64,000 nucleotides of DNA, taken from NCBI RefSeq assembly GCF_001426905.1, contig NZ_LMFQ01000020.1, positions 248,001-312,000 of the forward strand, given 5' to 3'. Position 1 is the stretch's first letter. Each line of letters opens with the position of its first letter. A program made the translations under genes and the position numbers. Under the pieces are notes generated by a model. The model saw only the letters and a list, made by a program, of their open reading frames with translations, made no database searches and was not told the origin of the DNA. This document shows, in pieces, positions 1 through 64,000 of this stretch. The DNA comes from Caulobacter sp. Root1455. Lineage in GTDB: Bacteria; Pseudomonadota; Alphaproteobacteria; Caulobacterales; Caulobacteraceae.

Positions 1-2927
1 TCGAGGCGGTCGTGGTCACGGGCTTCCGGGCCAGCCTGGCCAACGCCCTTGACGTGAAGCGTCGCGAAAACGACCTCGTCGACGTCATCAAGGCGCAAGA
101 CATCGCCGACTTCCCCGACCTGAACCTGGCGGAATCGCTGCAACGCGTGCCGGGCGTGTCGATCGACCGTGACGGCGGCGAAGGCCGCACCATCACCGTC
201 CGTGGCCTGAACGCCGACTTCACCGTCGTGCGCCTGAACGGCCTGGAAGCCCTGGCCACCACGGGCGGCAAGGACGGCTCCGGCGGCGCCAACCGCAGCC
301 GTCAGTTCGACTTCAGCATCTTCGCCTCGGAACTGTTCAACAGCGTCACCGTGCGCAAGTCGACCTCGGCCTCGAACGAAGAAGGCTCGCTGGGCGCGAT
401 CATCGACCTGCAGGCCTCGCGCCCGTTCGACTTCAGCGGCCCGGCCATGAGCATGGGCGCCAAGCTCGGCTGGAACGATCTGTCGCGGAAGACCGATCCC
501 CGCTTCACCTTCCTGGCCAGCAACCGCTGGGACACCGGCATCGGTGAAATCGGCGCCCTGATCTCGGTGGCCTACGCCGAGCGCAAGACGCTGGAAGAAG
601 GCTCCTCGACCGGCCGTTGGGAAAACCCCAGCGTCAGCAGCAACTCCTCGACCATGTTCCCCGGCCCTGCCGGCTCGACGGGGGCCGGCACGCCGACGGT
701 CTGCAACAACAACGGCAATTATAATCCCGTCAGCGGCCCGCCGCTGACCTGCGCCCAGATCGGCGGCGTCACCGGCGGCACCACTGTCACCGACGCGGCT
801 GAAACTGGCACCGCCAACAATCTGTGGCACCCCCGCATTCCGCGTTACGGCCGCCTGGAGTACAACCAAAAGCGCCTGGGCGTGACCGGTTCGCTGCAAT
901 GGCGTCCGACCGAGAACTCGACCCTGACCTTGGACGCCCTGCTGGCCAAGTTCACCAACGACCGCGACGAAACCTATCTGGAAATCATCTCGTTCAGCCG
1001 CAGCGGCCAGGGTCTGCCCCAGACCGACGTGGTCAACTTCGCGGGCGACAACAAGGGCAACCTGATCAAGGGCACGTTCGACGACGTCGACGCCCGCGTC
1101 GAGTATCGCCACGACGATCTGTCGACCGAGTTCAACCAGTTCACCCTGACCTACGACACCCGGTTCGGTGATCGCGGCCACTTCAGCGCCATCTACGGCC
1201 AGTCGCGTTCGATCCAGGACAACCCGGTCCAGACGACCTTCTCGTTCGACCGCTACGACAGCGACGGCTACAGCTACGACTACTCGGCCAACGACAAGCT
1301 GCCGTCGTTCAACTACGGCTTCGATCCGACCAATCCCGCCAACTTCCAGTACAGCAACAGCACCGCCAAGGGCGACGCTTCGCTGCTGCGCATGCGTCCC
1401 AGCAAGGCGGTCAACACCTTCAAGACGTTCCGCGCCGACGTCGACTACGAAGTCATGGACGGCTGGAAGCTGCGCGCCGGCGCGGCCTGGAAGGAATTCG
1501 GCTTCAACTCGTGGGAAAAGCGCCTCTATTCGCGTAACCTGGCCGCGACCGGCAGCACCTACACCGCCGAGGCGGGCTTCGCTCTGCCGGGCGGCGCCAC
1601 GGTGGCCGACGTCTCGCGCCTGATCACCGGCTTCGGCCGCGGTCTGGATCTGCCGGCCGGCACCCCGACCTCGTGGATCGCCCCCGACCTGGCCAAGCTG
1701 CAGTCGGTCTACGGCTACAACTGCGACTGCATCAACAACTACGGCGACTTCCGCCTGAGCGTCCTGAACCAGCTGGGCGCCTTGCGCGAAATCACCGAGA
1801 AGGACAACGCCTTCTACCTGCAGGCCGACTTCGACCAGGATCTGTTCAACATTCCCGTGCGCGGCAACTTCGGCGTGCGCTACGTGAAGACCCAGCAGGA
1901 CGCCCTGGGCCACTACAACAAGGGCAGCACGGCGCCGGTCCCCGTCACGCTCGGCAACGGCACGGTGATCAACGAAACCGTGCCCGTCGACGCGGTCCAG
2001 ACCACGTCGCGCGAATACACCAACACCCTGCCGTCGCTGAACATCTCGGCTCAGCCGCTGGAGAACTTCTTCATCCGCTTCTCGGCCGCCAAGACGATGA
2101 CCCGTCCGCAGCTGCAGAACCTGACCCCAGGCTACACCGGCATCAGCCAGTCCAACCAGACCCTGACGCGCGGCAACCCCGAGCTGGACCCGATGCTGTC
2201 CAACAACCTGGACCTCAGCTTCGAATGGTATCCGGACAAGGAAACCCTGCTGTCGGCGGGCTTCTTCCAGAAGGACATCAAGTCCTACATCCAGACTTCG
2301 GCCGTCGTCATGCCGTGGTCGGAAACCGAGCTGCCCGACAGCCTGCTGTCGAACGGCAACACGGCTGACACGCCGTTCACGGTCACGACCCAGATCAACA
2401 CCCCCGGCGGCAAGCTGAAGGGTTACGAGCTGAGCATCCAGCGTCCGTTCACCTTCCTGCCGGCGCCGTTCGACAAGTTCGGCGGCATCCTGAACTACAC
2501 CCACGTCAAGAGCGACATCCAGTACGTCATCAAGAACCCGACGTACGGCGGCACGCCCCGTGTCCAGACCGCCCCGGCGGTGCTGCTCACCCAGCCGCTG
2601 GTGAACCTGTCGCCCAACGCCTACAACGCCACGCTCTACTACGAGAATGGTCCGTTCAAGGCCCGCGTCTCGGCGTCGTATCGCGACGAGTACCTGATCC
2701 AGGTCGCCCCGGCGGCCACGAACAACAACGATGTTCGGATCAAGGAAGACACCATGAACGTCGACACGCAGGTCAGCTACGAGTTCGGCAAGTTCACGGT
2801 CACCTTCGAGGGCATCAACCTCACCGACCAGGCCGACAGCAAGCTGGACGACTCGGTCCGCCGCATCTCGGAAGAGTACGTGCACTTCGGTCGCCAGTAC
2901 TATCTGGGCGTGAAGTACAAGTTCTAG
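1..2927 (+). CDS. TonB-dependent receptor, 5'-truncated by window edge
   Basis: Outer-membrane TonB-dependent transporter, probably for oligosaccharide uptake. The frame is open from base 3, so the start codon and signal peptide lie before the window. The first visible residues, EAVVVTGFRASL, are a TonB box, followed by a plug domain (NLAESLQRVPGVSIDRDGGEG, TVRGLNADF) and a long beta-barrel ending in YYLGVKYKF, the usual aromatic C-terminus. About 974 codons are visible, normal for the large Caulobacter/Xanthomonas receptors of this subfamily. It lies tail to tail with nagA and is separated from it by a strong hairpin terminator. Its position next to the nag genes suggests a GlcNAc- or chitin-related substrate, which is inference. 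Confidence 0.93.
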   Translation, partial: EAVVVTGFRASLANALDVKRRENDLVDVIKAQDIADFPDLNLAESLQRVPGVSIDRDGGEGRTITVRGLNADFTVVRLNGLEALATTGGKDGSGGANRSRQFDFSIFASELFNSVTVRKSTSASNEEGSLGAIIDLQASRPFDFSGPAMSMGAKLGWNDLSRKTDPRFTFLASNRWDTGIGEIGALISVAYAERKTLEEGSSTGRWENPSVSSNSSTMFPGPAGSTGAGTPTVCNNNGNYNPVSGPPLTCAQIGGVTGGTTVTDAAETGTANNLWHPRIPRYGRLEYNQKRLGVTGSLQWRPTENSTLTLDALLAKFTNDRDETYLEIISFSRSGQGLPQTDVVNFAGDNKGNLIKGTFDDVDARVEYRHDDLSTEFNQFTLTYDTRFGDRGHFSAIYGQSRSIQDNPVQTTFSFDRYDSDGYSYDYSANDKLPSFNYGFDPTNPANFQYSNSTAKGDASLLRMRPSKAVNTFKTFRADVDYEVMDGWKLRAGAAWKEFGFNSWEKRLYSRNLAATGSTYTAEAGFALPGGATVADVSRLITGFGRGLDLPAGTPTSWIAPDLAKLQSVYGYNCDCINNYGDFRLSVLNQLGALREITEKDNAFYLQADFDQDLFNIPVRGNFGVRYVKTQQDALGHYNKGSTAPVPVTLGNGTVINETVPVDAVQTTSREYTNTLPSLNISAQPLENFFIRFSAAKTMTRPQLQNLTPGYTGISQSNQTLTRGNPELDPMLSNNLDLSFEWYPDKETLLSAGFFQKDIKSYIQTSAVVMPWSETELPDSLLSNGNTADTPFTVTTQINTPGGKLKGYELSIQRPFTFLPAPFDKFGGILNYTHVKSDIQYVIKNPTYGGTPRVQTAPAVLLTQPLVNLSPNAYNATLYYENGPFKARVSASYRDEYLIQVAPAATNNNDVRIKEDTMNVDTQVSYEFGKFTVTFEGINLTDQADSKLDDSVRRISEEYVHFGRQYYLGVKYKF

Positions 2928-2953
2928 GTCGCATTTCCTCCCCGAAACGACCA

Positions 2954-2989
2954 AAGGGCGCTGGTGAAAACCAGCGCCCTTCTTTTTTG
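2954..2989 (+). terminator. Rho-independent terminator of the first TonB receptor
   Basis: A perfect 12-bp stem (2954-2965 with 2970-2981) closes a GAAA tetraloop and is followed by CTTTTTT. It lies 27 bases after the receptor stop. The opposite strand has only three T after the stem, so it should act mainly on rightward transcription. Confidence 0.9.
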
Positions 2990-3037
2990 TCTTCTCTGGA
3001 TCCGCCGATCCCGGCGTTCGCCGGACAGGCGGCAATC

Positions 3038-4189
3038 CTAGGTGTTGGAGACGCCGTCGATCCAGGTCCGGCGCACCTGGAGGTCGTCGTCCAGCAGCAC
3101 CAGATCGGCCGCCAGGCCGGCGCGGATGGTCCCGCGCTGGCCCGCCAGACCCAGAAAGGCGGCGGGCGTCGCCGAGGCGATCGACACGGCCTTCTCCAGC
3201 GACAGGCCCAGCATCGACATGGCGTTGCGCACCGCGCCGATCATGTCGAGGTCCGAGCCGGCCAAGGTGCCGTGATCGTCGACGCAGACCCCGTCGACCA
3301 CCCGGATATGCCGACCCTGAAGATCGAAGCTCTTGTCGATCATGCCAACCGTCGGCATGGCGTCGCTCACCAGCATGAACCGGTCCAACGGACGGGTGCG
3401 CAGGGCGATGCGCAGCACGGCCGGATCCACGTGGCGGCCGTCGACGATGATCCCGCACCAGGCGGTCTGGTTTTCCAGGGCCGCGCCGACCACGCCGGGC
3501 TCGCGGCTGGCCAGCGGCGACATGGCGTTGAACAGATGGGTGAAGCCGGTCAGGCCGGCGTCCAGCGCCTTGCGCACCGTGGCGTAGGCGGCGTTGGTGT
3601 GGCCCGCGGCGACGCGCACTCCGGCGACCGTCAGACGACGGACCATCTCGGGCGTGGTGGTCTCCGGCGCCAGGGTCACCAGGGTCCTGCCGCGCTTGAG
3701 CGAGCTCAGCAGGGTCACGGCCTCGTCGTCGAGGGTCCGGAACTTGCTGGAATCGTGGATGCCCTTGCGCTTCACATTGAGGAACGGGCCTTCGATATGG
3801 ACGCCCAGCACGCCGGGCACGCCGGCCTCGATGGCCTGTTCGGTCGCGCGCATGGCCGCGTCGACCACGGCCAGGTCGTCGCTGATCAGGGTCGGCAGGA
3901 AGCCCGTCGTGCCGTAGGGCCGATGGGCGGCGCCGATGGCGGCGATCGCCGCGACGGTGGGCGAATCGTTGAACAGCACCCCGCCGCCGCCGTTGACCTG
4001 GGTGTCGATGAAGCCGGGGACCAGCAGGCCGCCGCCCAGGTCGTGGCGCGGGGCGCCGCCAAACGACCCTGGCGGCGTGTCAGCGCTGTCCATGACGCCG
4101 TCGATCCGTCCGTCGCGGATCGCCACGGCCTTGCCGTCGACGATCCCTTCCGGCGTCAGGATGCGGCCATTGACGAGAACAGACTGCAT
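3038..4189 (-). CDS. nagA: N-acetylglucosamine-6-phosphate deacetylase
   Basis: Cytoplasmic amidohydrolase that removes acetate from GlcNAc-6-phosphate, giving glucosamine-6-phosphate. The 383-aa protein has the usual family length. Visible family segments are GFIDTQVNGGGGVLFND near the N-terminus, HIEGPFLNVKRKGIHD (the HxEGPF metal/substrate loop), AGHTNA, HLFNAMSPL and LVSDAMP with the catalytic Asp. Its ATG overlaps the nagB stop codon by one base, so the two are translationally coupled in the nagR-nagB-nagA operon. Assignment is strong from motifs plus context. Confidence 0.96.
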   Translation of the reverse strand: MQSVLVNGRILTPEGIVDGKAVAIRDGRIDGVMDSADTPPGSFGGAPRHDLGGGLLVPGFIDTQVNGGGGVLFNDSPTVAAIAAIGAAHRPYGTTGFLPTLISDDLAVVDAAMRATEQAIEAGVPGVLGVHIEGPFLNVKRKGIHDSSKFRTLDDEAVTLLSSLKRGRTLVTLAPETTTPEMVRRLTVAGVRVAAGHTNAAYATVRKALDAGLTGFTHLFNAMSPLASREPGVVGAALENQTAWCGIIVDGRHVDPAVLRIALRTRPLDRFMLVSDAMPTVGMIDKSFDLQGRHIRVVDGVCVDDHGTLAGSDLDMIGAVRNAMSMLGLSLEKAVSIASATPAAFLGLAGQRGTIRAGLAADLVLLDDDLQVRRTWIDGVSNT

Positions 4190-5295
4190 CAGACGGTTTC
4201 TGTGACCTTGTTGAGGTGCGGCGGGCTGTCGGGATCATAGCCGCGCGCCACCGACAGGGCGTTGGCCATGCGATAGAAGCTCTGGATCATCAGGATCGGC
4301 TCGATCACGGGGTGGGCGGCCAGGGCGGGCAGCACGCCGGCGCCTGTTTCTCCGGCGCCGGCCAGCAGGACGTCGCCGCCCCGCTCGGTCACGCCCTTGG
4401 CCATGGCGTCGACGCTGTCGCGGCTCTCGTCGTTCTGGGCGAAGACCAGCACCGGGAAACCCGTCTTCACCAGCGCCATCGGGCCGTGCAGCACCTCGGC
4501 GGCGCTGAAGGCCTCGGCGTGCAGGCCGCAGGTTTCCTTGAACTTCAGGGCCGCCTCCTGGGCGACGCCGAAGCCGACGCCGCGTCCTAGCACATACAGA
4601 TTGCGGGCCAGTTTCAAGCGTTCGACGGCCGGCGTCCAGTCCAGGGCCCAGGCTTCGGCGAGCAGGGCGGGCAGGGTGGACAGGGCGGCGGTCAGGTCGT
4701 CGTCCTGGGTCCAGGCGGCGACCAGCTGGACGATGGCGGCCAGGGCGGCGATGTAGGACTTGGTCGCCGCGACGCTCAGCTCGGGGCCGGCGTGCAGCGG
4801 CAGCACTTCGTCGGCCAGGGCGGCCAGGGGCGAGCCGGTGTCGTTGACCAGGGCGATGACGAAGGCGCCGGCCGCCTTGGCGGCCTGCACCGCGGCCAGC
4901 AGGTCGGGGCTCTTGCCCGACTGCGAAATGGCCAGATAAAGCACGTCGCCCAGGTCCTGATGGGCGGCGTAGACGGAAGCGACTGACAGGGCGGCCGAGG
5001 AGGTCAGAACGCCGGTGCGGGTCTCGACCAGATACTTGGCGAAGGTGGCGGCGTGGTCGGAGCTGCCGCGCGCGCAGGTGACGACGGCGCGGGGCGGATT
5101 GGCGCGCAGGCGCTGGGCGATCTTGGCGGCGCGGGCGGCGTTGGCGCTCAGCTGGGCGGCGACAGCTTGCGAGGCCTGGCCGGCCTCGAGGAACATGCGG
5201 GTCGATTCCGCCGTCAGCCGCCCACGCCCGGAAGAGGGTTCGGCGGGGGGTGCGGGTCGGGTCAAGACGTTGGCCTCCAAGACGCGTTCCTTCAC
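4189..5295 (-). CDS. nagB-II: SIS-domain glucosamine-6-phosphate deaminase (NagB-II type)
   Basis: Predicted to convert glucosamine-6-phosphate to fructose-6-phosphate and ammonia. The 368-aa protein has two SIS sugar-isomerase domains (CARGSSDHAATFAKY, SQSGKSPDLLAA and, in the second, RGVGFGVAQEAALKFKETC) and a GlmS-like tail ending NLNKVTETV-like (HLNKVTETV). It lacks the N-terminal glutaminase domain of GlmS. This matches the alternative deaminase NagB-II that replaces classical NagB in many alphaproteobacteria and Shewanella. Its place between the nagR and nagA genes supports the catabolic role. It lies 36 nt after nagR. A ketose-isomerase AgaS role is the main alternative. Confidence 0.9.
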   Translation of the reverse strand: MKERVLEANVLTRPAPPAEPSSGRGRLTAESTRMFLEAGQASQAVAAQLSANAARAAKIAQRLRANPPRAVVTCARGSSDHAATFAKYLVETRTGVLTSSAALSVASVYAAHQDLGDVLYLAISQSGKSPDLLAAVQAAKAAGAFVIALVNDTGSPLAALADEVLPLHAGPELSVAATKSYIAALAAIVQLVAAWTQDDDLTAALSTLPALLAEAWALDWTPAVERLKLARNLYVLGRGVGFGVAQEAALKFKETCGLHAEAFSAAEVLHGPMALVKTGFPVLVFAQNDESRDSVDAMAKGVTERGGDVLLAGAGETGAGVLPALAAHPVIEPILMIQSFYRMANALSVARGYDPDSPPHLNKVTETV

Positions 5296-5331
5296 ATAAG
5301 CGCGCGGGGCGGACCCCGTTCAGTGCGGCCC

Positions 5332-6075
5332 TCAGGAGAGGGCGTTCAGCTCGGCGACGAAGTCGTAGGCGTCGCCCCTGTAATAGGATTGAGTGACCTC
5401 CACCGTGCGGCCGTCAGGCAGGAAGCTCCGGCGCTCGATCAGCAGGCCGGCGTCCTTGACCGGCACGCCCAGTAGAGCGGCCTGCTCGGCGGTGAACAGC
5501 ACCGCGCGCAGCCGTTGCAGGGCGCGCGCGGGCCGGTGGCCGGTGGCTTCCAGCGCCTCGTAGAGGGAGACGCCCACCACCTCGGCCGAGGGCAGGGCGA
5601 AGCCGGCGATCGTGGAGTACTCCAAGGCCATCGGCGCGCCGTCGGCGTAGCGGATGCGGGCGAAGCGGAAGACGGGCGTGCCGGGCGACAGGCCCAGGGT
5701 CAGCGACTCCTCGGGGGTGACCGAGCCCTCGGCCTTGCTGATCCATTCGCTGCGCGGCGTGCGTCCGCGCGAGATCATGTCCTCGGTGAAGGACGACAGC
5801 TTGGAAAAGCTCTTCTCGACCCGGGCGGCGACGAACGTGCCCGCGCCCTGGCGACGAGTCAGCAGGCCCTCGCTGACCAGGCCGTCCAGGGCCTTGCGCA
5901 CGGTGATGCGCGAGATGCTGAACTCCTCGGCCATGTCGCGTTCGGCGGGCAGGGCGTCGTCGGGCGCGAGGATCTTCTTCTGGATGGCTTCGCGCAGCGC
6001 GCGCTGCAGCTGCTTGTAGAGCGGCGCGTGATCCTGGCCCTGCGGGTCCAGCCCTCCGATCCGTTCAGAAAACAT
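5332..6075 (-). CDS. nagR: GntR-family repressor with UTRA domain (NagR-like)
   Basis: Transcriptional regulator of GlcNAc catabolism. The N-terminal winged helix (PLYKQLQRALREAI, LPAERDMAEEFSISRITVRKAL, EGLLTRRQGAGTFV) is typical of GntR proteins. The C-terminal ~150 residues form a UTRA ligand domain, probably sensing GlcNAc-6-P or glucosamine-6-P. I chose the ATG at 6075 (MFSERIGG, 247 aa), because the upstream extension in the open frame is not family-like. It is the first gene of the leftward nag operon and probably represses both this operon and the divergent receptor through the TGGT-type repeats between them. Confidence 0.9.
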   Translation of the reverse strand: MFSERIGGLDPQGQDHAPLYKQLQRALREAIQKKILAPDDALPAERDMAEEFSISRITVRKALDGLVSEGLLTRRQGAGTFVAARVEKSFSKLSSFTEDMISRGRTPRSEWISKAEGSVTPEESLTLGLSPGTPVFRFARIRYADGAPMALEYSTIAGFALPSAEVVGVSLYEALEATGHRPARALQRLRAVLFTAEQAALLGVPVKDAGLLIERRSFLPDGRTVEVTQSYYRGDAYDFVAELNALS

Positions 6076-6134
6076 CGTCAATTCGGCACCCCCGCGCAAA
6101 TCCGCGCCACCCCATGACCACCGGGATAGCATAT

Positions 6135-6175
6135 GACCATTTTCGTACCAATAAGAACATGGTCTGTAATTGGTT
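6135..6175. promoter_or_regulatory. Candidate NagR operator pair
   Basis: Two related boxes lie in inverted orientation upstream of nagR. On the minus strand there is TGGT-N7-TGGT (complement of ACCA at 6136 and ACCA at 6147). On the plus strand there is TGGT-N7-TGGT (6160 and 6171). Wider inverted repeats GACCAT/ATGGTC and ACCAAT/ATTGGT link the two boxes. Their place directly upstream of the GntR gene suggests autoregulation. Binding is inferred. Confidence 0.5.
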
Positions 6176-6265
6176 CTTTTTTGGCCTTGTCATCCGATAA
6201 ATTTCCGTCACAGTCGCCTTCCGAGGCCCGAGAAGTACCGCATTCTACGGATGTCCGCAGATAAT

Positions 6266-6280
6266 TGGTATCAGATTGGG
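6266..6280 (+). promoter_or_regulatory. Third TGGT-N7-TGGG box, upstream of TonB receptor
   Basis: TGGTATCAGATTGGG repeats the 11-bp-spaced TGGT pattern of the two boxes near nagR. It lies 53 bases before the receptor ATG, where a repressor could block the divergent promoter. Confidence 0.4.
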
Positions 6281-6332
6281 CTTGGGGTTCGGCTCCGGGC
6301 CCAAGGGTCCGGAAAAAGGGGAGAAGCCGGGT

Positions 6333-9119
6333 ATGCGAAATTTCCACAAGACCATTCTAACAGCGTCCGCCAGCGTTTTGGCGGTGATGGCGGCCGCGCC
6401 CGCGTTCGCGCAGGATAAGCCCACCACCGTCGATGAAGTCGTCGTCACCGGCATTCGTGCTTCGCTGCAGGCTTCGGTCGACGCCAAGCGCAACGCCGAC
6501 GCCGTGATCGACGTGATCACCGCCGAAGACATCGGCAAGTTCCCGGACAAGAACGTCGCTGAGTCTCTGCAGCGCGTTCCCGGCGTCACCATCCAGCGCG
6601 AGTTCGGCGAAGGCGAGCGCATTTCGGTTCGCGGCACCGCCCCGACCCTCAACCGCACCCTGCTGAACGGCCACGCGGTCGCCACCGCCGACTGGTTCAT
6701 TCTCGACCAGTTCAAGGCCAGCCGCAGCTTCAACTATCTGATGCTGCCGTCGGAAATCGTCGGCAAGGTCGAGGTCTTCAAGAGCCCGGTCGCCGACATC
6801 GACGAAGGCGGCGTGGGCGCAACCGTCAACGTGCATACCCGCAATCCGTTGGACCTGGCGCCGATCTCGATCTCGGGTTCGGTCCAGGGCGTGTGGGACG
6901 AGAAGTCGGACAAGACCACCCCGAGCGCCTCGGCCATGCTCAGCTGGCACAACGACGCCAAGACCTTCGGCGTTCTGGGCGGCCTGATCTACGACAAGCG
7001 CGAGATCCGCCGCGACGGCATCGAGGTGCTGGGCTACGAGAACGTCACCAACGCCTCGGGCAACGTCACGGGCCTGCCCGCCGGCCAAACGGCGGTGACC
7101 CCCAGCCTGATCGGTTCGTCCTACTTCAAGCAGACGCGCGAGCGTAAGGGCGCGAACATCGGTGTCCAGTGGTCGCCGACCGACAAGCTCGACGTGAATT
7201 TGACCGGCCTCTATTCGAAGATGGACGCCGACAACATCAACCAGAACTACATGGCCTGGATCACCAACAAGATCTCGGGCCTGGGCGCCGCCGGGGCCAA
7301 CTTCAACATCCAGCAACTGAGCAACGGCACCGCGACCAAGGGCACGTTCAACGCGATCGGTGGCCAGGGCGTTGTGTTCGACGCCATCGACCGCATCGCC
7401 CACACCCAGGTCCGCTCGATCGACCTAGACACCACCTATCGTCCGGCCGACGACTGGACGTTCCACGCTCGCGTTGGCTACACCGACGCCGAGGGCGCCA
7501 CCGACCTGCAGCCGTTCTGGGAAACCAGCGCGGCCACCGGCGTCAGCTACGACCTCTCGGGCGGCCTGCCCAAGGTGTCGTTCAGCAGCATCAATCCGGC
7601 CACCGCCGATGATGAGATGGAACTGGGCTGGGCCTCGGCCAACACCACCGCCAACGACGACAACGAATTCTACACCTTCGTCGACGGCGAGAAGTTCATC
7701 GAAGGCAGCGTCTTCACCTCGGTCAAGTTCGGCCTGAAATACACCGACCACGATCGCGACGTGGACCAGACCTATGGCCAGCGGCGCGCTCTCCTGCCCT
7801 GGACCGCTCCGGGCGCCACCGCTTGCGGCGGCCATCCCTGCTCGCTCGCCGACGTTCAAGGCGGCCTGACCCCCAGCGACTATCTGGAGGGCATCAAGGG
7901 TCCGGGCGTCATCAGCAGTTACCTGACCGCCGACAGGAACAAGATCGAGGCGATCTACGCCGCGCTGCCCAAGGCGGCGGTGTGGAACTCCGCGATCGGC
8001 GCCACCCAGGCCGCCGGCTGCGACGGCCTGCTGAACTGCGACCACTTCGGCCCGCTGGAAAGCTTCACGTTCAACGAGAAGACCGTTGGCGGTTATGTCC
8101 TCGGCAAGCTCAAGGGCGAGAACTGGCGCGGCAACGTTGGCCTGCGCGTCGTGCAGACCAAGGTCGAGACCTCGGCCTGGAAGGTCGGCGTTCCGACGGG
8201 CACGCCGGGCGCGGTCAACAACCCGTTCGGCCTGATCGCTCCGGTGGACGCTGGCCAAGAGTATACGGACGTCCTGCCGAGCGCGAACTTCTCGTTCGAC
8301 CTGCGCGACGACCTGGTCCTGCGTCTGGCCGCTGGCCGCACCTTGTCGCGCCCGGACTACGCCCAGATGGCCGCGTTCACCTCGCTGACCGAGTCCCTGC
8401 TGACCGGCAGCGGCGGCAACCCGAACCTCGATCCGTACCGCGCCAACCAGTACGACGCGTCGGTGGAATGGTACTTCGCGCCGCAGTCGATCCTGGCGGT
8501 CGGTTTGTACTACAAGGACATCTCGACCTACATCGTCCAGGGCGCGTTCGTGGAGCGCCAGCCGCTCCAGCTGAACGACCCGACCGATGCGCGGATCACC
8601 AACCCGGCCAACAACTGCGTGCTGACCGGAACCAACCTTTACACCTGCAACTACCGCATCGGCCGTCCGATCAACGTGGCCGGCGGCGAGAACAAGGGCG
8701 TCGAAATCAACTTCCAGATGCCCGTCTGGAACGGCTTCGGCGTGCTGGCCAACTACACCTACTCGGACGCTTCGTCCTCGTCGGGCGTGCCGGTGCCTTC
8801 GAACTCGAAGAACATCTTCAACGTCAGCGGCTACTACGAGAACGAGCGTTTCAGCGCCCGCCTCTCGTACAACTACCGGTCCAAATTCTTCGTCGACTAC
8901 GACGCCGAGCGCGGTTTCCGCGAGCTGTGGTCGGACTCGATCAAGTCGCTGGACGCCTCGGCCAGCGTCAACCTGACCGAGAACATCTCGCTCAGCGTCG
9001 ACGCGATCAACCTGACCGACGAGAAGCTGACCGAGAGCTACGACAACGACAAGAACCGTCCGGCCCGTATCTACAAGAACGGCCGCATGGTCTTCGGCGG
9101 CGTCCGGTTCAAGTTCTAG
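6333..9119 (+). CDS. TonB-dependent receptor for GlcNAc/chitooligosaccharides
   Basis: Outer-membrane transporter of 928 aa, predicted to import GlcNAc or chitin oligomers with TonB energy. The ATG at 6333 (MRNFHKTILTASASVLAV) opens a clear signal peptide ending in AFA before QDK. A TonB box (VDEVVVTGIRASLQASV), plug (NVAESLQRVPGVTIQREFGEG, SVRGTAP) and barrel ending FGGVRFKF follow. A purine-rich GGGGAGAA precedes the start. It is divergent from nagR and followed by a UUCG hairpin. The ortholog in C. crescentus is described in the literature as the GlcNAc TonB receptor; here the substrate is assigned from context. Confidence 0.94.
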   Translation: MRNFHKTILTASASVLAVMAAAPAFAQDKPTTVDEVVVTGIRASLQASVDAKRNADAVIDVITAEDIGKFPDKNVAESLQRVPGVTIQREFGEGERISVRGTAPTLNRTLLNGHAVATADWFILDQFKASRSFNYLMLPSEIVGKVEVFKSPVADIDEGGVGATVNVHTRNPLDLAPISISGSVQGVWDEKSDKTTPSASAMLSWHNDAKTFGVLGGLIYDKREIRRDGIEVLGYENVTNASGNVTGLPAGQTAVTPSLIGSSYFKQTRERKGANIGVQWSPTDKLDVNLTGLYSKMDADNINQNYMAWITNKISGLGAAGANFNIQQLSNGTATKGTFNAIGGQGVVFDAIDRIAHTQVRSIDLDTTYRPADDWTFHARVGYTDAEGATDLQPFWETSAATGVSYDLSGGLPKVSFSSINPATADDEMELGWASANTTANDDNEFYTFVDGEKFIEGSVFTSVKFGLKYTDHDRDVDQTYGQRRALLPWTAPGATACGGHPCSLADVQGGLTPSDYLEGIKGPGVISSYLTADRNKIEAIYAALPKAAVWNSAIGATQAAGCDGLLNCDHFGPLESFTFNEKTVGGYVLGKLKGENWRGNVGLRVVQTKVETSAWKVGVPTGTPGAVNNPFGLIAPVDAGQEYTDVLPSANFSFDLRDDLVLRLAAGRTLSRPDYAQMAAFTSLTESLLTGSGGNPNLDPYRANQYDASVEWYFAPQSILAVGLYYKDISTYIVQGAFVERQPLQLNDPTDARITNPANNCVLTGTNLYTCNYRIGRPINVAGGENKGVEINFQMPVWNGFGVLANYTYSDASSSSGVPVPSNSKNIFNVSGYYENERFSARLSYNYRSKFFVDYDAERGFRELWSDSIKSLDASASVNLTENISLSVDAINLTDEKLTESYDNDKNRPARIYKNGRMVFGGVRFKF

Positions 9120-9128
9120 TCCGCGTAC

Positions 9129-9160
9129 CGGGGCCTTCGGCGTTCGCGCCGGAGGCCCCG
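9129..9160 (+). terminator. Hairpin terminator after GlcNAc receptor
   Basis: A 14-bp stem (9129-9142 with 9147-9160, one G-U pair) encloses a TTCG tetraloop ten bases after the receptor stop. The following tract is TCCTTCCTCC, so the U run is weak. It probably separates receptor mRNA from the hexosaminidase operon. Confidence 0.75.
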
Positions 9161-9194
9161 TCCTTCCTCCCGAGATCGTTGCATCGGAGGCGGC

Positions 9195-9335
9195 ATGGTT
9201 CAGGATCACCTCATGACCTGCTCGCCGCCGATCGCAGCCAAAGTCCTCCTGACTGCAAGCACGGAGCTGGGGCGGAGCGGTCAAACGCTCCGCCCGCTTT
9301 TTGCCGCCGGCCAGCGGGTGAGCGATCCCTCATGA
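9195..9335 (+). CDS. Candidate 46-codon leader ORF upstream of hexosaminidase
   Basis: A small ORF starts at ATG 9195, four bases after a perfect GGAGG. It encodes MVQDHLMTCSPPIAAKVLLT then 26 more residues, and ends with a TGA that overlaps the hexosaminidase ATG (ATGA). A strong intrinsic hairpin lies inside it. The hexosaminidase start has no good ribosome site of its own. This pattern fits a translated leader that couples to, or attenuates, the downstream operon. I do not recognise the peptide. The ORF could be chance. Confidence 0.4.
   Translation: MVQDHLMTCSPPIAAKVLLTASTELGRSGQTLRPLFAAGQRVSDPS
9270..9302 (+). terminator. Intrinsic terminator or attenuator in the hexosaminidase leader
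   Basis: A perfect 10-bp GC-rich stem (9270-9279 with 9286-9295), loop GTCAAA, is followed by GCTTTTT. It sits only 29 bases upstream of the hexosaminidase ATG and inside the candidate leader ORF. It is therefore either the end of a short leader transcript or an attenuator that ribosomes could disrupt. Confidence 0.7.
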
Positions 9336-11707
9336 CCTTTCCGACCCCATGCGCTCCGACGACCGTCAGGGGGCGCGCCCTGAGAGCCTTGGCGGTCCTT
9401 TCGGCGTCCGTCGCCGCGCTGACCCTGGCGTCCGCGGCGTTCGCGGCTTCCCCCGCGACGAACGGACCGGACCTGACCCTCACCCCGGCGCCGGCCCAGG
9501 CGACGATGGGGCAGGGGACCTTCGCCCTGACCGCCAGGACCCGGATCTTCGTCGCCAAGGGCGATGTCGAGGCCCGCGTCGTGGCCGGCCAGCTCTCCGA
9601 CATGCTGCTGAAGGCCCGGGGCCTGAAGCCCGCCGTAGTGGAGGGCGCGCCGCCCGCCGGCGAGGCCGCCATCGTCCTGGCGCGCGGCGCGACCTCAAGC
9701 GACAAGGCCGAAGCCTACGCCCTGAGCGTCGCCCCGACCGGCGTCACCGTCACCGCCGCCAAGCGCGCCGGCCTGTTCTACGGCGCGGTCAGCGTCTGGC
9801 AGCTGGCCGTGCAGGACGCCGCCAAGGGTCCCGCCCAACTGCCCGCCGTCGCCATCGACGACGCCCCGCGCTTCGCCTGGCGCGGCTTCATGCTGGACAG
9901 CGCCCGCCACTTCCAGAGCGTCGATACGATCAAGGCGATCCTCGACGCCATGGCCGCCCACAAGCTGAACGTCCTGCACTGGCACCTGGTCGACGACCAG
10001 GGCTGGCGGCTGGAGATCAGGAAGTACCCGAAGCTGACCAGCGAGGGCGCCTGGCGCGTCCCGGCCGGGGCGGCGGGGCGTGATCCCAAGACCGGCAAGC
10101 CGATCCGGTACCAGGGCTTCTACACCCAGGACCAGGTGCGCGACCTGGTCGCCTACGCCGCGGCGCGCGGGATCACCATCGTCCCCGAGATCGAGATGCC
10201 CGGCCACGCCCTGGCGCCCTTGGTCGCCTATCCCCAGTTCGGCATGACCAAGACTCCGCCGCGCGAAAGCATGGGCGACTGGGGCGTGTTCCCCTACCTC
10301 TACAAGCCCAGCGACGAGACGTTCGGCTTCCTCAACGACGTGCTCGACGAGGTCATGGACCTGTTCCCCTCGCCCTACATCCACGTCGGCGGCGACGAGG
10401 CCGTCAAGGACCAGTGGAAGGCCAGCCCCGAGGTCCAGGCCCAGATCCAGGCCCTGGGCGTCAAGGACGAGCACGGCCTGCAGAGCTGGTTCATCCAGCG
10501 GGCCGAGAAGCACATCAACGCCCGCGGTCGCCGCATGATCGGCTGGGACGAGATCCTGGAGGGCGGCCTGGCCCCCAACGCCACGGTGATGTCCTGGCGC
10601 GGCGTCGAGGGGGCGGTGGCCGCCGCCTCGCAGGGCCACGACGCGGTGCTGGCGCCTGACAGCACGCTCTACATGGACCGCCGCCAGAGCGCCTCGGCCG
10701 ACGAGCCGCCCGGCCGGATCAAGATCGTCAGCCTCAAGGACGTCTACGACTTCGACGCCGCCCCCGCCGCGCTCACGGAGGCCCAGCGCGCCCACATCCT
10801 GGGCCTGCAGGCCACCGCGTTCACCGAGCACATGCGCACCGACGAGCGGCTGGAGACGATGACCTTCCCCCGCCTGATCGCCGTGGCCGAGAACGGCTGG
10901 ACGCCGGAGGCCAGGCGCGACTGGAAGAGCTTCTCCGACCGCCTGCCGGCCGAGACCGCGCGGCTGGACGTGCTGGGCGTGGCTCACGACACCGTGCCCT
11001 ACGAACCTCAGGCCACCCTGCGCCCCGCCGACGGCGGCCGGGTCTCCGTCGCCCTGGCCTCTGGCCTGGGCCTGGGCGAGATCCGCTACACCCTCGACGG
11101 CAAGGCCCCGACCAAGGCGTCCGGCCTCTACGAAACGGCCCTGGCCGTCGCGCCGGGCAAGACCGTCCGGGCTCGGACGTTCCTGGGCGACGACGCCCTG
11201 GGTCGGATCCGCGACTACCCCGTCAGCCTGCTGGCGGCCAACACCCGCAACAGCCACCAACTGGAGCTCTGCGGCGACGGCATCAACCTGTCGCTTGAAG
11301 ACGACGCGCCGTTGAACGGGCCTCGCGCCGTGTTCGCGGTCAACCTGATGAACGCCTGCTGGGTGTGGAAGGGCGCGGACCTGTCCTCGCCCCTGACCCT
11401 GACCGCCCGCATCGGCCAGGTCCCGTTCAACTTCCAGATCGGCGCCGACAAGGCCAAGATCCCGCTGCGCGCCCCGGCCACGCCCGAGGGGGAGCTGGAG
11501 GTGCGGATCGACGGCTGCGGGGGCCAGCGGATCGCCGCCATCCCGCTGGGCGCCGCCGCCCGCGGACCGGGCCTGGCCACGGTGGCGGGCGTGCTGCCCA
11601 AACAGGGCGGCGTCCATGACCTCTGCCTGACCTTTACAGCGCGCACGGTCGAGCCGACGCTGGTTCTGGACCAGGTCACGCTGACCCCGACCAAGACCAA
11701 GACCTAG
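9332..11707 (+). CDS. Secreted GH20 beta-N-acetylhexosaminidase
   Basis: Cleaves terminal GlcNAc from chitooligosaccharides in the periplasm. The 791-aa protein starts at ATG 9332 with a signal peptide ending SAAFAASP. A GH20 N-terminal domain is followed by the TIM barrel: FAWRGFMLDSARHF, LHWHLVDDQGWRLEI, IVPEIEMPGHA, and the catalytic pair D355-E356 in HVGGDEAV. A C-terminal CHB_HEX-like region follows residue ~555. The same frame is open far upstream, but that part only shadows the receptor gene. It leads the operon with the PTS genes, so freed GlcNAc can be imported at once. Confidence 0.94.
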   Translation: MTFPTPCAPTTVRGRALRALAVLSASVAALTLASAAFAASPATNGPDLTLTPAPAQATMGQGTFALTARTRIFVAKGDVEARVVAGQLSDMLLKARGLKPAVVEGAPPAGEAAIVLARGATSSDKAEAYALSVAPTGVTVTAAKRAGLFYGAVSVWQLAVQDAAKGPAQLPAVAIDDAPRFAWRGFMLDSARHFQSVDTIKAILDAMAAHKLNVLHWHLVDDQGWRLEIRKYPKLTSEGAWRVPAGAAGRDPKTGKPIRYQGFYTQDQVRDLVAYAAARGITIVPEIEMPGHALAPLVAYPQFGMTKTPPRESMGDWGVFPYLYKPSDETFGFLNDVLDEVMDLFPSPYIHVGGDEAVKDQWKASPEVQAQIQALGVKDEHGLQSWFIQRAEKHINARGRRMIGWDEILEGGLAPNATVMSWRGVEGAVAAASQGHDAVLAPDSTLYMDRRQSASADEPPGRIKIVSLKDVYDFDAAPAALTEAQRAHILGLQATAFTEHMRTDERLETMTFPRLIAVAENGWTPEARRDWKSFSDRLPAETARLDVLGVAHDTVPYEPQATLRPADGGRVSVALASGLGLGEIRYTLDGKAPTKASGLYETALAVAPGKTVRARTFLGDDALGRIRDYPVSLLAANTRNSHQLELCGDGINLSLEDDAPLNGPRAVFAVNLMNACWVWKGADLSSPLTLTARIGQVPFNFQIGADKAKIPLRAPATPEGELEVRIDGCGGQRIAAIPLGAAARGPGLATVAGVLPKQGGVHDLCLTFTARTVEPTLVLDQVTLTPTKTKT

Positions 11708-11733
11708 AATTCCAGGAAGCAGGAAGCGTACCG

Positions 11734-14259
11734 GTGGCCAATCTCGTACTGTCCTCGCCGCTCAAGGGCTGGATCGCCCCGCTCGACGAGGCGCCCGACG
11801 CGGTGTTCGCCGAGCGCATGCTGGGCGACGGCCTGGCCATCGATCCGCTGGGCTCGACCCTGCACGCCCCCTGCGACGCCCGGGTGATCGCCGTGCACGC
11901 CACCCGCCACGCCGTCACCCTGCGGGCCGACAACGGCGCCGAGATCCTGATGCATGTGGGCCTGGAGACCGTCGGCCTGGGCGGCGAGGGCTTCGAGGTC
12001 CACGTCAAGGACGGCGACGCGGTGAAGGCCGGCGACACGCTGATCAGCTTCGACCTGGACCTGCTGTCGCAGCGCGCCAAGAGCCTGATCACCCCGGTGG
12101 TGATCACCAATCCCGACGCCTTCCAGATCGTCCGGCGCGAGCAGGACCACGCCGCCTGCGTCGGCGACTTCCTGATGGAGCTGGCCCCGGTGGGCGGCGC
12201 GGGCGCGGTCCTGGCGATCGCCGAGGGCGAGGTGTCGCGCGAGGTCATTGTTCCCCTGCAGCATGGCGTCCACGCCCGTCCGGCGGCCCGCATCGCCGAA
12301 AGCGCCCGCAAGTTCGCCGCCGAGGTGGCCCTGGTCGCGGTCAACCGCCGGGCCAGCGCCAAGAGCCCGGTCGGCGTGATGTCCCTGGCCATCCGCCACG
12401 GCGACCGCATCAGCGTCGTGGCCTCGGGTCCGGACGCCGACTTCGCCGTGGCCGCCATCGTCGAGCTGATCGAGAGCGGCATGGGCGAGAGCGCGGCTTT
12501 GCCGCCGACCGCCACGCCGGCCGCCGTGGTCGAGGCCGTCCGCGCGGCGCCGCCCAGCGAGCCCGGCCTGCTGCGCGGCGTGATGGCCGCTCCGGGCCTG
12601 GCGATCGGCCAGGCCGTGCGCTTCGTCTCCAGCGACATCGTCGTGACCGAGGCCGGAGCGGGCGCCGGGCATGAACGCGCCGCGCTGGAGGACGCCCTGG
12701 CCCAGGTGAGCGCCAGGATCGAGAAGGCCGCCGGAAAGGGCGACACCGCCCGCAAGGCCATCCTGGGCGCCCACCTGGCCTTCCTGGAAGACCCCGAACT
12801 GACCGCCTCGGCCCACCGGCTGATCGCCGACGGCAAGAGCGCCGGCTTCGCCTGGCGACGCGCCGTGGGCGGCTATGTCGAGGCCCTGCGCGGCCTGGGC
12901 GACCGCCGCCTGGCCGAGCGCGTCGACGACCTGATCGACCTGGAGCGCCAGGTGCTGCGCGCCCTCAGCGGCGAGGAGGACGAGGCCCGGACCCTGCCGG
13001 TCGGCGCCATCCTGCTGGCCGACGAGCTGTTGCCCTCGCAACTGATGGGCCTGGAGGCCGGCCAGGTCGCGGGCTTCTGCACCGCCAAGGGCGGGCCGAC
13101 CTCGCACGTGGCCATCCTGGCCGCCGCCATGGGCATCCCGGCGGTCGTCGCCGCCGGCCCGGGCGTGCTGGACGTCACCGAGGGCGCGGGCCTGATCCTC
13201 GACGCCGAGAACGGCACGTTGCGCGTCGGCCCCGACGCCGCCCAGCTGGCCAGCGCCCAGACCGCTATCGCCGCCCGCCACGAGCGCAAGGCCGCCGCCA
13301 AGGCCGCCGCCCATCAGGAGAGCCGCACCGCCGACGGCGCCCGCATCGAGGTGTTCGGTAATGTCGGCTCGCTGAACGACGCCCTGGCCGCCGCCGCCAA
13401 CGGCGCGGAGGGCAGCGGCCTGCTGCGCACCGAGTTCCTGTTCCTGGAGCGCGAGACCCCGCCCGACGAGGACGAGCAGGCCCGCCAGTACCAGGCCATC
13501 GCCTCGGCCCTGGACGGCCGCCCGCTGATCATCCGCACCCTGGACGTCGGCGGCGACAAGGCCGCGCCCTACCTGCCGATCCCGGCCGAGGAGAACCCGG
13601 CCCTGGGCCTGCGCGGCGTGCGCGTGTCGCTGTGGCGGCCGCACCTGCTGAAGACGCAGCTGCGGGCCATCCTTCGTGTGAAGCCGCTGGGCCAGTGCAA
13701 GATCATGGTCCCAATGATCGCCAGCCTCGACGAGCTGCGCGCCGTCCGCGCGGTGCTCGAGGAGGCCAAGCGGGAGATGGGCGTCACGGAGCGCGTCGAG
13801 CTGGGGGTGATGATCGAGACCCCGGCCGCCGCCGTCACCGCCGACCTGCTGGCCGCCGAGGCCGACTTCCTGTCGATCGGCACCAACGACCTGACCCAGT
13901 ACGTGCTGGCCATGGACCGGGGCAATCCGGAGCTGGCCGGCCGCATCGACGCCCTGCACCCGGCCGTGCTGCGGATGATCGCCCAGACCTGCGCCGGCGC
14001 GGCCAGGCATCGGCGCTGGGTCGGCGTCTGCGGGGGCCTGGCCTCCGACCTCGTCGCCGTGCCGGTGCTGATCGGGCTGGGCGTCACCGAACTGTCGGCC
14101 ACGGCCGCGACCGTGCCGGAGGTCAAGGCCCTGGTCCGGACGCTGAACGTCGAGGCCTGCCGGGCCCTGGCGCGCCAGGCGCTGGACCAGACCTCGCCCG
14201 AGGCCGTCCGAGATCTCTGCAAAGCCTTCGCGGCCCAAATCCTGAAGGTTGGAGCCTAA
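11734..14259 (+). CDS. Fused PTS protein IIA-HPr-Enzyme I
   Basis: Multiphosphoryl-transfer protein of 841 aa that carries phosphate from PEP to the GlcNAc permease. Domains in order are a glucose-type IIA (residues ~1-150, active His in ILMHVGLETVGLGGEGF), HPr (~170-255, His in PLQHGVHARPAARI) and Enzyme I (~275-841, His in GGPTSHVAILAAAMGIPAV and Cys in GVCGGLASD). It starts with GTG at 11734, preceded by two AGGAAG purine boxes. It lies 26 nt after the hexosaminidase and 3 nt before the permease. The fusion gives a self-contained sugar PTS separate from the nitrogen PTS. Confidence 0.95.
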   Translation: MANLVLSSPLKGWIAPLDEAPDAVFAERMLGDGLAIDPLGSTLHAPCDARVIAVHATRHAVTLRADNGAEILMHVGLETVGLGGEGFEVHVKDGDAVKAGDTLISFDLDLLSQRAKSLITPVVITNPDAFQIVRREQDHAACVGDFLMELAPVGGAGAVLAIAEGEVSREVIVPLQHGVHARPAARIAESARKFAAEVALVAVNRRASAKSPVGVMSLAIRHGDRISVVASGPDADFAVAAIVELIESGMGESAALPPTATPAAVVEAVRAAPPSEPGLLRGVMAAPGLAIGQAVRFVSSDIVVTEAGAGAGHERAALEDALAQVSARIEKAAGKGDTARKAILGAHLAFLEDPELTASAHRLIADGKSAGFAWRRAVGGYVEALRGLGDRRLAERVDDLIDLERQVLRALSGEEDEARTLPVGAILLADELLPSQLMGLEAGQVAGFCTAKGGPTSHVAILAAAMGIPAVVAAGPGVLDVTEGAGLILDAENGTLRVGPDAAQLASAQTAIAARHERKAAAKAAAHQESRTADGARIEVFGNVGSLNDALAAAANGAEGSGLLRTEFLFLERETPPDEDEQARQYQAIASALDGRPLIIRTLDVGGDKAAPYLPIPAEENPALGLRGVRVSLWRPHLLKTQLRAILRVKPLGQCKIMVPMIASLDELRAVRAVLEEAKREMGVTERVELGVMIETPAAAVTADLLAAEADFLSIGTNDLTQYVLAMDRGNPELAGRIDALHPAVLRMIAQTCAGAARHRRWVGVCGGLASDLVAVPVLIGLGVTELSATAATVPEVKALVRTLNVEACRALARQALDQTSPEAVRDLCKAFAAQILKVGA

Positions 14260-14262
14260 GCG

Positions 14263-16008
14263 ATGAAGTCCCCGCTCGAATTCCTCCAGCCCCTGGGCCG
14301 CGCCCTGATGCTGCCGATCGCCGTCCTGCCGGTGGCGGGACTGCTGCTGCGGCTGGGCCAGCCGGACCTGCTGAACATCGCCTTCATGGCCGCGGCCGGC
14401 GACGCGATCTTCTCCAACCTGGGCCTGCTGTTCGCCATCGGCGTGGCGGTGGGCTTCGCCAAGGAGAACAACGGCGCGGCGGGTCTGGCGGGCGTGGTCT
14501 GTTTCCTGATCGCCACCGAGGGCGCCAAGGCCCTGTTGCACGTGCCGCCGGACGTCACGGCCGGCCTGATCAAGGCCCATGCGGATCTCGCGTCGGCCGC
14601 CTACAAGGCCAAGGCCCTGGCCAAGCTCAGCGTGCCGATCGGCATCGCTTCTGGTCTTGTAGGGGGAGTGTTCTACAACCGCTTCTCGACCTTCAAGCTG
14701 CCCGAATACCTGGCCTTCTTCAGCGGCCGGCGCTTCGTGCCGATCATCAGCGGCGTGGCCGGTCTGCTGATCGCCGTGCTGATCGGCCTGGGCTATGACG
14801 GGATCAACGGCGCGGTCGACGGGGCCAGCCGGGCCATCGTCGGCTCGGGCGAGCTGGGGCTGCTAGTCTACGGCTTCCTGAACCGGATCCTGATCGTCAC
14901 CGGCCTGCACCACATCCTCAACAACATCGCCTGGTTCGTGATCGGCGACTATCACGGCGCCACCGGCGACCTGCGGCGGTTCTTCGCCGACGACCCCAGC
15001 GCCGGCGGCTTCATGAGCGGCTTCTTCCCGGTGATGATGTTCGGCCTGCCCGCCGCCTGCCTGGCCATGTACCACACGGCCCGTCCGGAGAAGAAAAAGG
15101 CGGTCGGCGGCATGCTGACCTCGCTGGCCCTGACCTCCTTCCTGACCGGCGTGACCGAGCCGATCGAGTTCAGCTTCATGTTCCTGGCCCCGCTGCTCTA
15201 CGCGGTGCACGCGGTGCTGACCGGCGTGGCCATGGCGGCGATGAACGCCCTGGACATCAAGCTGGGCTTCACCTTCTCGGCCGGCCTGTTCGACTACGTC
15301 CTGAACTTCGGCAAGGCGACCCACCCGCTGTGGCTGCTGCCGCTGGGGGCGCTGTACGCCGGCGTCTATTACGGCCTGTTCCGGTTCTTCATCGTCAAGT
15401 TCGACCTGAAGACGCCGGGCCGCGAGACGGACGACGCGATCACCGCCGAGGCCGCCACGACCGGCGGCGGCCGCGGGGCCGACTTCGTTCTGGCGCTCGG
15501 CGGGGCGGCCAACCTGGTGTCGGTCGACGCCTGCACCACCCGCCTGCGCCTGATCGTCGTCGACCAGGGCGCGGTCAGCGAGCCGGCCCTGAAGGCCCTG
15601 GGCGCGCGCGGGGTGGTCAAGCCGTCGGACAAGGCCCTGCAGGTGGTGCTGGGCCCGATCGCGGACGGCGTGGCCGGCGAAATCCGCGCGGCCATGGGTG
15701 CGCCGGCTCCAGCAGCCAAGCCGGTCGCCGTCGCGGTCAAGGCCGCCGCCTTGCCGACCGCCGTCGACGACAGCAGGGCCGAGGCCCTGGTTCTCGCCCT
15801 GGGCGGCTCGACCAATGTCGAGGCGGTGGGGGCCTGCTCCAGCCGCCTGCGTCTGGTGGTCCGCGACAACGCCATCGTCGACGAGGCGGCGCTGGCGGCG
15901 CTGGACTCGCGCGGCGTGGTTCGGGTCGGTGAGCGGTCCGTGCACGTGGTGCTGGGTCCCGACGCCGAGCGAATCTGCGACGCTGTGCGCTGCCTGCTGC
16001 CGGGTTGA
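14263..16008 (+). CDS. nagE: PTS GlcNAc permease, IIC with two IIB domains
   Basis: Inner-membrane permease that imports GlcNAc and phosphorylates it. Residues ~1-380 are a glucose/GlcNAc-type IIC domain (LQPLGRALMLPIAVLPVAGLL, GLHHILNNIAWF, GVTEPIEFSFMFLAPLLYAVHA). Two IIB domains follow: one with phospho-Cys at ~424 (DACTTRLRL), one with Cys at ~525 (GACSSRLRL). Both keep the active Cys. E. coli NagE is IIC-IIB-IIA with a single IIB; here IIA is on the neighbouring fusion protein and IIB is duplicated. The length, 581 aa, reflects this. It overlaps or abuts the next gene. Confidence 0.93.
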   Translation: MKSPLEFLQPLGRALMLPIAVLPVAGLLLRLGQPDLLNIAFMAAAGDAIFSNLGLLFAIGVAVGFAKENNGAAGLAGVVCFLIATEGAKALLHVPPDVTAGLIKAHADLASAAYKAKALAKLSVPIGIASGLVGGVFYNRFSTFKLPEYLAFFSGRRFVPIISGVAGLLIAVLIGLGYDGINGAVDGASRAIVGSGELGLLVYGFLNRILIVTGLHHILNNIAWFVIGDYHGATGDLRRFFADDPSAGGFMSGFFPVMMFGLPAACLAMYHTARPEKKKAVGGMLTSLALTSFLTGVTEPIEFSFMFLAPLLYAVHAVLTGVAMAAMNALDIKLGFTFSAGLFDYVLNFGKATHPLWLLPLGALYAGVYYGLFRFFIVKFDLKTPGRETDDAITAEAATTGGGRGADFVLALGGAANLVSVDACTTRLRLIVVDQGAVSEPALKALGARGVVKPSDKALQVVLGPIADGVAGEIRAAMGAPAPAAKPVAVAVKAAALPTAVDDSRAEALVLALGGSTNVEAVGACSSRLRLVVRDNAIVDEAALAALDSRGVVRVGERSVHVVLGPDAERICDAVRCLLPG

Positions 16009-16037
16009 TGGAAGCGGCGCCACTTTGGGGGGAAGGC

Positions 16038-17612
16038 GTGACAAAGCCGATCAATGAAGTCCTGATCGTCGGCGGCGGTACGGCCGGCTGGATCACCGCC
16101 GCCTACCTGGCCCGCAAGCTGGGCGCCAACCGTCCCGACGGGGTGAAGATCACCCTGATCGAGTCCAGCGAGATCGGCATCATCGGGGTGGGCGAGGGCA
16201 CCATCCCCACCATCCAGACGACGATGCGCGAAATCGGGATCGACGAGGCCCGATTCATGCGCGGGGCTGGCGCGACCTTCAAGCAGGGCATCAAGTTCGT
16301 CGACTGGACCACGGCGCCGGTCGGCGGTGCGCACAGTCACTATTATCACTCGTTCAGCCGACCCCACACGTTGGGCGGCCTCGACCTGGCCCCCTACTGG
16401 ATGCTGGGCTGCGCGGGCGATGCGCCGTTCTCCGAGGCCGTGACCCTGCAGGACACGGTCTGCGAGGCGGGCAAGGGCCCCAAGCTGATCGACGACCCGC
16501 AATATTCCAGCCCGCTCGGCTACGCCTACCACTTCGACGCCGGCAAGCTGGCGACGCTGATGCGCGACGTCGGCAAGGAACTGGGCGTGCGCCACCTGAT
16601 CGGCAATGTCGAGGGCGCGCGACTGGATGAGACCGGCGCGATCGCCGCGATCGTCACCCGCGAGCACGGCGAGCTGACCGCCGGTCTCTATGTCGACTGC
16701 AGCGGCTTTTCGGCCAAGCTGATCGGCGAGGCGATGGGCGTGGCGTTCGTCGACGATAGCGACACGCTGTTCGTCAACCGCGCGGTGGCCATCCAGGTCC
16801 CCTACGACCGGGCCGACGCGCCCGTGGCCACCACCACCATCTCGACCGCTCGCGAAGCCGGCTGGACCTGGGACATCGGCCTGCCTGAGCGGCGGGGCGT
16901 CGGCTATGTCTATTCCAACAACCACACCAGCGACGACCGCGCCGAGGAAGTCCTGCGCGCCTATGTCGGCCCGGCCGCCGAGGGGCTGAACGCCCGCCAG
17001 CTGAAGCTGCCGATCGGCCATCGCCAGAAGCTGTGGGTCAAGAACTGCGTCGCCATCGGCCTGTCCGGCGGCTTCCTGGAGCCGCTGGAGGCGACGGGCA
17101 TCATGCTGATCGAGGCGGCCGCCTGGATGCTGGGCCGGTTGTTCCCGCGTTCGGGCGAACTGGAGCCGACCGCCGCCCAGTTCAACGAGGCGATGGGCCT
17201 GCGCTACAAGGGCGTACTGGACTTCATCAAGCTGCACTACTGCCTGACCCAGCGCACCGACAACGACTTCTGGATCGACAATGCGCGGCCCGAAAGCATC
17301 CCGGACTCTCTGCGGGCCCTGCTGGAGATGTGGAAGACCCGCGCCCCCGACCCTTTCGACTTCGGCACCGTCCATGACAGTTTCGAGGTCTTCAACTACC
17401 AGTATGTTCTCTACGGCATGGGCTTCAAGACCGACCTCTCGGCCAATCTTTCCGCCTATCCGCACCTGGAGGCGGCGCGGCGCGAGTTCGCGCGGCTGAA
17501 GAACGCGGCGGGACGGGCGGCGGCGGCCATGCCCGACCATCGGACCCTGCTGGACGAGATCTACCGCAGCGGTTTCCGGCGTCCCACCCCTCTGGGAGCG
17601 GCGGCGCGATGA
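16038..17612 (+). CDS. Flavin-dependent tryptophan-halogenase-like protein 1
   Basis: Member of the tryptophan 7-halogenase family of FAD-dependent enzymes. Visible features are the FAD fold VLIVGGGTAGW, a conserved ESSEIGIIGVGEGTIPTI stretch, a Lys-containing FKQGIKF segment matching the halogenase catalytic Lys region, WTWDIGLP (halogenases have WxWxIP) and FLEPLEATGI. I chose GTG 16038 (VTKPINEVLIVGGG), with a GGGGGGAAGG box just upstream. ATG 16008, which overlaps the nagE stop, would add 10 residues. True substrate unknown: paralogs of this type are common beside TonB receptors and glycan genes with no shown halogenation. Confidence 0.85.
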   Translation: MTKPINEVLIVGGGTAGWITAAYLARKLGANRPDGVKITLIESSEIGIIGVGEGTIPTIQTTMREIGIDEARFMRGAGATFKQGIKFVDWTTAPVGGAHSHYYHSFSRPHTLGGLDLAPYWMLGCAGDAPFSEAVTLQDTVCEAGKGPKLIDDPQYSSPLGYAYHFDAGKLATLMRDVGKELGVRHLIGNVEGARLDETGAIAAIVTREHGELTAGLYVDCSGFSAKLIGEAMGVAFVDDSDTLFVNRAVAIQVPYDRADAPVATTTISTAREAGWTWDIGLPERRGVGYVYSNNHTSDDRAEEVLRAYVGPAAEGLNARQLKLPIGHRQKLWVKNCVAIGLSGGFLEPLEATGIMLIEAAAWMLGRLFPRSGELEPTAAQFNEAMGLRYKGVLDFIKLHYCLTQRTDNDFWIDNARPESIPDSLRALLEMWKTRAPDPFDFGTVHDSFEVFNYQYVLYGMGFKTDLSANLSAYPHLEAARREFARLKNAAGRAAAAMPDHRTLLDEIYRSGFRRPTPLGAAAR

Positions 17613-19207
17613 GCGACGCGCCGTCGATCGACCACATCCTGATCGTCGGCGGCGGCACGGCCGGCTGGATGACCGCCGCCTACCTGGCTCGCCGCCTGGG
17701 CGCGATGCGGCCGGACGGCGTGCGCATCACCCTGATCGAGTCCAGCGAGATCGGCATCATCGGGGTGGGCGAGGGCACCTTCCCGACCATCCAGAACACC
17801 ATGCGGACGATCGGCGTCGACGAGGCGCGGTTCATGCGCGAGGCCGGGGCGGCCTTCAAGCAGGGCATCAAGTTCGTCGACTGGAAGACCGCGCCCCAGG
17901 ACGGGGTCCACAGCCACTACTACCACCCGTTCGCCCAACCCCGGCTGCTGAACGGCGGCCTGGACCTGGCGCCCTACTGGCTGATGGGCGAGGCGGGGAA
18001 CATCCCGTTCTCCGACGCCGTCACCCTACAGGACAAGGTCTGCGACGCGATGCGCGGGCCCAAGCGGCTGGACGATCCGCAGTACGGCGGGCCGATGACC
18101 TACGCCTACCATTTCGACGCCGGCAAGCTGGCGGGCCTGCTGCGCGACGTCGGCAAGGCCACCGGCGTCAAGCACGTGCTGGGCAACGTGCTGAGCGTCA
18201 ACAAGACAGACGACGGATCGATCGCCTCGGTGACGACCCGCGAGCACGGCGACCTGGTCGCCGACCTCTATATCGACTGCACCGGTTTCGCCGGGGCTCT
18301 GATCGGCGAGGCCATGGGTTCGGCCTGGATCGACAAGGGCGACACCCTGTTCGTCGACCGCGCCCTGGCCCTGCAGGTCCCCTACGACCGCCCCGACGCC
18401 CCCGTGGCCGCCACCACCATCTCGACCGCCCACGAGGCCGGCTGGACCTGGGACATCGGCCTGCCCGAACGGCGGGGCACGGGCTATGTCTATTCCAGTC
18501 GTCACACCACGGACGATCGCGCCGAGCAGATCCTCCGCGGCTATGTCGGCAAGGCGGGCGAGGGGCTGAACCCGCGCCTGCTGAAGCTGAAGGTCGGCCA
18601 CCGCGACCGGCACTGGATCAAGAACTGCGTGGCCGTGGGCCTGTCCGGCGGCTTCCTGGAGCCGCTGGAGTCCACCGGCATCGTGCTGATCGAGGCCGCC
18701 GCCTACATGCTGGCCCGCAACCTGCCGCGCCGGGGCGGCATGGAGGCTGCGGCCCGCCAATTCAACACGGCGATGACCGACCGTTACCTGCGGGCCATCG
18801 ACTTCATCAAGCTGCACTACTGCCTCAGCCAACGCACCGACAACGGCTTCTGGACCGACAACGCCGACCCGGCCTCGATCCCCGAAAGTCTCCAGGACCA
18901 CCTGGCGATGTGGAAGCACCGGCCGCCCAACGTGTTCGACTTCCCGAACCTGCACGAGAGCTTCAAGTACTTCAATTACCAGTACATTCTGTACGGTATG
19001 GGCTTCGAAACGACGGTCGATCCGGCCGCCCACGTCCACGGCGACCTGGCGCGGGCCGACTTCGGCCGGGTGCGCGAGGCGGGGCTGCGCGCCGCCGCCA
19101 GCCTGCCCGACCATCGCGCCCTGCTGACCGACGTCTATACGAAGGGCTTCTCGACCAAGGCTCCCGACCTGGCCGCGGCCGAGGCCGGCGAGGCGCCCCG
19201 GCGGTGA
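17609..19207 (+). CDS. Flavin-dependent tryptophan-halogenase-like protein 2
   Basis: Second halogenase-family protein (532 aa), closely similar along its length to the gene upstream, so the pair looks like a tandem duplication. It has VGGGTAGWMTAAYL for FAD, GVGEGTFPTI, AAFKQGIKFVDW, WTWDIGLPERRGTGYVY and FLEPLESTGIVLIEAAAYML. Its ATG overlaps the previous stop (ATGA). It is part of the same long operon as the hexosaminidase and PTS. Substrate unknown. A role in modifying a sugar, a cofactor or an aromatic ligand is speculation. Confidence 0.85.
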   Translation: MSDAPSIDHILIVGGGTAGWMTAAYLARRLGAMRPDGVRITLIESSEIGIIGVGEGTFPTIQNTMRTIGVDEARFMREAGAAFKQGIKFVDWKTAPQDGVHSHYYHPFAQPRLLNGGLDLAPYWLMGEAGNIPFSDAVTLQDKVCDAMRGPKRLDDPQYGGPMTYAYHFDAGKLAGLLRDVGKATGVKHVLGNVLSVNKTDDGSIASVTTREHGDLVADLYIDCTGFAGALIGEAMGSAWIDKGDTLFVDRALALQVPYDRPDAPVAATTISTAHEAGWTWDIGLPERRGTGYVYSSRHTTDDRAEQILRGYVGKAGEGLNPRLLKLKVGHRDRHWIKNCVAVGLSGGFLEPLESTGIVLIEAAAYMLARNLPRRGGMEAAARQFNTAMTDRYLRAIDFIKLHYCLSQRTDNGFWTDNADPASIPESLQDHLAMWKHRPPNVFDFPNLHESFKYFNYQYILYGMGFETTVDPAAHVHGDLARADFGRVREAGLRAAASLPDHRALLTDVYTKGFSTKAPDLAAAEAGEAPRR

Positions 19208-19920
19208 GCGCCTTCTCGCCCGGCCCCGACCCGCGCGTCGAGCTGCTGCGTATCGGCCGTGAGGCCCATCCGGTGCTGATCCTCGACGGCTTGCTGACCG
19301 GCGCGGAAAGCCTGGTCGACTACGCCGCCGACACGGCCGTCCTGGCCCCGGTCAGGGCCGCCGCCAACTTCTATCCCGGCGTTCGCGCCCCCGCGCCGCC
19401 GGGCTATGCGCCGGCGCTGATCACGGCCCTGCGACCCTATCTGTCGGAGACGTTCGGCGCGCCCGCCGGCGGCAAGGCCCACCTCACCTGCGCCCTGTCG
19501 ATGGCCACCCTGCCGGCCGACCAGGCCGGCCTGGCCCAGCGCCTGCCGCACATCGACACCACCGCGCCCAGTCAACTGGCGATCCTGCACTATCTGTGCG
19601 GCCCCGATCACGGCGGCACAGCCTTCTATCGCCATCGCGCCACCGGCTTCGAGGCGGTCGGCCCCGAACGTGGCGAGGCCTATTTCGCCGCCCTGCGCCA
19701 GGAGATGCAGGCCGCGCCGGCCACCGACGGCGGCGGCTACATCGTCGCGTCCAACGCCCTCTACGAACAGACCGGCGTGGTCGCGGCGGCCTTCAATCGC
19801 ATCATCGTCTACGCCAGCAACCTGCTGCACGCCGGTGTGCTGCCCGACCGCCCCGTCAGCCTCGACCCGCGTCGCGGACGGCTGACGGCCAACACCTTCT
19901 TCCGCTTCGAGATCGCCTGA
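19204..19920 (+). CDS. DUF6445-like protein, last gene of the GlcNAc operon
   Basis: 238-aa cytosolic-looking protein starting with GTG at 19204, overlapping the preceding stop (GTGA). Features include [46 protein letters not shown] and a C-terminal [10 protein letters not shown] recognise this as the DUF6445 type found after halogenase-like genes. The H-x-D in LPHIDT and a later conserved His (LLHAGVL) give it a look of 2-oxoglutarate/Fe(II) oxygenases, but that is inference. It may work with the two halogenase-like proteins. Confidence 0.7.
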
Positions 19921-20083
19921 CCGCCAGCCTAATCGCGCGCGTCTGCATGAACCTGCGGCGTGCGGCGCTCCGGCGTGCGGAACCTTCAAGTCACCGCAAG
20001 CATGTCCAAGCCCGGGCTGGCGAAAACGCCTAGCTTCCAACGGATTTTGGCGACACGCGCCGGATCGACAGCGAGGCGAACGC

Positions 20084-21124
20084 ATGGCCACATCCTCCGG
20101 TGAACAGGGTCCGCGCGAGCAGGGCTTCGGCGAACAGGGTCCGGGTGAACGAGACGGGGCGTCGCGGCGCCACGTGGTCACCAGCGGCCTGAGCCTGGCT
20201 CTGATGAGCGCGCTTCCGTCCCTCTCCGCGTCCACATCGTCGGCGGCGACTCCCAAGGCCTCGCCCAAACTTCCAGGAGACAGCATCATGAGCAGCGGCT
20301 TCGTCACCACCAAGGACGGCACGCAGATCTTCTACAAGGACTGGGGTCCCAAGACCGCCCAGCCGATCGTGTTCCACCACGGCTGGCCGCTGAGCGCCGA
20401 CGACTGGGACAACCAGATGATGTTCTTCCTGGCCGAGGGCTTCCGGGTCATCGCCCACGACCGTCGCGGCCACGGCCGGTCGACCCAGACCGACACCGGC
20501 AACGAGATGGACACCTACGCGGCCGACGTCATCGCCCTGGCCGACCACCTGGACCTGAAGAACGCCGTCCATGTCGGCCACTCCACCGGCGGCGGCGAGG
20601 TCATCCACTATGTGGCCCGCGCCAAGCCGGGCCGCGTGGCCAAGGCCGTGCTGATCGGCGCGGTGCCGCCGATCATGGTCAAGTCCGCCAAGAACCCGGG
20701 CGGCCTGCCGATCGAGGTGTTCGACGGGTTCCGCGCCGCCCAGGTCGCCAATCGCGCCCAGTTCTTCCACGACGTCGCGGCCGGCCCGTTCTACGGCTTC
20801 AACCGTCCGGGCGCGAAGGTGTCGCCGGCCACGGTCGAGAACTGGTGGCGCCAGGGCATGATGGGCGGGACCAAGGCCCACTACGACTGCATCAAGGCCT
20901 TCTCGGAGACCGACTTCACCGAAGATCTCAAGTCGGTCGACGTGCCGGTGCTGCTGATGCACGGCGAGGACGATCAGATCGTGCCGATCGCCGACTCGGC
21001 CCTGATCGGCATCAAGCTGTTGAAGAAGGGCACGCTGAAGACCTATCCGGGCCTGCCTCACGGCATGTGCACGACCCATCCGGAGGTCGTGAACCCGGAC
21101 CTGCTGGCCTGGATCAAGGCCTAG
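20084..21124 (+). CDS. Alpha/beta hydrolase, non-heme chloroperoxidase family
   Basis: Alpha/beta-hydrolase of 346 aa. The core begins at about residue 69 ([19 protein letters not shown]) and has the oxyanion HHGWPL, nucleophile elbow GHSTGGGE with Ser167, a late acidic MHGEDDQIV and catalytic His in GLPHGMC. The core (~275 aa) matches serine-hydrolase perhydrolases called non-heme chloroperoxidases. The first ~68 residues are extra: a repetitive [15 protein letters not shown] stretch, then [17 protein letters not shown], a twin-arginine-like export signal. A second ATG at 20288 would give a cytosolic form. Confidence 0.88.
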
Positions 21125-21157
21125 GGCGGGGGGCGAACCTCAAGCTTCGTGCGTTCT

Positions 21158-21186
21158 CCTCGTCCTTCGACAGGCTCAGGATGAGG
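21158..21186. repeat. 29-bp dispersed repeat, copy 1
   Basis: Sequence reading CCTCGTCCTTCGACAGGCTC then AGGATGAGG. It is itself partly palindromic and pairs with an inverted, 27/29 identical copy 45 bases downstream. The motif is a well-known intergenic repeat type of Caulobacterales and sphingomonads. Confidence 0.7.
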
Positions 21187-21231
21187 AGAATGGCGGACGC
21201 CTTGCAACGGAGCGAGGCGCTCTAAGTTCGA

Positions 21232-21260
21232 CCTCGTCCTGAGCTTGTCGAAGGACGAGG
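21232..21260. repeat. 29-bp dispersed repeat, copy 2 (inverted)
   Basis: Inverted counterpart of the repeat at 21158, with two mismatches. Together they could fold into a long hairpin between the convergent hydrolase and GH13 genes and so act as a bidirectional terminator. Confidence 0.7.
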
Positions 21261-21304
21261 TCGTGCACGGCGCTTGAATGTCGATACGCCCCTTGTTTTC
21301 GCGG

Positions 21305-22996
21305 CTAGACGTCTCGAACCGCCAGGATCACCGAGGCCCAACCCGCCAGCGTCACGACCTGGCCTTCGACCTCGGCGGCCCCGAACGCCGCGCCCTCGAC
21401 CGTCAGGCCGTCGGGCAGCGCATAGCGCACCGTCTCGCGGCCGAAGTTCAGCAGCACCAGCAGGCGCTCGCCCCGGCGATAGGCGAAGACCTGTTCGTGG
21501 TCGGGGTCGATGTCGCGGTAGCCGCCCTCGCGCAGGTCGGCCGATCCGCGCCGGAAGGCGATCAGCGCGCGCGTGTGGGCCAGCACCGAGCCCGGCCGCG
21601 CCGCCTGGTCTTCGGCATTGATCGTCGACGCGTTCGGATTGACCGGCAGCCAGGGCTTGCCGCTCGTGAAGCCGCCGTTCGGCCCGGACGTCCACTGCAT
21701 CGGCGTGCGGGAATTGTCGCGGCCCATCGCGCGGGCGTTGGCCAGGTATTCCGCTTCCGACACCCGGTGCTTCACGTCGCGCCAACGGCCCCAGACCTCC
21801 AGGTCGTCGAAGTCGTCCAGGGTCTGGAACGGATAGTTGGTCATGCCCAGCTCCTCGCCCTGATAGAGGAACGGCGTGCCGCGCTGGGTCAGGATCAGGG
21901 TGTTGAGCACCTTGGCCGAGCGCTCGACCCAGGCCGGATCGTCGTCGCCGAAATGCGAGACCGAGCGCGGATTGTCGTGGTTGGACAGGAACTGGGTGTT
22001 CCAGCCGAACGGCCCGGCGGCCTGGTCCAGTTCGGTGTAGAGGGCCTTCAGCCGGGGCAGGGTCCAGGAGGTCTTGCGCCAGCCGTCGATGTCCATCCGC
22101 ACGATGTCGAAATTGATCACCAGGTCCAGCTCGCGGCGGCGGCTGTCGATCAGGTCGCGGGCGTCCTCGGGCCGCAGGCCGAACGCCTCGCCGACGGTCA
22201 TGGTGTCGTAGCGGTCCAGGACCTCGCGGCGCATCTCGCGCAGATAGTCGTGCAGCTTGGGGCCGGCGGCGTAGACGAACTGCGGCGCGCGGCGCTCCGC
22301 GGGCGTCAGGTCCGGCAGGCCCGGCTGTTTCGAAATGAACGGGATCACGTCCATCCGGAAGCCCGACACCCCCTTGTCGAGCCAGAACCGCATCAGGTCG
22401 TGGACTTCCTCGCGGACCTTGGGGTTCTCCCAGTTCAGGTCGGGCTGCTTGGCGGCGAAATAGTGCAGGTAGTACTGGCCGGTGCTTTGATCGAAGGTCC
22501 AGGCGGGCCCGCCGAAGAAGGCGCTGTAGTTGTTGGGCGGGCCCCCACCCAAACTGGCGTCGCGACCGTCACGCCAGATATAATAATCCCTATACGGATT
22601 ATCGCGTCCCTTGCGGCTCTCGACGAACCAGGCGTGTTCGTCGCTGCTGTGGTTGACCACCAGGTCGATGATCAGCCGCATGCCGCGCGCGCTCATGCCG
22701 GCCAGCATGGCGTCGAAGTCGGCCATGGTCCCGAACTGGGCCATCACCTTGCGGTAGTCGCGGATATCGTAGCCGTTGTCGGCGTTGGGGCTGTCGAAGT
22801 GGGGCGACAGCCAGACCACGTCGACGCCCAGAGCCTTCAGATAGTCCAGCTTCGCCGTGATCCCCGGCAGGTCGCCCACCCCGTCGCCGTCGGTGTCGAG
22901 GAACGAGCGGGGATAGATCTGATAGACGACCGCGTCCTTCCACCAGGGGCGCCCGAGGGCTGGGTCGGCGGTCGGTGTCGGTTGGTCATCGCGCAC
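21305..22996 (-). CDS. GH13 alpha-glucosidase / oligo-1,6-glucosidase family
   Basis: Retaining alpha-glucan hydrolase of 563 aa. GH13 regions are visible in order: PWWKDAVVYQIYPRSF, LIIDLVVNHSSDEH (region I), GFRMDVIPF with the nucleophile Asp (II), TVGEAFG with the acid/base Glu (III) and FLSNHDNPR (IV). The RDYYIWRDG motif is typical of exo-acting alpha-glucosidases. No signal peptide is apparent. The next upstream gene is an outer-membrane porin; 82 bases separate them, so they could form a maltodextrin or isomaltose unit. Exact linkage specificity cannot be read from the sequence. Confidence 0.92.
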   Translation of the reverse strand: MRDDQPTPTADPALGRPWWKDAVVYQIYPRSFLDTDGDGVGDLPGITAKLDYLKALGVDVVWLSPHFDSPNADNGYDIRDYRKVMAQFGTMADFDAMLAGMSARGMRLIIDLVVNHSSDEHAWFVESRKGRDNPYRDYYIWRDGRDASLGGGPPNNYSAFFGGPAWTFDQSTGQYYLHYFAAKQPDLNWENPKVREEVHDLMRFWLDKGVSGFRMDVIPFISKQPGLPDLTPAERRAPQFVYAAGPKLHDYLREMRREVLDRYDTMTVGEAFGLRPEDARDLIDSRRRELDLVINFDIVRMDIDGWRKTSWTLPRLKALYTELDQAAGPFGWNTQFLSNHDNPRSVSHFGDDDPAWVERSAKVLNTLILTQRGTPFLYQGEELGMTNYPFQTLDDFDDLEVWGRWRDVKHRVSEAEYLANARAMGRDNSRTPMQWTSGPNGGFTSGKPWLPVNPNASTINAEDQAARPGSVLAHTRALIAFRRGSADLREGGYRDIDPDHEQVFAYRRGERLLVLLNFGRETVRYALPDGLTVEGAAFGAAEVEGQVVTLAGWASVILAVRDV

Positions 22997-23078
22997 GAAC
23001 GGTCTCTCCCAGGCCTGGCCCGGGCGACGCTAACCGATTTCGACGCCGAGGTCAGAGGGGGCCGGCCGCCTTCCGTTA

Positions 23079-24677
23079 TCAGAACGCGATGATGGCCTGG
23101 ACCATCGGGACCCAGGCCGTCATGCCGGCCGTGTAGGGGGTGAAGGTGCCGCTATAGGGCACGTTGACCGTCCGCATCAGCTCCGCGGACAGCCACATGC
23201 GCTCGGTCGGGACGAAGTACCACTTCAGGCCCACGCCCGCCTCCCAGGAGTCGCGGAACTCTCCGAACACCCTCGAGCCGCGGCCGTACACCATCAGCTT
23301 CTGGGGAGCGATGAACGTGGCCGCCGACAGCTCGAAGCCGTGATCGAACATGTGCTTGATGGGAATCGGACCGTCGGCCTCGAAGTCATCCACCCAGCGG
23401 AAGTAGTACTGGCCGTTGAGCGACCACCCGTTCCGTTTGACGCCCCCGTCGATCGCCCACATTTCGTAGGTGGCCTTGTCCACGGTCACGCCCGGCGCGA
23501 AGGCCCCGGTGCTGAAGGTCAGCACGCCGTCCGAGTTGTACATCGACGTGTTCTCGGGGCTCGACTGGTCGAGGTTGGTGAAGCGGTCTTCCCTCGACCG
23601 CGTGTACGACGTGCCCAGGCGAATGCGCAGATCCGACGAGGCGTAATAGTCATCGTACATGTTGCGCGACTTGCCCGGCGGGCCGTAGTCGCCGAGCGGT
23701 TCCCACCAGACGCTGCCCGAGCCCATCAGATTGGTGTCGATCTTGGCGGCCGAGATGTTCAGCGTGTTGAGCCCGTTGCCGACGAACGCCAGGTAGTGCA
23801 GGCCGTGCGGGAGGTCCCCGTTGGCCCATATCCCCTGGGTGAAACCGGGACGGAAGAAGTTGTCCGCCATGGTGCGGTCGGTCGACTGGAAGAACGGGAA
23901 GGTGTTCACCAACGAACGGCTGCCGGGAACGCCCGTATAGCCGCCCCAGAGCGTGAAGGCCTTGTTGAATTGCCAGCCGATGTTCCCCGCCACGACGATC
24001 GAGGCCGACCCGGCGGACGTCCACACGGTGGAGCTGTAGCGCAGTCTCCGGTCGAAAATGTAGCCGCCCAGGATGAACATCGAGCGGTTGACGGTGATGT
24101 CGTTGCGCGGATTGACGGTGCGAACGACGCCCAGATGATCGGTGAAGGTTTCGTCGGTCGAGGTGGTGTTGAGGTACCGGACCTGGGTGTTGACGTTGAA
24201 CTTCAGCAGGAACGGGACCTTGGCATCGTCGGGGTTCTCCCAGATGACGATGCCGTCCTGGTAGCGGTCGACAAGCTTCCGCGTGACTGAATCTTCCGGT
24301 TCCGTCGCGGCGGGCGGCGCCGAGGCCGCCACCTGGAGCGGCGCTGTCGCGGGCGCCGCGGCCGCGACAGGCGGCGGGACGGGTTGCGCGGCCGCCGGCG
24401 CGGCCTGCCTGTCCAACTGTTGCTCCAGCCGGTCGAGCGTCTCGGTCAGCGCCTTTTGCTGTTCCTGCATGGCGCGAAGCTGCTCTCGCACCGCCGTGAC
24501 CTGCTGTTCCAGTTCGGCGGGCGTGGCCGGCCGCGCGGGCGCCTGCGCATGGGCGGCGGTCGCGACCATCGTCGTCAGGGCGCCGACCGCGATGGAAAGC
24601 CCGAGGCGCGCGCGACGTCGTCCGCGGCGATCGCGCGACCCGGGCTCCTGCCCCGAACTGGCGATCGGTCGCGCCAT
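23079..24677 (-). CDS. Outer-membrane porin, phosphate-selective-porin-like
   Basis: 532-aa exported protein. After an Arg-rich N-terminus comes a signal segment ending TAAHAQAPARP. A coiled-coil of about 45 residues follows (ELEQQVTAVREQLRAMQEQQ...RLEQQLDRQ), then a Pro/Ala-rich linker and a beta-barrel ending MVQAIIAF. The coiled-coil plus barrel layout is usual for OprO/OprP-type porins in alphaproteobacteria. The ATG at 24677 has GAGG six bases upstream. Substrate unknown; the GH13 neighbour hints at a sugar. Confidence 0.8.
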   Translation of the reverse strand: MARPIASSGQEPGSRDRRGRRRARLGLSIAVGALTTMVATAAHAQAPARPATPAELEQQVTAVREQLRAMQEQQKALTETLDRLEQQLDRQAAPAAAQPVPPPVAAAAPATAPLQVAASAPPAATEPEDSVTRKLVDRYQDGIVIWENPDDAKVPFLLKFNVNTQVRYLNTTSTDETFTDHLGVVRTVNPRNDITVNRSMFILGGYIFDRRLRYSSTVWTSAGSASIVVAGNIGWQFNKAFTLWGGYTGVPGSRSLVNTFPFFQSTDRTMADNFFRPGFTQGIWANGDLPHGLHYLAFVGNGLNTLNISAAKIDTNLMGSGSVWWEPLGDYGPPGKSRNMYDDYYASSDLRIRLGTSYTRSREDRFTNLDQSSPENTSMYNSDGVLTFSTGAFAPGVTVDKATYEMWAIDGGVKRNGWSLNGQYYFRWVDDFEADGPIPIKHMFDHGFELSAATFIAPQKLMVYGRGSRVFGEFRDSWEAGVGLKWYFVPTERMWLSAELMRTVNVPYSGTFTPYTAGMTAWVPMVQAIIAF

Positions 24678-24684
24678 CGCCGCC

Positions 24685-24864
24685 TCAGCCGAGCCTGACG
24701 GAGACGGCGAGACCGCCTCGGGAGGCCTTGGCGGTCAGGGCTCCGGTCGACAAGGTCCTGGCGCCGCGCGTCATGAAGGCGCGACGCTCTGATCCGGCCG
24801 GAGGTTCGCGCATGTCCAATCGCGGAACCGGACTGGAATTTTCTGACGCGACGTCGCTTGCCAT
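24685..24864 (-). CDS. Doubtful small ORF before the porin
   Basis: A 59-codon frame (MASDVASENSSPVPRL...) ends 8 bases before the porin start, and its TGA lies in the porin ribosome site. I do not recognise the peptide, and the start has a poor ribosome site. It could be a leader peptide, or simply noncoding sequence with a chance frame. Confidence 0.2.
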   Translation of the reverse strand: MASDVASENSSPVPRLDMREPPAGSERRAFMTRGARTLSTGALTAKASRGGLAVSVRLG

Positions 24865-24867
24865 CAC

Positions 24868-25189
24868 CCCGAACCTTTCGAAGGCTTCAAGAGCGTGGAC
24901 GGTCCGATTTTTAGCTGGGACGGGGCATAGGGTGAAATGCTGAGGCCGGCGTCACGTCGAACCCAGGTTCAGCCCATGGTCGGCGATGCGGGCCGCCCCC
25001 GGCGGGGGCGCGCAAGGCGTCGTGCCTCTCGTCAGTCGGGAAGACCGAGTCCGGCCTGGCGTCTTCGGCCCCGACGCCGCCCGCGAACCGCGTTGATCGG
25101 CGCCATCGGCTGGAGGCCGCCGCGAGGCCTTTGCAGGCAAGCGGATTTCGAGACGGCTACGGCCGTCTACGAACATCTGCAAACAAGGG
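24868..25189. other. Intergenic gap before the island
   Basis: No convincing gene. It contains a perfect 7-bp hairpin at 25151-25168 (AGACGGC, loop TACG, GCCGTCT). Read on the minus strand, this hairpin follows the left att copy, so it may be the old terminator of the tRNA-Ser gene, separated from it when the island inserted. Confidence 0.4.
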
Positions 25190-25206
25190 GGTGGCGGAGA
25201 GGGTGG
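25190..25206. repeat. Left attachment-site copy
   Basis: GGTGGCGGAGAGGGTGG, identical to 45435-45451. It is a fragment of the 3' end of tRNA-Ser with no tRNA body next to it, as expected for the far end of a tRNA-targeted island. Confidence 0.88.
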
Positions 25207-25265
25207 ACGCGATCATGTCGTCAATTGCCCAACTTTACAAAGCGTTAGAGCGATTTTCGGCGGAT

Positions 25266-25279
25266 TTCGTCCCACAAAT
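25266..25279 (+). repeat. Left copy of TTCGTCCCACAAAT, possible integrase arm site
   Basis: The same 14 bases occur at 45302-45315, next to the integrase start, in the same orientation. Both copies are inside the element and near its ends. Confidence 0.5.
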
Positions 25280-25448
25280 CGATCCGCAAACACTAAAATA
25301 ATAGCCAAACTCAAAGAGCCGAGAATGCGCTTCTAGAAAAATTTTTCCCGAAGCTACTGTCGTGGGGCGTAGCCATGTAGGACCGGCGATGGCCGGGCGG
25401 GATCGACTCCGCTAGAACCGACGCACCAGTTTTAAACCATGGTCGCTT

Positions 25449-28217
25449 ATGAACGCCGTCGAGATCGAAGAAGCCGTATCGGAGCTTGCAAGCGTCTCAT
25501 TCGACGCCGCTGAGTTCCCGTTTGCCTTTCTCGCCGCGTTCGGAAACCGACAAGTGACGGTCCAGCGCTTGCGAGCCGGATCGGGTAACGCTTCGGACGT
25601 CGTGGGTGGTGTCCTCCAACGCAACAACATCCACATGGCAGTGTGCGCGGAAGGCCGAGTGAGCGAAACTCTTTCCGCGCTGCGCACCAGCCCAAAGACA
25701 GCGATCAACAAGGTCAAGTTTATCTTGGCAACTGATGGCGTCATGTTCGAGGCTGAAGAGCTGATGACGGGGGAGGCGCTAGCTTGTGCCTATCCAAAGT
25801 TTTCAGACCATTTCGCGTTTTTCCTGCCCCTGGCAGGGATCTCAACGATCAAGCAAATCAAGGACAATCCGGTCGATATCAAGGCGACCGGGCGCCTGAA
25901 CAAACTCTACATTGAGCTCCTAAAGGACAATCCCGACTGGGCTGGCGCAGAGCGTCGCCACGACCTCAATCACTTTATGGCCCGATTGATTTTCTGCCTG
26001 TTTGCGGAGGACACGGGGATTTTTCTCGGTAACAGCCTGTTCTCCGCGACTGTCGAGCGTATGAGCGACGGTCAATCGAGCAACACCCACGAAGTCATCT
26101 CAGAGCTGTTCCGCTCAATGAACACGAAGCTCGATGAGCGCGCGACATCCAATTTTCGCCCTTGGGCGGACGCGATGCCCTACGTCAACGGCGGTTTGTT
26201 TTCCGGATCGGCCGACTGCCCAAAATTCAGTAAAATCGCGCGATCTTACCTTCTGCGTGCGGCGGCGCTGAACTGGCAGGAGATCAATCCTGACATCTTT
26301 GGCTCCATGATTCAGGCCGTGGCGGACGAGGAGGAGCGCGGAGCCCTCGGAATGCACTACACCAGCGTGCCGAACATCCTGAAGGTACTCAACCCACTAT
26401 TCCTTGATGATCTGCGCGTTCATTTGGAGCAAGCAGGCGACAACGCACGCTCGTTACTCAACTTGCGCAAACGAATTGCAAAAATCCGGGTGTTCGACCC
26501 AGCCTGCGGTTCCGGAAATTTCCTGGTTATTGCCTACAAGCAGATGCGGGCCATTGAAGCGGAGATCAACCGGCGTCGCGGCGAGGCCGACCGACGCACG
26601 GAGATTCGTCTCACCAATTTCCGGGGCATCGAGCTGCGCGACTTCCCGGCCGAAATTGCGCGACTAGCTCTCATCATCGCAGAATACCAATCCGACGTCG
26701 TCTATCGCGGTCAACAGGAAGCCTTGGCCGCGTTTCTGCCGCTGGATACCCAGAACTGGATCACCTGTGGCAATGCCCTAAGGTTGGACTGGCTTAGCCT
26801 TTGGCCGCCTACGGGCACACGGGTCAAACTGCTCGCCAGCGACCTTTTCGAGACGCCGCTCGATCAAGCTCAAATCGATTTTGAAAATGAAGGCGGCGAA
26901 ACCTATATATGCGGAAACCCACCATATCTCGGCAGCAAGTGGCAATCCGACGAACAAAAATCCGATCTCGCGTCCATTTTTGCTCACAGGATCTCAAGCT
27001 GGAAGTCGCTGGACTATGTCGCGGGCTGGTTCATGAAGGCGGCCGATTACGGCAGACACACCGTAGGGGCTACGGCCCTCGTCAGCACGAACTCGATATG
27101 CCAAGGCCAGCTGGTGCCAGTGCTATGGCCGGCCATTTTGGAGACGGGCGCACGAATTCACTTTGCATACAACTCGTTCAAATGGGCAAATCTTGCGAGC
27201 CACAACGCTGTAGTCACGGTGGTAGTGGTTGGTATGACTCACGCCGACATTGACGTCTGCAAGTTGTTTGAAATGCAGCCAGACGGAGAGCTTGTTGAGC
27301 GCCAAGTCGATAACATCAATGCCTACCTTATACCCGCTCCCAACATTGTGATTGACGCTGCGAGGTTGCCGCTCAATTCACTCTCACCAATGGTCTTTGG
27401 TAATATGCCCCGCGACGCGGGTTACCTGCTAATGGATGACGATGAGCGGCGAGAGCTAATCCGAACAAATCCGGCCTCAGGCCAGTACCTCAAGTGGTTT
27501 CAAGGCGCGGATGACTTCATATCTGGCCGGCATCGCGCGTGCGTTTGGGTCGACGAGAAAGGCTTCGCCGAGGCATCGGCGATACCGGAATTGGCGGCGC
27601 GCTTCGACGGGGTGAAGCGTACGCGTTTGGAATCTAACGCCGAGTCCACCCGGTCCTTCGCAGCCAAACCCTATCGCTTCGTGCAGATCCAGGGTGTCGC
27701 ACAACGTAGCGCCATCATCGTTCCTCGCCACTCATCCGAGCGCCGCGAGTATCTCCCAGTGGGATTGATCGACAGCGACGTGATCGTCGCCGATAGCGCT
27801 CTTGCGATCTACGACGCAGAGCTGTGGAACATCGCGATCTTATTGTCGAAGCTTCACCTTATTTGGGTCGCAGCAGTCTGCGGAAAAATCAAAACGGACT
27901 ACCGGTATTCTAATACAATTGGCTGGAATACCTTCCCAGTTCCATTTTTGACTGCTCAGAATCGAGCCGCCCTGACCCTGGCCGCAGAGAATATCCTGCT
28001 GGCGCGTGAGGCGCACTTTCCAGCAACTGTGGGCGAACTCTATGATCCCGACAAGATGCCATCAGACTTGCGCAAAGCCCACGAGGCTAACGACGAGACC
28101 GTGGAGCGAGTCTACATCGGGAGGAAATTCAAGAACGATACTGAGCGTCTAGAGAAGCTATTCCAGATGTATGCAGACAAGAGTACCGGTAAAGTCGTCT
28201 TGGGGAAAACCGCATGA
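25449..28217 (+). CDS. MmeI-like adenine-specific DNA methyltransferase
   Basis: Class I SAM-dependent DNA methyltransferase of 922 aa, probably N6-adenine. Motif I (DPACGSGNF, residues ~350-358) binds SAM and motif IV (NPPY, ~490-493) is catalytic. A helical spacer includes RRHDLNHFMARLIFCLFAEDTGIF and MHYTSVPNILKVLNPLFLDDLR, typical of MmeI-type enzymes. The C-terminal ~400 residues should hold the target-recognition region. I see no PD-(D/E)xK nuclease motif in the first 170 residues, unlike MmeI. First gene of a four-gene unit: its stop overlaps the PLD gene by 4 bases. It probably marks self DNA while partners cut unmarked DNA. Confidence 0.88.
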   Translation: MNAVEIEEAVSELASVSFDAAEFPFAFLAAFGNRQVTVQRLRAGSGNASDVVGGVLQRNNIHMAVCAEGRVSETLSALRTSPKTAINKVKFILATDGVMFEAEELMTGEALACAYPKFSDHFAFFLPLAGISTIKQIKDNPVDIKATGRLNKLYIELLKDNPDWAGAERRHDLNHFMARLIFCLFAEDTGIFLGNSLFSATVERMSDGQSSNTHEVISELFRSMNTKLDERATSNFRPWADAMPYVNGGLFSGSADCPKFSKIARSYLLRAAALNWQEINPDIFGSMIQAVADEEERGALGMHYTSVPNILKVLNPLFLDDLRVHLEQAGDNARSLLNLRKRIAKIRVFDPACGSGNFLVIAYKQMRAIEAEINRRRGEADRRTEIRLTNFRGIELRDFPAEIARLALIIAEYQSDVVYRGQQEALAAFLPLDTQNWITCGNALRLDWLSLWPPTGTRVKLLASDLFETPLDQAQIDFENEGGETYICGNPPYLGSKWQSDEQKSDLASIFAHRISSWKSLDYVAGWFMKAADYGRHTVGATALVSTNSICQGQLVPVLWPAILETGARIHFAYNSFKWANLASHNAVVTVVVVGMTHADIDVCKLFEMQPDGELVERQVDNINAYLIPAPNIVIDAARLPLNSLSPMVFGNMPRDAGYLLMDDDERRELIRTNPASGQYLKWFQGADDFISGRHRACVWVDEKGFAEASAIPELAARFDGVKRTRLESNAESTRSFAAKPYRFVQIQGVAQRSAIIVPRHSSERREYLPVGLIDSDVIVADSALAIYDAELWNIAILLSKLHLIWVAAVCGKIKTDYRYSNTIGWNTFPVPFLTAQNRAALTLAAENILLAREAHFPATVGELYDPDKMPSDLRKAHEANDETVERVYIGRKFKNDTERLEKLFQMYADKSTGKVVLGKTA

Positions 28218-29296
28218 ATGTTGATCATGTTTTGCAGCCAGGGGCTCACTCAACCTTGGAGACACTTAGGGCGTGCGTTGCTGCAAAATTTGCAGATCAG
28301 GCGGATGTCGCGGTAGCCTACATTACATCGAGCGGGCTCCTCAATTTGCTTAACATGTTCGAGCGTGAACTGGACGGTGGCCTGAACAAATTTCCAATAA
28401 GATGGATTACGTCTTTCGACTATAGGCGGACCGACCCTGCATGCTTGAGCCGCCTCCTTGATCTACACGCTGACCGCATTCGCATATTTGGTGGTATTCA
28501 GGCTCTTGGAACGAGCTGCATGCCTAGCGTTCCGTTTCACCCGAAAGTATTTATGTTCAAGGGTGTGGGGCAGCAACGGGTATTGTCCGGCTCCGGAAAT
28601 CTCTCCTATTCCGGCCTTGTGCGGGGTCATGAGGCCGGATTCTTGGTCACGGATGCAAACGGGAAGGCACCGGTCGCTCCGTCAGTTGATGGCTATTTCA
28701 AATGGTTCGACGGCCTTTGGAAAGCGTCTGACACCTTGGATGCCAATCTCCTGGCTCGCTATAAGGTGCAGTACGACAAAAGAGAAAACCTTGAAGCGCC
28801 GGCTTTAACGGACGACGACGTTCTGCCCGCTAGTAAAAGCGCGACTGCGCTTTCTCTGTCAGATCTGATGAAGATTAGGGCCGCTCGCCGTTTGTGGATT
28901 TCAGCGGGTAACATTGGGAAAACCCGTGGAAAAAACGTGCCTGGAAATCAGTTGATGCTGAAGAGAATGACTCGTGTATTCTTTGGTGCGCCGGCAATTG
29001 ACGTTCCAGTTGATACAATGCTGGGGCATTTCGCCATTTCCTACGAAGGTCAAGAATACAAAGATTGTACGTTATATTACAGTAATAATAAAATGGATAA
29101 GTTGACACTCCCCATTCCGGGTGACGGGGGGCCAAATACATATGATCAAGCCGTGATATTGTTGGAACGCGTGCAGCCGGATAGGATTCATCTCACCTTA
29201 GCAAACGCCGGCGACAAGGCACGCTGGACAAGCAAAAGCAAAGCTATTGGTGGATACTTCGAAATGAATGGCGGCCGTGATTGGGGGGTTTTTTGA
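28214..29296 (+). CDS. Phospholipase-D-family nuclease-like protein
   Basis: 360-aa protein with one HKD-type motif: HPKVFMFKG, then GSGNLSYSG about residues 115-137, and a conserved EAGFLV segment after it. Single-HKD proteins of this kind usually dimerise to form a nuclease site. The Asp of HxKx4D is not present at the usual spacing. The N-terminal half (VAVAYITSSGLLNLL, FPIRWITSFDYRRTDP) matches the PLD fold. Its ATG overlaps the methyltransferase stop (ATGA), so the two are coupled. The likely role is DNA cleavage in the cassette. Confidence 0.8.
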   Translation: MNVDHVLQPGAHSTLETLRACVAAKFADQADVAVAYITSSGLLNLLNMFERELDGGLNKFPIRWITSFDYRRTDPACLSRLLDLHADRIRIFGGIQALGTSCMPSVPFHPKVFMFKGVGQQRVLSGSGNLSYSGLVRGHEAGFLVTDANGKAPVAPSVDGYFKWFDGLWKASDTLDANLLARYKVQYDKRENLEAPALTDDDVLPASKSATALSLSDLMKIRAARRLWISAGNIGKTRGKNVPGNQLMLKRMTRVFFGAPAIDVPVDTMLGHFAISYEGQEYKDCTLYYSNNKMDKLTLPIPGDGGPNTYDQAVILLERVQPDRIHLTLANAGDKARWTSKSKAIGGYFEMNGGRDWGVF

Positions 29297-29327
29297 TGGT
29301 CGATTTGAACTTTGAAGAGCGCTGCTC

Positions 29328-31388
29328 GTGACGACAGCTAAGCCCATCCCTGCGGTCGCCTTCACTGCCGGCCGCACCGGGGCCTCGACGAAGGCCAATG
29401 AGCTGGGCATGCGTGCCATGCAAGAGCGGGCCTATGACAGGCGGGGTGAGCAGTATCTGCTTATCAAGTCGCCGCCGGCGTCGGGCAAGTCGCGAGCGCT
29501 AATGTTCATCGCTCTGGACAAGCTTCACAACCAAGGCGTCCACAAGGCCATCATTGTAGTGCCCGAACGCTCGATTGGCGGCAGCTTCGCTGACGAGCCA
29601 CTCGCCACCTATGGCTTCTATTGGGACTGGACGGTCCAGCCCCAATGGAACCTTTGTAATGCGCCCGGCATCGATGAACCGCGCGTCGCCAAGTCGAAAG
29701 TCAAAGCAGTGGGTGAGTTTCTCGCGAGCGCGGACCCTATTTTGGTCTGCACGCACGCGACATTCCGTTTCGCGGTTGATGAACTGGGCGTTGAGGCATT
29801 CGATAACTGCCTAATCGCAGTGGACGAATTCCATCATGTCAGTGCCAACCCGGACAACCGGCTGGGCGCGCAACTTGCGCAGTTTATCAGCCGCGACAAG
29901 GCGCACATTGTGGCGATGACTGGCTCGTATTTTCGAGGTGACGCCGAGGCAGTTCTAAGCCCCGGTGACGAGGCGCGGTTCGTGACTGTGACTTATACCT
30001 ACCACGAGCAACTCAACGGCTACGATCATCTTAAGACATTGGATATAAGTTACTTCTTCTATTCGGGAAGTTACCTTGACAGCATCATGAAGGTCTTGGA
30101 TGCCGACTTAAAGACAATCGTCCACATTCCGAACGTCAACTCTCGGGAGAGCACCGCCGACAAGATCAAGGAAGCCAACGAGATCATGAGCGCCCTCGGT
30201 GATTGGGAGGGCGAGGACCCCGTGACCGGCTTTCATCTCATCCGCCGGGCGGATGGGCGCCTGCTGAAGGTGGCTGACCTTGTGGATGATGACAGCGCTA
30301 GGCGGGATCGGGTTATCAGCGCGTTGAAGAACCCAATGCATCGGGCCGACCGCGACCATGTGGATATCGTCATCGCCTTGGGTATGGCCAAGGAGGGGTT
30401 CGACTGGATTTGGTGCGAGCACGCCCTGACCGTTGGCTATCGCTCCAGCCTAACTGAGATCATTCAAATTATTGGCCGTGCCACCCGTGACGCGCCGGGT
30501 AAGGCGGTGGCGAGGTTCACAAACCTGATAGCCGAGCCCGATGCCAGTCAGGAGCTGGTGGTCGATGCGTTGAATGACACGTTGAAAGCCATCGCGGCCA
30601 GCCTACTCATGGAACAGGTCTTGGCTCCGCGCTTTGACTTCACCCCTAAAGATCTCGGCCCCAAAGAGGGCTTCGACTATGGACCTGACGGCTATCACGA
30701 AGGTGGTGCTAACGTCGGAGTCAACGAAGCGACTGGCCAGATTCACATGGAAATCAAGGGGTTAGTTGCGCCAAAAAGTCTTGAGGCGAAGCGCATCTGC
30801 CAGGAAGATCTAAACGAGATCATCACTGCCTTCGTGCAGGACAAGACCATTGTTGAACGAGGTATTTTCGACGACGAGACGGCGCCGCAGGAGTTGACCC
30901 AACTGCGTATGGGCAAGATCGTGAGGGACCGCTTCCCCGAACTGAGCGACGAGGATCAAGAGGCCGTACGTCAACACGCTATTGCCGCGCTGAATCTAAC
31001 GCAGAAGGCCAACGCGGTGGCAGGTGGAGTGGGGAATGACGAGCTGAGGGGGAGCACCGCTTTCGTCGATGGTGTGCGCAAGTTTGCTCTCAGCGTGCGC
31101 GAGCTAGACATCGACCTAATCGATGGGATTAATCCTTTTGAGGCGGCCTATGCGGTGCTAGCCAAATCGATGAACGAACAGATGCTCAAGCAAGTCGAAG
31201 TGGCCATCGCTGGCAAGCGTGCCGGCATCCCGCTGGAAGAGGCGCGGGATCTGGCGCTTCGCGCGCGGAAGTTCAAACAGGAGCGCGGCCGGCTACCGGA
31301 TATCAAGTCACAAGACGCCTGGGAACAGCGTATGGCCGAAGGCGTGGCTGTCCTCGCTCGCCACGTGGCACAGTCCGCCAATGGCTGA
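29328..31388 (+). CDS. SF2 DEAD/DEAH-like helicase
   Basis: 686-aa superfamily 2 ATPase. Walker A is SPPASGKSR (~residues 47-55), motif II is VDEFHHV (~165-171), motif III is MTGSYF and motif VI is IIGRATRD (~residue 380). The C-terminal ~250 residues are of unknown type. It starts with GTG 29328, with GAAGAG eight bases upstream. A tiny frame (ATG 29296 to TGA 29331, 11 codons) overlaps both the PLD stop and this GTG and may pass ribosomes along. It is likely the motor of the restriction-like cassette, as Res subunits are in Type I/III systems. Confidence 0.87.
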   Translation: MTTAKPIPAVAFTAGRTGASTKANELGMRAMQERAYDRRGEQYLLIKSPPASGKSRALMFIALDKLHNQGVHKAIIVVPERSIGGSFADEPLATYGFYWDWTVQPQWNLCNAPGIDEPRVAKSKVKAVGEFLASADPILVCTHATFRFAVDELGVEAFDNCLIAVDEFHHVSANPDNRLGAQLAQFISRDKAHIVAMTGSYFRGDAEAVLSPGDEARFVTVTYTYHEQLNGYDHLKTLDISYFFYSGSYLDSIMKVLDADLKTIVHIPNVNSRESTADKIKEANEIMSALGDWEGEDPVTGFHLIRRADGRLLKVADLVDDDSARRDRVISALKNPMHRADRDHVDIVIALGMAKEGFDWIWCEHALTVGYRSSLTEIIQIIGRATRDAPGKAVARFTNLIAEPDASQELVVDALNDTLKAIAASLLMEQVLAPRFDFTPKDLGPKEGFDYGPDGYHEGGANVGVNEATGQIHMEIKGLVAPKSLEAKRICQEDLNEIITAFVQDKTIVERGIFDDETAPQELTQLRMGKIVRDRFPELSDEDQEAVRQHAIAALNLTQKANAVAGGVGNDELRGSTAFVDGVRKFALSVRELDIDLIDGINPFEAAYAVLAKSMNEQMLKQVEVAIAGKRAGIPLEEARDLALRARKFKQERGRLPDIKSQDAWEQRMAEGVAVLARHVAQSANG

Positions 31389-32574
31389 GCTAAGTGATCG
31401 TGAGCTACTCGAAGAGCTCGGCGTCGCCGTCGAAACCAAGGCGGTTGCGATCAGAACGCCGCGCGAGGAACGGATCATCGCGGGCTTCGAGGACATCTTG
31501 AAATTCGTCGATAAACACGGCCGCGCTCCGCAGCCTACTGAGGACCGGGATATTTTTGAGCGGCTTTGTGCCGTCCGACTTGAGCGCATACGTGCCCAGG
31601 CCGATTGCCAACAGTTGGTTGCCCACTTGGATACACACGGCCTACTCTCTGGAGGTGTCGGCGTTGCGGAAGGCCAGGCCGAATTTAAAGATGATGCGAG
31701 CTTACTCGCGGAACTCGGCGTCGTTCCGCCCGCCGAGGTGGACATCACGGTTCTGAGGCATGTTAAGTCACGTGACGAAGTCCGCGCCGCAGAGGAGATC
31801 GCCCAACGCGAACGCTGCGAGGATTTCGATCAGTTCAAGCCACTGTTCGATCAGATGCAGGCTGAGTTGGCGGCCGGCGTCAGAGAGGCGCGTGAGTTCG
31901 GTCGCGATCCGAGTGTGGCCCAGGGCGACTTCTTCATTCTCAGTGGGCAGGTCGTTTACGTCGCCGACATGGGCGAGGCCATCAAGGCGCCCAATGGAGA
32001 ATCAGACGCGCGCTTACGTGTCATTTTCGCCAACGGAACCCAAAGCAACCTTCTACGGCGGTCGCTGCAACGGGCGCTCTACAAGGACGAGACTGGCCGG
32101 CGAATTACGGTGCCGTCGGCCGGCCCGCTCTTCGGCGCGTCAAGCGAGGGCGAAGACCTCGAGAGCGGCACGATTTATGTTCTACGAAGCAAATCTAACC
32201 ATCCAGATGTTGCCGCCCACCGGAACCTAATCCACAAGATTGGGGTAACCGGCGGCTCCGTCGAAACTCGGATTTCGCAGGCAGTGAACGACGCCACGTA
32301 TCTACTGGCGGAGGTCGAAATAGTGGCGACCTACAAGCTGTTCAATATTAATCGCGGCAAGCTAGAGAACTTGCTTCATCGGGTGTTCGCGCCAGCTCGG
32401 ATCGACCTCACAATAGAGGATCGCTTCGGTCGAGCCGTGCAACCGAAAGAGTGGTATCTAGTCCCCCTGGCAGCTATTGATGAGGCGGTTGCGAAGGTAA
32501 GGGATGGGTCGATTACTCAATTTACCTACGATCCGACATCCGCAACATTGATCGGAAATGTCGCCAATACGTAA
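31381..32574 (+). CDS. GIY-YIG nuclease-domain protein
   Basis: 397-aa protein. The C-terminal third has a GIY-YIG fold of the T5orf172/MUG113 kind: TIYVLRS (~residues 264-270), HKIGVTGGSVETRI (~285) with the expected Arg, and KLENLLHRVFA with the expected Glu. The N-terminal ~250 residues are helical with no family I can name. The ATG at 31381 overlaps the helicase stop by 8 bases and begins MAELSDRELLEELGV. The longer open frame upstream shadows the helicase. As last gene of the cassette it gives a second candidate nuclease besides PLD. Confidence 0.82.
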   Translation: MAELSDRELLEELGVAVETKAVAIRTPREERIIAGFEDILKFVDKHGRAPQPTEDRDIFERLCAVRLERIRAQADCQQLVAHLDTHGLLSGGVGVAEGQAEFKDDASLLAELGVVPPAEVDITVLRHVKSRDEVRAAEEIAQRERCEDFDQFKPLFDQMQAELAAGVREAREFGRDPSVAQGDFFILSGQVVYVADMGEAIKAPNGESDARLRVIFANGTQSNLLRRSLQRALYKDETGRRITVPSAGPLFGASSEGEDLESGTIYVLRSKSNHPDVAAHRNLIHKIGVTGGSVETRISQAVNDATYLLAEVEIVATYKLFNINRGKLENLLHRVFAPARIDLTIEDRFGRAVQPKEWYLVPLAAIDEAVAKVRDGSITQFTYDPTSATLIGNVANT

Positions 32575-32630
32575 TGCCACAAGCGTTGTAACATGCTCCG
32601 CCTGGGAGGCTTACCGCTCGCCGCTGCGCA

Positions 32631-33824
32631 TTATTTAAGAGTGAGATCCGGGGCTTCTCCCCCCTCGCGCGCCAACGAGCCATCCGGCAGGCCGCAAAAT
32701 CTCTCAATTATGCGCGGGCTCAGCGCAAGGTCGGCCAGTATCTCGTCCGGATGAACCCTGCCACCATCCAAGATAAGCTCCATTGCTCGGCGCATTAGTT
32801 TAGGTTGCTCGATCGCAATTTGCCTCGGATCGTCAAGTGGCTCCTTAGTGCGCCACTTCCGAAAGGACAGTTGCTTATACAGGTTGGTAAACTGGTTTTC
32901 GTCGATGACGCCCAGATCGCTAGATCTATAGATCATCGCCTGGACAGAAACGCGCCACCGCCTTTTAAGCTCTAAGAACGCATCCAATCGAATGGAATAT
33001 ACTTCGCTAGGGAAAGAGCGTCGCGGCAGCAAAAACGCACCCGCAAAGCGATCTGCCTCGCGCTCAATGATCTTAAGGGTTTTGGGGTCGGCGATCTCTT
33101 CGGCTTCAATCCAACGATGAAGGATTAGGTGACCCAGTTCGTGGGCGAGATCGAACCTCACACGCGCGCCGGACTCCTTCTCAGCGGCCATAAACACGAA
33201 GGGACGATCGCCATTCCAAAATGAGAAGGCGTCGATGCGCTCGCCCTCGATCTCATAACGGCAGAGCGCCACGCCCTTGCTCTCGATCAATGCTGCAACA
33301 TTGGAGATAGGACCCAAGCCAAGGCCCCATTGGCGACGGCAATCCTCAGCGATCGCTTCAATTTCGTCTTCGGAGTAGCGACCGGATGGGTCGGCCGGCG
33401 CCGCTTGCGGAATATCTACGGCAGGATAGTTGACGAAGCCGTCGAGGTAGCGCGCGGTCTGAGCGAACCAAGTGGTCAGGACCGCACAAGCTTCATTTCG
33501 GCGAAGAGTGTCAGGCCCGACCTTTCGAAAAAAGCGGACGCTGTAGCGGCCAAAGTCAGGCGCGTCCTCAGCGGTGAAGAATGCCGGCGGCTGACCAAGG
33601 GCCTCGCAGATCTTCGCGAACGTATCGCTTTCGGGGGATTTGTCCCCTCGTTCATAAGCCGAAACCGATTGCCGAGTAACGCCGATGCGCTCGGCAAGTT
33701 CGGTCTGCGTCAGCCGCACCGCCCGGCGCCCGTCCTGAAGGCGCGACGGAATCAATCGCCGCCCGGCTGTGAGAGCGCGGGCGGCGGCGGGGAACGCGAT
33801 AATGTTGTCAGGCGTCGTTGGCAT
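32631..33824 (-). CDS. Xre-family regulator with ImmA/IrrE metallopeptidase domain
   Basis: 397-aa fusion. Residues ~25-80 are a Cro/C1 helix-turn-helix (RRAVRLTQTELAERIGVTRQSVSAYERG). The middle carries a zinc-peptidase motif HELGH (~228-232) in RVRFDLAHELGHLILHRW, then a helical C-terminus. Such COG2856 proteins control mobile elements by cleaving a repressor, or belong to toxin-antitoxin-like units. It is convergent with the defence cassette, with 56 bases between stops. Its ATG overlaps the 3' end of the upstream gene by 17 bases, so the two form one unit. Confidence 0.85.
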   Translation of the reverse strand: MPTTPDNIIAFPAAARALTAGRRLIPSRLQDGRRAVRLTQTELAERIGVTRQSVSAYERGDKSPESDTFAKICEALGQPPAFFTAEDAPDFGRYSVRFFRKVGPDTLRRNEACAVLTTWFAQTARYLDGFVNYPAVDIPQAAPADPSGRYSEDEIEAIAEDCRRQWGLGLGPISNVAALIESKGVALCRYEIEGERIDAFSFWNGDRPFVFMAAEKESGARVRFDLAHELGHLILHRWIEAEEIADPKTLKIIEREADRFAGAFLLPRRSFPSEVYSIRLDAFLELKRRWRVSVQAMIYRSSDLGVIDENQFTNLYKQLSFRKWRTKEPLDDPRQIAIEQPKLMRRAMELILDGGRVHPDEILADLALSPRIIERFCGLPDGSLAREGGEAPDLTLK

Positions 33825-34452
33825 TGTCCCTACGCCACTTATCGATCTCTTCCTTCAGTGTCATCACCGCTTCGACGTCCGTATCCTCGATGGGATACAA
33901 AGGCGCGGCGACTTCATGCGGCATCTGCATCAAGTTCGGCGTCCGGTACAAATAACCCTTCGCATGGTCCTCGTTCGGCAAGCCTAGATGCGCAAAGTTC
34001 AGATCCTGATGACCATGGACCAGGAGGATGTGCGGGACGCCCAGCGTTTCGACCTTGCCAGATGGATCGGGAAGTCCCTTCAGCCAGCCTTGGTTCCTCA
34101 GCCGCCGGTTAGCACGAAACCGAACGTCGCGTGGTTGCTTTTCGGGCTCGGCCACCTGACTCACGGTGACAACCGAGTGCGACAATAGAACTTCGAGATA
34201 TTGGCCGGTCGGCTTCTCGAAATACCGCCACCGAAAGTCCGCATCCCACTGGCCGCTCTGGATCAGCCCAGCCAGGCCGTAATCGACTGCCCATTGCACA
34301 ATCCGCCCACGCTGAACGCTCGGCACTTTGAGGAACGGGGTGTCGTCTATGTGAGCGGCAGCGGCGGCGTAAGCCGTCTTAAGCGCCGTGGGTATCAAGG
34401 CCCGCCGGCTCGGCGGCACCTGGTCAAAAAGAAATGCTTCAGCCTGATCCAC
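33808..34452 (-). CDS. Unknown protein paired with Xre-ImmA gene
   Basis: 214-aa soluble protein that I do not recognise. It has a basic central stretch (RFRANRRLRNQGWLKGLPDP) and ends DKWRRDNANDA. It is the first gene of a two-gene unit with the Xre-ImmA protein, and the genes overlap by 17 bases. Unknown partners of COG2856 proteins are often toxins or the target of the peptidase, so either role is possible here. Several Trp and aromatic positions suggest a folded domain, not a disordered chain. Confidence 0.6.
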   Translation of the reverse strand: MDQAEAFLFDQVPPSRRALIPTALKTAYAAAAAHIDDTPFLKVPSVQRGRIVQWAVDYGLAGLIQSGQWDADFRWRYFEKPTGQYLEVLLSHSVVTVSQVAEPEKQPRDVRFRANRRLRNQGWLKGLPDPSGKVETLGVPHILLVHGHQDLNFAHLGLPNEDHAKGYLYRTPNLMQMPHEVAAPLYPIEDTDVEAVMTLKEEIDKWRRDNANDA

Positions 34453-34595
34453 GTGGGGTCCTTAAGTCCTGCGCCTGCCACTCCGCAGCAACCTTTTCCG
34501 AAATATCTCTCATTTTGTCAACCGTATCGGATTTTCACCGCCCCCGGATTGAGGTACATATGGCGAAGCTGGCTTTCAGCTTGGGAAGAAAACTG

Positions 34596-34808
34596 ATGAC
34601 AAAGATCCGAGGGCGCAATGATGGTCCGGGCGGGCGGAACGAACACTACGACATTGGTTCGAGGACCAACGTTCCGCGCAGAAACGTTGTGGCCGAAATT
34701 AAGCGTGGCGAGCACCCTGGCGCTCACACGGTGAGGATTAACGGGCGCGAATATGCTCGCGACAACCCCGACAGCTCGACGAAAGACAACGTCAATCGCG
34801 ACAAGTAG
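34596..34808 (+). CDS. Small DUF3892-like protein
   Basis: 70-aa basic protein. The core (GRNDGPGGRNEHYDIGSR, VPRRNVVAEIKRGEHPGAHT, NGREYARDNPDSS) resembles small proteins annotated DUF3892, assigned from memory with modest confidence. ATG 34596 has GGGAAGAA six bases upstream. An in-frame ATG at 34560, with GAGG five bases upstream, would add 12 residues. Function unknown. It is a lone gene pointing right, between two leftward units. Confidence 0.6.
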   Translation: MTKIRGRNDGPGGRNEHYDIGSRTNVPRRNVVAEIKRGEHPGAHTVRINGREYARDNPDSSTKDNVNRDK

Positions 34809-34838
34809 CGATGCGTTCTGAAGCGAAACCCCTCGCCG

Positions 34839-35159
34839 TTAAACGAGGATCTGCAAGCCGTGCTTCTGGACAATTGCCAGCAGCTTGAGCGCCGCCCCGC
34901 TGGGCTTCTTGGCCCCGGCCTCCCACTTCTCCACGGTGCTCTCACTGGTGTTGAGATAGCGGGCAAAGACCGGCTGGCTGACATGGTTGCTCTCGCGGAG
35001 CTGTTTGATCTGCGCGGGCTCGATCATCGGCGGCACGGTGAGGCACGTGGCGTCGAAGTCGCGCATCGTGGCCTTGTCGATCGTGCCGGCCCGGTACATC
35101 CCAGCGACGTTGTCATGGATCGCCTCGAAGGCGTCGCTCTTAAACTTGCGCTTGGTCAT
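34839..35159 (-). CDS. HTH antitoxin (HigA/NadS-like)
   Basis: 106-aa protein with a helix-turn-helix in its C-terminal half (IKQLRESNHVSQPVFARYLNTSESTVEKWEAG). It is the second gene of a toxin-first pair, overlapping the toxin by 20 bases, the usual HigBA/NadTS order. It should neutralise the toxin and repress the shared promoter. Confidence 0.82.
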   Translation of the reverse strand: MTKRKFKSDAFEAIHDNVAGMYRAGTIDKATMRDFDATCLTVPPMIEPAQIKQLRESNHVSQPVFARYLNTSESTVEKWEAGAKKPSGAALKLLAIVQKHGLQILV

Positions 35160-35523
35160 GACAGATCTCCAAAATCGCCTTGGCCCGTAGCTCCTTGGCG
35201 ATCTCCACGTCGGTCTTTTCGGCGTAGAGATCGGCCAACTTACGAAAGGCCTTCAATTCGTCGTCGTCGATATTTGCCCTGTCCTTCTTGGCGAACAGAT
35301 AGGCGTAAACCCAATACCTTCGACCTTTGGCCAGGATGATGCTGCGGCTACGGTTCTTGTCGAGGCGCTTCTTGAACACCCCGCCACCCAGATCATCGGC
35401 CTGGCCTGCCATGGCCGCCGCAACCGCCGCGCAAAGCTCGCTGTCCTTGATCAGCGCTTTCTTGGCCGCCTTGGTGAACCAAGCCGTCTTGAAGACCCGC
35501 GCGACGTCGTTGGCCTCGGTCAT
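35140..35523 (-). CDS. RelE/HigB-like toxin
   Basis: 127-aa protein (from ATG 35523, MTEANDVARVFKTAWFTKAA) with the fold-typical segments FKKRLDKNRSRSIILAKGRRYWVYAYLFAKKDRANI. This matches RelE-superfamily ribosome-dependent mRNA nucleases that pair with HTH antitoxins. The longer frame from 35553 is less likely. The pair probably stabilises the island. Confidence 0.8.
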   Translation of the reverse strand: MTEANDVARVFKTAWFTKAAKKALIKDSELCAAVAAAMAGQADDLGGGVFKKRLDKNRSRSIILAKGRRYWVYAYLFAKKDRANIDDDELKAFRKLADLYAEKTDVEIAKELRAKAILEICHDQAQV

Positions 35524-35575
35524 GAGAAATATGTAGCACTTAGTGCTATCCAATTCAATGGCGAGAGCACGTGCA

Positions 35576-36277
35576 TCATGACGCGCTCAGGGAGTCCACG
35601 CTGATCAGACAGCGCTTTGCGCCCTTGGCCTTTTGAGCGGCAGCTACGCACCGAGCCAGCACATCACGGTTTTGCTCGACGATCCGCCGCGCGGTTTGTA
35701 TCTCCTGCCAACGCTGCGGGTCAGCGACAGCCAGCAGTCGCTCACCAGCCGGCCACATATCGCGGTGAAGCACGCGGGCCGCCCTCCTCTCGAGCCAAGC
35801 CCATTGTTCTGGAGCCGCCTGCGCAACGATGACTGGAAAGCTCGCGCCGAGAACCGCGCCGCCGACCACACCGGCCAACGCCGCCTGCAAAAGCCGCCAG
35901 TTCTGCACGCTGGCCAATCGCGCGGTATCGACCCAGCCGCGAAGATCGCCGGCCGCTCGTTGAAGCATCTCCTGGGCCTGATGCAACGTCGCGCGGTCCT
36001 GTCGCCGGGCCTCATCACCGGCCGCCGCAATCTGCTGCGCGATCTCAGCGGGCGTAGCCGCCAACGCCGGACTCGTCGCCAACTTCCCTATCCGCCCAAC
36101 CGCGACCCTCACGCCTTGAGCGATCTCGCCCAGCGTCTCGCTGTAATCTGGGACCGATGCTCGTTCGGCGGCGAGCCCTGCCAGAGCGACATTCAACAAG
36201 GCCACTTCCCGCCGCAACGCCTCGAACGCCACCGCCGCCGGATCTACCGGCGCTTCTGATCCGATATCCTGATCCAT
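35576..36277 (-). CDS. DUF6118-like membrane-anchored protein, traA-linked
   Basis: 233-aa protein. The N-terminal half is coiled-coil-like (FEALRREVALLNVALAGLAAERA). One hydrophobic segment follows (NWRLLQAALAGVVGGAVLGASFPVIVA), then a charged domain (ARRVLHRDMWPAGERLLAVADPQRWQEI). I recognise this as the DUF6118 type often found next to TraA relaxase genes. It lies 15 bases after traA and is probably in its operon. It may tie the transfer machinery to the membrane. Confidence 0.65.
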   Translation of the reverse strand: MDQDIGSEAPVDPAAVAFEALRREVALLNVALAGLAAERASVPDYSETLGEIAQGVRVAVGRIGKLATSPALAATPAEIAQQIAAAGDEARRQDRATLHQAQEMLQRAAGDLRGWVDTARLASVQNWRLLQAALAGVVGGAVLGASFPVIVAQAAPEQWAWLERRAARVLHRDMWPAGERLLAVADPQRWQEIQTARRIVEQNRDVLARCVAAAQKAKGAKRCLISVDSLSAS

Positions 36278-36292
36278 CCCAACCTCCTGCTT

Positions 36293-39166
36293 TCAGATGC
36301 CAAGTCCTCGGCCGCGCCCGATGCCGAGGTAGTCCGAGAGTCCCTGGCCGACGCTGCGCCCCATCTCGGCCGGGAGCCATAGCTCGGGCCTGCGGGCGCG
36401 CAGCAGCGACTCCACCTGCGGGTCGCGCTCCAGGCTCTTGGCCATCGCGCCCATGCGGTCCTGGACCTGGCCGGCCCCGGTCATGTCGCCCGCGCGATGC
36501 AGGGCTGAGCGCTGGCGCTCCAGGCCCTGCCAGCGCTCGACGAAGCGGTCGGCGCGCAGACGCGGATCTGCCCTGACCTCGGCCTCAAGCTGAAGGACGC
36601 GGATCGCTCGCTGAGTGCGCCCCGACGCAGTCTCCCCGGCCAAGCCTGGATCGCGGACGTAGGCCCGCTCCAGATCCTTGGCGGCGTACCGACCGATCTT
36701 CCCCACGGCCTCGCGCGCCTGCTCCAGGGCCTGCCGCTGATGAGCGAGCACCGGCAAGCCGCGGTCGTTCATACGCATGACGTCGGCCGCGGCGCGCGCG
36801 TGGCGCTCGATCACCCGGCTCTGAACAACCTGATCGTCATCACGCGCCGGCGCCGTCGGTTGATGCGGGGGGCTGGCCGGGCGGAATCCGGCGAACATCC
36901 CGCGCTCGCGTTGCGGCGGCTCCTTGGGCCGCATCGACGCCGGCACATGAATGTCGCGCCGCTCGGCGAAGTCGCTGGCCATGTCCTTGGCCTGCTCGCG
37001 CGACAGCACGCGGGTCAGCTTGCCGAAATCCTCGAACTCGTCGCGGCCATAGTGAACCTGCAGGCTGTCACGATGCCGCGACAGGGCGACATAGGCGCCG
37101 TGGCGATCCATCCCCGGCGTCGCCAGCACATGGGTCCGATCGACCGTGACGCCCTGGCTCTTATGGATGGTGGCCGCGTAGCCGTGATCGACCTGGGCGT
37201 AATCCTTCAGGTCGAAGGCGACCGAGCGCCCTGCGTCGGGACGCCCGGCGTCGAGACGCACGGTTATGTGGGTGGCCGATACCTGCTCGATCTCACCGAG
37301 CATGCCGTTCTTCACCCCCAGCCCGCGATCGTTCTTCAGGAACATCAGCCGATCGCCGGCCGCGAATGCGCGCTCGCCGCGCTCGGCCTTGACCGTCACG
37401 TCCTCGCCCAAGGCGCCGGCCTGGCGCAGCCGCTCGCGGGCCGTCAGGTTGAGATCGCGCACCTCGTCATTGGTGTGGGTCAGGATGATCCGGCTCTTGC
37501 CGGGCTCGGCCACGCGGTCGCGATCCCAACGCTCGACCAAATCCTCCCGCGCCTTGTCGCGGGTCTCGGCGGCGTGGACCATGCCACGCGCCTCGTAAGA
37601 TGCCAGCGCCTCGCCCGTCCGACCGGTGGCCAGATGCCGCGTGGCGTCGCGCTGCCAGTCCTCATGCTGCCGCCGAACCTGAGTGATCTCGACGTGAGAA
37701 TGACGCTCGGCGATCGACCGGAACGCCGCTCCGGCCTCGATGGCCTGAAGCTGCTCGGGATCGCCGACCAACACCACCTTCGCCCCGGCCTTCTCGGCCG
37801 CCGACAACAGCCGCTCCATCTGTCGCGAACCAATCATCCCGGCCTCGTCGATCACCAGCACGTCGCGGGCGTCGAGCAGCTCGCGCCCCTGGCTCCACTG
37901 ATGCTCCAGGCTGGCGATTGTGCGGGACGCGATGCCAGAGCCGCCCTCCAGGTTCTCGGCGGCGATACCCGCCAGCGCCAAGCCCTGAACGCGATAGCCG
38001 GCGTCTTCCCAGGCCTCCCGCGCCACGCCAAGAAGCGCCGACTTGCCGGTGCCGGCGTAGCCGACCACCACGCCCAGATCGCGGGCCTGGGTGACATGCT
38101 CAAACGCGGCCTTCTGCTCGCCAGAGAGGACGAGACCGCGCTGCTCCGCGAGCGCCAAAGCGCGGCGCTGATCCAGTTCGCTGACCCGATGCGCCCGACG
38201 CTCGGCCATCACGGCGGCGGCGCGGTGCAGGCGGTCCTCGACCGCGATCATCTCGCGGCTGGTGAACCGATCCTGGCCGCGTCCGTCCTGGCCCAAGGCC
38301 ACCAGCTCGGGCGAGGCCTGCACGGCGCCCATGGCCCGGTCGAACTGCTCCTTCCCATCCGAATGACGGTGCATGAACATCGCCAGGTCACGGCGGGTGA
38401 AGGTGGCTTGCTGCTTGGTGATGGCGTCTAGGGCAATGCGAGGATCGGCGATGATCCGCTCGCCATTGGCCCGTGCGATCTCGTGGTGTTCGTCGAGCCG
38501 ATCGGCCTCCAGGCCCTCGTCGGCCCTGCGCCCGGCGGCCGGGCCGATCTTGTTCTGCGGCTCAAGCTCGATGCCCTGGTGTTCCAGGCTGCGGTGATCG
38601 ATCCGCGCGTCGATGTCGATCTGCGCCAGCCGCTCATTGACGTGATCGGCCCAGGCCTCGCGCCAATGCTCGACCAGTTCGGTACGGTTCCAGTTGCGGA
38701 CCTTGGCGCCGAACCCGTCGTCGCCGACCTCGCGCATCGACAACATAACGTGGGCATGGGGCTTGGCCAGGCCATCGGGGCCGATATCCCAATGCACATT
38801 GAGATCGGCGACCATCCCGCGATCGACCATCTCGCGCTGGACGAAGTCGCGGGCCAGCTCGATGCCTTGGGCCTGGTCCATCTCGCGGGGGATGGCGAAC
38901 TCGACCTCGCGGGAGAGCTGGGCGTCCTTGCGCTTCTCGCCGGCCTCGACGGTGTTCCACAGTGTCGCGCGGTCGGTCAGATGGTCGGGCGCGCCGTCCG
39001 GCAGCATCACTTCGGAATGGACGACGCCGCTTTTGTTGGTGAAGTCGTGATCGCGATCCAACCGCTCGTCGTGCAGCCGCGAGGCGGAGCGATAGGCGGC
39101 CGAGGCCACGGCGCTGGCCCCGGTGGCGCGGCTGATGACTTTGACGGAGAAGTGGAAGATCGCCAT
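36293..39166 (-). CDS. traA: Ti-type conjugative relaxase/helicase TraA
   Basis: 957-aa relaxase that should nick oriT and unwind the transferred strand. The MobA/MobL domain covers residues ~1-240 (MAIFHFSVKVISRATGASAV, AKPHAHVMLSMREV with the HxH metal motif). A RecD-like helicase follows: Walker A GYAGTGKSAL (~370-378), motif II VIDEAGMI, and DHGYAATIHKSQGVT. The ATG at 39166 is the family start; the open frame begins 13 codons earlier. It is divergent from traC across an oriT-like site. This is the arrangement of Ti plasmids, but no TraG or Trb genes are in the island. Confidence 0.93.
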   Translation of the reverse strand: MAIFHFSVKVISRATGASAVASAAYRSASRLHDERLDRDHDFTNKSGVVHSEVMLPDGAPDHLTDRATLWNTVEAGEKRKDAQLSREVEFAIPREMDQAQGIELARDFVQREMVDRGMVADLNVHWDIGPDGLAKPHAHVMLSMREVGDDGFGAKVRNWNRTELVEHWREAWADHVNERLAQIDIDARIDHRSLEHQGIELEPQNKIGPAAGRRADEGLEADRLDEHHEIARANGERIIADPRIALDAITKQQATFTRRDLAMFMHRHSDGKEQFDRAMGAVQASPELVALGQDGRGQDRFTSREMIAVEDRLHRAAAVMAERRAHRVSELDQRRALALAEQRGLVLSGEQKAAFEHVTQARDLGVVVGYAGTGKSALLGVAREAWEDAGYRVQGLALAGIAAENLEGGSGIASRTIASLEHQWSQGRELLDARDVLVIDEAGMIGSRQMERLLSAAEKAGAKVVLVGDPEQLQAIEAGAAFRSIAERHSHVEITQVRRQHEDWQRDATRHLATGRTGEALASYEARGMVHAAETRDKAREDLVERWDRDRVAEPGKSRIILTHTNDEVRDLNLTARERLRQAGALGEDVTVKAERGERAFAAGDRLMFLKNDRGLGVKNGMLGEIEQVSATHITVRLDAGRPDAGRSVAFDLKDYAQVDHGYAATIHKSQGVTVDRTHVLATPGMDRHGAYVALSRHRDSLQVHYGRDEFEDFGKLTRVLSREQAKDMASDFAERRDIHVPASMRPKEPPQRERGMFAGFRPASPPHQPTAPARDDDQVVQSRVIERHARAAADVMRMNDRGLPVLAHQRQALEQAREAVGKIGRYAAKDLERAYVRDPGLAGETASGRTQRAIRVLQLEAEVRADPRLRADRFVERWQGLERQRSALHRAGDMTGAGQVQDRMGAMAKSLERDPQVESLLRARRPELWLPAEMGRSVGQGLSDYLGIGRGRGLGI

Positions 39167-39189
39167 GGCGACAGACCACTTACTATCCT

Positions 39190-39230
39190 GAGCGCACGTC
39201 GGCACGACGTATAAGCGCGCCCTCCAAGAT
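39190..39230. other. Putative Q-type oriT
   Basis: A 6-bp perfect inverted repeat (ACGTCG, GCA, CGACGT; 39196-39210) is followed by ATAAGCGCGCCCTCC (39211-39225). The latter resembles the nic core of IncQ and Ti-type origins, TAAGTGCG/CCCTC, as I recall it. The site sits between the divergent traA and traC genes, where oriT lies in Ti plasmids. Nicking, after 39219 by analogy, is inferred. Confidence 0.65.
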
Positions 39231-39337
39231 TAAAATCTCGGGAGGGACCGGACCGTCCCAATGTGTTCCGCCGACCTTACAGCCTTCCGAGCGCCGTTGT
39301 TTTATCCTCTTCGCATCCCGCACTCATGGAGACTGCG

Positions 39338-39604
39338 ATGCGCAAGCCCCGAGACTTTGATGCAGAGCTGAAGACGCTGGAAGACAAGGCCAGAACGCTG
39401 AAGGAGCGGAAGATCAAACAGCTCGGCGAACTGGTGATCGCCACAGGGGCCGACGCGCTGGATGTCGAGACCTTGGCGGGCGGGCTGCTGGGCCTAGTCG
39501 AGACGAAGGACGCTGCCCGCAAGGCGGAGTGGCGCAAGCGCGGGGCGGGGTTCTTTCGCAGCGGGAAGGCAGAACCTGCGCGCGCTGCTGGCGGCGAACA
39601 ATGA
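39338..39604 (+). CDS. traC: TraC-like conjugal transfer protein
   Basis: 88-aa protein with a charged helical N-terminus (MRKPRDFDAELKTLEDKARTLKERKIKQLGELVIATGADAL) typical of TraC/TraD accessory relaxosome proteins. ATG 39338 has GGAG six bases upstream. It probably helps TraA bind oriT. The last 15 residues (SGKAEPARAAGGEQ) overlap, in another frame, what looks like the start of the next coding region. Confidence 0.78.
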   Translation: MRKPRDFDAELKTLEDKARTLKERKIKQLGELVIATGADALDVETLAGGLLGLVETKDAARKAEWRKRGAGFFRSGKAEPARAAGGEQ

Positions 39605-39677
39605 CGCCGTCCGTCGAATCAACGCGGCGCGACACAGGCTTGAGGCGCGGCGGGCCAGGACGGACACGCGGACCTGG

Positions 39678-39884
39678 GTGATGCAGCGGCGCGAGCGGAC
39701 GCATCACCTGATCGAACTCGGCGGCCTGGTGCAGAAGGCCGGCCTCGTCGATCTGACCGGCGACGACCGCGCCGCGCTCTACGGCGCGTTCCTGACGCTG
39801 GCGATGATGCTCCAAGGCGAGGACCGCGAACATACCCTGGCGCTCTGGCGACGCGGCGGAAAGCGGGCCTTTGAAGAGTCGTAA
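39678..39884 (+). CDS. traD: TraD-like conjugal transfer protein, start uncertain
   Basis: About 68 aa (GTG 39678 or ATG 39681), with the family core RTHHLIELGGLVQKAGLVDLTGDDRAALYGAFLTLAMML and a C-terminal RGGKRAFEES. The same frame is open from 39498 and reads as a plausible helical extension (QNLRALLAANNDAVRRINAAR), but has no ATG, GTG or TTG there. Either the short form is correct or the original start was lost or replaced by a frameshift from traC. Confidence 0.7.
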   Translation: MMQRRERTHHLIELGGLVQKAGLVDLTGDDRAALYGAFLTLAMMLQGEDREHTLALWRRGGKRAFEES

Positions 39885-39966
39885 CCGACCAGATCTTCGC
39901 CTACCTCATAGCCTTCGCATCCATTTGACGGTGGATCATCGGAAGTTGTCGGCGGGGGAACGCGCG

Positions 39967-40485
39967 GTGATTTTGACTATCCATACCAGTGACGAATTAA
40001 ATGCGCATCTCGCGACGCTAGACGACGCCACGGCCAAGGCGATGACGGTGCTACGGGCTGCCGTAACTCCGCGCGAGGTCCTGAGGAGAATGAAATTCGA
40101 GCCGATCGGCTTTCATCCAATCAGTCATCAGCCCCTGAACTTGATAGAGCAGATCAATCAGACCTTCACGTTCATGGTGGCCCTGAAGGCGACCGAGTGG
40201 CTGCTTCACCGCCATCCAGACGCGGGCGGTTTTCACCTTGCGCCCGGAGCAAGCTTTGCCCAACCCCTCGACATAATGAGCGTCGAGCCGGGTTTGGTTG
40301 GCGCTGAATCGTTTGCGGCGGTCAGCCCCAACAACAATGGCAAGCTGGTGAAGGATCTTAAAAAATTGGCCGGCGCGGCTGAGACTTATCGCTACGCGTT
40401 TTTCTACGCCCCCAACTTCCCTTTTGGCCGCGTAACGCATCTGGAAAAAATCACCGGCGTCGAAGTGCATTGTGTGGAGATCTGA
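39967..40485 (+). CDS. Unknown protein after traD
   Basis: 172-aa soluble protein. GTG 39967 (MILTIHTSDELNAHLATL) has GGGGGAA seven bases upstream. The longer frame from 39871 overlaps traD. I recognise no family. Features: a helical N-terminal half, PIGFHPISHQPLNLIEQINQ, and a C-terminal mixed alpha/beta segment with YAFFYAPNFPFGRVTHLEKITGVEVHCVEI. Base use fits island genes. It may be an accessory cargo gene. Confidence 0.55.
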   Translation: MILTIHTSDELNAHLATLDDATAKAMTVLRAAVTPREVLRRMKFEPIGFHPISHQPLNLIEQINQTFTFMVALKATEWLLHRHPDAGGFHLAPGASFAQPLDIMSVEPGLVGAESFAAVSPNNNGKLVKDLKKLAGAAETYRYAFFYAPNFPFGRVTHLEKITGVEVHCVEI

Positions 40486-40554
40486 ACCGACGTTCCGGCT
40501 ATCCCCAACCTTCGTTCGGAGACAATCCGCCCTGGATCGCTTGGTGGAACAAGG

Positions 40555-40648
40555 GCCGGACGGGCTGGCGCGCGTCAAGGGTGCGCCCTGCGGGGCGCAT
40601 CGCGAAGCGACGGCGAAGCCGCCCTTGACCCGCACCAGCCCGCCCGGC
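40555..40648. other. 94-nt cloverleaf-like inverted repeat
   Basis: Outer arms pair in three blocks: GCCGG/CCGGC, CGGGCTGG/CCAGCCCG (40561-40568 with 40635-40642) and GTCAAGGG/CCCTTGAC (40574-40581 with 40622-40629). Between the arms lie three small hairpins: TGCGCCC-TGCG-GGGCGCA (40582-40599), CGC-GAA-GCG (40601-40609) and CGGC-GAA-GCCG (40611-40621). It lies in a 327-base gap without a gene. It could be an ncRNA, a single-strand origin or a protein-binding cruciform. Confidence 0.6.
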
Positions 40649-40812
40649 AGAGGCTCTCCAAGCGCTCCAGGGCGAGCACCGACCGTTTCGGTCCTAGCTC
40701 CCGCGAGCAGGTACGCAATCGGGCGAGGCGGTACGTCTCCGACGCAAGACGCGTTGACGTTTGGTTTAACGGTTGAAACCGTGTCGCTCTCGCATTGCCT
40801 TGGAGCGTGACT

Positions 40813-41424
40813 ATGGCCGCTGTCCCGTCGTCTGCCGTTTTGCGCGCCATCGTCCGGCACTATCGACTGCGAGCCGACGAGCGTGCCGAGGAGGACAGTT
40901 ACTGGCGGGCAGGAGAGGACTTAGCCGAAGCCATCCATCGATCGGTGGGGCTAGAGACGCCTTGGGGGAAGCATAGTCACCAGCAATTATTACCGCCTGC
41001 CGTGTTGTTGGCCAGCCGCGCGAAATTGCTGGCAGATCAGGAACGACTGCGCGGCACCAACTCGTTCGACGCCCTTTTAAGCCAAGTCGAAATGACGCTT
41101 GATCCAGTCCGTGGCGCCGGAGAGATGCTCGACTATGACGCCGCCGATCGGATTGGGCTGTGTCTTCGACGTGAGCCAGAGGCGATCTACCTCCACAACG
41201 GGACACGCCGAGGTGCCCAGGCGCTGATTGATGGTCTCGGCGGCAACGTCCGCTCTATTTCTCGTGAGCGGTTGCCCCCCGAGTTCCATGGACTGAGCTA
41301 TCGCGAAATCGAGGACATTCTCTGCATCTATTGCAGCGTCTTTACAGGCGAAAGCCCAGTGCCTGATGACAGGGAAAGGTCGTGTGGGCGAAAGGCCCGT
41401 AAACCTCAATCTCGGCGCTGCTAG
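40813..41424 (+). CDS. Unknown island protein
   Basis: 203-aa soluble protein starting ATG 40813 (MAAVPSSAVLRAIVRHYRLRA), with GGAG seven bases upstream. An in-frame ATG at 40795 would add six residues. No family recognised. It is helical, has a Pro/Trp motif (SVGLETPWGKHSHQQLLPPAV) and a very basic tail (CGRKARKPQSRRC). It is convergent with the four-gene operon to its right, overlapping by four bases at the stops. Confidence 0.5.
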   Translation: MAAVPSSAVLRAIVRHYRLRADERAEEDSYWRAGEDLAEAIHRSVGLETPWGKHSHQQLLPPAVLLASRAKLLADQERLRGTNSFDALLSQVEMTLDPVRGAGEMLDYDAADRIGLCLRREPEAIYLHNGTRRGAQALIDGLGGNVRSISRERLPPEFHGLSYREIEDILCIYCSVFTGESPVPDDRERSCGRKARKPQSRRC

Positions 41425-41918
41425 GTTCCAACAATCGGCGCGCCGCAATGAGCGCATCGGACGTGCTGCATCTCGGCCACCGCGCCCTTAAACAACTCAA
41501 AGCCGTCGCCGCGTTCATGGTCCATGACCTTTACGGCGACCCGAAGCTTGCTGGCGACACCTCGCATGTCACGCGCGGCCAGGGCCGGGAGGGCGTCGAG
41601 CCCTTGGCGTCTCTGCTCAAACAGCCCCTTCACCTGCTTGTCGATGGCGTCCATTTCTTCGGTCGGCGACAAGGCCTCACGCTGGTCGGGTGTCATCTCG
41701 CGCCACCGCCTTTCCTTGACGAGCACGTTCTCCAGATCCGACCAGCGCGACAACAGCCGGTCGATCTCGGCGTCGAGTGCTAGCCATGCATCGCACCGCG
41801 CCGTGACGTCATCTGACGGCGAAACGGGACCAACATTGGCTAGAATCGGCGTGGCGCTGGCCACCCCGATCAAGACCCGGCGGGAGACGGTGAAGGGGTC
41901 ATCCTTGTTGTCAGACAT
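41421..41918 (-). CDS. Twin-arginine-like protein B, unknown function
   Basis: 165-aa protein from ATG 41918 with GGAGG upstream. The N-terminus (DPFTVSRRVLIGVASATPILANVGPVSP) looks like a twin-arginine export signal. A helical body follows with RCDAWLALDAEIDRLLSRWSDLENVLVKERRWREMTPDQREAL. The C-terminus has CAHCGAPI, a single CxxC. It is clearly related to the product of 42728-43225 (same signal and same W...E..L...RRW.R.-(S/T)PDxR layout). Last gene of a four-gene overlapping operon. Function unknown. Confidence 0.6.
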   Translation of the reverse strand: MSDNKDDPFTVSRRVLIGVASATPILANVGPVSPSDDVTARCDAWLALDAEIDRLLSRWSDLENVLVKERRWREMTPDQREALSPTEEMDAIDKQVKGLFEQRRQGLDALPALAARDMRGVASKLRVAVKVMDHERGDGFELFKGAVAEMQHVRCAHCGAPIVGT

Positions 41919-42255
41919 GGCGAGCCTCCGGGCTGGATTCGGCGATGCGTCGGGGCCGGACGCGCTCAATGAGATCAAGGGTTGAGGTGAGCTGACAAAG
42001 CGCCGTCGCCATGTGCGCCTCGACCGCTTGAACCGGGAGGCCCAATTGACGGCCGATCAGCCCGTAATCGAGCGCCTGGACACAGCACAGCAGGAATACG
42101 TCTCGCGTGTCGCCACGAAGGTTCATCACGGCGTAGGACGTCACTTGCTGGCTGTTATGAGGATCAAAGCCGCTGCCGCGCCACAGGCGTCGGTGTCGGC
42201 AACGCCACCACTGCGTCGGATCGAGCAGCCAAAGCTTCCCATGGCGGCGCATCAT
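41911..42255 (-). CDS. Stand-alone sigma-70 region-4-like HTH protein
   Basis: 114-aa protein starting at ATG 42255 (ATGA overlap with the upstream stop) and overlapping the next start by eight bases. Residues ~45-100 (RGDTRDVFLLCCVQALDYGLIGRQLGLPVQAVEAHMATALCQL) match sigma region 4 of ECF-type factors: the RxVFLL start, the I..LG HTH turn and the VE.H..AL end. No region 2 is present, so it cannot be a full sigma factor. It may be a DNA-binding regulator of its operon. Confidence 0.65.
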   Translation of the reverse strand: MMRRHGKLWLLDPTQWWRCRHRRLWRGSGFDPHNSQQVTSYAVMNLRGDTRDVFLLCCVQALDYGLIGRQLGLPVQAVEAHMATALCQLTSTLDLIERVRPRRIAESSPEARHV

Positions 42256-42731
42256 TCGCCCTCCATGTTCATCAGACTGGGCTCGTCGTCTAACGCCTCG
42301 CGGTCGATGGTGGCGCTTACGCCGGCAATGAGGTCCCGGACCGTTTCGCAGGCCTCGGGCCAGGACACCGACGCGACGGCCTCTGGCGTCATCGCCGAAA
42401 CGGCGTGGACCTTGTAGTAAGGGCTGAGAAGCGCGGCGAGCGCGGAGAGCCCCAAAGGCGCGCCGATGAAGCCGGCGCGCCGAGCGCACTTCAGCGCCTT
42501 GGTCAGGTCGTGGCGGATGTGAATCCGATTCCAGTCGTCGCTCATCCCGCGATCGAGCAGATAGGCCTTGAGCGCCAATTCGATCGCGATGGCGAGGAAG
42601 TAGCGGGTCACCTCCGGGTGGCGATCCTGCGCCGTCTCGGCGGCCTCGTGAAAGCCCGCTGCGTTGCGGAGGAAGGTGTACGCCAACAGCCAATCGGCGC
42701 CGCCGCGTCGTCTGGGCGCCCGGCGGCTCAT
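42252..42731 (-). CDS. HEPN-like protein in unknown operon
   Basis: 159-aa helical protein. YFLAIAIELALKAYLLDRG followed by HIRHDLTKALKCARRAG resembles HEPN-type domains (conserved helix then DL..L), but no clear Rx4-6H RNase motif is visible. The family call is tentative. It overlaps both neighbours by four bases (ATGA at each end), so its translation is coupled to theirs. Confidence 0.5.
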   Translation of the reverse strand: MSRRAPRRRGGADWLLAYTFLRNAAGFHEAAETAQDRHPEVTRYFLAIAIELALKAYLLDRGMSDDWNRIHIRHDLTKALKCARRAGFIGAPLGLSALAALLSPYYKVHAVSAMTPEAVASVSWPEACETVRDLIAGVSATIDREALDDEPSLMNMEGE

Positions 42732-43225
42732 TTTGGCGCGCTGAGTTTGGCGAGGTCACGGACGGCCCGGACGATCAGCCCGTGCGCCTCTGGGTGATCT
42801 TCCTCGAAGATTAGACGCCCCGCCACCGAGAGGTTGGCAATGACCGCTTCGACGCTCTTGGCCGGGGCTGGGCGCATAGCCTTGAGAAGTACGTGGCTTT
42901 CGGTCTCCAACTCATCGAGCCGCGCCTCGATCTGCGAAAACCGCGCGCCCTCTGGGACTGCGGCCCGCTCGTCAGGCGACAGGCGAAACCATCGGCGGTT
43001 TTTGATCAACCAACCTTCGAGGGTGCCCCATTCGGCTAGAAGTTGGCGATGCTCAACGTCCATGGCGATCCATTGCTGACAGATGGCAAGGTCGGGATCG
43101 CTTCTGACGGTATGTGGCCCAAGGCCACTGATCAGAGGCACCGCCGACGCTCCGGCCAGTACGGTGCGCCTCGATGGTTCAGGCAAGCGCGCAGGCGCGC
43201 TTCCCGCCTTTCGACGTGAGCTCAT
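42728..43225 (-). CDS. Twin-arginine-like protein A, unknown function
   Basis: 165-aa protein, first gene of the operon. PEPSRRTVLAGASAVPLISGLG is a twin-arginine-like signal. The body has ICQQWIAMDVEHRQLLAEWGTLEGWLIKNRRWFRLSPDERAAVPEGA and is helical. It is a paralog of the last gene of the operon. With the Xre gene on the other strand it shares a 97-base divergent promoter region that holds a perfect palindrome. Function unknown. Confidence 0.6.
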   Translation of the reverse strand: MSSRRKAGSAPARLPEPSRRTVLAGASAVPLISGLGPHTVRSDPDLAICQQWIAMDVEHRQLLAEWGTLEGWLIKNRRWFRLSPDERAAVPEGARFSQIEARLDELETESHVLLKAMRPAPAKSVEAVIANLSVAGRLIFEEDHPEAHGLIVRAVRDLAKLSAPK

Positions 43226-43302
43226 GACTCGTCATCCTGAGTGTGTATTACTCCTTTAGTATCATCGACGACCTCTTTCGACAAGCGAAAAGTATCGTGA
43301 AC

Positions 43303-43317
43303 TTTACTAATAGTAAA
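43303..43317. promoter_or_regulatory. Palindromic operator in divergent promoter
   Basis: TTTACTA-A-TAGTAAA, a perfect 7-bp inverted repeat six bases before the Xre gene ATG. A related TACT-N5-AGTA element lies at 43249-43261. Likely the binding site of the adjacent regulator, controlling both its own gene and the leftward operon. Confidence 0.55.
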
Positions 43318-43322
43318 ATGCC

Positions 43323-43559
43323 ATGCTGACGGCGTCGCAAATCCGGGCGGCGCGGGCGCTTGTCGATTGGAGCGGACCCAAGCTCGCGGAGGCGGCGGGC
43401 CTGTCCTTGCCGACGATCCGCCGAATGGAAAGCGCCGTTGGACCTGGTCGTAGTTCGGTCGATAACGTGGAAGCCGTACAGCGTGCGCTGGAGGCGGCCG
43501 GTGTCATCTTTCAGATGGCCGACGATACGGCTGGCCCAGGCGTGCGCTTGAAGAAGTAG
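43323..43559 (+). CDS. Small Xre-family regulator
   Basis: 78-aa helix-turn-helix protein (LTASQIRAARALVDWSGPKLAEAAGLSLPTIRRMESAVG), a type common in alphaproteobacterial islands. No ribosome site is visible, and the palindrome is so close to the ATG that the mRNA may be nearly leaderless. It probably represses itself and the divergent four-gene operon. Confidence 0.8.
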   Translation: MLTASQIRAARALVDWSGPKLAEAAGLSLPTIRRMESAVGPGRSSVDNVEAVQRALEAAGVIFQMADDTAGPGVRLKK

Positions 43560-43771
43560 GGCTTAACCGGCCCGGTCTAGCCACGGCCAGCTACGGCCTC
43601 GCCCGTGCAGAACCCACCGCAGGCACGGTGAGCCTACGCTAGAGGGCGCCCAGAGCCTGTCTTTCCACGCCTTAGTACGCTTTGGCCCCGCGCTCCCTTG
43701 CGGTGTTCTTCCGCCGATCCAATTCTGGTCCATCGAATGCCCCGAGATCCCAGTCTGTGGAGCTTGTCGCG

Positions 43772-43966
43772 ATGGCTGAACCTGATCGTATTCTGCGTAT
43801 CCGAACCGTGCTGCTACGCACGGGTCTGAGCCGCTCAACCCTCTACCGTAAGATCGGTGAAGGTTCATTTCCACGGCAGGTGCCAATCAGCGTGCATGGT
43901 GCCGGATGGAGAGAATCCGCGATCAATCGTTGGATCGCAGATCCGTCGGCCTACCGTGCCGAATAG
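43772..43966 (+). CDS. AlpA-family regulator (excisionase-like)
   Basis: 64-aa winged-HTH protein from ATG 43772 with GGAG nine bases upstream. ILRIRTVLLRTGLSRSTLYRKIGEGSFPRQVPI and INRWIADPSAYRA are the AlpA signature. Such proteins regulate integrases or act as directionality factors. It lies 12 bases from the 3' end of the convergent integrase gene, which supports a role in excision control. Confidence 0.88.
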   Translation: MAEPDRILRIRTVLLRTGLSRSTLYRKIGEGSFPRQVPISVHGAGWRESAINRWIADPSAYRAE

Positions 43967-43978
43967 TGCGGTACTGGA

Positions 43979-45289
43979 TCAGATCGGGCGAGCTTCAGGC
44001 GTATCATATGCGTCTGGAGCAGGCTTTGCCGCCAGCTGCGCGCAGCCTGCGGCGACTGCCCAGTCCTCCATGAGCAACTTACGCTTCTCGAATAGGTCGC
44101 CGCGCCGGTAAGCGGCCTCGACCTTGTTCCCGATCGTGTGGGCGAGCGCCATTTCCACAATCTCGCTTCGATACTCGGTGGTCTCAGCCGCCCAATCGCG
44201 GAAGGTGCTGCGAAAGCCATGGGCGGTGAGGTCTTCGCGCTTCATTCGCTTCAGCACCGCCAGCATCGCCATGTTGCTCAGCTTCTTGCCAAACAGGGTG
44301 CCCCAGAAGAGGGGGCCGACGGGTGGTATATCATCTGGAATGGGCTGCCTTTTGGATTCGAGAACGCGCCGGATCACGGCGGCGTAGTCGGCCTTCCGCC
44401 CTTCAAGGATCTCTATCAAGGGCGCCGTGAGTGGGATGCGGTGTTCCTTGCGCCCTTTCATTCGGTCGGCCGGGATGGTCCAGACACGGGCGGCTAAATC
44501 GATCTCGTTCCATTCGGCGCCGATGACTTCTCCGGTGCGGGTGGCGGTAAGGATCGTGAACTCAAGAGCTCGCGCCCCGGTGCCGGGTTGGTCCTTCAGC
44601 GCAGCCATGAATGCGCTCAACTCGGCGTAGGGCAGGGCGGCGTGATGCTCGACCTTGTGGACGCGCGATTTCGCCGGCAGCAGCTTTTCAAGGTGCCCCT
44701 TCCAGCGCGCCGGGTTCTCGCCTTCGCGCAGCCCTCTGGCGGTCGCCCAATCGAGCACCGCCTCAACGCGCCCTCGCACGCGGCTGGCGGTCTCGGGCTT
44801 GGTGGACCAGATCGGCTCCAGGACGGCCAGCACCAGCCCTGTGTCGATGTCCGAGACGCCGCGATTTCCGAAGATCGGATCGGCGTAGGTCGTCAGGGTG
44901 CTCTCCCATTGCTGGGCGTGCTTCTCGTTGCGCCAACCGGCCTTGTTCGCGCGGATATAGGCGGACGCCGCCTGCTTGAACGTGAAGCCCTTGGCGGCTT
45001 CCAACGTTGAGCGTGTGCGAGCCAGTTGACGTTGTTCAATCGGGTCGATGCCGTCGAACTTCAGGCGGCGGGCGTCGCGCGCCATCGCGCGCGCTTCCGA
45101 CAAGCTGATCGTATGGGCCGGACCTAGCCCCATCTCGCGGGCGCGGCCCTGGAGCATGTAGCGATAGACCCAGGACTTACCGCCGCCCTTCTGGACCATC
45201 AGATAGAGGCCGCCGCCGTCCGGGTGCATTCCCGGCCGTGTCGTCCTTTTGACCTGCAGCGCCGTCAGGCGTTCCCAAAGTCGGGCCAT
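43979..45289 (-). CDS. Tyrosine site-specific integrase, tRNA-targeting type
   Basis: 436-aa recombinase that should insert and excise the island at tRNA-Ser. The N-terminal DUF4102-like domain (LTALQVKRTTRPGMHPDGGGLYLMVQKGG) is followed by a core-binding domain and a catalytic domain: Arg in ILTATRTGEVIGAEW, HGFRSTFRDWAAE (HxxR), HTIGNKVEAAYRRGD with the nucleophile Tyr. ATG 45289 (MARLWERLTALQ) is preferred over the frame opening at 45358, which runs through the presumed arm-site repeats. It is transcribed away from the tRNA, 148 bases from it. Confidence 0.93.
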   Translation of the reverse strand: MARLWERLTALQVKRTTRPGMHPDGGGLYLMVQKGGGKSWVYRYMLQGRAREMGLGPAHTISLSEARAMARDARRLKFDGIDPIEQRQLARTRSTLEAAKGFTFKQAASAYIRANKAGWRNEKHAQQWESTLTTYADPIFGNRGVSDIDTGLVLAVLEPIWSTKPETASRVRGRVEAVLDWATARGLREGENPARWKGHLEKLLPAKSRVHKVEHHAALPYAELSAFMAALKDQPGTGARALEFTILTATRTGEVIGAEWNEIDLAARVWTIPADRMKGRKEHRIPLTAPLIEILEGRKADYAAVIRRVLESKRQPIPDDIPPVGPLFWGTLFGKKLSNMAMLAVLKRMKREDLTAHGFRSTFRDWAAETTEYRSEIVEMALAHTIGNKVEAAYRRGDLFEKRKLLMEDWAVAAGCAQLAAKPAPDAYDTPEARPI

Positions 45290-45290
45290 T

Positions 45291-45315
45291 TTGTCCCACA
45301 CTTCGTCCCACAAAT
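45291..45315 (+). repeat. Tandem GTCCCACA repeats, possible integrase arm sites
   Basis: GTCCCACA occurs at 45293-45300 and 45305-45312, twelve bases apart, just upstream of the integrase ATG. The second sits in TTCGTCCCACAAAT, also present at 25266-25279 near the other island end. Confidence 0.5.
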
Positions 45316-45434
45316 GAGACTCGGAGCGTGTTGGATCGCGTGAGACGTGTCGAAACACGTTTTCGCGATTATCCCTTATGGCTCAGGGATTTGCGGGACG
45401 CCCGGGGGCGTTCTGGCACTGACTGGGATGGGGT

Positions 45435-45526
<92 letters not shown>

Positions 45527-45664
45527 AGGGGGTCTTCGGGGCCTGCCCGGGGGCTGGCCTTGAGTGAGGGCGGGATACCTAGCGGCGCCGCCGAAAGAGT
45601 GCAAGGGCCTGTGACAAGCTTTTGTGTCGCGGGGCGCGGTTTCCCGTCGCGGGGCGGGCCCGGC

Positions 45665-46141
45665 CTAGGCCTTGGGATAGAGAACCATCTGGGTGCAGCG
45701 GAAAAGCGCGATGGTCTTGCCGGTGGCTTCGGCGGTGACGAGGGCGTCCCAGACCTGGGTGTTGCGGCCGCCGTGGACCAGGGTCGCCTCGCAGGCCACG
45801 CCGCCGCCCTCGCGCACCGTGCCCAGGAAGTTGGACTTCAGCTCGATGGTGGTGAAGCCGCTGGCCCCCTCGGGCAGCGAGACCACGCAGCCGTAGCCGC
45901 TGGCGCTGTCGGCCAGGGCGATGACGCTGGCGGCGTGCAGGAAGCCGTTGGGGGCCATGTGGCGCTGGGTCACGGTCATGCGCCCGCGCACGCGGCCGGG
46001 CGCCGCTTCCAGCCATTCCAGGCCCAGCAGATCGGGCAGGTGGCCCTTCTGGCCGGCTGTCAGAGCGGCGCTGCGATCGCCGTCGCCGAGGTTCCGCGCG
46101 GCTTCGAGCGGGGATGGGGCGGCGCTGTTGTCTTCGGCCAT
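45665..46141 (-). CDS. PaaI-family hotdog thioesterase
   Basis: 158-aa cytosolic acyl-CoA thioesterase-like protein. The hotdog core is visible: RMTVTQRHMAPNGFLHAASVIALADSASGYGCV and FTTIELKSNFLGTVREG, with a late VWDALVTAEATGKTIALFRCTQ. The start ATG 46141 (MAEDNSAAP) has GGAGA upstream. Substrate cannot be read; phenylacetyl- or hydroxybenzoyl-CoA types are similar. First chromosomal gene to the right of the tRNA. Confidence 0.85.
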   Translation of the reverse strand: MAEDNSAAPSPLEAARNLGDGDRSAALTAGQKGHLPDLLGLEWLEAAPGRVRGRMTVTQRHMAPNGFLHAASVIALADSASGYGCVVSLPEGASGFTTIELKSNFLGTVREGGGVACEATLVHGGRNTQVWDALVTAEATGKTIALFRCTQMVLYPKA

Positions 46142-46218
46142 GGGGCGTCTCCTTCGCGTGCCCAGTTCTTCGCGTGCGAAGCATCTACGCGCCGGGACGG
46201 GTCGAGGCAAGTCCGTTT

Positions 46219-47061
46219 TTAAATAGAACTGATATCGACGGGCTGGAACCGCTTGCCGTCCTCGCCCTCCGGCGGCAGGCGGAAGGCGCGGATTCCGACC
46301 TGCAGGGCCGGGGCGGCCAGCGGACCGGGCGCGGCCGCCACGGCGGCGCGGCGGGCGACGAAGGCCTGCGCCGAGACGGCGTCGCCGGCGTCGATGTTGC
46401 GGGCCTTCTGCTCGGCGACCGTGGTGCTCCAGGCGTCGATGACGTCGCCGGTCCAGCCGACGAGGATCCGGGTCGCCGGCGGCAGGTTCAGCAGGCGGCG
46501 GGCGGCGGCGTGCAGGCCGGCGGGGTCGGCGCCGGGGGCGGCGCTGTCGTCCAGGCCCTGGTCCGGCGGCAGGATGGCCGAGCCGGCGAAGACCACGTCG
46601 CCGACCTGATACGCCGTGGCGCCGGGCAGGCGGCCGGGCAGGGCGATGGCGGTGATCTCGATCCCGCCCATCGGCAGGGCCTCGCCGTCCTGGGCCAGCT
46701 TGTCGAAGTCCCAGCCGTCCAGGTCGACGCCGTCGCCGCCGAGCACGGGGACCAGGCGCTTGAGGCTGTCCAGCACCGAAGCGCCGATGCAGATCGAGGC
46801 GCCGGTCTCGTATTTCACGTGGCCGGCCGCCGACAGGTGGTCGGTATGCAGCCCGGTCTCCAGGATCCAGGTCGGGCCCAGGTCCTTGGCGCGGACGTCG
46901 GCGATGATGGCGTCGATGAAGCGGGTGTCGACCGCCTGGGTCAGCGGATCGTAGTCGAGGACGGGGTCGACGAACGCGCAGAGCAGGGTGGCCGGATCGG
47001 CGATCAGATAGGTGACCCGTCCGGTGGCGGGGTGGTGGAAAGCGGTGATTTCCGGCTGCAT
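46219..47061 (-). CDS. Metallo-beta-lactamase-fold protein with degenerate metal site
   Basis: 280-aa protein resembling ETHE1-type persulfide dioxygenases/MBL hydrolases (FHHPATGRVTYLIADPATLLCAFVDPVLDYDP, TWILETGLHTDHLSAAG). In active enzymes the second segment reads ETHxHADH; here the first His is Gly. The later PGHTPGS becomes PGRLPGA, and VGDxLF becomes VFAGSAILP, so further metal ligands are missing. It may be non-catalytic or bind metal differently. ATG 47061 gives MQPEITAF, the normal family N-terminus. Confidence 0.75.
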   Translation of the reverse strand: MQPEITAFHHPATGRVTYLIADPATLLCAFVDPVLDYDPLTQAVDTRFIDAIIADVRAKDLGPTWILETGLHTDHLSAAGHVKYETGASICIGASVLDSLKRLVPVLGGDGVDLDGWDFDKLAQDGEALPMGGIEITAIALPGRLPGATAYQVGDVVFAGSAILPPDQGLDDSAAPGADPAGLHAAARRLLNLPPATRILVGWTGDVIDAWSTTVAEQKARNIDAGDAVSAQAFVARRAAVAAAPGPLAAPALQVGIRAFRLPPEGEDGKRFQPVDISSI

Positions 47062-47171
47062 AGATCGGTCCGATGACGCCCTGAGGCGGGCACCTTGACC
47101 GGAAGCTCTTAAGTATCGGCGAACAAGACCAGCCTGCTCGCCCCCGAGGCGATTCGTCTCAGGGGTGAGAC

Positions 47172-47882
47172 CTATGGGCGTTCCGCGGCCGCCGCGCAGC
47201 CCTTGTCGCCGCGCATTTCGGTGACCCACACGGGCTCGACATAGCGGTCGCCGTCGCGGAATCCGGGGGCGCAGCCGTCCGGCGTGTCGGACTTGCCGGA
47301 CTTGCCGCCGCCGCGCATGTCCAGCGACAGGGCCAGGGATTGGGAGGATCCGCCGCGCGGTCCCCAGCCATAGCCATAGCCGCCGCCATAGCCGTAACCA
47401 CCGTAACCACCGTAACCGTAGCCGCCGTGCTTGCCGTAGTCGGTCTTGCCGACGGCGACGCCCAGGGTTCCGGTCTCGCCGATCGGGATCAGGCTCGAGA
47501 CATAGCCGCTGCGATAGCCACCGGTGCCGACGCTGACGCCCATCTCGCCGTGGACCTGGCGCTTGCCGTCCTTGTCCAGGGGGTAGCCGTTGACGTCGAG
47601 GTCGGCGCGCGGGGCGTAGTCGATCGGCCCCCCCTGGATCGGCGGAGCGTCGGCCATCCAGGCGGAGAGCGGGTCGACGACGGCCGGCTTGGCGCGTTCG
47701 GCCGCGTCGCGGGCCTGGGCGTCGGCCTTGGCCTTGGCCAGTTCGGCCTCGGTCGGCGGGCGGGTGGCGCGGGCGGCGGCGGTGGTCACCACCTCGTCGT
47801 CGGCCGAACGGGCGAGCGCCGCGCCGGGCAGGGCCAGCGGCAAGGCCAGTAGGGCGGCGAGGGCGATGCGGGACGCGAACAT
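47172..47882 (-). CDS. Exported Gly/Tyr-rich protein
   Basis: 236-aa secreted or periplasmic protein. The signal peptide ends PGAALARS. The middle is Lys/Ala-rich (EAELAKAKADAQARDAAERAK), then a predicted beta region (GEMGVSVGTGGYRSGYVSSL) and a low-complexity GYGYGGYGGYGYGGGYGYGW run at about residues 160-180. I do not recognise a family. Such Gly/Tyr runs occur in surface or adhesive proteins. The start ATG 47882 is chosen for the signal peptide. Confidence 0.65.
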   Translation of the reverse strand: MFASRIALAALLALPLALPGAALARSADDEVVTTAAARATRPPTEAELAKAKADAQARDAAERAKPAVVDPLSAWMADAPPIQGGPIDYAPRADLDVNGYPLDKDGKRQVHGEMGVSVGTGGYRSGYVSSLIPIGETGTLGVAVGKTDYGKHGGYGYGGYGGYGYGGGYGYGWGPRGGSSQSLALSLDMRGGGKSGKSDTPDGCAPGFRDGDRYVEPVWVTEMRGDKGCAAAAERP

Positions 47883-47989
47883 GGACGAAACCTCCGACCC
47901 CGCCACAGTGGGCTCGGTCTGCAACCGAATTAGGGCCTGAATGTATCGCTTAAGCAAGACAAGGAGGGCGCGAGCCGAAGCTCGCGGCG

Positions 47990-49057
47990 TCACAGCGCCT
48001 CAAGCGCGGCTTCCAGCGCCGCCATGTCCGGGGGCAGGGGGGTCTCGAAGCGCAGGGTCTCTCCGGTGATCGGGTGGACGAAGCCCAGCACGGCCGCGTG
48101 CAGGGCCTGGCGGGAGAAGCCGATCTCGGTCAGGGCCGCCTTGACCGGGGCGGCCGGGGCGCCGGCGCCGTAGACCGGGTCGCCCAGGCAGGGACTGCCC
48201 TTGCTGGCCATGTGCACGCGGATCTGGTGGGTGCGGCCGGTCTCCAGCCGGCAGGCGACGCGGGCGGCCAGGGGAGCGTTCTGGGCCTTGCCCGACGACC
48301 CGAAGGTCTTCTCGACGCGATAGTGGGTGATCGCCTCGCGGCCGCCGGACTTCAAGACGGCCATCTTCTTGCGGTCGCCGGGCGAGCGGCCCAGCTGGGT
48401 GACGATCGTCCCGACCGCCGGATGCGGCGCGCCGCGGGTCAGGGCGACGTACATCCGGTCGATGTCGTGCTTGGCGAACAGCGCCGACAGCCCCTGGTGG
48501 GCGGCGTCGGTCTTGGCCGCCACCATCACGCCGGAGGTTTCCTTGTCCAGGCGATGGACGATGCCGGGCCGGGCGACGCCGCCGATGCCGGACAGACTGT
48601 CGCCGCAGTGGAACAGCAGGGCGTTGACCAGGGTGCCGGTCTCGCAGCCCGGGGCCGGATGGGCGGCCATACCCGGCGGCTTGTCGATGACGATCAGGTA
48701 GGCGTCCTCATAGAGCACGCTGAGCGGGATGTTCTCCGGCTCGGGTTCGGCGGCGACCGGGGGCGGGATCAGCACCTCGTAGACGCCGGCCGGAGCCTTG
48801 GCCTTGCCGTCGGTCATGGCCCGCGGTGCGCGGCCCTCGACGACCAGCGACACCTGGCCGGCGGCGATCAGGGCCTGCAGGCGAGCCCGCGACAGGTCCG
48901 GCGCGGCGGCGGCCAGGGCCTTGTCCAGCCGCTGGCCGGCCAGGCCGGCGCCCAGCTCGATCCGCACGACGTCGCCGCGGGCGTCCGCTTCGGGGGCGCC
49001 CAGATCGTCGATCTCGTCGTCGATCAGCGTCTCGCTCGGGTCGGGCGGCTGGATCAA
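47990..49057 (-). CDS. rluD: RluA/RluD-family 23S rRNA pseudouridine synthase
   Basis: 355-aa enzyme that converts uridines to pseudouridine in large-subunit rRNA. The N-terminal S4 domain (GQRLDKALAAAAPDLSRARLQALIAAGQV) binds RNA. The catalytic motif GIVHRLDKETSGVMVAAKTD has the Asp at about 171. ETGRTHQIRVHMASKGSPCLGDPVYG and a late RQALHA complete the family. The RluD assignment over RluC or RluA is based on length and motif style. Confidence 0.9.
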   Translation of the reverse strand: MIQPPDPSETLIDDEIDDLGAPEADARGDVVRIELGAGLAGQRLDKALAAAAPDLSRARLQALIAAGQVSLVVEGRAPRAMTDGKAKAPAGVYEVLIPPPVAAEPEPENIPLSVLYEDAYLIVIDKPPGMAAHPAPGCETGTLVNALLFHCGDSLSGIGGVARPGIVHRLDKETSGVMVAAKTDAAHQGLSALFAKHDIDRMYVALTRGAPHPAVGTIVTQLGRSPGDRKKMAVLKSGGREAITHYRVEKTFGSSGKAQNAPLAARVACRLETGRTHQIRVHMASKGSPCLGDPVYGAGAPAAPVKAALTEIGFSRQALHAAVLGFVHPITGETLRFETPLPPDMAALEAALEAL

Positions 49058-49153
49058 GGCGTCTTCACGGCTCCGTCATGGCTATGTCGTATCGGGGACA
49101 TCGCCCGCGCCTAACGGCTCAGGTTCAAGCCTAGCGTCCGAAGGGGATAGTCG

Positions 49154-51664
49154 ATGCGCGCGATCCGCACCACCTTGCTCATGACCGCCGTCAGCGGTCT
49201 GGCGCTCTGCGCCGGATTGGCCGCCGGCGTCGCCCACGCGGCCGAGCCGGACGCCACCGCCCCGGAACAGGTCGAGGCGCTGATCGTCACCGCCCAGAAG
49301 CGCGAACAGCGGGCCCTGGACGTGCCGATCGCCCTGACGGCCTATTCGGGCGCCATGCTCGACCGGCTGGGCGTGCAGGAGTTCGACAAGCTGTCGGCCT
49401 TCGTGCCGGGCTTCCAGGTCCAGAACCAGTCGCCCAACAACCCCGGCTTCGTGATGCGCGGCATCACCTCCGACAGCGGCGAGGCCACGGTCGAGCCGCG
49501 CGTCTCGGTGTTCCAGGACGGCGTGTCGATCTCCAAGTCGCGCGGTTCGTACGTCGAGCTGTTCGACGTCCAGCGCATCGAGGTGGCCAAGGGCCCGCAG
49601 TCGACCCTGTTCGGGCGCGGCGCGATGATCGGGGCGGTCAACATCATCCAGAACAAGGCCGACGTGCACGCCCTGGACTGGCGCGTGGGGGCCGAGCTGG
49701 GCGACCACGGCTACGGCCTGTTCGAGGGCATGGCCAACGTGCCGCTGAGCGACACCTTCGCGGTCCGTTTCGCCGGCCGCTACAAGGAGCGCGACGGCGC
49801 GATCGAGAACGTGCTGGGCGGCAGGAACCTGGGTTCGACCGACACCGGCGCGGCCCGCCTGTCGTTCCGCTGGACCCCGACCGACAAGCTCGACGCCGAC
49901 CTGATCCTCAACTACGAGGCCGACCATCCGACGGGCACCTCGTTCAAGTCCAACGCCTTCAACCCGACCAACACCGCCACGGGCCAGGCCCTGGGCGACC
50001 GCGACCCCAACAGCCCGGCGGGCCTGTCCAGCGGCTACGGCTTCGAGGGCGGCGCGCCGCTGGGCCTCAAGCGCTTCGTTCAGGGCGCGACGGCCCTGGT
50101 CGACTATCGCTTCAACGACGCCTGGACCCTGTCGTCGATCACCGCGGCCCGCCACTTCGCCAGCGACGAGGTGTTCGACCCGGACGGCTTCTCGCTGCCG
50201 ATGTTCGTGTTCGCCGAGGACGCGCGCGGCACGCAGTACAGCCAGGAGCTGCGCCTGAACCACGACAACGGCGGCAAGATCAGCTGGTTCGGCGGCGTCA
50301 GCTATTTCGACGAGGACGCCCGGACTCGCGTGCCGCTGCAGTTCGACGAGCGCTACGCCCTGGCCCTGCTGACCAGACAACTCAGCAAGCCCAATCCGCA
50401 GCCGACGGCGGTGCTGACCAACACCACCTTCCTGGCGGCTCTGGTCACCGGCCTGACCGGCGGCGCGGCCAGTGGTCCCACGGCCCTGGGCATCGCCAAC
50501 AATCTGGGCGTCCACACCGAGCAGTTCACCAACTACGGCACGACCCGGTCGTGGGACGTCTATGGCGACGCCACCTGGCATGTGAGCGACCGCTTCGAGC
50601 TGTCGGCCGGCCTGCGCTACACCAATGACGACAAGTCCAGCGGGATCGCGTCCCGGGTCAGCCAGCGCTCGATCCTGGGCGGAACGATCGGCGCGCTCAG
50701 CCAGCCGGCGGCGACGCGGCAGGCCATTCTCGGCGCCCTGGCCGTTCCGGGCGCGGCCAACATCCCGACCTCGGTCGGCTATCCGATTCCGATGTTCGGC
50801 CTGTTCGCCCAGCCGACCACCGGCAACGGCCAGATCTCGACCCAGGACTTCACCGACGACGGCCTGACCTGGCGCCTGGTGGGCCGCTACGAGGTCACGC
50901 CCGAGGCCAGCCTCTACGCGTCCTACGCCCGCGGCCGCCGCCCCAAGGTGCTGTCCTCGGCCGCGCCCGCCGCGCCGATGTCGCCGGGCAAGTTCACCCC
51001 GGTCTCGGCCGAGACCGTCGACAGCTACGAGGCCGGCGCCAAGAGCCGGCTGCTGGGCGGCGCGCTCTATGTCGAGGGCGCGGTCTACTACTACACCTAC
51101 GACAACTTCCAGACGTCGGTGCAGGAAGGGGCCCAGATCATCACCACCAACGCCGGCAAGGCCGAAAGCTACGGTTTCGAGGGCCAGGCCACCTGGCAGG
51201 CGGCCAGCTTCGCCGAGGTGTTCGCGACCTACGGCTACAACCACGGGCGCTTCAAGGCCGGCATCCGCGACGGCAACCGCTTCCGCCTGTCGCCGGACAA
51301 CAAGGTCTCGCTGGGGACCAGCCTGCACGCCGACCTGCTGAACGGCCGCTTCACCTTCACGCCGATCTACGCCTGGCAGTCCAAGGTGTTCTTCGACGAC
51401 GACAACGACATCCCGGCCCTGCAGAAGAACAATCTGATCCCCGACCTGGTGCAGGACGAGTTCCAGAAGAGCTACGGCCTGCTGGACCTGCGCCTGCAGT
51501 ACCAGCCGTCGTTCGCCCACTGGACGGTCGGGGCCTTCGTGACCAACGCCACCGACGAGAAGTACGTCAAGGACGCGGGCAACACCGGCGACGGCTTCGG
51601 CATCCCAACCTTCATCGCCGGCAACCCGCGCTACTACGGCGTGACGTTCTCGCTGCGGCGGTAG
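49154..51664 (+). CDS. TonB-dependent receptor
   Basis: 836-aa outer-membrane receptor. Signal peptide ends GVAHAAEPD; the TonB box is VEALIVTAQKREQRALDVPIAL. The plug contains FDKLSAFVPGFQVQNQSPNNPGFVMRGI and VEVAKGPQSTLFGRGAMIGAVN-like residues; the barrel ends RYYGVTFSLRR. This plug style (LFGRGAxxGAVN) is that of siderophore- or sterol/other small-molecule receptors, not the chitin-type receptors at the left of the window. The substrate is unknown; the adjacent ferritin-like gene might hint at iron. Confidence 0.93.
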   Translation: MRAIRTTLLMTAVSGLALCAGLAAGVAHAAEPDATAPEQVEALIVTAQKREQRALDVPIALTAYSGAMLDRLGVQEFDKLSAFVPGFQVQNQSPNNPGFVMRGITSDSGEATVEPRVSVFQDGVSISKSRGSYVELFDVQRIEVAKGPQSTLFGRGAMIGAVNIIQNKADVHALDWRVGAELGDHGYGLFEGMANVPLSDTFAVRFAGRYKERDGAIENVLGGRNLGSTDTGAARLSFRWTPTDKLDADLILNYEADHPTGTSFKSNAFNPTNTATGQALGDRDPNSPAGLSSGYGFEGGAPLGLKRFVQGATALVDYRFNDAWTLSSITAARHFASDEVFDPDGFSLPMFVFAEDARGTQYSQELRLNHDNGGKISWFGGVSYFDEDARTRVPLQFDERYALALLTRQLSKPNPQPTAVLTNTTFLAALVTGLTGGAASGPTALGIANNLGVHTEQFTNYGTTRSWDVYGDATWHVSDRFELSAGLRYTNDDKSSGIASRVSQRSILGGTIGALSQPAATRQAILGALAVPGAANIPTSVGYPIPMFGLFAQPTTGNGQISTQDFTDDGLTWRLVGRYEVTPEASLYASYARGRRPKVLSSAAPAAPMSPGKFTPVSAETVDSYEAGAKSRLLGGALYVEGAVYYYTYDNFQTSVQEGAQIITTNAGKAESYGFEGQATWQAASFAEVFATYGYNHGRFKAGIRDGNRFRLSPDNKVSLGTSLHADLLNGRFTFTPIYAWQSKVFFDDDNDIPALQKNNLIPDLVQDEFQKSYGLLDLRLQYQPSFAHWTVGAFVTNATDEKYVKDAGNTGDGFGIPTFIAGNPRYYGVTFSLRR

Positions 51665-51672
51665 GGCTCCGT

Positions 51673-51741
51673 CGGGGACACGCACTCATACTCGACGCCC
51701 TGCGATTAGGGCGCGGATCGTGGGATGAGTGCGTGTCCCCG
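51673..51741. repeat. Large inverted-repeat element between convergent genes
   Basis: 17-bp perfect arms (51673-51689 with 51725-51741, GGGGACACGCACTCAT type) enclose a second, smaller stem CGCCC/GGGCG. It lies between the TonB receptor stop and the ferritin-like gene stop, so it could act as a bidirectional terminator. It resembles dispersed palindromic elements seen in Caulobacterales. Confidence 0.65.
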
Positions 51742-51750
51742 TTCGTAGCC

Positions 51751-52056
51751 CTACGTCTCCGCCTCTTCCTCGCGGCCGGTGATCGATCCGTCCGTGAACA
51801 GATATTCCTTCAGCTGCGCGTCGGTCTCCGGATCGCTGCGGCGCAGCCATTCCAGCACCATGGCCGCGTGCTCCAGCTCCTCGCGGGCGTTGTGCAGCAG
51901 GATCTTGCGCAGCTCCGGGTCATCGCAGTCGTCGGCCCGCTGGCGATACCAGTCCACCGCCTCCAACTCCTCGATCAGCGACGTGATGGCGTAGTGCTGG
52001 TTGAGCGTCTTGCCGCGCAGCTTTTCTCGCGGGACATGGAGTCCTTCGCTGGACAT
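51751..52056 (-). CDS. Encapsulin-type ferritin-like protein (EncFtn)
   Basis: 101-aa four-helix-forming iron oxidase of the EncFtn type. Family segments are LNQHYAITSLIEELEAVDWYRQRADDC, LRKILLHNAREELEHAAMVLEW and LRRSDPETDAQLKEYLFTDGSI; the Glu residues in IEELEAVDWY and the ExxH in REELEHA form the metal site. EncFtn proteins usually act inside an encapsulin shell. Here no shell gene is next to it in the window, and its tail (TGREEEAET) has no clear encapsulation peptide. It may act with a shell encoded elsewhere or alone. Confidence 0.85.
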   Translation of the reverse strand: MSSEGLHVPREKLRGKTLNQHYAITSLIEELEAVDWYRQRADDCDDPELRKILLHNAREELEHAAMVLEWLRRSDPETDAQLKEYLFTDGSITGREEEAET

Positions 52057-52137
52057 GCATTGTCATCCTACTGTTGTCTCTAGGGGCTAACGCACGAGAA
52101 GACCAAGCGGCGCCGTGAGCCTTCCGGGGAGTTGAGC

Positions 52138-53847
52138 ATGACCATCGACAGACGCAGGGCCCTGGCCCTCTTTGGCCTGGGGGGCGCGGGCGCGGCCGGC
52201 GAGGCGATGGCGGCGACGCCCCGGGCGCCGTTCGCCGGCCGGGTCGCGTTCATTCACGGCGTCGCTTCGGGCGACCCGCTGGACGACCGGGTGGTGCTGT
52301 GGACGCGGGCGACGGCCGAGGCGACGACGGCCCCGATCGCCGTGCGCTGGGATGTGGCCGCCGACCCGGCCTTCAAGACCATCGTCCGCCAGGGCCAGGC
52401 CACGGCCGTCGCCGCCCGCGACCACACGGTCAAGGTCGACGTCACGGGTCTCAAGCCGGCGACCGACTATTTCTACCGCTTCCGGCACGTGAAGAACGGC
52501 AAGCCGTCCGGCAAGGGCGTGAGCGGCCGCACCCGCACCCTGCCCAAGGGCCCGACCCGCGACGTCGTCCTCGCGGTGGCCTCGTGCAGCCTGTATCCGA
52601 ACGGCTATTTCAACGCCTATGACGCGATCGCCAGGCTGCCGCGCGTCGACGCCGTCCTGCATCTGGGCGACTACATCTACGAGTACGGCGCCGCGCCCGA
52701 CGACTACGGCATGGCCTCGCCCACCGCCAAGACCCGCGTGCCGGACCCGCCGCGCGAACTCCTCTCCCTGGAGGACTATCGCCGCCGCCATGCTCTGTAC
52801 AAGACCGACCCCGCCCTGCAGGCCGCCCACGCCCGCGCGCCGTGGATCGTGGTCTGGGACGACCACGAGACCGCCGACAACAGCTGGATCGGCGGGGCCG
52901 AGAACCATCAGCCCAAGACCGAGGGCGACTGGGCCAAGCGCAAGGCGGCCGGGATCAAGGCCTATTACGAGTGGATGCCGATCCGCGAGCCGGCGGCCGG
53001 GACCCTGCCCGAGGCGTCCTGGCGGCGCTTCCAGTTCGGCGACGTCGCCACCCTGCTGATGACCGAGACCCGGCTGACGGCGCGCAGCCACCAGCTGGAC
53101 TATGGCAGCGACCTGCCGGTGAAGGACGGCAAGCCCGACTTCGCGGCCTTCGCCGTCAAGCTGGCCGACCCGGCCCGGCGGATGATGGGCCAGGGCCAGG
53201 AGCAGTGGTTGGCCCGCGAGGTCGACGCCTCGATGAAGGCCGACACCGCCTGGCAGGTGCTGGGCAACCAGGTGGTCATGGCCCGGGTGATCCCGCCCGA
53301 CCTGAAGGCGGCCATGGGCGACGCGGCCTATGCGGCCCTGCTGGCCAAGCTGCCCGACTATGTCGCCAAGCCGGTCGAGCAGAGCCGGGGCCTGTCCCTG
53401 GCCGGCGCGCCCGGCAACCTGGACGCCTGGGACGGCTATCCGGCCGACCGCTCGCGGGTCTACGACATCTTCAAGGCCGGCAAGGCGCGGCCGATCGTGC
53501 TGGCCGGCGACAGCCACGCCTTCTGGGCCAACGAGCTGTGGGACGACGCGGGGACGACGCGGGTGGCCGCCGAGTTCGGCGTCACCTCGGTGACCTCGCC
53601 GGGCTACAGCGACTACCTGCCGGGCGCGCCGCTGGACCAGGCCTATGTGGCGCGCAACAAGGAGGTGAAGTTCACCGACCAGGGCGCCAAGGGCTTCCTG
53701 CTGCTGACCCTCGAGCACGGCCGGGCGACGGGCGAGCTGGTCGCCGTCTCGACGATCCTGGACACCAAGTACCAGACCCGGGTGCTGAAGCGGTTCGTGG
53801 TCACGCCGGGCGACGAGGGCGGGGTGAAGGCGCTGGCGGAGGGGTAG
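52138..53847 (+). CDS. phoD: PhoD-type alkaline phosphatase, twin-arginine exported
   Basis: 569-aa periplasmic metallophosphoesterase. The N-terminus (TIDRRRALALFGLGGAGAAG) is a twin-arginine signal. The PhoD N-domain (GVASGDPLDDRVVLWTRAT) is followed by metal-binding segments VASCSLYPNGYFNAYDAI, DAVLHLGDYIYEYG, IVVWDDHETADNSW and LAGDSHAFW, and the C-terminal SPGYSDYLPG. ATG 52138 has GGGGAG six bases upstream; a TTG two codons earlier is unlikely. It releases phosphate from phosphodiesters or monoesters. Confidence 0.93.
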   Translation: MTIDRRRALALFGLGGAGAAGEAMAATPRAPFAGRVAFIHGVASGDPLDDRVVLWTRATAEATTAPIAVRWDVAADPAFKTIVRQGQATAVAARDHTVKVDVTGLKPATDYFYRFRHVKNGKPSGKGVSGRTRTLPKGPTRDVVLAVASCSLYPNGYFNAYDAIARLPRVDAVLHLGDYIYEYGAAPDDYGMASPTAKTRVPDPPRELLSLEDYRRRHALYKTDPALQAAHARAPWIVVWDDHETADNSWIGGAENHQPKTEGDWAKRKAAGIKAYYEWMPIREPAAGTLPEASWRRFQFGDVATLLMTETRLTARSHQLDYGSDLPVKDGKPDFAAFAVKLADPARRMMGQGQEQWLAREVDASMKADTAWQVLGNQVVMARVIPPDLKAAMGDAAYAALLAKLPDYVAKPVEQSRGLSLAGAPGNLDAWDGYPADRSRVYDIFKAGKARPIVLAGDSHAFWANELWDDAGTTRVAAEFGVTSVTSPGYSDYLPGAPLDQAYVARNKEVKFTDQGAKGFLLLTLEHGRATGELVAVSTILDTKYQTRVLKRFVVTPGDEGGVKALAEG

Positions 53848-53857
53848 TTCCCACGTT

Positions 53858-53992
53858 GGACGCCCCCTCCGTCACGATGCGTATTCGCATCGCGCCACCT
53901 CCCCCGCTTTGCGGGTGAGGAGGATGCCGCGTTCCTTTCCTCCCCCGTGAACCGGGGGAGGTGGCGGGCGAAGCCCGACGGAGGGGGCGTCC
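53858..53992. repeat. 135-bp composite palindromic repeat
   Basis: Outer 16-bp arms (53858-53873 with 53977-53992) and inner 14-bp arms (53893-53906 with 53953-53966, CGCCACCTCCCCCG) are nested around a GC-rich core. It fills the gap between the convergent phoD and LysE genes. The pattern matches intergenic repeats common in Caulobacter and relatives and could act as a bidirectional terminator. Confidence 0.7.
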
Positions 53993-53994
53993 CC

Positions 53995-54624
53995 CTACCG
54001 CCGCTCCAGCGCGATCCGCACGCCGAACGCGACGAACACCCCGCCGGTCACCCGGTCCAGCCACTTGACCACGCCCGGCTTCCTCAGCGCCCGGGCGATC
54101 GGCGCGGTGGCCAGGATCAGGCCGCCGGCCCAGGCCAGGCCCATGACCACGTGGATCGACGCCAGCAGCAGGCCGAAGGCGGCGGGGCCGGCGCCGGTCG
54201 GGATGAATTGCGGCAGGAACGATACGTAGAACACCCCGACCTTGGGGTTCAGCAGGTTGTTCCAGAAACCCTTGGCCAGCGCCGCGGCCAGTCCTCTGGA
54301 AGGCGGGGCCGCGCCCGCGTCCGCGTCGAAGGCGGCGCGCGGCTTGCGCAGCAGGTTCAGGCCCAGCCAGACCAGATAGGCCGCGCCGGCCCATTTCAGG
54401 ATCGTGTAGGCGGTGTGTGAGGCCACCAGCAGGGCCCCGGCTCCGAACGCCGCCGCCGCGCCCCAGGCCAGGCACCCCAGCCCGATCCCCACCGCCACGG
54501 CGGTCGCGCGCCGCCAGCCCTCGGCGGCGGCCGTGCGCAGCACCAGGGCGGTGTCCAGTCCCGGCGTGATGGTCAGCAGGCCGGCGGCGAGGGCGAAGGC
54601 GATCAGGGCCTGGGCGGTGGTCAT
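53995..54624 (-). CDS. LysE/RhtB-family amino-acid exporter
   Basis: 209-aa inner-membrane protein with about six membrane segments. The family signature is visible at the N-terminus (AFALAAGLLTITPGLDTALVLRTAAAEGWRRATAVAVGIGLG) and mid-protein (AKGFWNNLLNPKVGVFYVSFLPQFI). It should export a small amino acid or derivative. Start ATG 54624. The larger frame running upstream to 55590 is a shadow of the neighbouring gene. Confidence 0.92.
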   Translation of the reverse strand: MTTAQALIAFALAAGLLTITPGLDTALVLRTAAAEGWRRATAVAVGIGLGCLAWGAAAAFGAGALLVASHTAYTILKWAGAAYLVWLGLNLLRKPRAAFDADAGAAPPSRGLAAALAKGFWNNLLNPKVGVFYVSFLPQFIPTGAGPAAFGLLLASIHVVMGLAWAGGLILATAPIARALRKPGVVKWLDRVTGGVFVAFGVRIALERR

Positions 54625-54683
54625 GTCGATCCTGTGCGTCGTCCGGCCGGCGGGCGCAAGCCGGACTTGGCCGCCCTGGCCCG

Positions 54684-55490
54684 TCAGCCGGTGATGTGGC
54701 CGATGGCGGCGGCGATCGCCTGCCAGGCCGGCGATTCCGCGACCTGAACCTGGGTGATGTGGAGCAGCAGCATCAGCCCTCCGCCGATCAGGTAGACCGG
54801 ATGAGGCCGCCCCCGGGTGCGCCAGTCCACCCACATGGCGACGAACAGCAGAATGTCGCCGATCAGGGCGGGAGGAACGGCGACGAAAACCGGCGGCGCG
54901 AACACCGCGGGCAATCCGGGCGGCGGGGCCGGCGGCGGCGGGGCCGACGGCGCGAGCAGCGTCAGGAACCACCGCGCGATCGGCGCGCCCAGCAGCGAGA
55001 TCGTGGCCAGCAGCAGCAGGCGCTTGTGCGTCTCCGGCCGCCTGACCTCGATGATCGCCAGGGCGAACGCGCCGATGAAGAAGCCGATGCCGCCGATGCT
55101 CACCCAGGCGAAGGCCCGCACCCCGTGCGCCAATCCCTCCGGCTGGCCGGGCAGCGAGGCCTGGGAGATCCGCAGCGAGACAATAGCGGTGACCACGAAC
55201 ACCATGGCGGTGGCGATGGACACGCCCAGCACGCCCCAGGTGCGGTGGGCCAGGGTCTTGCCCCGCGCCACCAGCCAGGTCTGGGTGCAGAAAAACGCCA
55301 TCCAGGCGAACAGCACGAGGCCGTGGATGTGGACCAGCGGCGGGCCCTTGAACTTGCCCTCGACCATCGGCACGAAATAGGTCGGCATGAAGCCGAGCAC
55401 GGCGATGATCAGGCAGGTCAGCGCCATCGCGAAATAGAATTGGCGCGAGACGTTCGTCCGCGCATCGGTCTGCAAAGCCGCTTCGGCCAT
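54684..55490 (-). CDS. Multi-pass membrane protein, unknown
   Basis: 268-aa protein with about seven hydrophobic segments (FYFAMALTCLIIAVLGFMPTYF, LVLFAWMAFFCTQTWLVA, TWGVLGVSIATAMVFVVTAIVSL and others). PLVHIHGLVLFAWM carries a His pair in the second helix and ETHKRLLLLATISLL a later one, which suggests possible haem or metal ligands (inference). A Pro-rich loop (APSAPPPPAPPPG) lies between helices. ATG 55490 (MAEAALQT) is chosen. Confidence 0.75.
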   Translation of the reverse strand: MAEAALQTDARTNVSRQFYFAMALTCLIIAVLGFMPTYFVPMVEGKFKGPPLVHIHGLVLFAWMAFFCTQTWLVARGKTLAHRTWGVLGVSIATAMVFVVTAIVSLRISQASLPGQPEGLAHGVRAFAWVSIGGIGFFIGAFALAIIEVRRPETHKRLLLLATISLLGAPIARWFLTLLAPSAPPPPAPPPGLPAVFAPPVFVAVPPALIGDILLFVAMWVDWRTRGRPHPVYLIGGGLMLLLHITQVQVAESPAWQAIAAAIGHITG

Positions 55491-55646
55491 GTGTCGCCCC
55501 CTCGAAACCCCGAAGGACGATGACACAAATCCGCTCGTTCGCAACTTTGGTCGACCGGCGTTCTCCAGGGGGTCTTGACGCCGCCTGCACACGCCCTGGC
55601 CGCCGGCTTCACGCGGGCGGGGCAGGCTGGCGGGATGAGAAGAGCC

Positions 55647-56051
55647 CTACGCCTCGCGCTCGACCAGCGCCCCGTTCTCCCAAACGCGGTAGAAGCAGGA
55701 GCGGAAACCCACGTGGCAGGCGCCCCCGTCGCCTTGCGGGCGGACCTTGATCAGCACCGCGTCCTGGTCGCAGTCGATGCGCAGCTCGGTGACGATCTGC
55801 AACTGGCCGCTGGTCTCGCCCTTCTTCCAGAGGCTGCCCCGCGAACGGCTGAAATAGTGGGCGATCCCGGTGTCGAGGGTCAGCTTCAGGGCCTCGTCGT
55901 TCATCCAGGCGAACATCAGGATCTCGCCGGTGTCGGCGTGCTGGGCGATGGCGGCGACCAGGCCGCTTCCATCAAAGCGGGGAGCGATGGCGGCGCCGCG
56001 CTCCAGGGCGGTCTTGTCGGCGGCGGGCGGGAAGATCGAGGAGGTGGTCAT
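55647..56051 (-). CDS. hisI: Phosphoribosyl-AMP cyclohydrolase
   Basis: 134-aa enzyme for the third step of histidine biosynthesis, opening the ring of phosphoribosyl-AMP. Family landmarks are [36 protein letters not shown], the metal-binding DCDQDAVLI and [11 protein letters not shown]. Start ATG 56051. It is a stand-alone HisI without the HisE domain, usual for alphaproteobacteria. The neighbouring his genes are not in the window. Confidence 0.94.
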
Positions 56052-56081
56052 GGACGCACATATGGCGCCCCCTCGCCGGGC

Positions 56082-56930
56082 GTCAAAGCGTGGATCAAGG
56101 AACGGGTCGCGGCGCTGGACGCCTGGGCGCGGCCCTGGGCCGAGCGCGGTCGGCTGAACGGCTGGGCCTACGAGTTCCTGCTGTTCGGCCTCAAGCAGGC
56201 CTGGGCCTGTCTGTTCGGCGGGCTGATGCTGGCGCTGATCGTCGGCACGCATCTTTGGTGGCCCGCTGGCGCGCCGCTGGCGCGCTACGACTTTCTCGTC
56301 ATCGCCTCGGTCGCCATCCAGGCCTCGCTGCTGGCCCTGAAGCTGGAACGTTGGGACGAGGCGGCGGTGATCGGCGTCTTCCACGGGGTCGGCACGATCA
56401 TGGAGGTGTTCAAGACCGCCCACGGCTCGTGGATCTATCCCGAGCCGGGCCTGCTGAAGATCGCCGGCGTGCCGCTGTTCAGCGGCTTCATGTACGCCTG
56501 CATCGGCAGCTACATCGCGCGGATCTGGCGATTGTTCGACGTGACCTATGTCCGCTACCCGCCGATCTGGACCACCTGGGTGCTGGCGATCCTGGCCTAC
56601 GCCAACTTCTTCACCCACCACTACGGGCCCGACATCCGCCTGGGCCTGTTCGCGCTGTCGGTCGTGATCTTCGGCCGGACCTGGTTCCTGTTCACGCCCG
56701 ACCGCGTCGCGCGACGCATGCCGTTCCTGCTGGGCGGCCTGCTGGTGGCCCTGTTCATCTGGTTCGCCGAGAACCTCGGCACCCTGGCCGGCGCCTGGGT
56801 CTATCCCAGCCAGCGCCACGGCTGGACGATGGTGCCGATCGGCAAGCTGGGGGCCTGGTATCTGCTGATGCTGCTCAGCTACGTGCTGGTGACGGCGGTG
56901 CATCGGCCGAGGACGGCAGGATGCGACTAG
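56082..56930 (+). CDS. DUF817 membrane protein, start uncertain
   Basis: About 280-aa inner-membrane protein with seven or eight hydrophobic segments ([64 protein letters not shown]), of the DUF817 family. No ATG, GTG or TTG occurs in frame between the hisI start and the first conserved helix. ATGs at 56050 and 56062 are in the +1 frame. Either it starts at CTG, or the 5' end carries a frameshift, so 56082 is only where protein-like sequence begins. The stop overlaps the MazF-like stop by four bases. Confidence 0.75.
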
Positions 56931-57247
56931 TTTTCGAAGATGGTCCGGATCACGCCGAGCAAGGCCTGGAGGTCGTCTTCAGGCAGCATTCCCAACTTCT
57001 TGCGCAGGCGCCGGCGATCGATGGATCGCATCTGGTCGGGAACGATCAGGCCGTCCCGGTCCTGGAACACGACCGGCACGCGAAACGATGTGGTCCAGCC
57101 GCCGGTGGTCATCGGCGCGATGAGGACGGTCCGCACGACCTTATTGAGTTCGTCCGGCGAGATGATGACGCAGGGCCGAGTCTTCTGGATCTCGTGGCCC
57201 ACGGTCGGATCAAGGTCGGCAAGCCAGACCTCTCCGCGCGTCACCAT
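56927..57247 (-). CDS. MazF/PemK-family toxin
   Basis: 106-aa toxin-like endoribonuclease ([57 protein letters not shown]). This is the CcdB/MazF barrel, with the active Arg in KTRP and Thr/Ser in APMTT. Start ATG 57247 overlaps the antitoxin 3' end by seven bases. Chromosomal, outside the island. Confidence 0.9.
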
Positions 57248-57507
57248 TCGCCGTCCCATTCCTCGACATCGAAATCATTGCCGAACTCAGGCCAGACGAG
57301 CCCGTCAGCCCCGGCTTCGGCCATGGCGCGGGCCTCTTCCTCCCAGCCTTCACGAGGATGCTTCTTCGGCGCGGCGACGATGATGATGCGGTCGTCCTCC
57401 ATCGTCACGTCCACGGCGTCGCCGGCTTCCGCGCCGATGCTGGCCAGGAAGGGCTTGGGCAGGATCACCCCCGCCGAATTGCCGATCTTGCGCACCGAGG
57501 ATCGCAT
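57241..57507 (-). CDS. MazE/AbrB-type antitoxin
   Basis: 88-aa protein with an N-terminal swapped-hairpin AbrB domain (MRSSVRKIGNSAGVILPKPFLASIGAEAGDAVDVTMEDDRII) for DNA binding. An acidic C-terminal tail ([17 protein letters not shown]) should wrap the toxin. It precedes the MazF-like gene with a small overlap, the classic antitoxin-toxin order. Confidence 0.9.
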   Translation of the reverse strand: MRSSVRKIGNSAGVILPKPFLASIGAEAGDAVDVTMEDDRIIIVAAPKKHPREGWEEEARAMAEAGADGLVWPEFGNDFDVEEWDGEW

Positions 57508-57550
57508 GACGCCGTCTCCGTTAGAACGGAGTTATAACATTTTCTGGCCG

Positions 57551-59080
57551 CTACTTCCAGATCGGCTTGCCGTCGCCCGGCAGCCCCAGCCGCGCCCACT
57601 TCTCGCTGACCGCGTCGATCACCGCCTGGTCCATGCGGATCTCGTTACCCCACTCGCGGTGGGTCTCGGGCGGCAGCTTGTCGGTGGCGTCGAGGCCGAT
57701 CTTCGACCCCAGGCCGCTCTCGGGGCTGGCGAAGTCGAGATAGTCGATCGGGGTGTTCTCGATCACCGTGATGTCCCGCGCGGGGTCCATCTTGGTGCTG
57801 ATCGCCCACATCACGTCCTTCCAGTCGCGGGCGTTGATGTCGTGGTCCACGACGATCACCCACTTGGTGTACATGAACTGGCGCAGATAGCTCCAGACGC
57901 CCAGCATCACCCGCTTGGCGTGGCCCGGATAGGCCTTCTTCATCGACACCACGGCGATCCGGTAGCTGCAGCCCTCGGGCGGCAGCCAGAAGTCGACGAT
58001 CTCGGGGAACTGCTGGCGGATCAGCGGGATGAACACCTCGTTCAGCGCCTCGCCGAGCACGGACGGCTCGTCCGGCGGCCGGCCGGTGAAGGTGGTCAGG
58101 TAGATCGGGTCCTTCCTCATGGTGATCGCCGTCACCTGGAAGACCGGGAACTTCTCGACGCTGTTGTAGTAGCCGGTGTGGTCGCCGTAGGGGCCCTCGT
58201 CCGCGTACTCGTCGAGCAGGACGTGGCCTTCGATGACGATCTCGGCATGGGCCGGCACCATCAGCGGCACGGTCTTGGCCGGGACCAGGTCGACCTTGGC
58301 CCCGCGCAGCAGGCCGGCGAACTGGTACTCGGACAGGGTGTCGGGCACCGGGGTTACGGCGGCCAGGATCGTGCCGGGATCGGCGCCCAGCACGGCGCAG
58401 GCGGGCAGGGGCTCGCGCTTTCCGGCCTTCTTGTGGCGGGCATAGTGCTGAGCCCCGCCGCGATGGGCCAGCCAGCGCATGATGCAGCGGTCCTTGGACA
58501 GGACCTGCATGCGGTAGATGCCCAGGTTGAAGTCGTCCTCGCGGTCCTTGCCCGGGCCCTTGGTGACCACCAGCGGCCAGGTGATCAGCGGGGCCGGCTC
58601 GCCCGGCCAGCAGGTCTGGACCGGCAGCTTGGTCAGGTCGATGTCGTCGCCGGTCAGCACCACCTCCTGCACCGGGGCCTTCTTCACCGTGCCCGGCCGC
58701 ATGGCCATGACGGTCTTGGCCAGGGGCAGCATGTCCAGGGCGTCCTTCAGCCCCTTGGGCGGCTGGGGCTGGCGCAGGAAGGCCAGCAGTTCGCCCACCT
58801 CGCGCAGCTCGCCCGCCGTGGTGCGCGGCTCGCCGCCCAGGGTGACGCCCATGGCCACCCGCTTGACCGTGCCGAACAGGTTGGCCAGCGCGGGCATCGG
58901 CGAGCGCGTGCCGTCGGGCAGGATCACGTTCTCGAACAGCACCGCCGGCCCGCCCGTGGCCAGCAGCCGGGTCTGGATCTCGGTCATCTCCAGCACGGTC
59001 GACACCGGCTCGGTCACCCGCACCAGCTCGCCCTTCGCCTCGAGGACGTCGATGAATTCGCGAAGCGAGCGATAGGCCAT
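57551..59080 (-). CDS. ubiD: UbiD-family decarboxylase
   Basis: 509-aa prenylated-FMN-dependent decarboxylase, likely 3-octaprenyl-4-hydroxybenzoate decarboxylase of ubiquinone synthesis. The family N-terminus [18 protein letters not shown] starts at ATG 59080. [57 protein letters not shown] (the catalytic E-D-E region) and [20 protein letters not shown] follow. Full length and well conserved. Confidence 0.94.
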
Positions 59081-59220
59081 GCCGGGGAACTCCTGAACGC
59101 GGCGGAACCTAGAGGCCGCCCCGCGTCGCGGCAAGCGCGGCCCCGCAAGCTTAACCCTAGGCGCCGCCCGCGCGACGTGATCCTGTCCACCCCGACAGCT
59201 CAGGTTGAAAGAGTCCGACG

Positions 59221-61011
59221 ATGACCGATGCTTCCTCCAGCGCCCCGCTCGACACCATCGATTCCCGCGCCGTGCGGCAGGCGACGATCCTCCGCCTGGC
59301 CACCGGCCTGATCCAGGGCCTGCTGCTGTACGGCCTCTGGCAGGCCGACAAGTCCAAGGTCTGGCCGGCCACCCAGCACGAGGTCTATGCCGCCTTCCTG
59401 ATGGTCGTCCTGTTCGTGCCGTTCGTGGGGCTGGCCGGGGTCTCGGCCCTGCGTCTGCGCACCCTGGCGGTCTGGAAGGTCGTGGCCGCGATCCTCGCCG
59501 CCGGCCTGGGCGCCTATGGGGTCTGGAGCGGAGATCCCGCCGTCCAGGGCGTCGACGGCCTGGGGCCGCAGACCTTCCTGGCGATCGCGGCCCTGGTCTT
59601 CATCGGCCACCACCTAGTCCAGCCGGCCGACATGGAGCGGCGGCGCATCGCCCGCTACCCGACCTATTTCGACGTCACCTGGAAGCACGGGGTGCAGGCG
59701 GTGCTGTCGCTGGGCTTCACCGGCGCCTTCTGGCTGCTGCTGTTCCTGGCCGCGGCCCTGTTCAAGCTGATCGGCGTCGACGCCATCCAGAAGCTGATCC
59801 GGCACGAGTGGTTCGCCTACCCCGCCACCACCCTGATGTTCGCCGCCGCCGTGCAGCTGACCGACGTGCGGGCCAACCTGGTGCGCGGCGTGCGCACGGT
59901 CGCCCTGACCCTGCTGGCCTGGCTGCTGCCGCTGATGGCGCTGATCGCCGCGGCCTTCCTGCTGACCCTGCCCTTCACCGGCCTGGAGCCGCTGTGGAAG
60001 ACCAAGAGCGCCACGGCCATCCTGCTGACCGCCGACGCCTTCCTGATCCTGCTGGCCAACGCCGCCTACCAGGACGGAACCGAGAAGACCGCGGTGGTCC
60101 TGAAATGGGCCGCGCGGCTGGCCGGCCTGCTGCTGATCCCGATCACCGTGCTGGCGGCCTATGGCCTGAGCTTGCGGATCGGCCAGTACGGCCTCAGCCC
60201 CGACCGGATCGTCGCCGCCGCCTGCGTGCTGGTCGCGGCGGGCTACGCCCTGGGCTACGGGATCGCCGCGGTGCGGCCCGGCGCCTGGATGAAGACCTTG
60301 GAAGCCGTCAACATCGCCATGGCCTTCGTGGTGATCGCCGTGCTGCTGGCTCTGTTCACCCCGATCGCCGATCCCCGGCGGCTGTCGGTGAATGACCAGG
60401 TGGCGCGGCTGAAGAGCGGCAAGGTCACGGCCGACCAATTCGACTACGTCGCCCTGCGCTTCGACGACGGCCGCTTTGGCCGGAAGGCCTTGGAGAGCCT
60501 TGAGCGTGATCCCAATCCGGCGATCAGGGCCAAGGCTCTCGAGGTCGGCAAGCTCGACAACAAGCCCTATGCGTCCTTGCTGACCGCGGCCCCCGACCGT
60601 TTCAAGAAGACCAAGATCTATCCGAAGGGCCAGGCCTTGCCCAAGGGCTTCGTCGACCAGACCTGGAACGGCGGGGATGAACCCACCTGTCTCGCGGGCT
60701 ATCTCGACTGCCGGGCGCTGTTGACCGACACCGACGGCGACGGCGTGGCCGAGGTGCTGCTGTCCTACGGCCAGACCTTCGAGATCTTCAAGGCCGATGC
60801 GGCCGGCGTTTGGACCAAGACGGCCGAGACCTCGATGTTCTGCGGGGACCTCGACAAGGCGCTCGAGACGGGCGACGTCCATGTCGCGCCATCCGCGCCG
60901 GCCCAGGACCTGGTCATCGGCGGCAAGTCGATGAGGATCGATCCTTCGCCCTCATGCGCCAAGGACGGCGGCCGGACAGACGCGGTGATCATGAGCGGCG
61001 TCAAGCGCTAG
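59221..61011 (+). CDS. DUF4153 membrane protein
   Basis: 596-aa protein with around ten hydrophobic segments in residues ~25-385, then a ~200-residue soluble domain ([38 protein letters not shown]) on one side of the membrane. The layout is that of DUF4153 proteins. A Cys-rich stretch ([21 protein letters not shown]) suggests that the soluble part is periplasmic. Function unknown. It is divergent from ubiD. Confidence 0.85.
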
Positions 61012-61105
61012 CCAAGACTCTCGCCGACCGCGCCGGCTTAGGCTCGCCGTTGGCCGCCTCGGCTCCCTCTTCGCGGGATTCGACGTCTAGCCGCGCGTCC
61101 GGGTT

Positions 61106-61120
61106 GTGTTAAGATAACAC
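61106..61120. promoter_or_regulatory. Palindrome upstream of unknown gene
   Basis: GTGTTA-AGA-TAACAC, perfect 6-bp arms, 72 bases before the next ATG. This AT-rich palindrome stands out in GC-rich DNA and may be an operator or overlap a promoter. Confidence 0.4.
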
Positions 61121-61191
61121 TGTTCTTTGAAATGGCCCGGCCATCGGCGGGGCCGGTGAAGCGTGCGCGTTCGACCCCCGGGAGGACAGCC

Positions 61192-62307
61192 ATGGACTGG
61201 GACACCATCGCCGCCAAGCTCAAGGAAGGCTTCGACGAAGACACCGTCGAGGACCTGATCGAGACCCTCAAGAAGGCCGTCAACCCACCGGGCGGCGCGA
61301 ACCCGGCGGGCGGCGCCGGTGCGACCCCCGACGATATCGCGGCCGCCCTGGGCCGCATCCTGGGCAAGTTCGGCGGCGGCGTGGCCGGCGGGGCCACCGG
61401 CCTGGATCCCGACCTGCTGAAGCTGTTGCTGGAGCTGCTGGGCCCGCTGGCCCGCGACCTTCTGGCCCGGCTGATCGAGCGCTTCGTCGGCGGCGGAGAG
61501 CGCTACCGGACCGAGCACCAGGGCGGGCACAAGTACAGCAAGATCGTCCGCCATCCGAAGGACGTGTTAGACCTGGTCGAGGACCTGGCCCCCGACGTCT
61601 TCGTCACCGACAACCTGCGGCCCGAATGCAAGGGCGACAGCGTCCAGTTCACGCTCTCATTGAAGGTCGTCTGCCAGGAAGAGCCGATCCGGTTCATCCA
61701 GGTGCAGAGCATGGGACCGGCCGGCTCCCAGGCCTATCCGCGCATCACCATGGCGGGCGATCCCGGCTCGAAGCTCCCCAAGCGCGACGACCAGGAGGTG
61801 GACGCCAGCTACGACGTCCAGTTCACGATCGACGTGCCCTGCACCGAGATCTTCAAGAACGGCGGCACGGTGATCTTCGTGATCACCGTCCAGGACTTCG
61901 ACGGCAACCAGGTGGTCGATTTCTGCGAGGCCGAGGCCGCCGACTTCGTGCTGAAGAACAAGTGCTGCGGCACGAATGTCGACGAGGTGTTCCGCGCGCG
62001 CCTGCTCGATCTGATCCGCACCGGCATGCGGCCCCTGACCCCGGGCGACCTGGAGAAGCTGATCGAGCTGATCGTCCGTCCCAAGACCGAGGCGCGCCCC
62101 GCCCCGTCGACGCCCGCGCCGCCGCCCGAGACCGCGCCGAAGACCCCGGCGCCCAAGATCCCGCCCAAGAAGACTGGGGCCGGCGTCAAGCTGGGCGAAC
62201 TGCTGGTCGAGATTCCGATCGAGGATCTCGAGGCGTTCGAGGACGACCTGGAGGTCCAGCCGCCGCCGGAACGCCGGGGCGGCCCGTCGACTAAACGCCC
62301 TCGCTGA
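61192..62307 (+). CDS. Unknown 371-aa protein
   Basis: ATG 61192 with a strong GGGAGGA site. Residues 1-110 are helical with Gly/Ala linkers ([25 protein letters not shown] could be a membrane or amphipathic helix). Residues ~130-280 look like a beta-rich domain with spaced cysteines (RPECKG, VVCQEE, VPCTEI, DFCEAE, KCCGTN). The tail is Pro-rich ([20 protein letters not shown]), then acidic. I recognise no family. Its 3' end overlaps the convergent ABC gene by 17 bases. Confidence 0.7.
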
Positions 62308-64000
62308 CCGCGTTCAGCCGCGCATAGACCCCGCCGGCCGCCTTCAGCTCGCCGTGGCGGCCTTCCTCGACGACGCGGCCGTTCTGGAAGACCAGGATGC
62401 GGTCGGCGCCGCGCACGGTCGACAGGCGGTGGGCGATGACGATGGTCGTGCGGCCGTGCATCAGGGCCTCGGCGGCCTCCTGGACCTGGCCCTCGGTCTC
62501 GACGTCGAGCGAGGAGGTGGCCTCGTCCAGCACCAGGATGGGCGCGTCGGTCAGGAAGGCGCGGGCGATGGCCACGCGCTGGCGCTCGCCGCCCGACAGC
62601 TTGACCCCGCGCTCGCCCACCAGGGTCTCGTAGCCCTGGGGCAGGCGCAGGATGAACTCGTGGGCGCGGGCCTTCTTCGCCGCCGAGACGATCTCGTCCT
62701 CGGTGGCGTCGGGGCGGCCGTAGGCGATGTTGTCGCGCAGGGTGCGGTGGAACAGGGCCGGGTCCTGCGGCACCACGGCGATGGCGCGGCGGAGCGACCC
62801 TTGGGTCACGTGGGCGACGTCCTGGCCGTCGATGACGATCCGTCCGCCCTGCAGGTCGTGCAGGCGCTGGACCAGCTTGACGAAGGTCGACTTGCCCGAG
62901 CCCGTCGGCCCGACCAGGGCCACGCGCTCGCCCGGCGCGATCTTCAGCGAGAAATGGTCGTACAGCGGCGCGCCGGCCGACTTGTAGCGGAAGGTCACGT
63001 CCTCGAAGGCGATGGCGCCCAGGCCGCGCTTGAACGCCGGCGCGTTCGGGGCGTCGGCGATCTGCGGGGCCAGGCCTTCCCAGGCGGCCAGGTCCTCGGT
63101 GTCGTCCAGGCCCTTCTGCAGCATGCGGATGTTCTCGCCCATGTTGCGCAGATAGCCGCTCATCAGCATGAAGGCGGTGATGGCGAAGGCCACGTCGCCG
63201 GGGGTCGCGGTCCCCTTGGCCCAGGCCTGGATCATCGCCGCCGTCAGCCCACCCTGCAGCAGGACCAGCAGCAGGTTCTGGCCTAGCCAGACATTGGTGA
63301 ACTTGTGCCAGGTGACCATCACCGCCTCGCGCCAGGCGGCGGTGACCTCGGCCACGCGGGCGCTCTCGCGGGCCTCGGCGCCGAAGCTCTTGACCGTCGG
63401 GTTGGAGGTGACGGCGTCGGCCAGGCTGCCGCCGATCCTGGAGTCCAGGGCGTTGGACTTCAGGTTGGCGGGGCGGACATAGGCGGTGGTGACCACCAGG
63501 TTCACGGCGATGTAGGCGGCGACCACCACCAGGGCGACGGCCCCCGCGAGGGGCTGGCGCAGCAGGAGCATCACCGACAGGCCGACCAGCACGATCAGGC
63601 TGGGCGCCAGCCAAATGGTCACCGCGTCGGTCACGCTGTCATAGCCCCACATCGCGCGGGTCAGCTTGCGCACCGTGGCCCCGGCGAAGCTGTCGGCGTG
63701 CCAGTCGGACGAGAAGGCCTGGACGCGGGCGTAACCCTCGTTGGTCATCTCCTCCATGTTGCGGGCGGCCAGCGGGATCCAGAACCGCATGGCCAGGTTG
63801 CGGATCAGCGAGAAGCCCAGATAGACGCCGACGAAGGCCGCCCAGGCGACCCAGGCCGCGTCGATGGCCGACGGGCCTTTCGTGACGGTGTCGATCAATT
63901 GGCCCGAGGCCCAGGGCAGGGCCAGGTCGAAGCCGATGGCCGCCAGGGTCAGGCTCACCCCGGCCACGAACAGGCCTTTCCGACGCAGCCAGAAGCGCGC
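62291..64000 (-). CDS. ABC exporter, fused membrane and ATPase domains, 5'-truncated
   Basis: MsbA/LmrA-type half transporter. The N-terminal part runs past the window end; the frame is open to 64000. The visible transmembrane domain is followed by the ATPase: Walker [11 protein letters not shown]-loop VPQDPALFH, signature LSGGERQRV, Walker [13 protein letters not shown] and H-loop [10 protein letters not shown]. It exports a lipid, peptide or drug; the substrate cannot be read. The C-terminus ends NAVSEGV. Confidence 0.93.

What the first reader, a model, noticed from the sequence alone, without database searches (positions are those of the whole stretch)
25449..32574. Four-gene methyltransferase-PLD-helicase-GIY-YIG cassette: possible unnamed anti-phage system
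Four genes overlap or nearly abut (4-base, mini-ORF-bridged and 8-base junctions), so they are one translational unit. They combine an MmeI-like DNA methyltransferase without a visible nuclease motif, a PLD-type nuclease, an SF2 helicase and a GIY-YIG nuclease. This is what a restriction system needs: marking, motor and two cutters. Gene content differs from DISARM (no DUF1998 DrmB), BREX (no PglZ/BrxL) and Type I/III restriction (no HsdS/HsdR or Mod/Res pair). It is carried on a mobilisable island beside other defence-like units.
Basis: partly seen in the sequence, partly recalled or inferred. Interest (0 to 1): 0.88.

Follow-up and report, generated by a model that had tools for sequence, protein, structure and literature searches.

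The report
Modular restriction operon with swappable cargo
This is a bacterial DNA-marking and DNA-cutting gene set of an already described but poorly understood kind, here carrying an extra nuclease in a slot where related sets carry other defence-like genes, and its relatives appear to exchange their target-reading part while the cutting machinery stays the same.

Summary
The four ORFs and junctions are real, but they are not one unnamed four-gene system. Three (MmeI-like methyltransferase, SF2 helicase, GIY-YIG nuclease) have the architecture published as DnmA-YeeB-YeeC. The helicase-GIY junction is never interrupted (0 of 131 loci), but the methyltransferase-helicase junction holds over 200 bp in 59 of 125. 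That slot carries alternative, mostly same-strand, tightly coupled genes: YhcG, RhuM, GmrSD, PDDEXK_4, Schlafen/AlbA, Fic, toxin-antitoxins. The PLD gene is one of them (4 of 126 slots, window included): a predicted BfiI/NgoAVII-like nuclease (PLD plus B3-like domain), also found in a DISARM locus. The methyltransferase's N-terminal nuclease motif is lost. In locus pairs with helicases at least 95% identical, methyltransferase residues 511-810 are only 30-55% identical in 24 of 25 pairs, against medians of 96% (helicase) and 94% (GIY-YIG). Hence the restriction subunits probably take their specificity from the methyltransferase, as in Type I/ISP restriction. The cassette opens a 20.2-kb tRNA-Ser element whose empty site is seen in a congener. 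New variant of a known kind; restriction activity is unproven, and the B. subtilis homologue showed none.

The parts
25190..25206 (.). left attachment repeat of the integrated element (17 bp)
   Evidence: exact repeat of 45435-45451; 0 of 200 first-order Markov sequences gave a 17-mer match; empty site in a congener
25449..28217 (+). MmeI/DnmA-type DNA methyltransferase; N-terminal nuclease domain lacking D-x9-E-x-K; motif I DPACGSGNF at residues 350-358, GNPPY at 489-493; variable block about residues 480-820
28214..29296 (+). embedded accessory nuclease: N-terminal PLD (HPK 109-111, GSGN 126-129) and predicted C-terminal B3-like domain
29296..29331 (+). 11-codon mini-ORF bridging PLD stop and helicase start; not conserved, probably only a translational bridge
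29328..31388 (+). YeeB-type SF2 helicase/ATPase (Walker A PPASGKS 49-55, DEFHH 166-170, TGS 198-200, QIIGRATR 380-387)
31381..32574 (+). YeeC-type T5orf172/GIY-YIG nuclease with N-terminal helical and middle beta regions
45435..45451 (.). right attachment repeat, at the 3' end of tRNA-Ser(cga)

Best explanation
The core (methyltransferase, helicase, GIY-YIG nuclease) is a DnmA-YeeB-YeeC-type, ATP-dependent restriction-modification system. The MmeI-like protein reads a short, probably asymmetric site and methylates an adenine on one strand (inferred by homology). Its N-terminal nuclease domain has lost its active site but diverges in step with the helicase, so it has probably become the dock for helicase and GIY-YIG protein (inferred). 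On DNA with unmethylated sites the helicase moves or slides from the bound methyltransferase and the GIY-YIG nuclease cuts, probably when two oppositely oriented complexes meet, as in Type ISP and Type III enzymes (inferred). Sequence specificity of both activities resides in the methyltransferase's variable block (shown only indirectly, by that block's independence from helicase and nuclease). The PLD protein is not a core part. It is one of many accessory genes carried between methyltransferase and helicase in tight coupling, and most likely works as a second nuclease with its own B3-like DNA reader, catching phages that evade the core (inferred).
For: Of 134 helicase loci, the MTase was found upstream in 125 and the GIY gene downstream in 131, both in 123; eight of the nine lacking an MTase have 1042 bp or less of upstream sequence and in the ninth (L163) an IS5 copy interrupts it; two of the three lacking GIY end there, while L059 has 3909 bp without it (the count looked for this order only). 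Helicase-GIY gap over 200 bp in 0 of 131; MTase-helicase gap over 200 bp in 59 of 125; thinned to helicases under 95% identical, 46 of 98 against 0 of 98. Slot ORFs of 120 aa or more: 70 of 74 on the operon strand; first cargo start within 60 bp of the MTase stop in 49 of 52 loci, median -3, like the 4-base overlap here. Nearest core relative (Caulobacter MAG L020, helicase 89%) has a PDDEXK_4 nuclease instead of the PLD protein; Vreelandella L090 has PLD+RhuM where Halomonas L095 (helicase 97%) has RhuM alone. D-x9-E-x-K absent in 12 of 12 DnmA-type proteins, present in 13 of 14 other MmeI_N proteins. For 25 pairs with helicase >=95% identical: medians GIY 94%, MTase N-terminus 95%, catalytic domain 75%, TRD 38%, C-terminus 92%; block 511-810 under 0.6 in 24 of 25, the exception being near-identical whole loci. 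Helicase identity correlates with MTase 1-450 at r=0.90 and with the block at r=0.22. Literature: Vibrio deletions sensitise to some phages (PMC9973331, passage, second-hand).
Against: In B. subtilis, deletions of dnmA, yeeB or yeeC did not change sensitivity to three phages, and deletion of dnmA did not change plasmid transformation (PMC9973331 and PMC7261158, passages); the authors call it a relic with an orphan methyltransferase. No experiment on this cassette. Docking, translocation and collision are inferred. The PLD/B3 model is of moderate confidence (pLDDT 68.9, pTM 0.49), with low whole-chain TM-scores (0.28-0.37 for the query). Foldseek gave no match at E<=0.001 for the GIY-YIG protein. 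The GIY protein itself diverges faster than the helicase (median 0.81 at helicase 0.90-0.95 and 0.72 at 0.85-0.90; 0.79 in two pairs above 0.95), so the contrast with the block is sharp only among close pairs. Slot occupancy was counted mostly on close relatives of the window's helicase. Pairs in the identity analysis are not independent.
Confidence: 0.68

Rival explanations
1. A four-gene system in which the PLD-B3 protein is the true restriction nuclease and the helicase its motor, as in CglI/NgoAVII (PLD+B3 nuclease with SF2 ATPase), with the GIY-YIG protein helping.
For: The PLD model matches BfiI, SauUSI and NgoAVII; CglI pairs a PLD+B3 nuclease with a DEAD-family ATPase (PMC5737866, passages); the PLD gene lies directly before the helicase.
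Confidence: 0.12
2. The core is a defunct restriction system kept for gene regulation by methylation; the embedded genes are hitchhikers.
For: B. subtilis results (PMC7261158, PMC9973331, passages).
Against: Helicase and GIY-YIG motif residues are conserved in at least 97% of 126 and 122 relatives; the set is found on plasmids (264 records with a helicase match, 152 of them over at least 80% of its length); the Vibrio deletion phenotype (second-hand).
Confidence: 0.12
3. The variable MTase block reflects fast drift of a tolerant domain, not exchange of specificity.
For: TRD identity is low in all helicase-identity bands; no clear case of a very similar block between distant cores was found (the 20 of 36 pairs printed have block 0.65-0.73 at helicase 0.67-0.72, no more than the rest of the protein).
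Against: The drop begins and ends within about 60 residues on either side, and block identity is nearly uncorrelated with helicase identity above 0.6 (r=0.08, against 0.77 for residues 1-450).
Confidence: 0.15

Closest known systems
DnmA-YeeB-YeeC cluster of Bacillus subtilis and homologues (suggested Type I-like R-M)
   Same: MmeI-like MTase without nuclease motif, SF2 helicase, T5orf172/GIY-YIG protein, in that order, in mobile or defence-like surroundings (PMC9973331, PMC7261158, passages)
   Different: Here a PLD-B3 nuclease is embedded between MTase and helicase; in B. subtilis yeeB and yeeC are described as immediately downstream of dnmA
Type IIL MmeI
   Same: MTase, TRD and C-terminal domains; PDB 5hr4 matched at 4.1e-186 with the family profile
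   Different: Nuclease motif (MmeI D70, E80, K82 per PMC4833311, passage) lost; separate helicase and nuclease genes
Type ISP restriction enzymes (LlaGI, LlaBIII)
   Same: Gamma-MTase with asymmetric site plus translocase plus nuclease (PMC3874165, passages)
   Different: ISP is one polypeptide with an Mrr-like nuclease; here three polypeptides with a GIY-YIG nuclease
BfiI, NgoAVII/CglI PLD restriction endonucleases
   Same: PLD domain followed by a predicted B3-like domain
DISARM
   Same: A PLD protein of this family follows the MTase in a DISARM locus of Methylocystis annotated with DrmD, DrmA and a DUF1998 protein ('class 1' by recall); PADLOC DrmC and DrmMI models match the window's PLD and MTase proteins weakly
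   Different: No DrmA or DUF1998 DrmB among the window ORFs scanned
Embedded defence genes in Type I R-M (e.g. DarTG2 between hsdS and hsdR, PMC12255303, passages)
   Same: Other defence genes inside an R-M operon; Moraxella plasmid L166 has a DUF4433 plus macro-domain pair in this slot
   Different: Host operon here is the DnmA type. Only the two inner junctions were examined systematically; one PLD copy lies after the GIY gene (L078)

Membership tests
DnmA-YeeB-YeeC cluster | MmeI-type MTase without the N-terminal nuclease motif | tested here: met
   five MmeI Pfam domains; motif absent
DnmA-YeeB-YeeC cluster | SF2 helicase then T5orf172/GIY-YIG gene downstream, same strand | tested here: met
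   same in relatives incl. Bacillota plasmids L162 and L165
DnmA-YeeB-YeeC cluster | direct sequence homology to the B. subtilis proteins | not tested
   B. subtilis proteins not compared; only the MmeI_N model rings in the B. subtilis control genome
Type IIL/IIG (MmeI) | PD-(D/E)XK nuclease in the same polypeptide | tested here: not met
Type I R-M | separate HsdS specificity subunit | tested here: not met
   no HsdS domain in the four proteins; recognition domain lies within the MTase
Type I-like logic | restriction subunits take specificity from the MTase | tested here: inconclusive
   indirect; needs bench test
Type ISP | single polypeptide with nuclease, translocase, MTase, TRD | tested here: not met
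   separate genes
CglI/NgoAVII | PLD plus B3-like nuclease | tested here: met
   fold comparison of a moderate-confidence model
DISARM | DrmA helicase and DUF1998 DrmB | tested here: not met
   no such match among the window ORFs scanned (not every ORF of the window was scanned)
BREX | PglZ and BrxL with PglX | tested here: not met
   only weak PglX similarity of the MTase among the ORFs scanned
RosmerTA (neighbour, not part of the finding) | RmrA and RmrT pair | tested here: met
   RmrA 1.7e-190, RmrT 2.4e-92; the system name is recalled

The most novel reading that the evidence does not exclude
DnmA-type systems are a two-socket defence platform: a specificity block exchanged inside the methyltransferase, and an effector slot behind it whose varied nucleases and toxins (PLD-B3, PDDEXK_4, YhcG, GmrSD, RhuM, Fic and others) are not independent systems but alternative effectors recruited to, or triggered by, the same recognition and translocation complex.
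Probability: 0.17. Interest if true: 0.75.

Novelty: new variant of a known kind. Interest (0 to 1): 0.5.

Why it matters
The function of DnmA-YeeB-YeeC is disputed: the B. subtilis copy looks inert, a Vibrio copy reportedly protects. The analysis gives a testable role for each part: specificity in MTase residues about 480-820, the dead nuclease domain as a dock, the helicase and GIY-YIG protein as a general cutter. It also points to natural sets of near-identical motors with different target readers, suited to asking how one-strand methylation protects newly replicated host DNA, a problem stated for MmeI enzymes in PMC3874165 (passage). The accessory slot is a further place to look for defence genes: 10 of 20 slot representatives had no Pfam match at 0.01, and of the four of these that were also scanned with PADLOC three matched nothing there.

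Tried and rejected
Idea that residues D50-x9-N60-x-H62 are a degenerate MmeI motif: rejected, since the alignment with intact MmeI_N proteins places the catalytic aspartate at Q57 instead. Idea that the mini-ORF is the true helicase N-terminus by frameshift: rejected, not conserved (by eye). Solved-structure searches for the helicase gave nothing useful (four matches up to E 1, none better than 0.3; none up to 0.1). GIY-YIG fold search: no match at E<=0.001; the top rows were translation factors eIF5A/EF-P, taken as a small beta-barrel likeness in the middle region. PLD model against viral structures: one match at E<=0.001, a NucT-like nuclease. Search for block exchange between distant cores found no clear donor. 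The empty/occupied label needs 32 changes on a 118-locus FastTree helicase tree; shuffled labels need 39.0 on average (minimum 32 in 200), so there is slight phylogenetic inertia. Of 126 loci with slot information 8 were not in that tree: five whose helicase was not aligned over 85% in one stretch and three identical duplicates. Contexts of the two distant PLD matches L102 and L103 were not examined. PADLOC was run on proteins, not as a system finder; DefenseFinder was not available.

Literature: ten searches. I saw passages of PMC9973331, PMC7261158, PMC12255303, PMC4833311, PMC3874165 and PMC5737866, and the abstract and outline of PMC9973331; all others only as search listings. Not held: Morgan 2009, known to me here only through PMC7261158 and PMC9973331. 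Not seen: the preprint by Payne and colleagues on embedded defences (cited in PMC12255303) and Piel 2021 (cited in PMC9973331), so earlier mention of this slot cannot be excluded.
Full report
Observation. Searches confirm four same-strand genes at 25449-28217, 28214-29296, 29328-31388 and 31381-32574, with a 4-base overlap, a mini-ORF bridge and an 8-base overlap. Pfam and PADLOC identify an MmeI-type methyltransferase (five MmeI domains), a weakly scoring PLD protein, a weakly scoring SF2 helicase and a T5orf172/MUG113 (GIY-YIG) protein. I scanned proteins with PADLOC's models, not its system rules; the methyltransferase matches a Type IIG model over its whole length, the other three match defence models only weakly.

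Known relatives. A plasmid annotation of the helicase as YeeB led to the B. subtilis literature. PMC7261158 and PMC9973331 (passages) describe DnmA (YeeA), an MmeI homologue without a nuclease motif, with YeeB (helicase) and YeeC (T5orf172/GIY-YIG) immediately downstream, conserved across genomes and suggested earlier to be Type I-like. In B. subtilis it did not restrict three phages or plasmid uptake; PMC9973331 reports, citing Piel 2021, that deletions in Vibrio crassostreae raised sensitivity to some phages. The 'unnamed' claim is therefore not right for the core. I did not compare the window's proteins directly with the B. subtilis ones; the MmeI_N model rings in the B. subtilis control genome.

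How widespread.

Gene order. Over 134 loci with a helicase (80 genome contigs, 24 viral, 17 class sample refetched with longer flanks, 13 plasmid; L001-L019 and L100-L109 left out as the window's own, short pieces or PLD-only hits, and L110, L135, L137 without a usable helicase), the methyltransferase was found upstream in 125 and the GIY gene downstream in 131, both in 123. The script looked for this order only; but of the loci lacking a gene, all except L163 (methyltransferase interrupted by IS5) and L059 (3909 bp downstream without a GIY gene) have at most 1042 bp on the side concerned. The helicase-GIY gap never exceeded 200 bp (0 of 131). The methyltransferase-helicase gap did in 59 of 125; among loci with all three genes, 39 of 75 genome contigs, 7 of 19 viral, 9 of 17 class sample, 3 of 12 plasmids. 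Thinned to helicases under 95% identical: 46 of 98 against 0 of 98 (115 of the 123 loci were in that alignment). Two sets of records had identical helicases: L058 with L112 and L131, and L091 with L144.

Cargo. With the window added, 58 of 126 loci hold at least one ORF of 75 aa or more in the slot: 86 ORFs in 38 similarity clusters, small ones doubtful. Twenty representatives were scanned with Pfam: matches include YhcG/DUF1016, RhuM, GmrSD N-domain, PDDEXK_4, Schlafen/AlbA_2, Fic, PIN, NucS, CcdA and a T5orf172 below cut-off; 10 of 20 gave no match at 0.01, L073's PLD relative among them. PADLOC, run on 10 of the 20, matched candidate families PDC-S02, S05, S26, S67 and HEC-05 among others, and nothing for four. 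A Moraxella plasmid slot holds a RelB/YafQ pair and a DUF4433 plus macro-domain pair, which I take, from recall, for DarTG; DarTG2 inside a Type I operon is published (PMC12255303, passages). Cargo is knitted in: 70 of 74 ORFs of 120 aa or more are on the operon strand; the first starts within 60 bp of the methyltransferase stop in 49 of 52 loci, median -3, and the last ends within 100 bp of the helicase match in 42 of 52. On a helicase tree of 118 loci the state empty/occupied changes at least 32 times and 33 states change at least 51 times.

The PLD gene as cargo. Its family occurs in the slot in the window, L073, L090 and L111, after the GIY gene in L078, and in a Methylocystis plasmid directly after the methyltransferase of a DISARM locus. 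In 72,556 plasmid records only 3 matched, and in 398 genomes of the phylum 9, the window's own and eight weak ones (5.9e-7 to 4.1e-4). Vreelandella L090 and Halomonas L095 have helicases 97% identical; L090 has PLD then RhuM, L095 only RhuM. The window's nearest core, Caulobacter L020 (helicase 89%), carries a PDDEXK_4 nuclease instead; its methyltransferase is 0.80 identical over residues 1-450 and 0.39 over 511-810. The AlphaFold model (pLDDT 68.9, pTM 0.49) has Foldseek matches at E<=0.001 to BfiI, SauUSI (two chains), NgoAVII and the BfiI C-terminal recognition domain, with EcoRII-N and plant B3 domains below that; a family profile matches SauUSI at 6.9e-16 and BfiI at 0.0016, over the PLD part. 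So it is probably a nuclease with its own B3-like DNA reader.

The dead nuclease domain. MmeI_N was sought in 190 class genomes: 32 matches, 30 loci held, 27 with an alignable methyltransferase ORF (L186, L190, L193 dropped). Twelve align as DnmA-type (L172-L183, the window's own L182 included) and none has D-x9-E-x-K; of the other 14, 13 have it (all but L191), aligned at the place of MmeI residues D70, E80, K82 given in PMC4833311. L192 is a fragment that ends before the motif and is not counted. The DnmA-type was judged from the alignment; nine of the twelve have the helicase match downstream on the same contig, L179 has a GIY gene beside it, and for L172 and L176 this could not be seen.

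Variable block. In 25 locus pairs with helicases at least 95% identical, medians are helicase 0.96, GIY 0.94, methyltransferase N-terminus 0.95, catalytic domain 0.75, TRD 0.38, C-terminus 0.92. A profile over 31 pairs (24 loci, helicase at least 93%) shows 0.83-1.00 to residue 450, 0.73 and 0.63 in the next two stretches of 30, 0.21-0.59 between 511 and 810, and 0.80-0.93 after that, with helicase not under 0.90 and GIY not under 0.86 in any stretch. Block identity is under 0.6 in 24 of 25 pairs; the exception, L128 with L133, is a near-identical pair of loci. Helicase identity correlates with residues 1-450 (r 0.90; 0.77 above helicase 0.6) but hardly with the block (0.22; 0.08). The simplest reading is that recognition changes without change in motor or nuclease, so these take their specificity from the methyltransferase. 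Against it: pairs are not independent; the GIY protein also diverges faster than the helicase in wider comparisons (0.72 at helicase 0.85-0.90); and I found no donor of a nearly identical block in a distant core, so fast drift is not excluded.

Mechanism. Shown by sequence: intact methyltransferase, SF2 ATPase and GIY-YIG motifs, conserved over 107, 126 and 122 other proteins; lost nuclease motif; fixed core order; variable slot; variable block. Inferred: one-strand m6A, docking through the dead domain, ATP-driven movement, cutting on collision of two complexes, and PLD-B3 as an added, independent cutter. PMC3874165 (passages) argues that MmeI-type enzymes need pairs of opposed sites and says that Type ISP enzymes cut on head-to-head sites after translocation.

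Setting. The cassette opens an element of about 20.2 kb: a 17-bp repeat at 25190 and 45435 (tRNA-Ser 3' end; 0 of 200 Markov sequences gave such a match), integrase 43979-45358, MobA/MobL-RecD relaxase 36293-39205, RmrA/RmrT 32631-34452. In a congener (G745) the two outer flanks lie together with a 22-base overlap, the empty site; the left match is short (88 columns, window 25121-25206, 80%), the right one 1175 columns at 86%.

Verdict. A real operon of a known, functionally unsettled kind, with a new view of its modular build. Interest 0.5.

Noticed in passing
25190-45451: Complete integrated element at tRNA-Ser(cga) with a 17-bp attachment repeat; empty site in a same-genus genome (G745:C1 about 489862).
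   Followed up: yes
32631-33824 and 33808-34452 (-): RosmerTA-like pair (RmrA 1.7e-190, RmrT 2.4e-92) directly beside the cassette, overlapping genes.
   Followed up: partly
36293-39205 (-): MobA/MobL relaxase fused to a RecD-like helicase; DUF6118 protein next to it at 35576-36277.
   Followed up: partly
L110:1768-17657: Methylocystis plasmid DISARM locus with a PLD protein of this family straight after the methyltransferase: the same kind of accessory nuclease shared by two defence systems.
   Followed up: partly
L166:4268-6618: Moraxella plasmid: RelB/YafQ pair and DUF4433 plus macro-domain pair (DarTG-like, by recall) inside the methyltransferase-helicase slot.
   Followed up: no
L070:9121-9990, L038:8798-9969, L009:553-1494, L030:3775-4314, L077:8268-9564, L092:9159-9989: Slot genes with no Pfam match at E 0.01; those from L070 and L038 also have no PADLOC match (the others were not scanned with PADLOC): candidate new defence genes.
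   Followed up: no
window 11704-14580 (-), 49082-51685 (-), 56090-59224 (+): Long ORFs without Pfam match at 0.001; on high-GC DNA such ORFs may be shadow ORFs.
   Followed up: no
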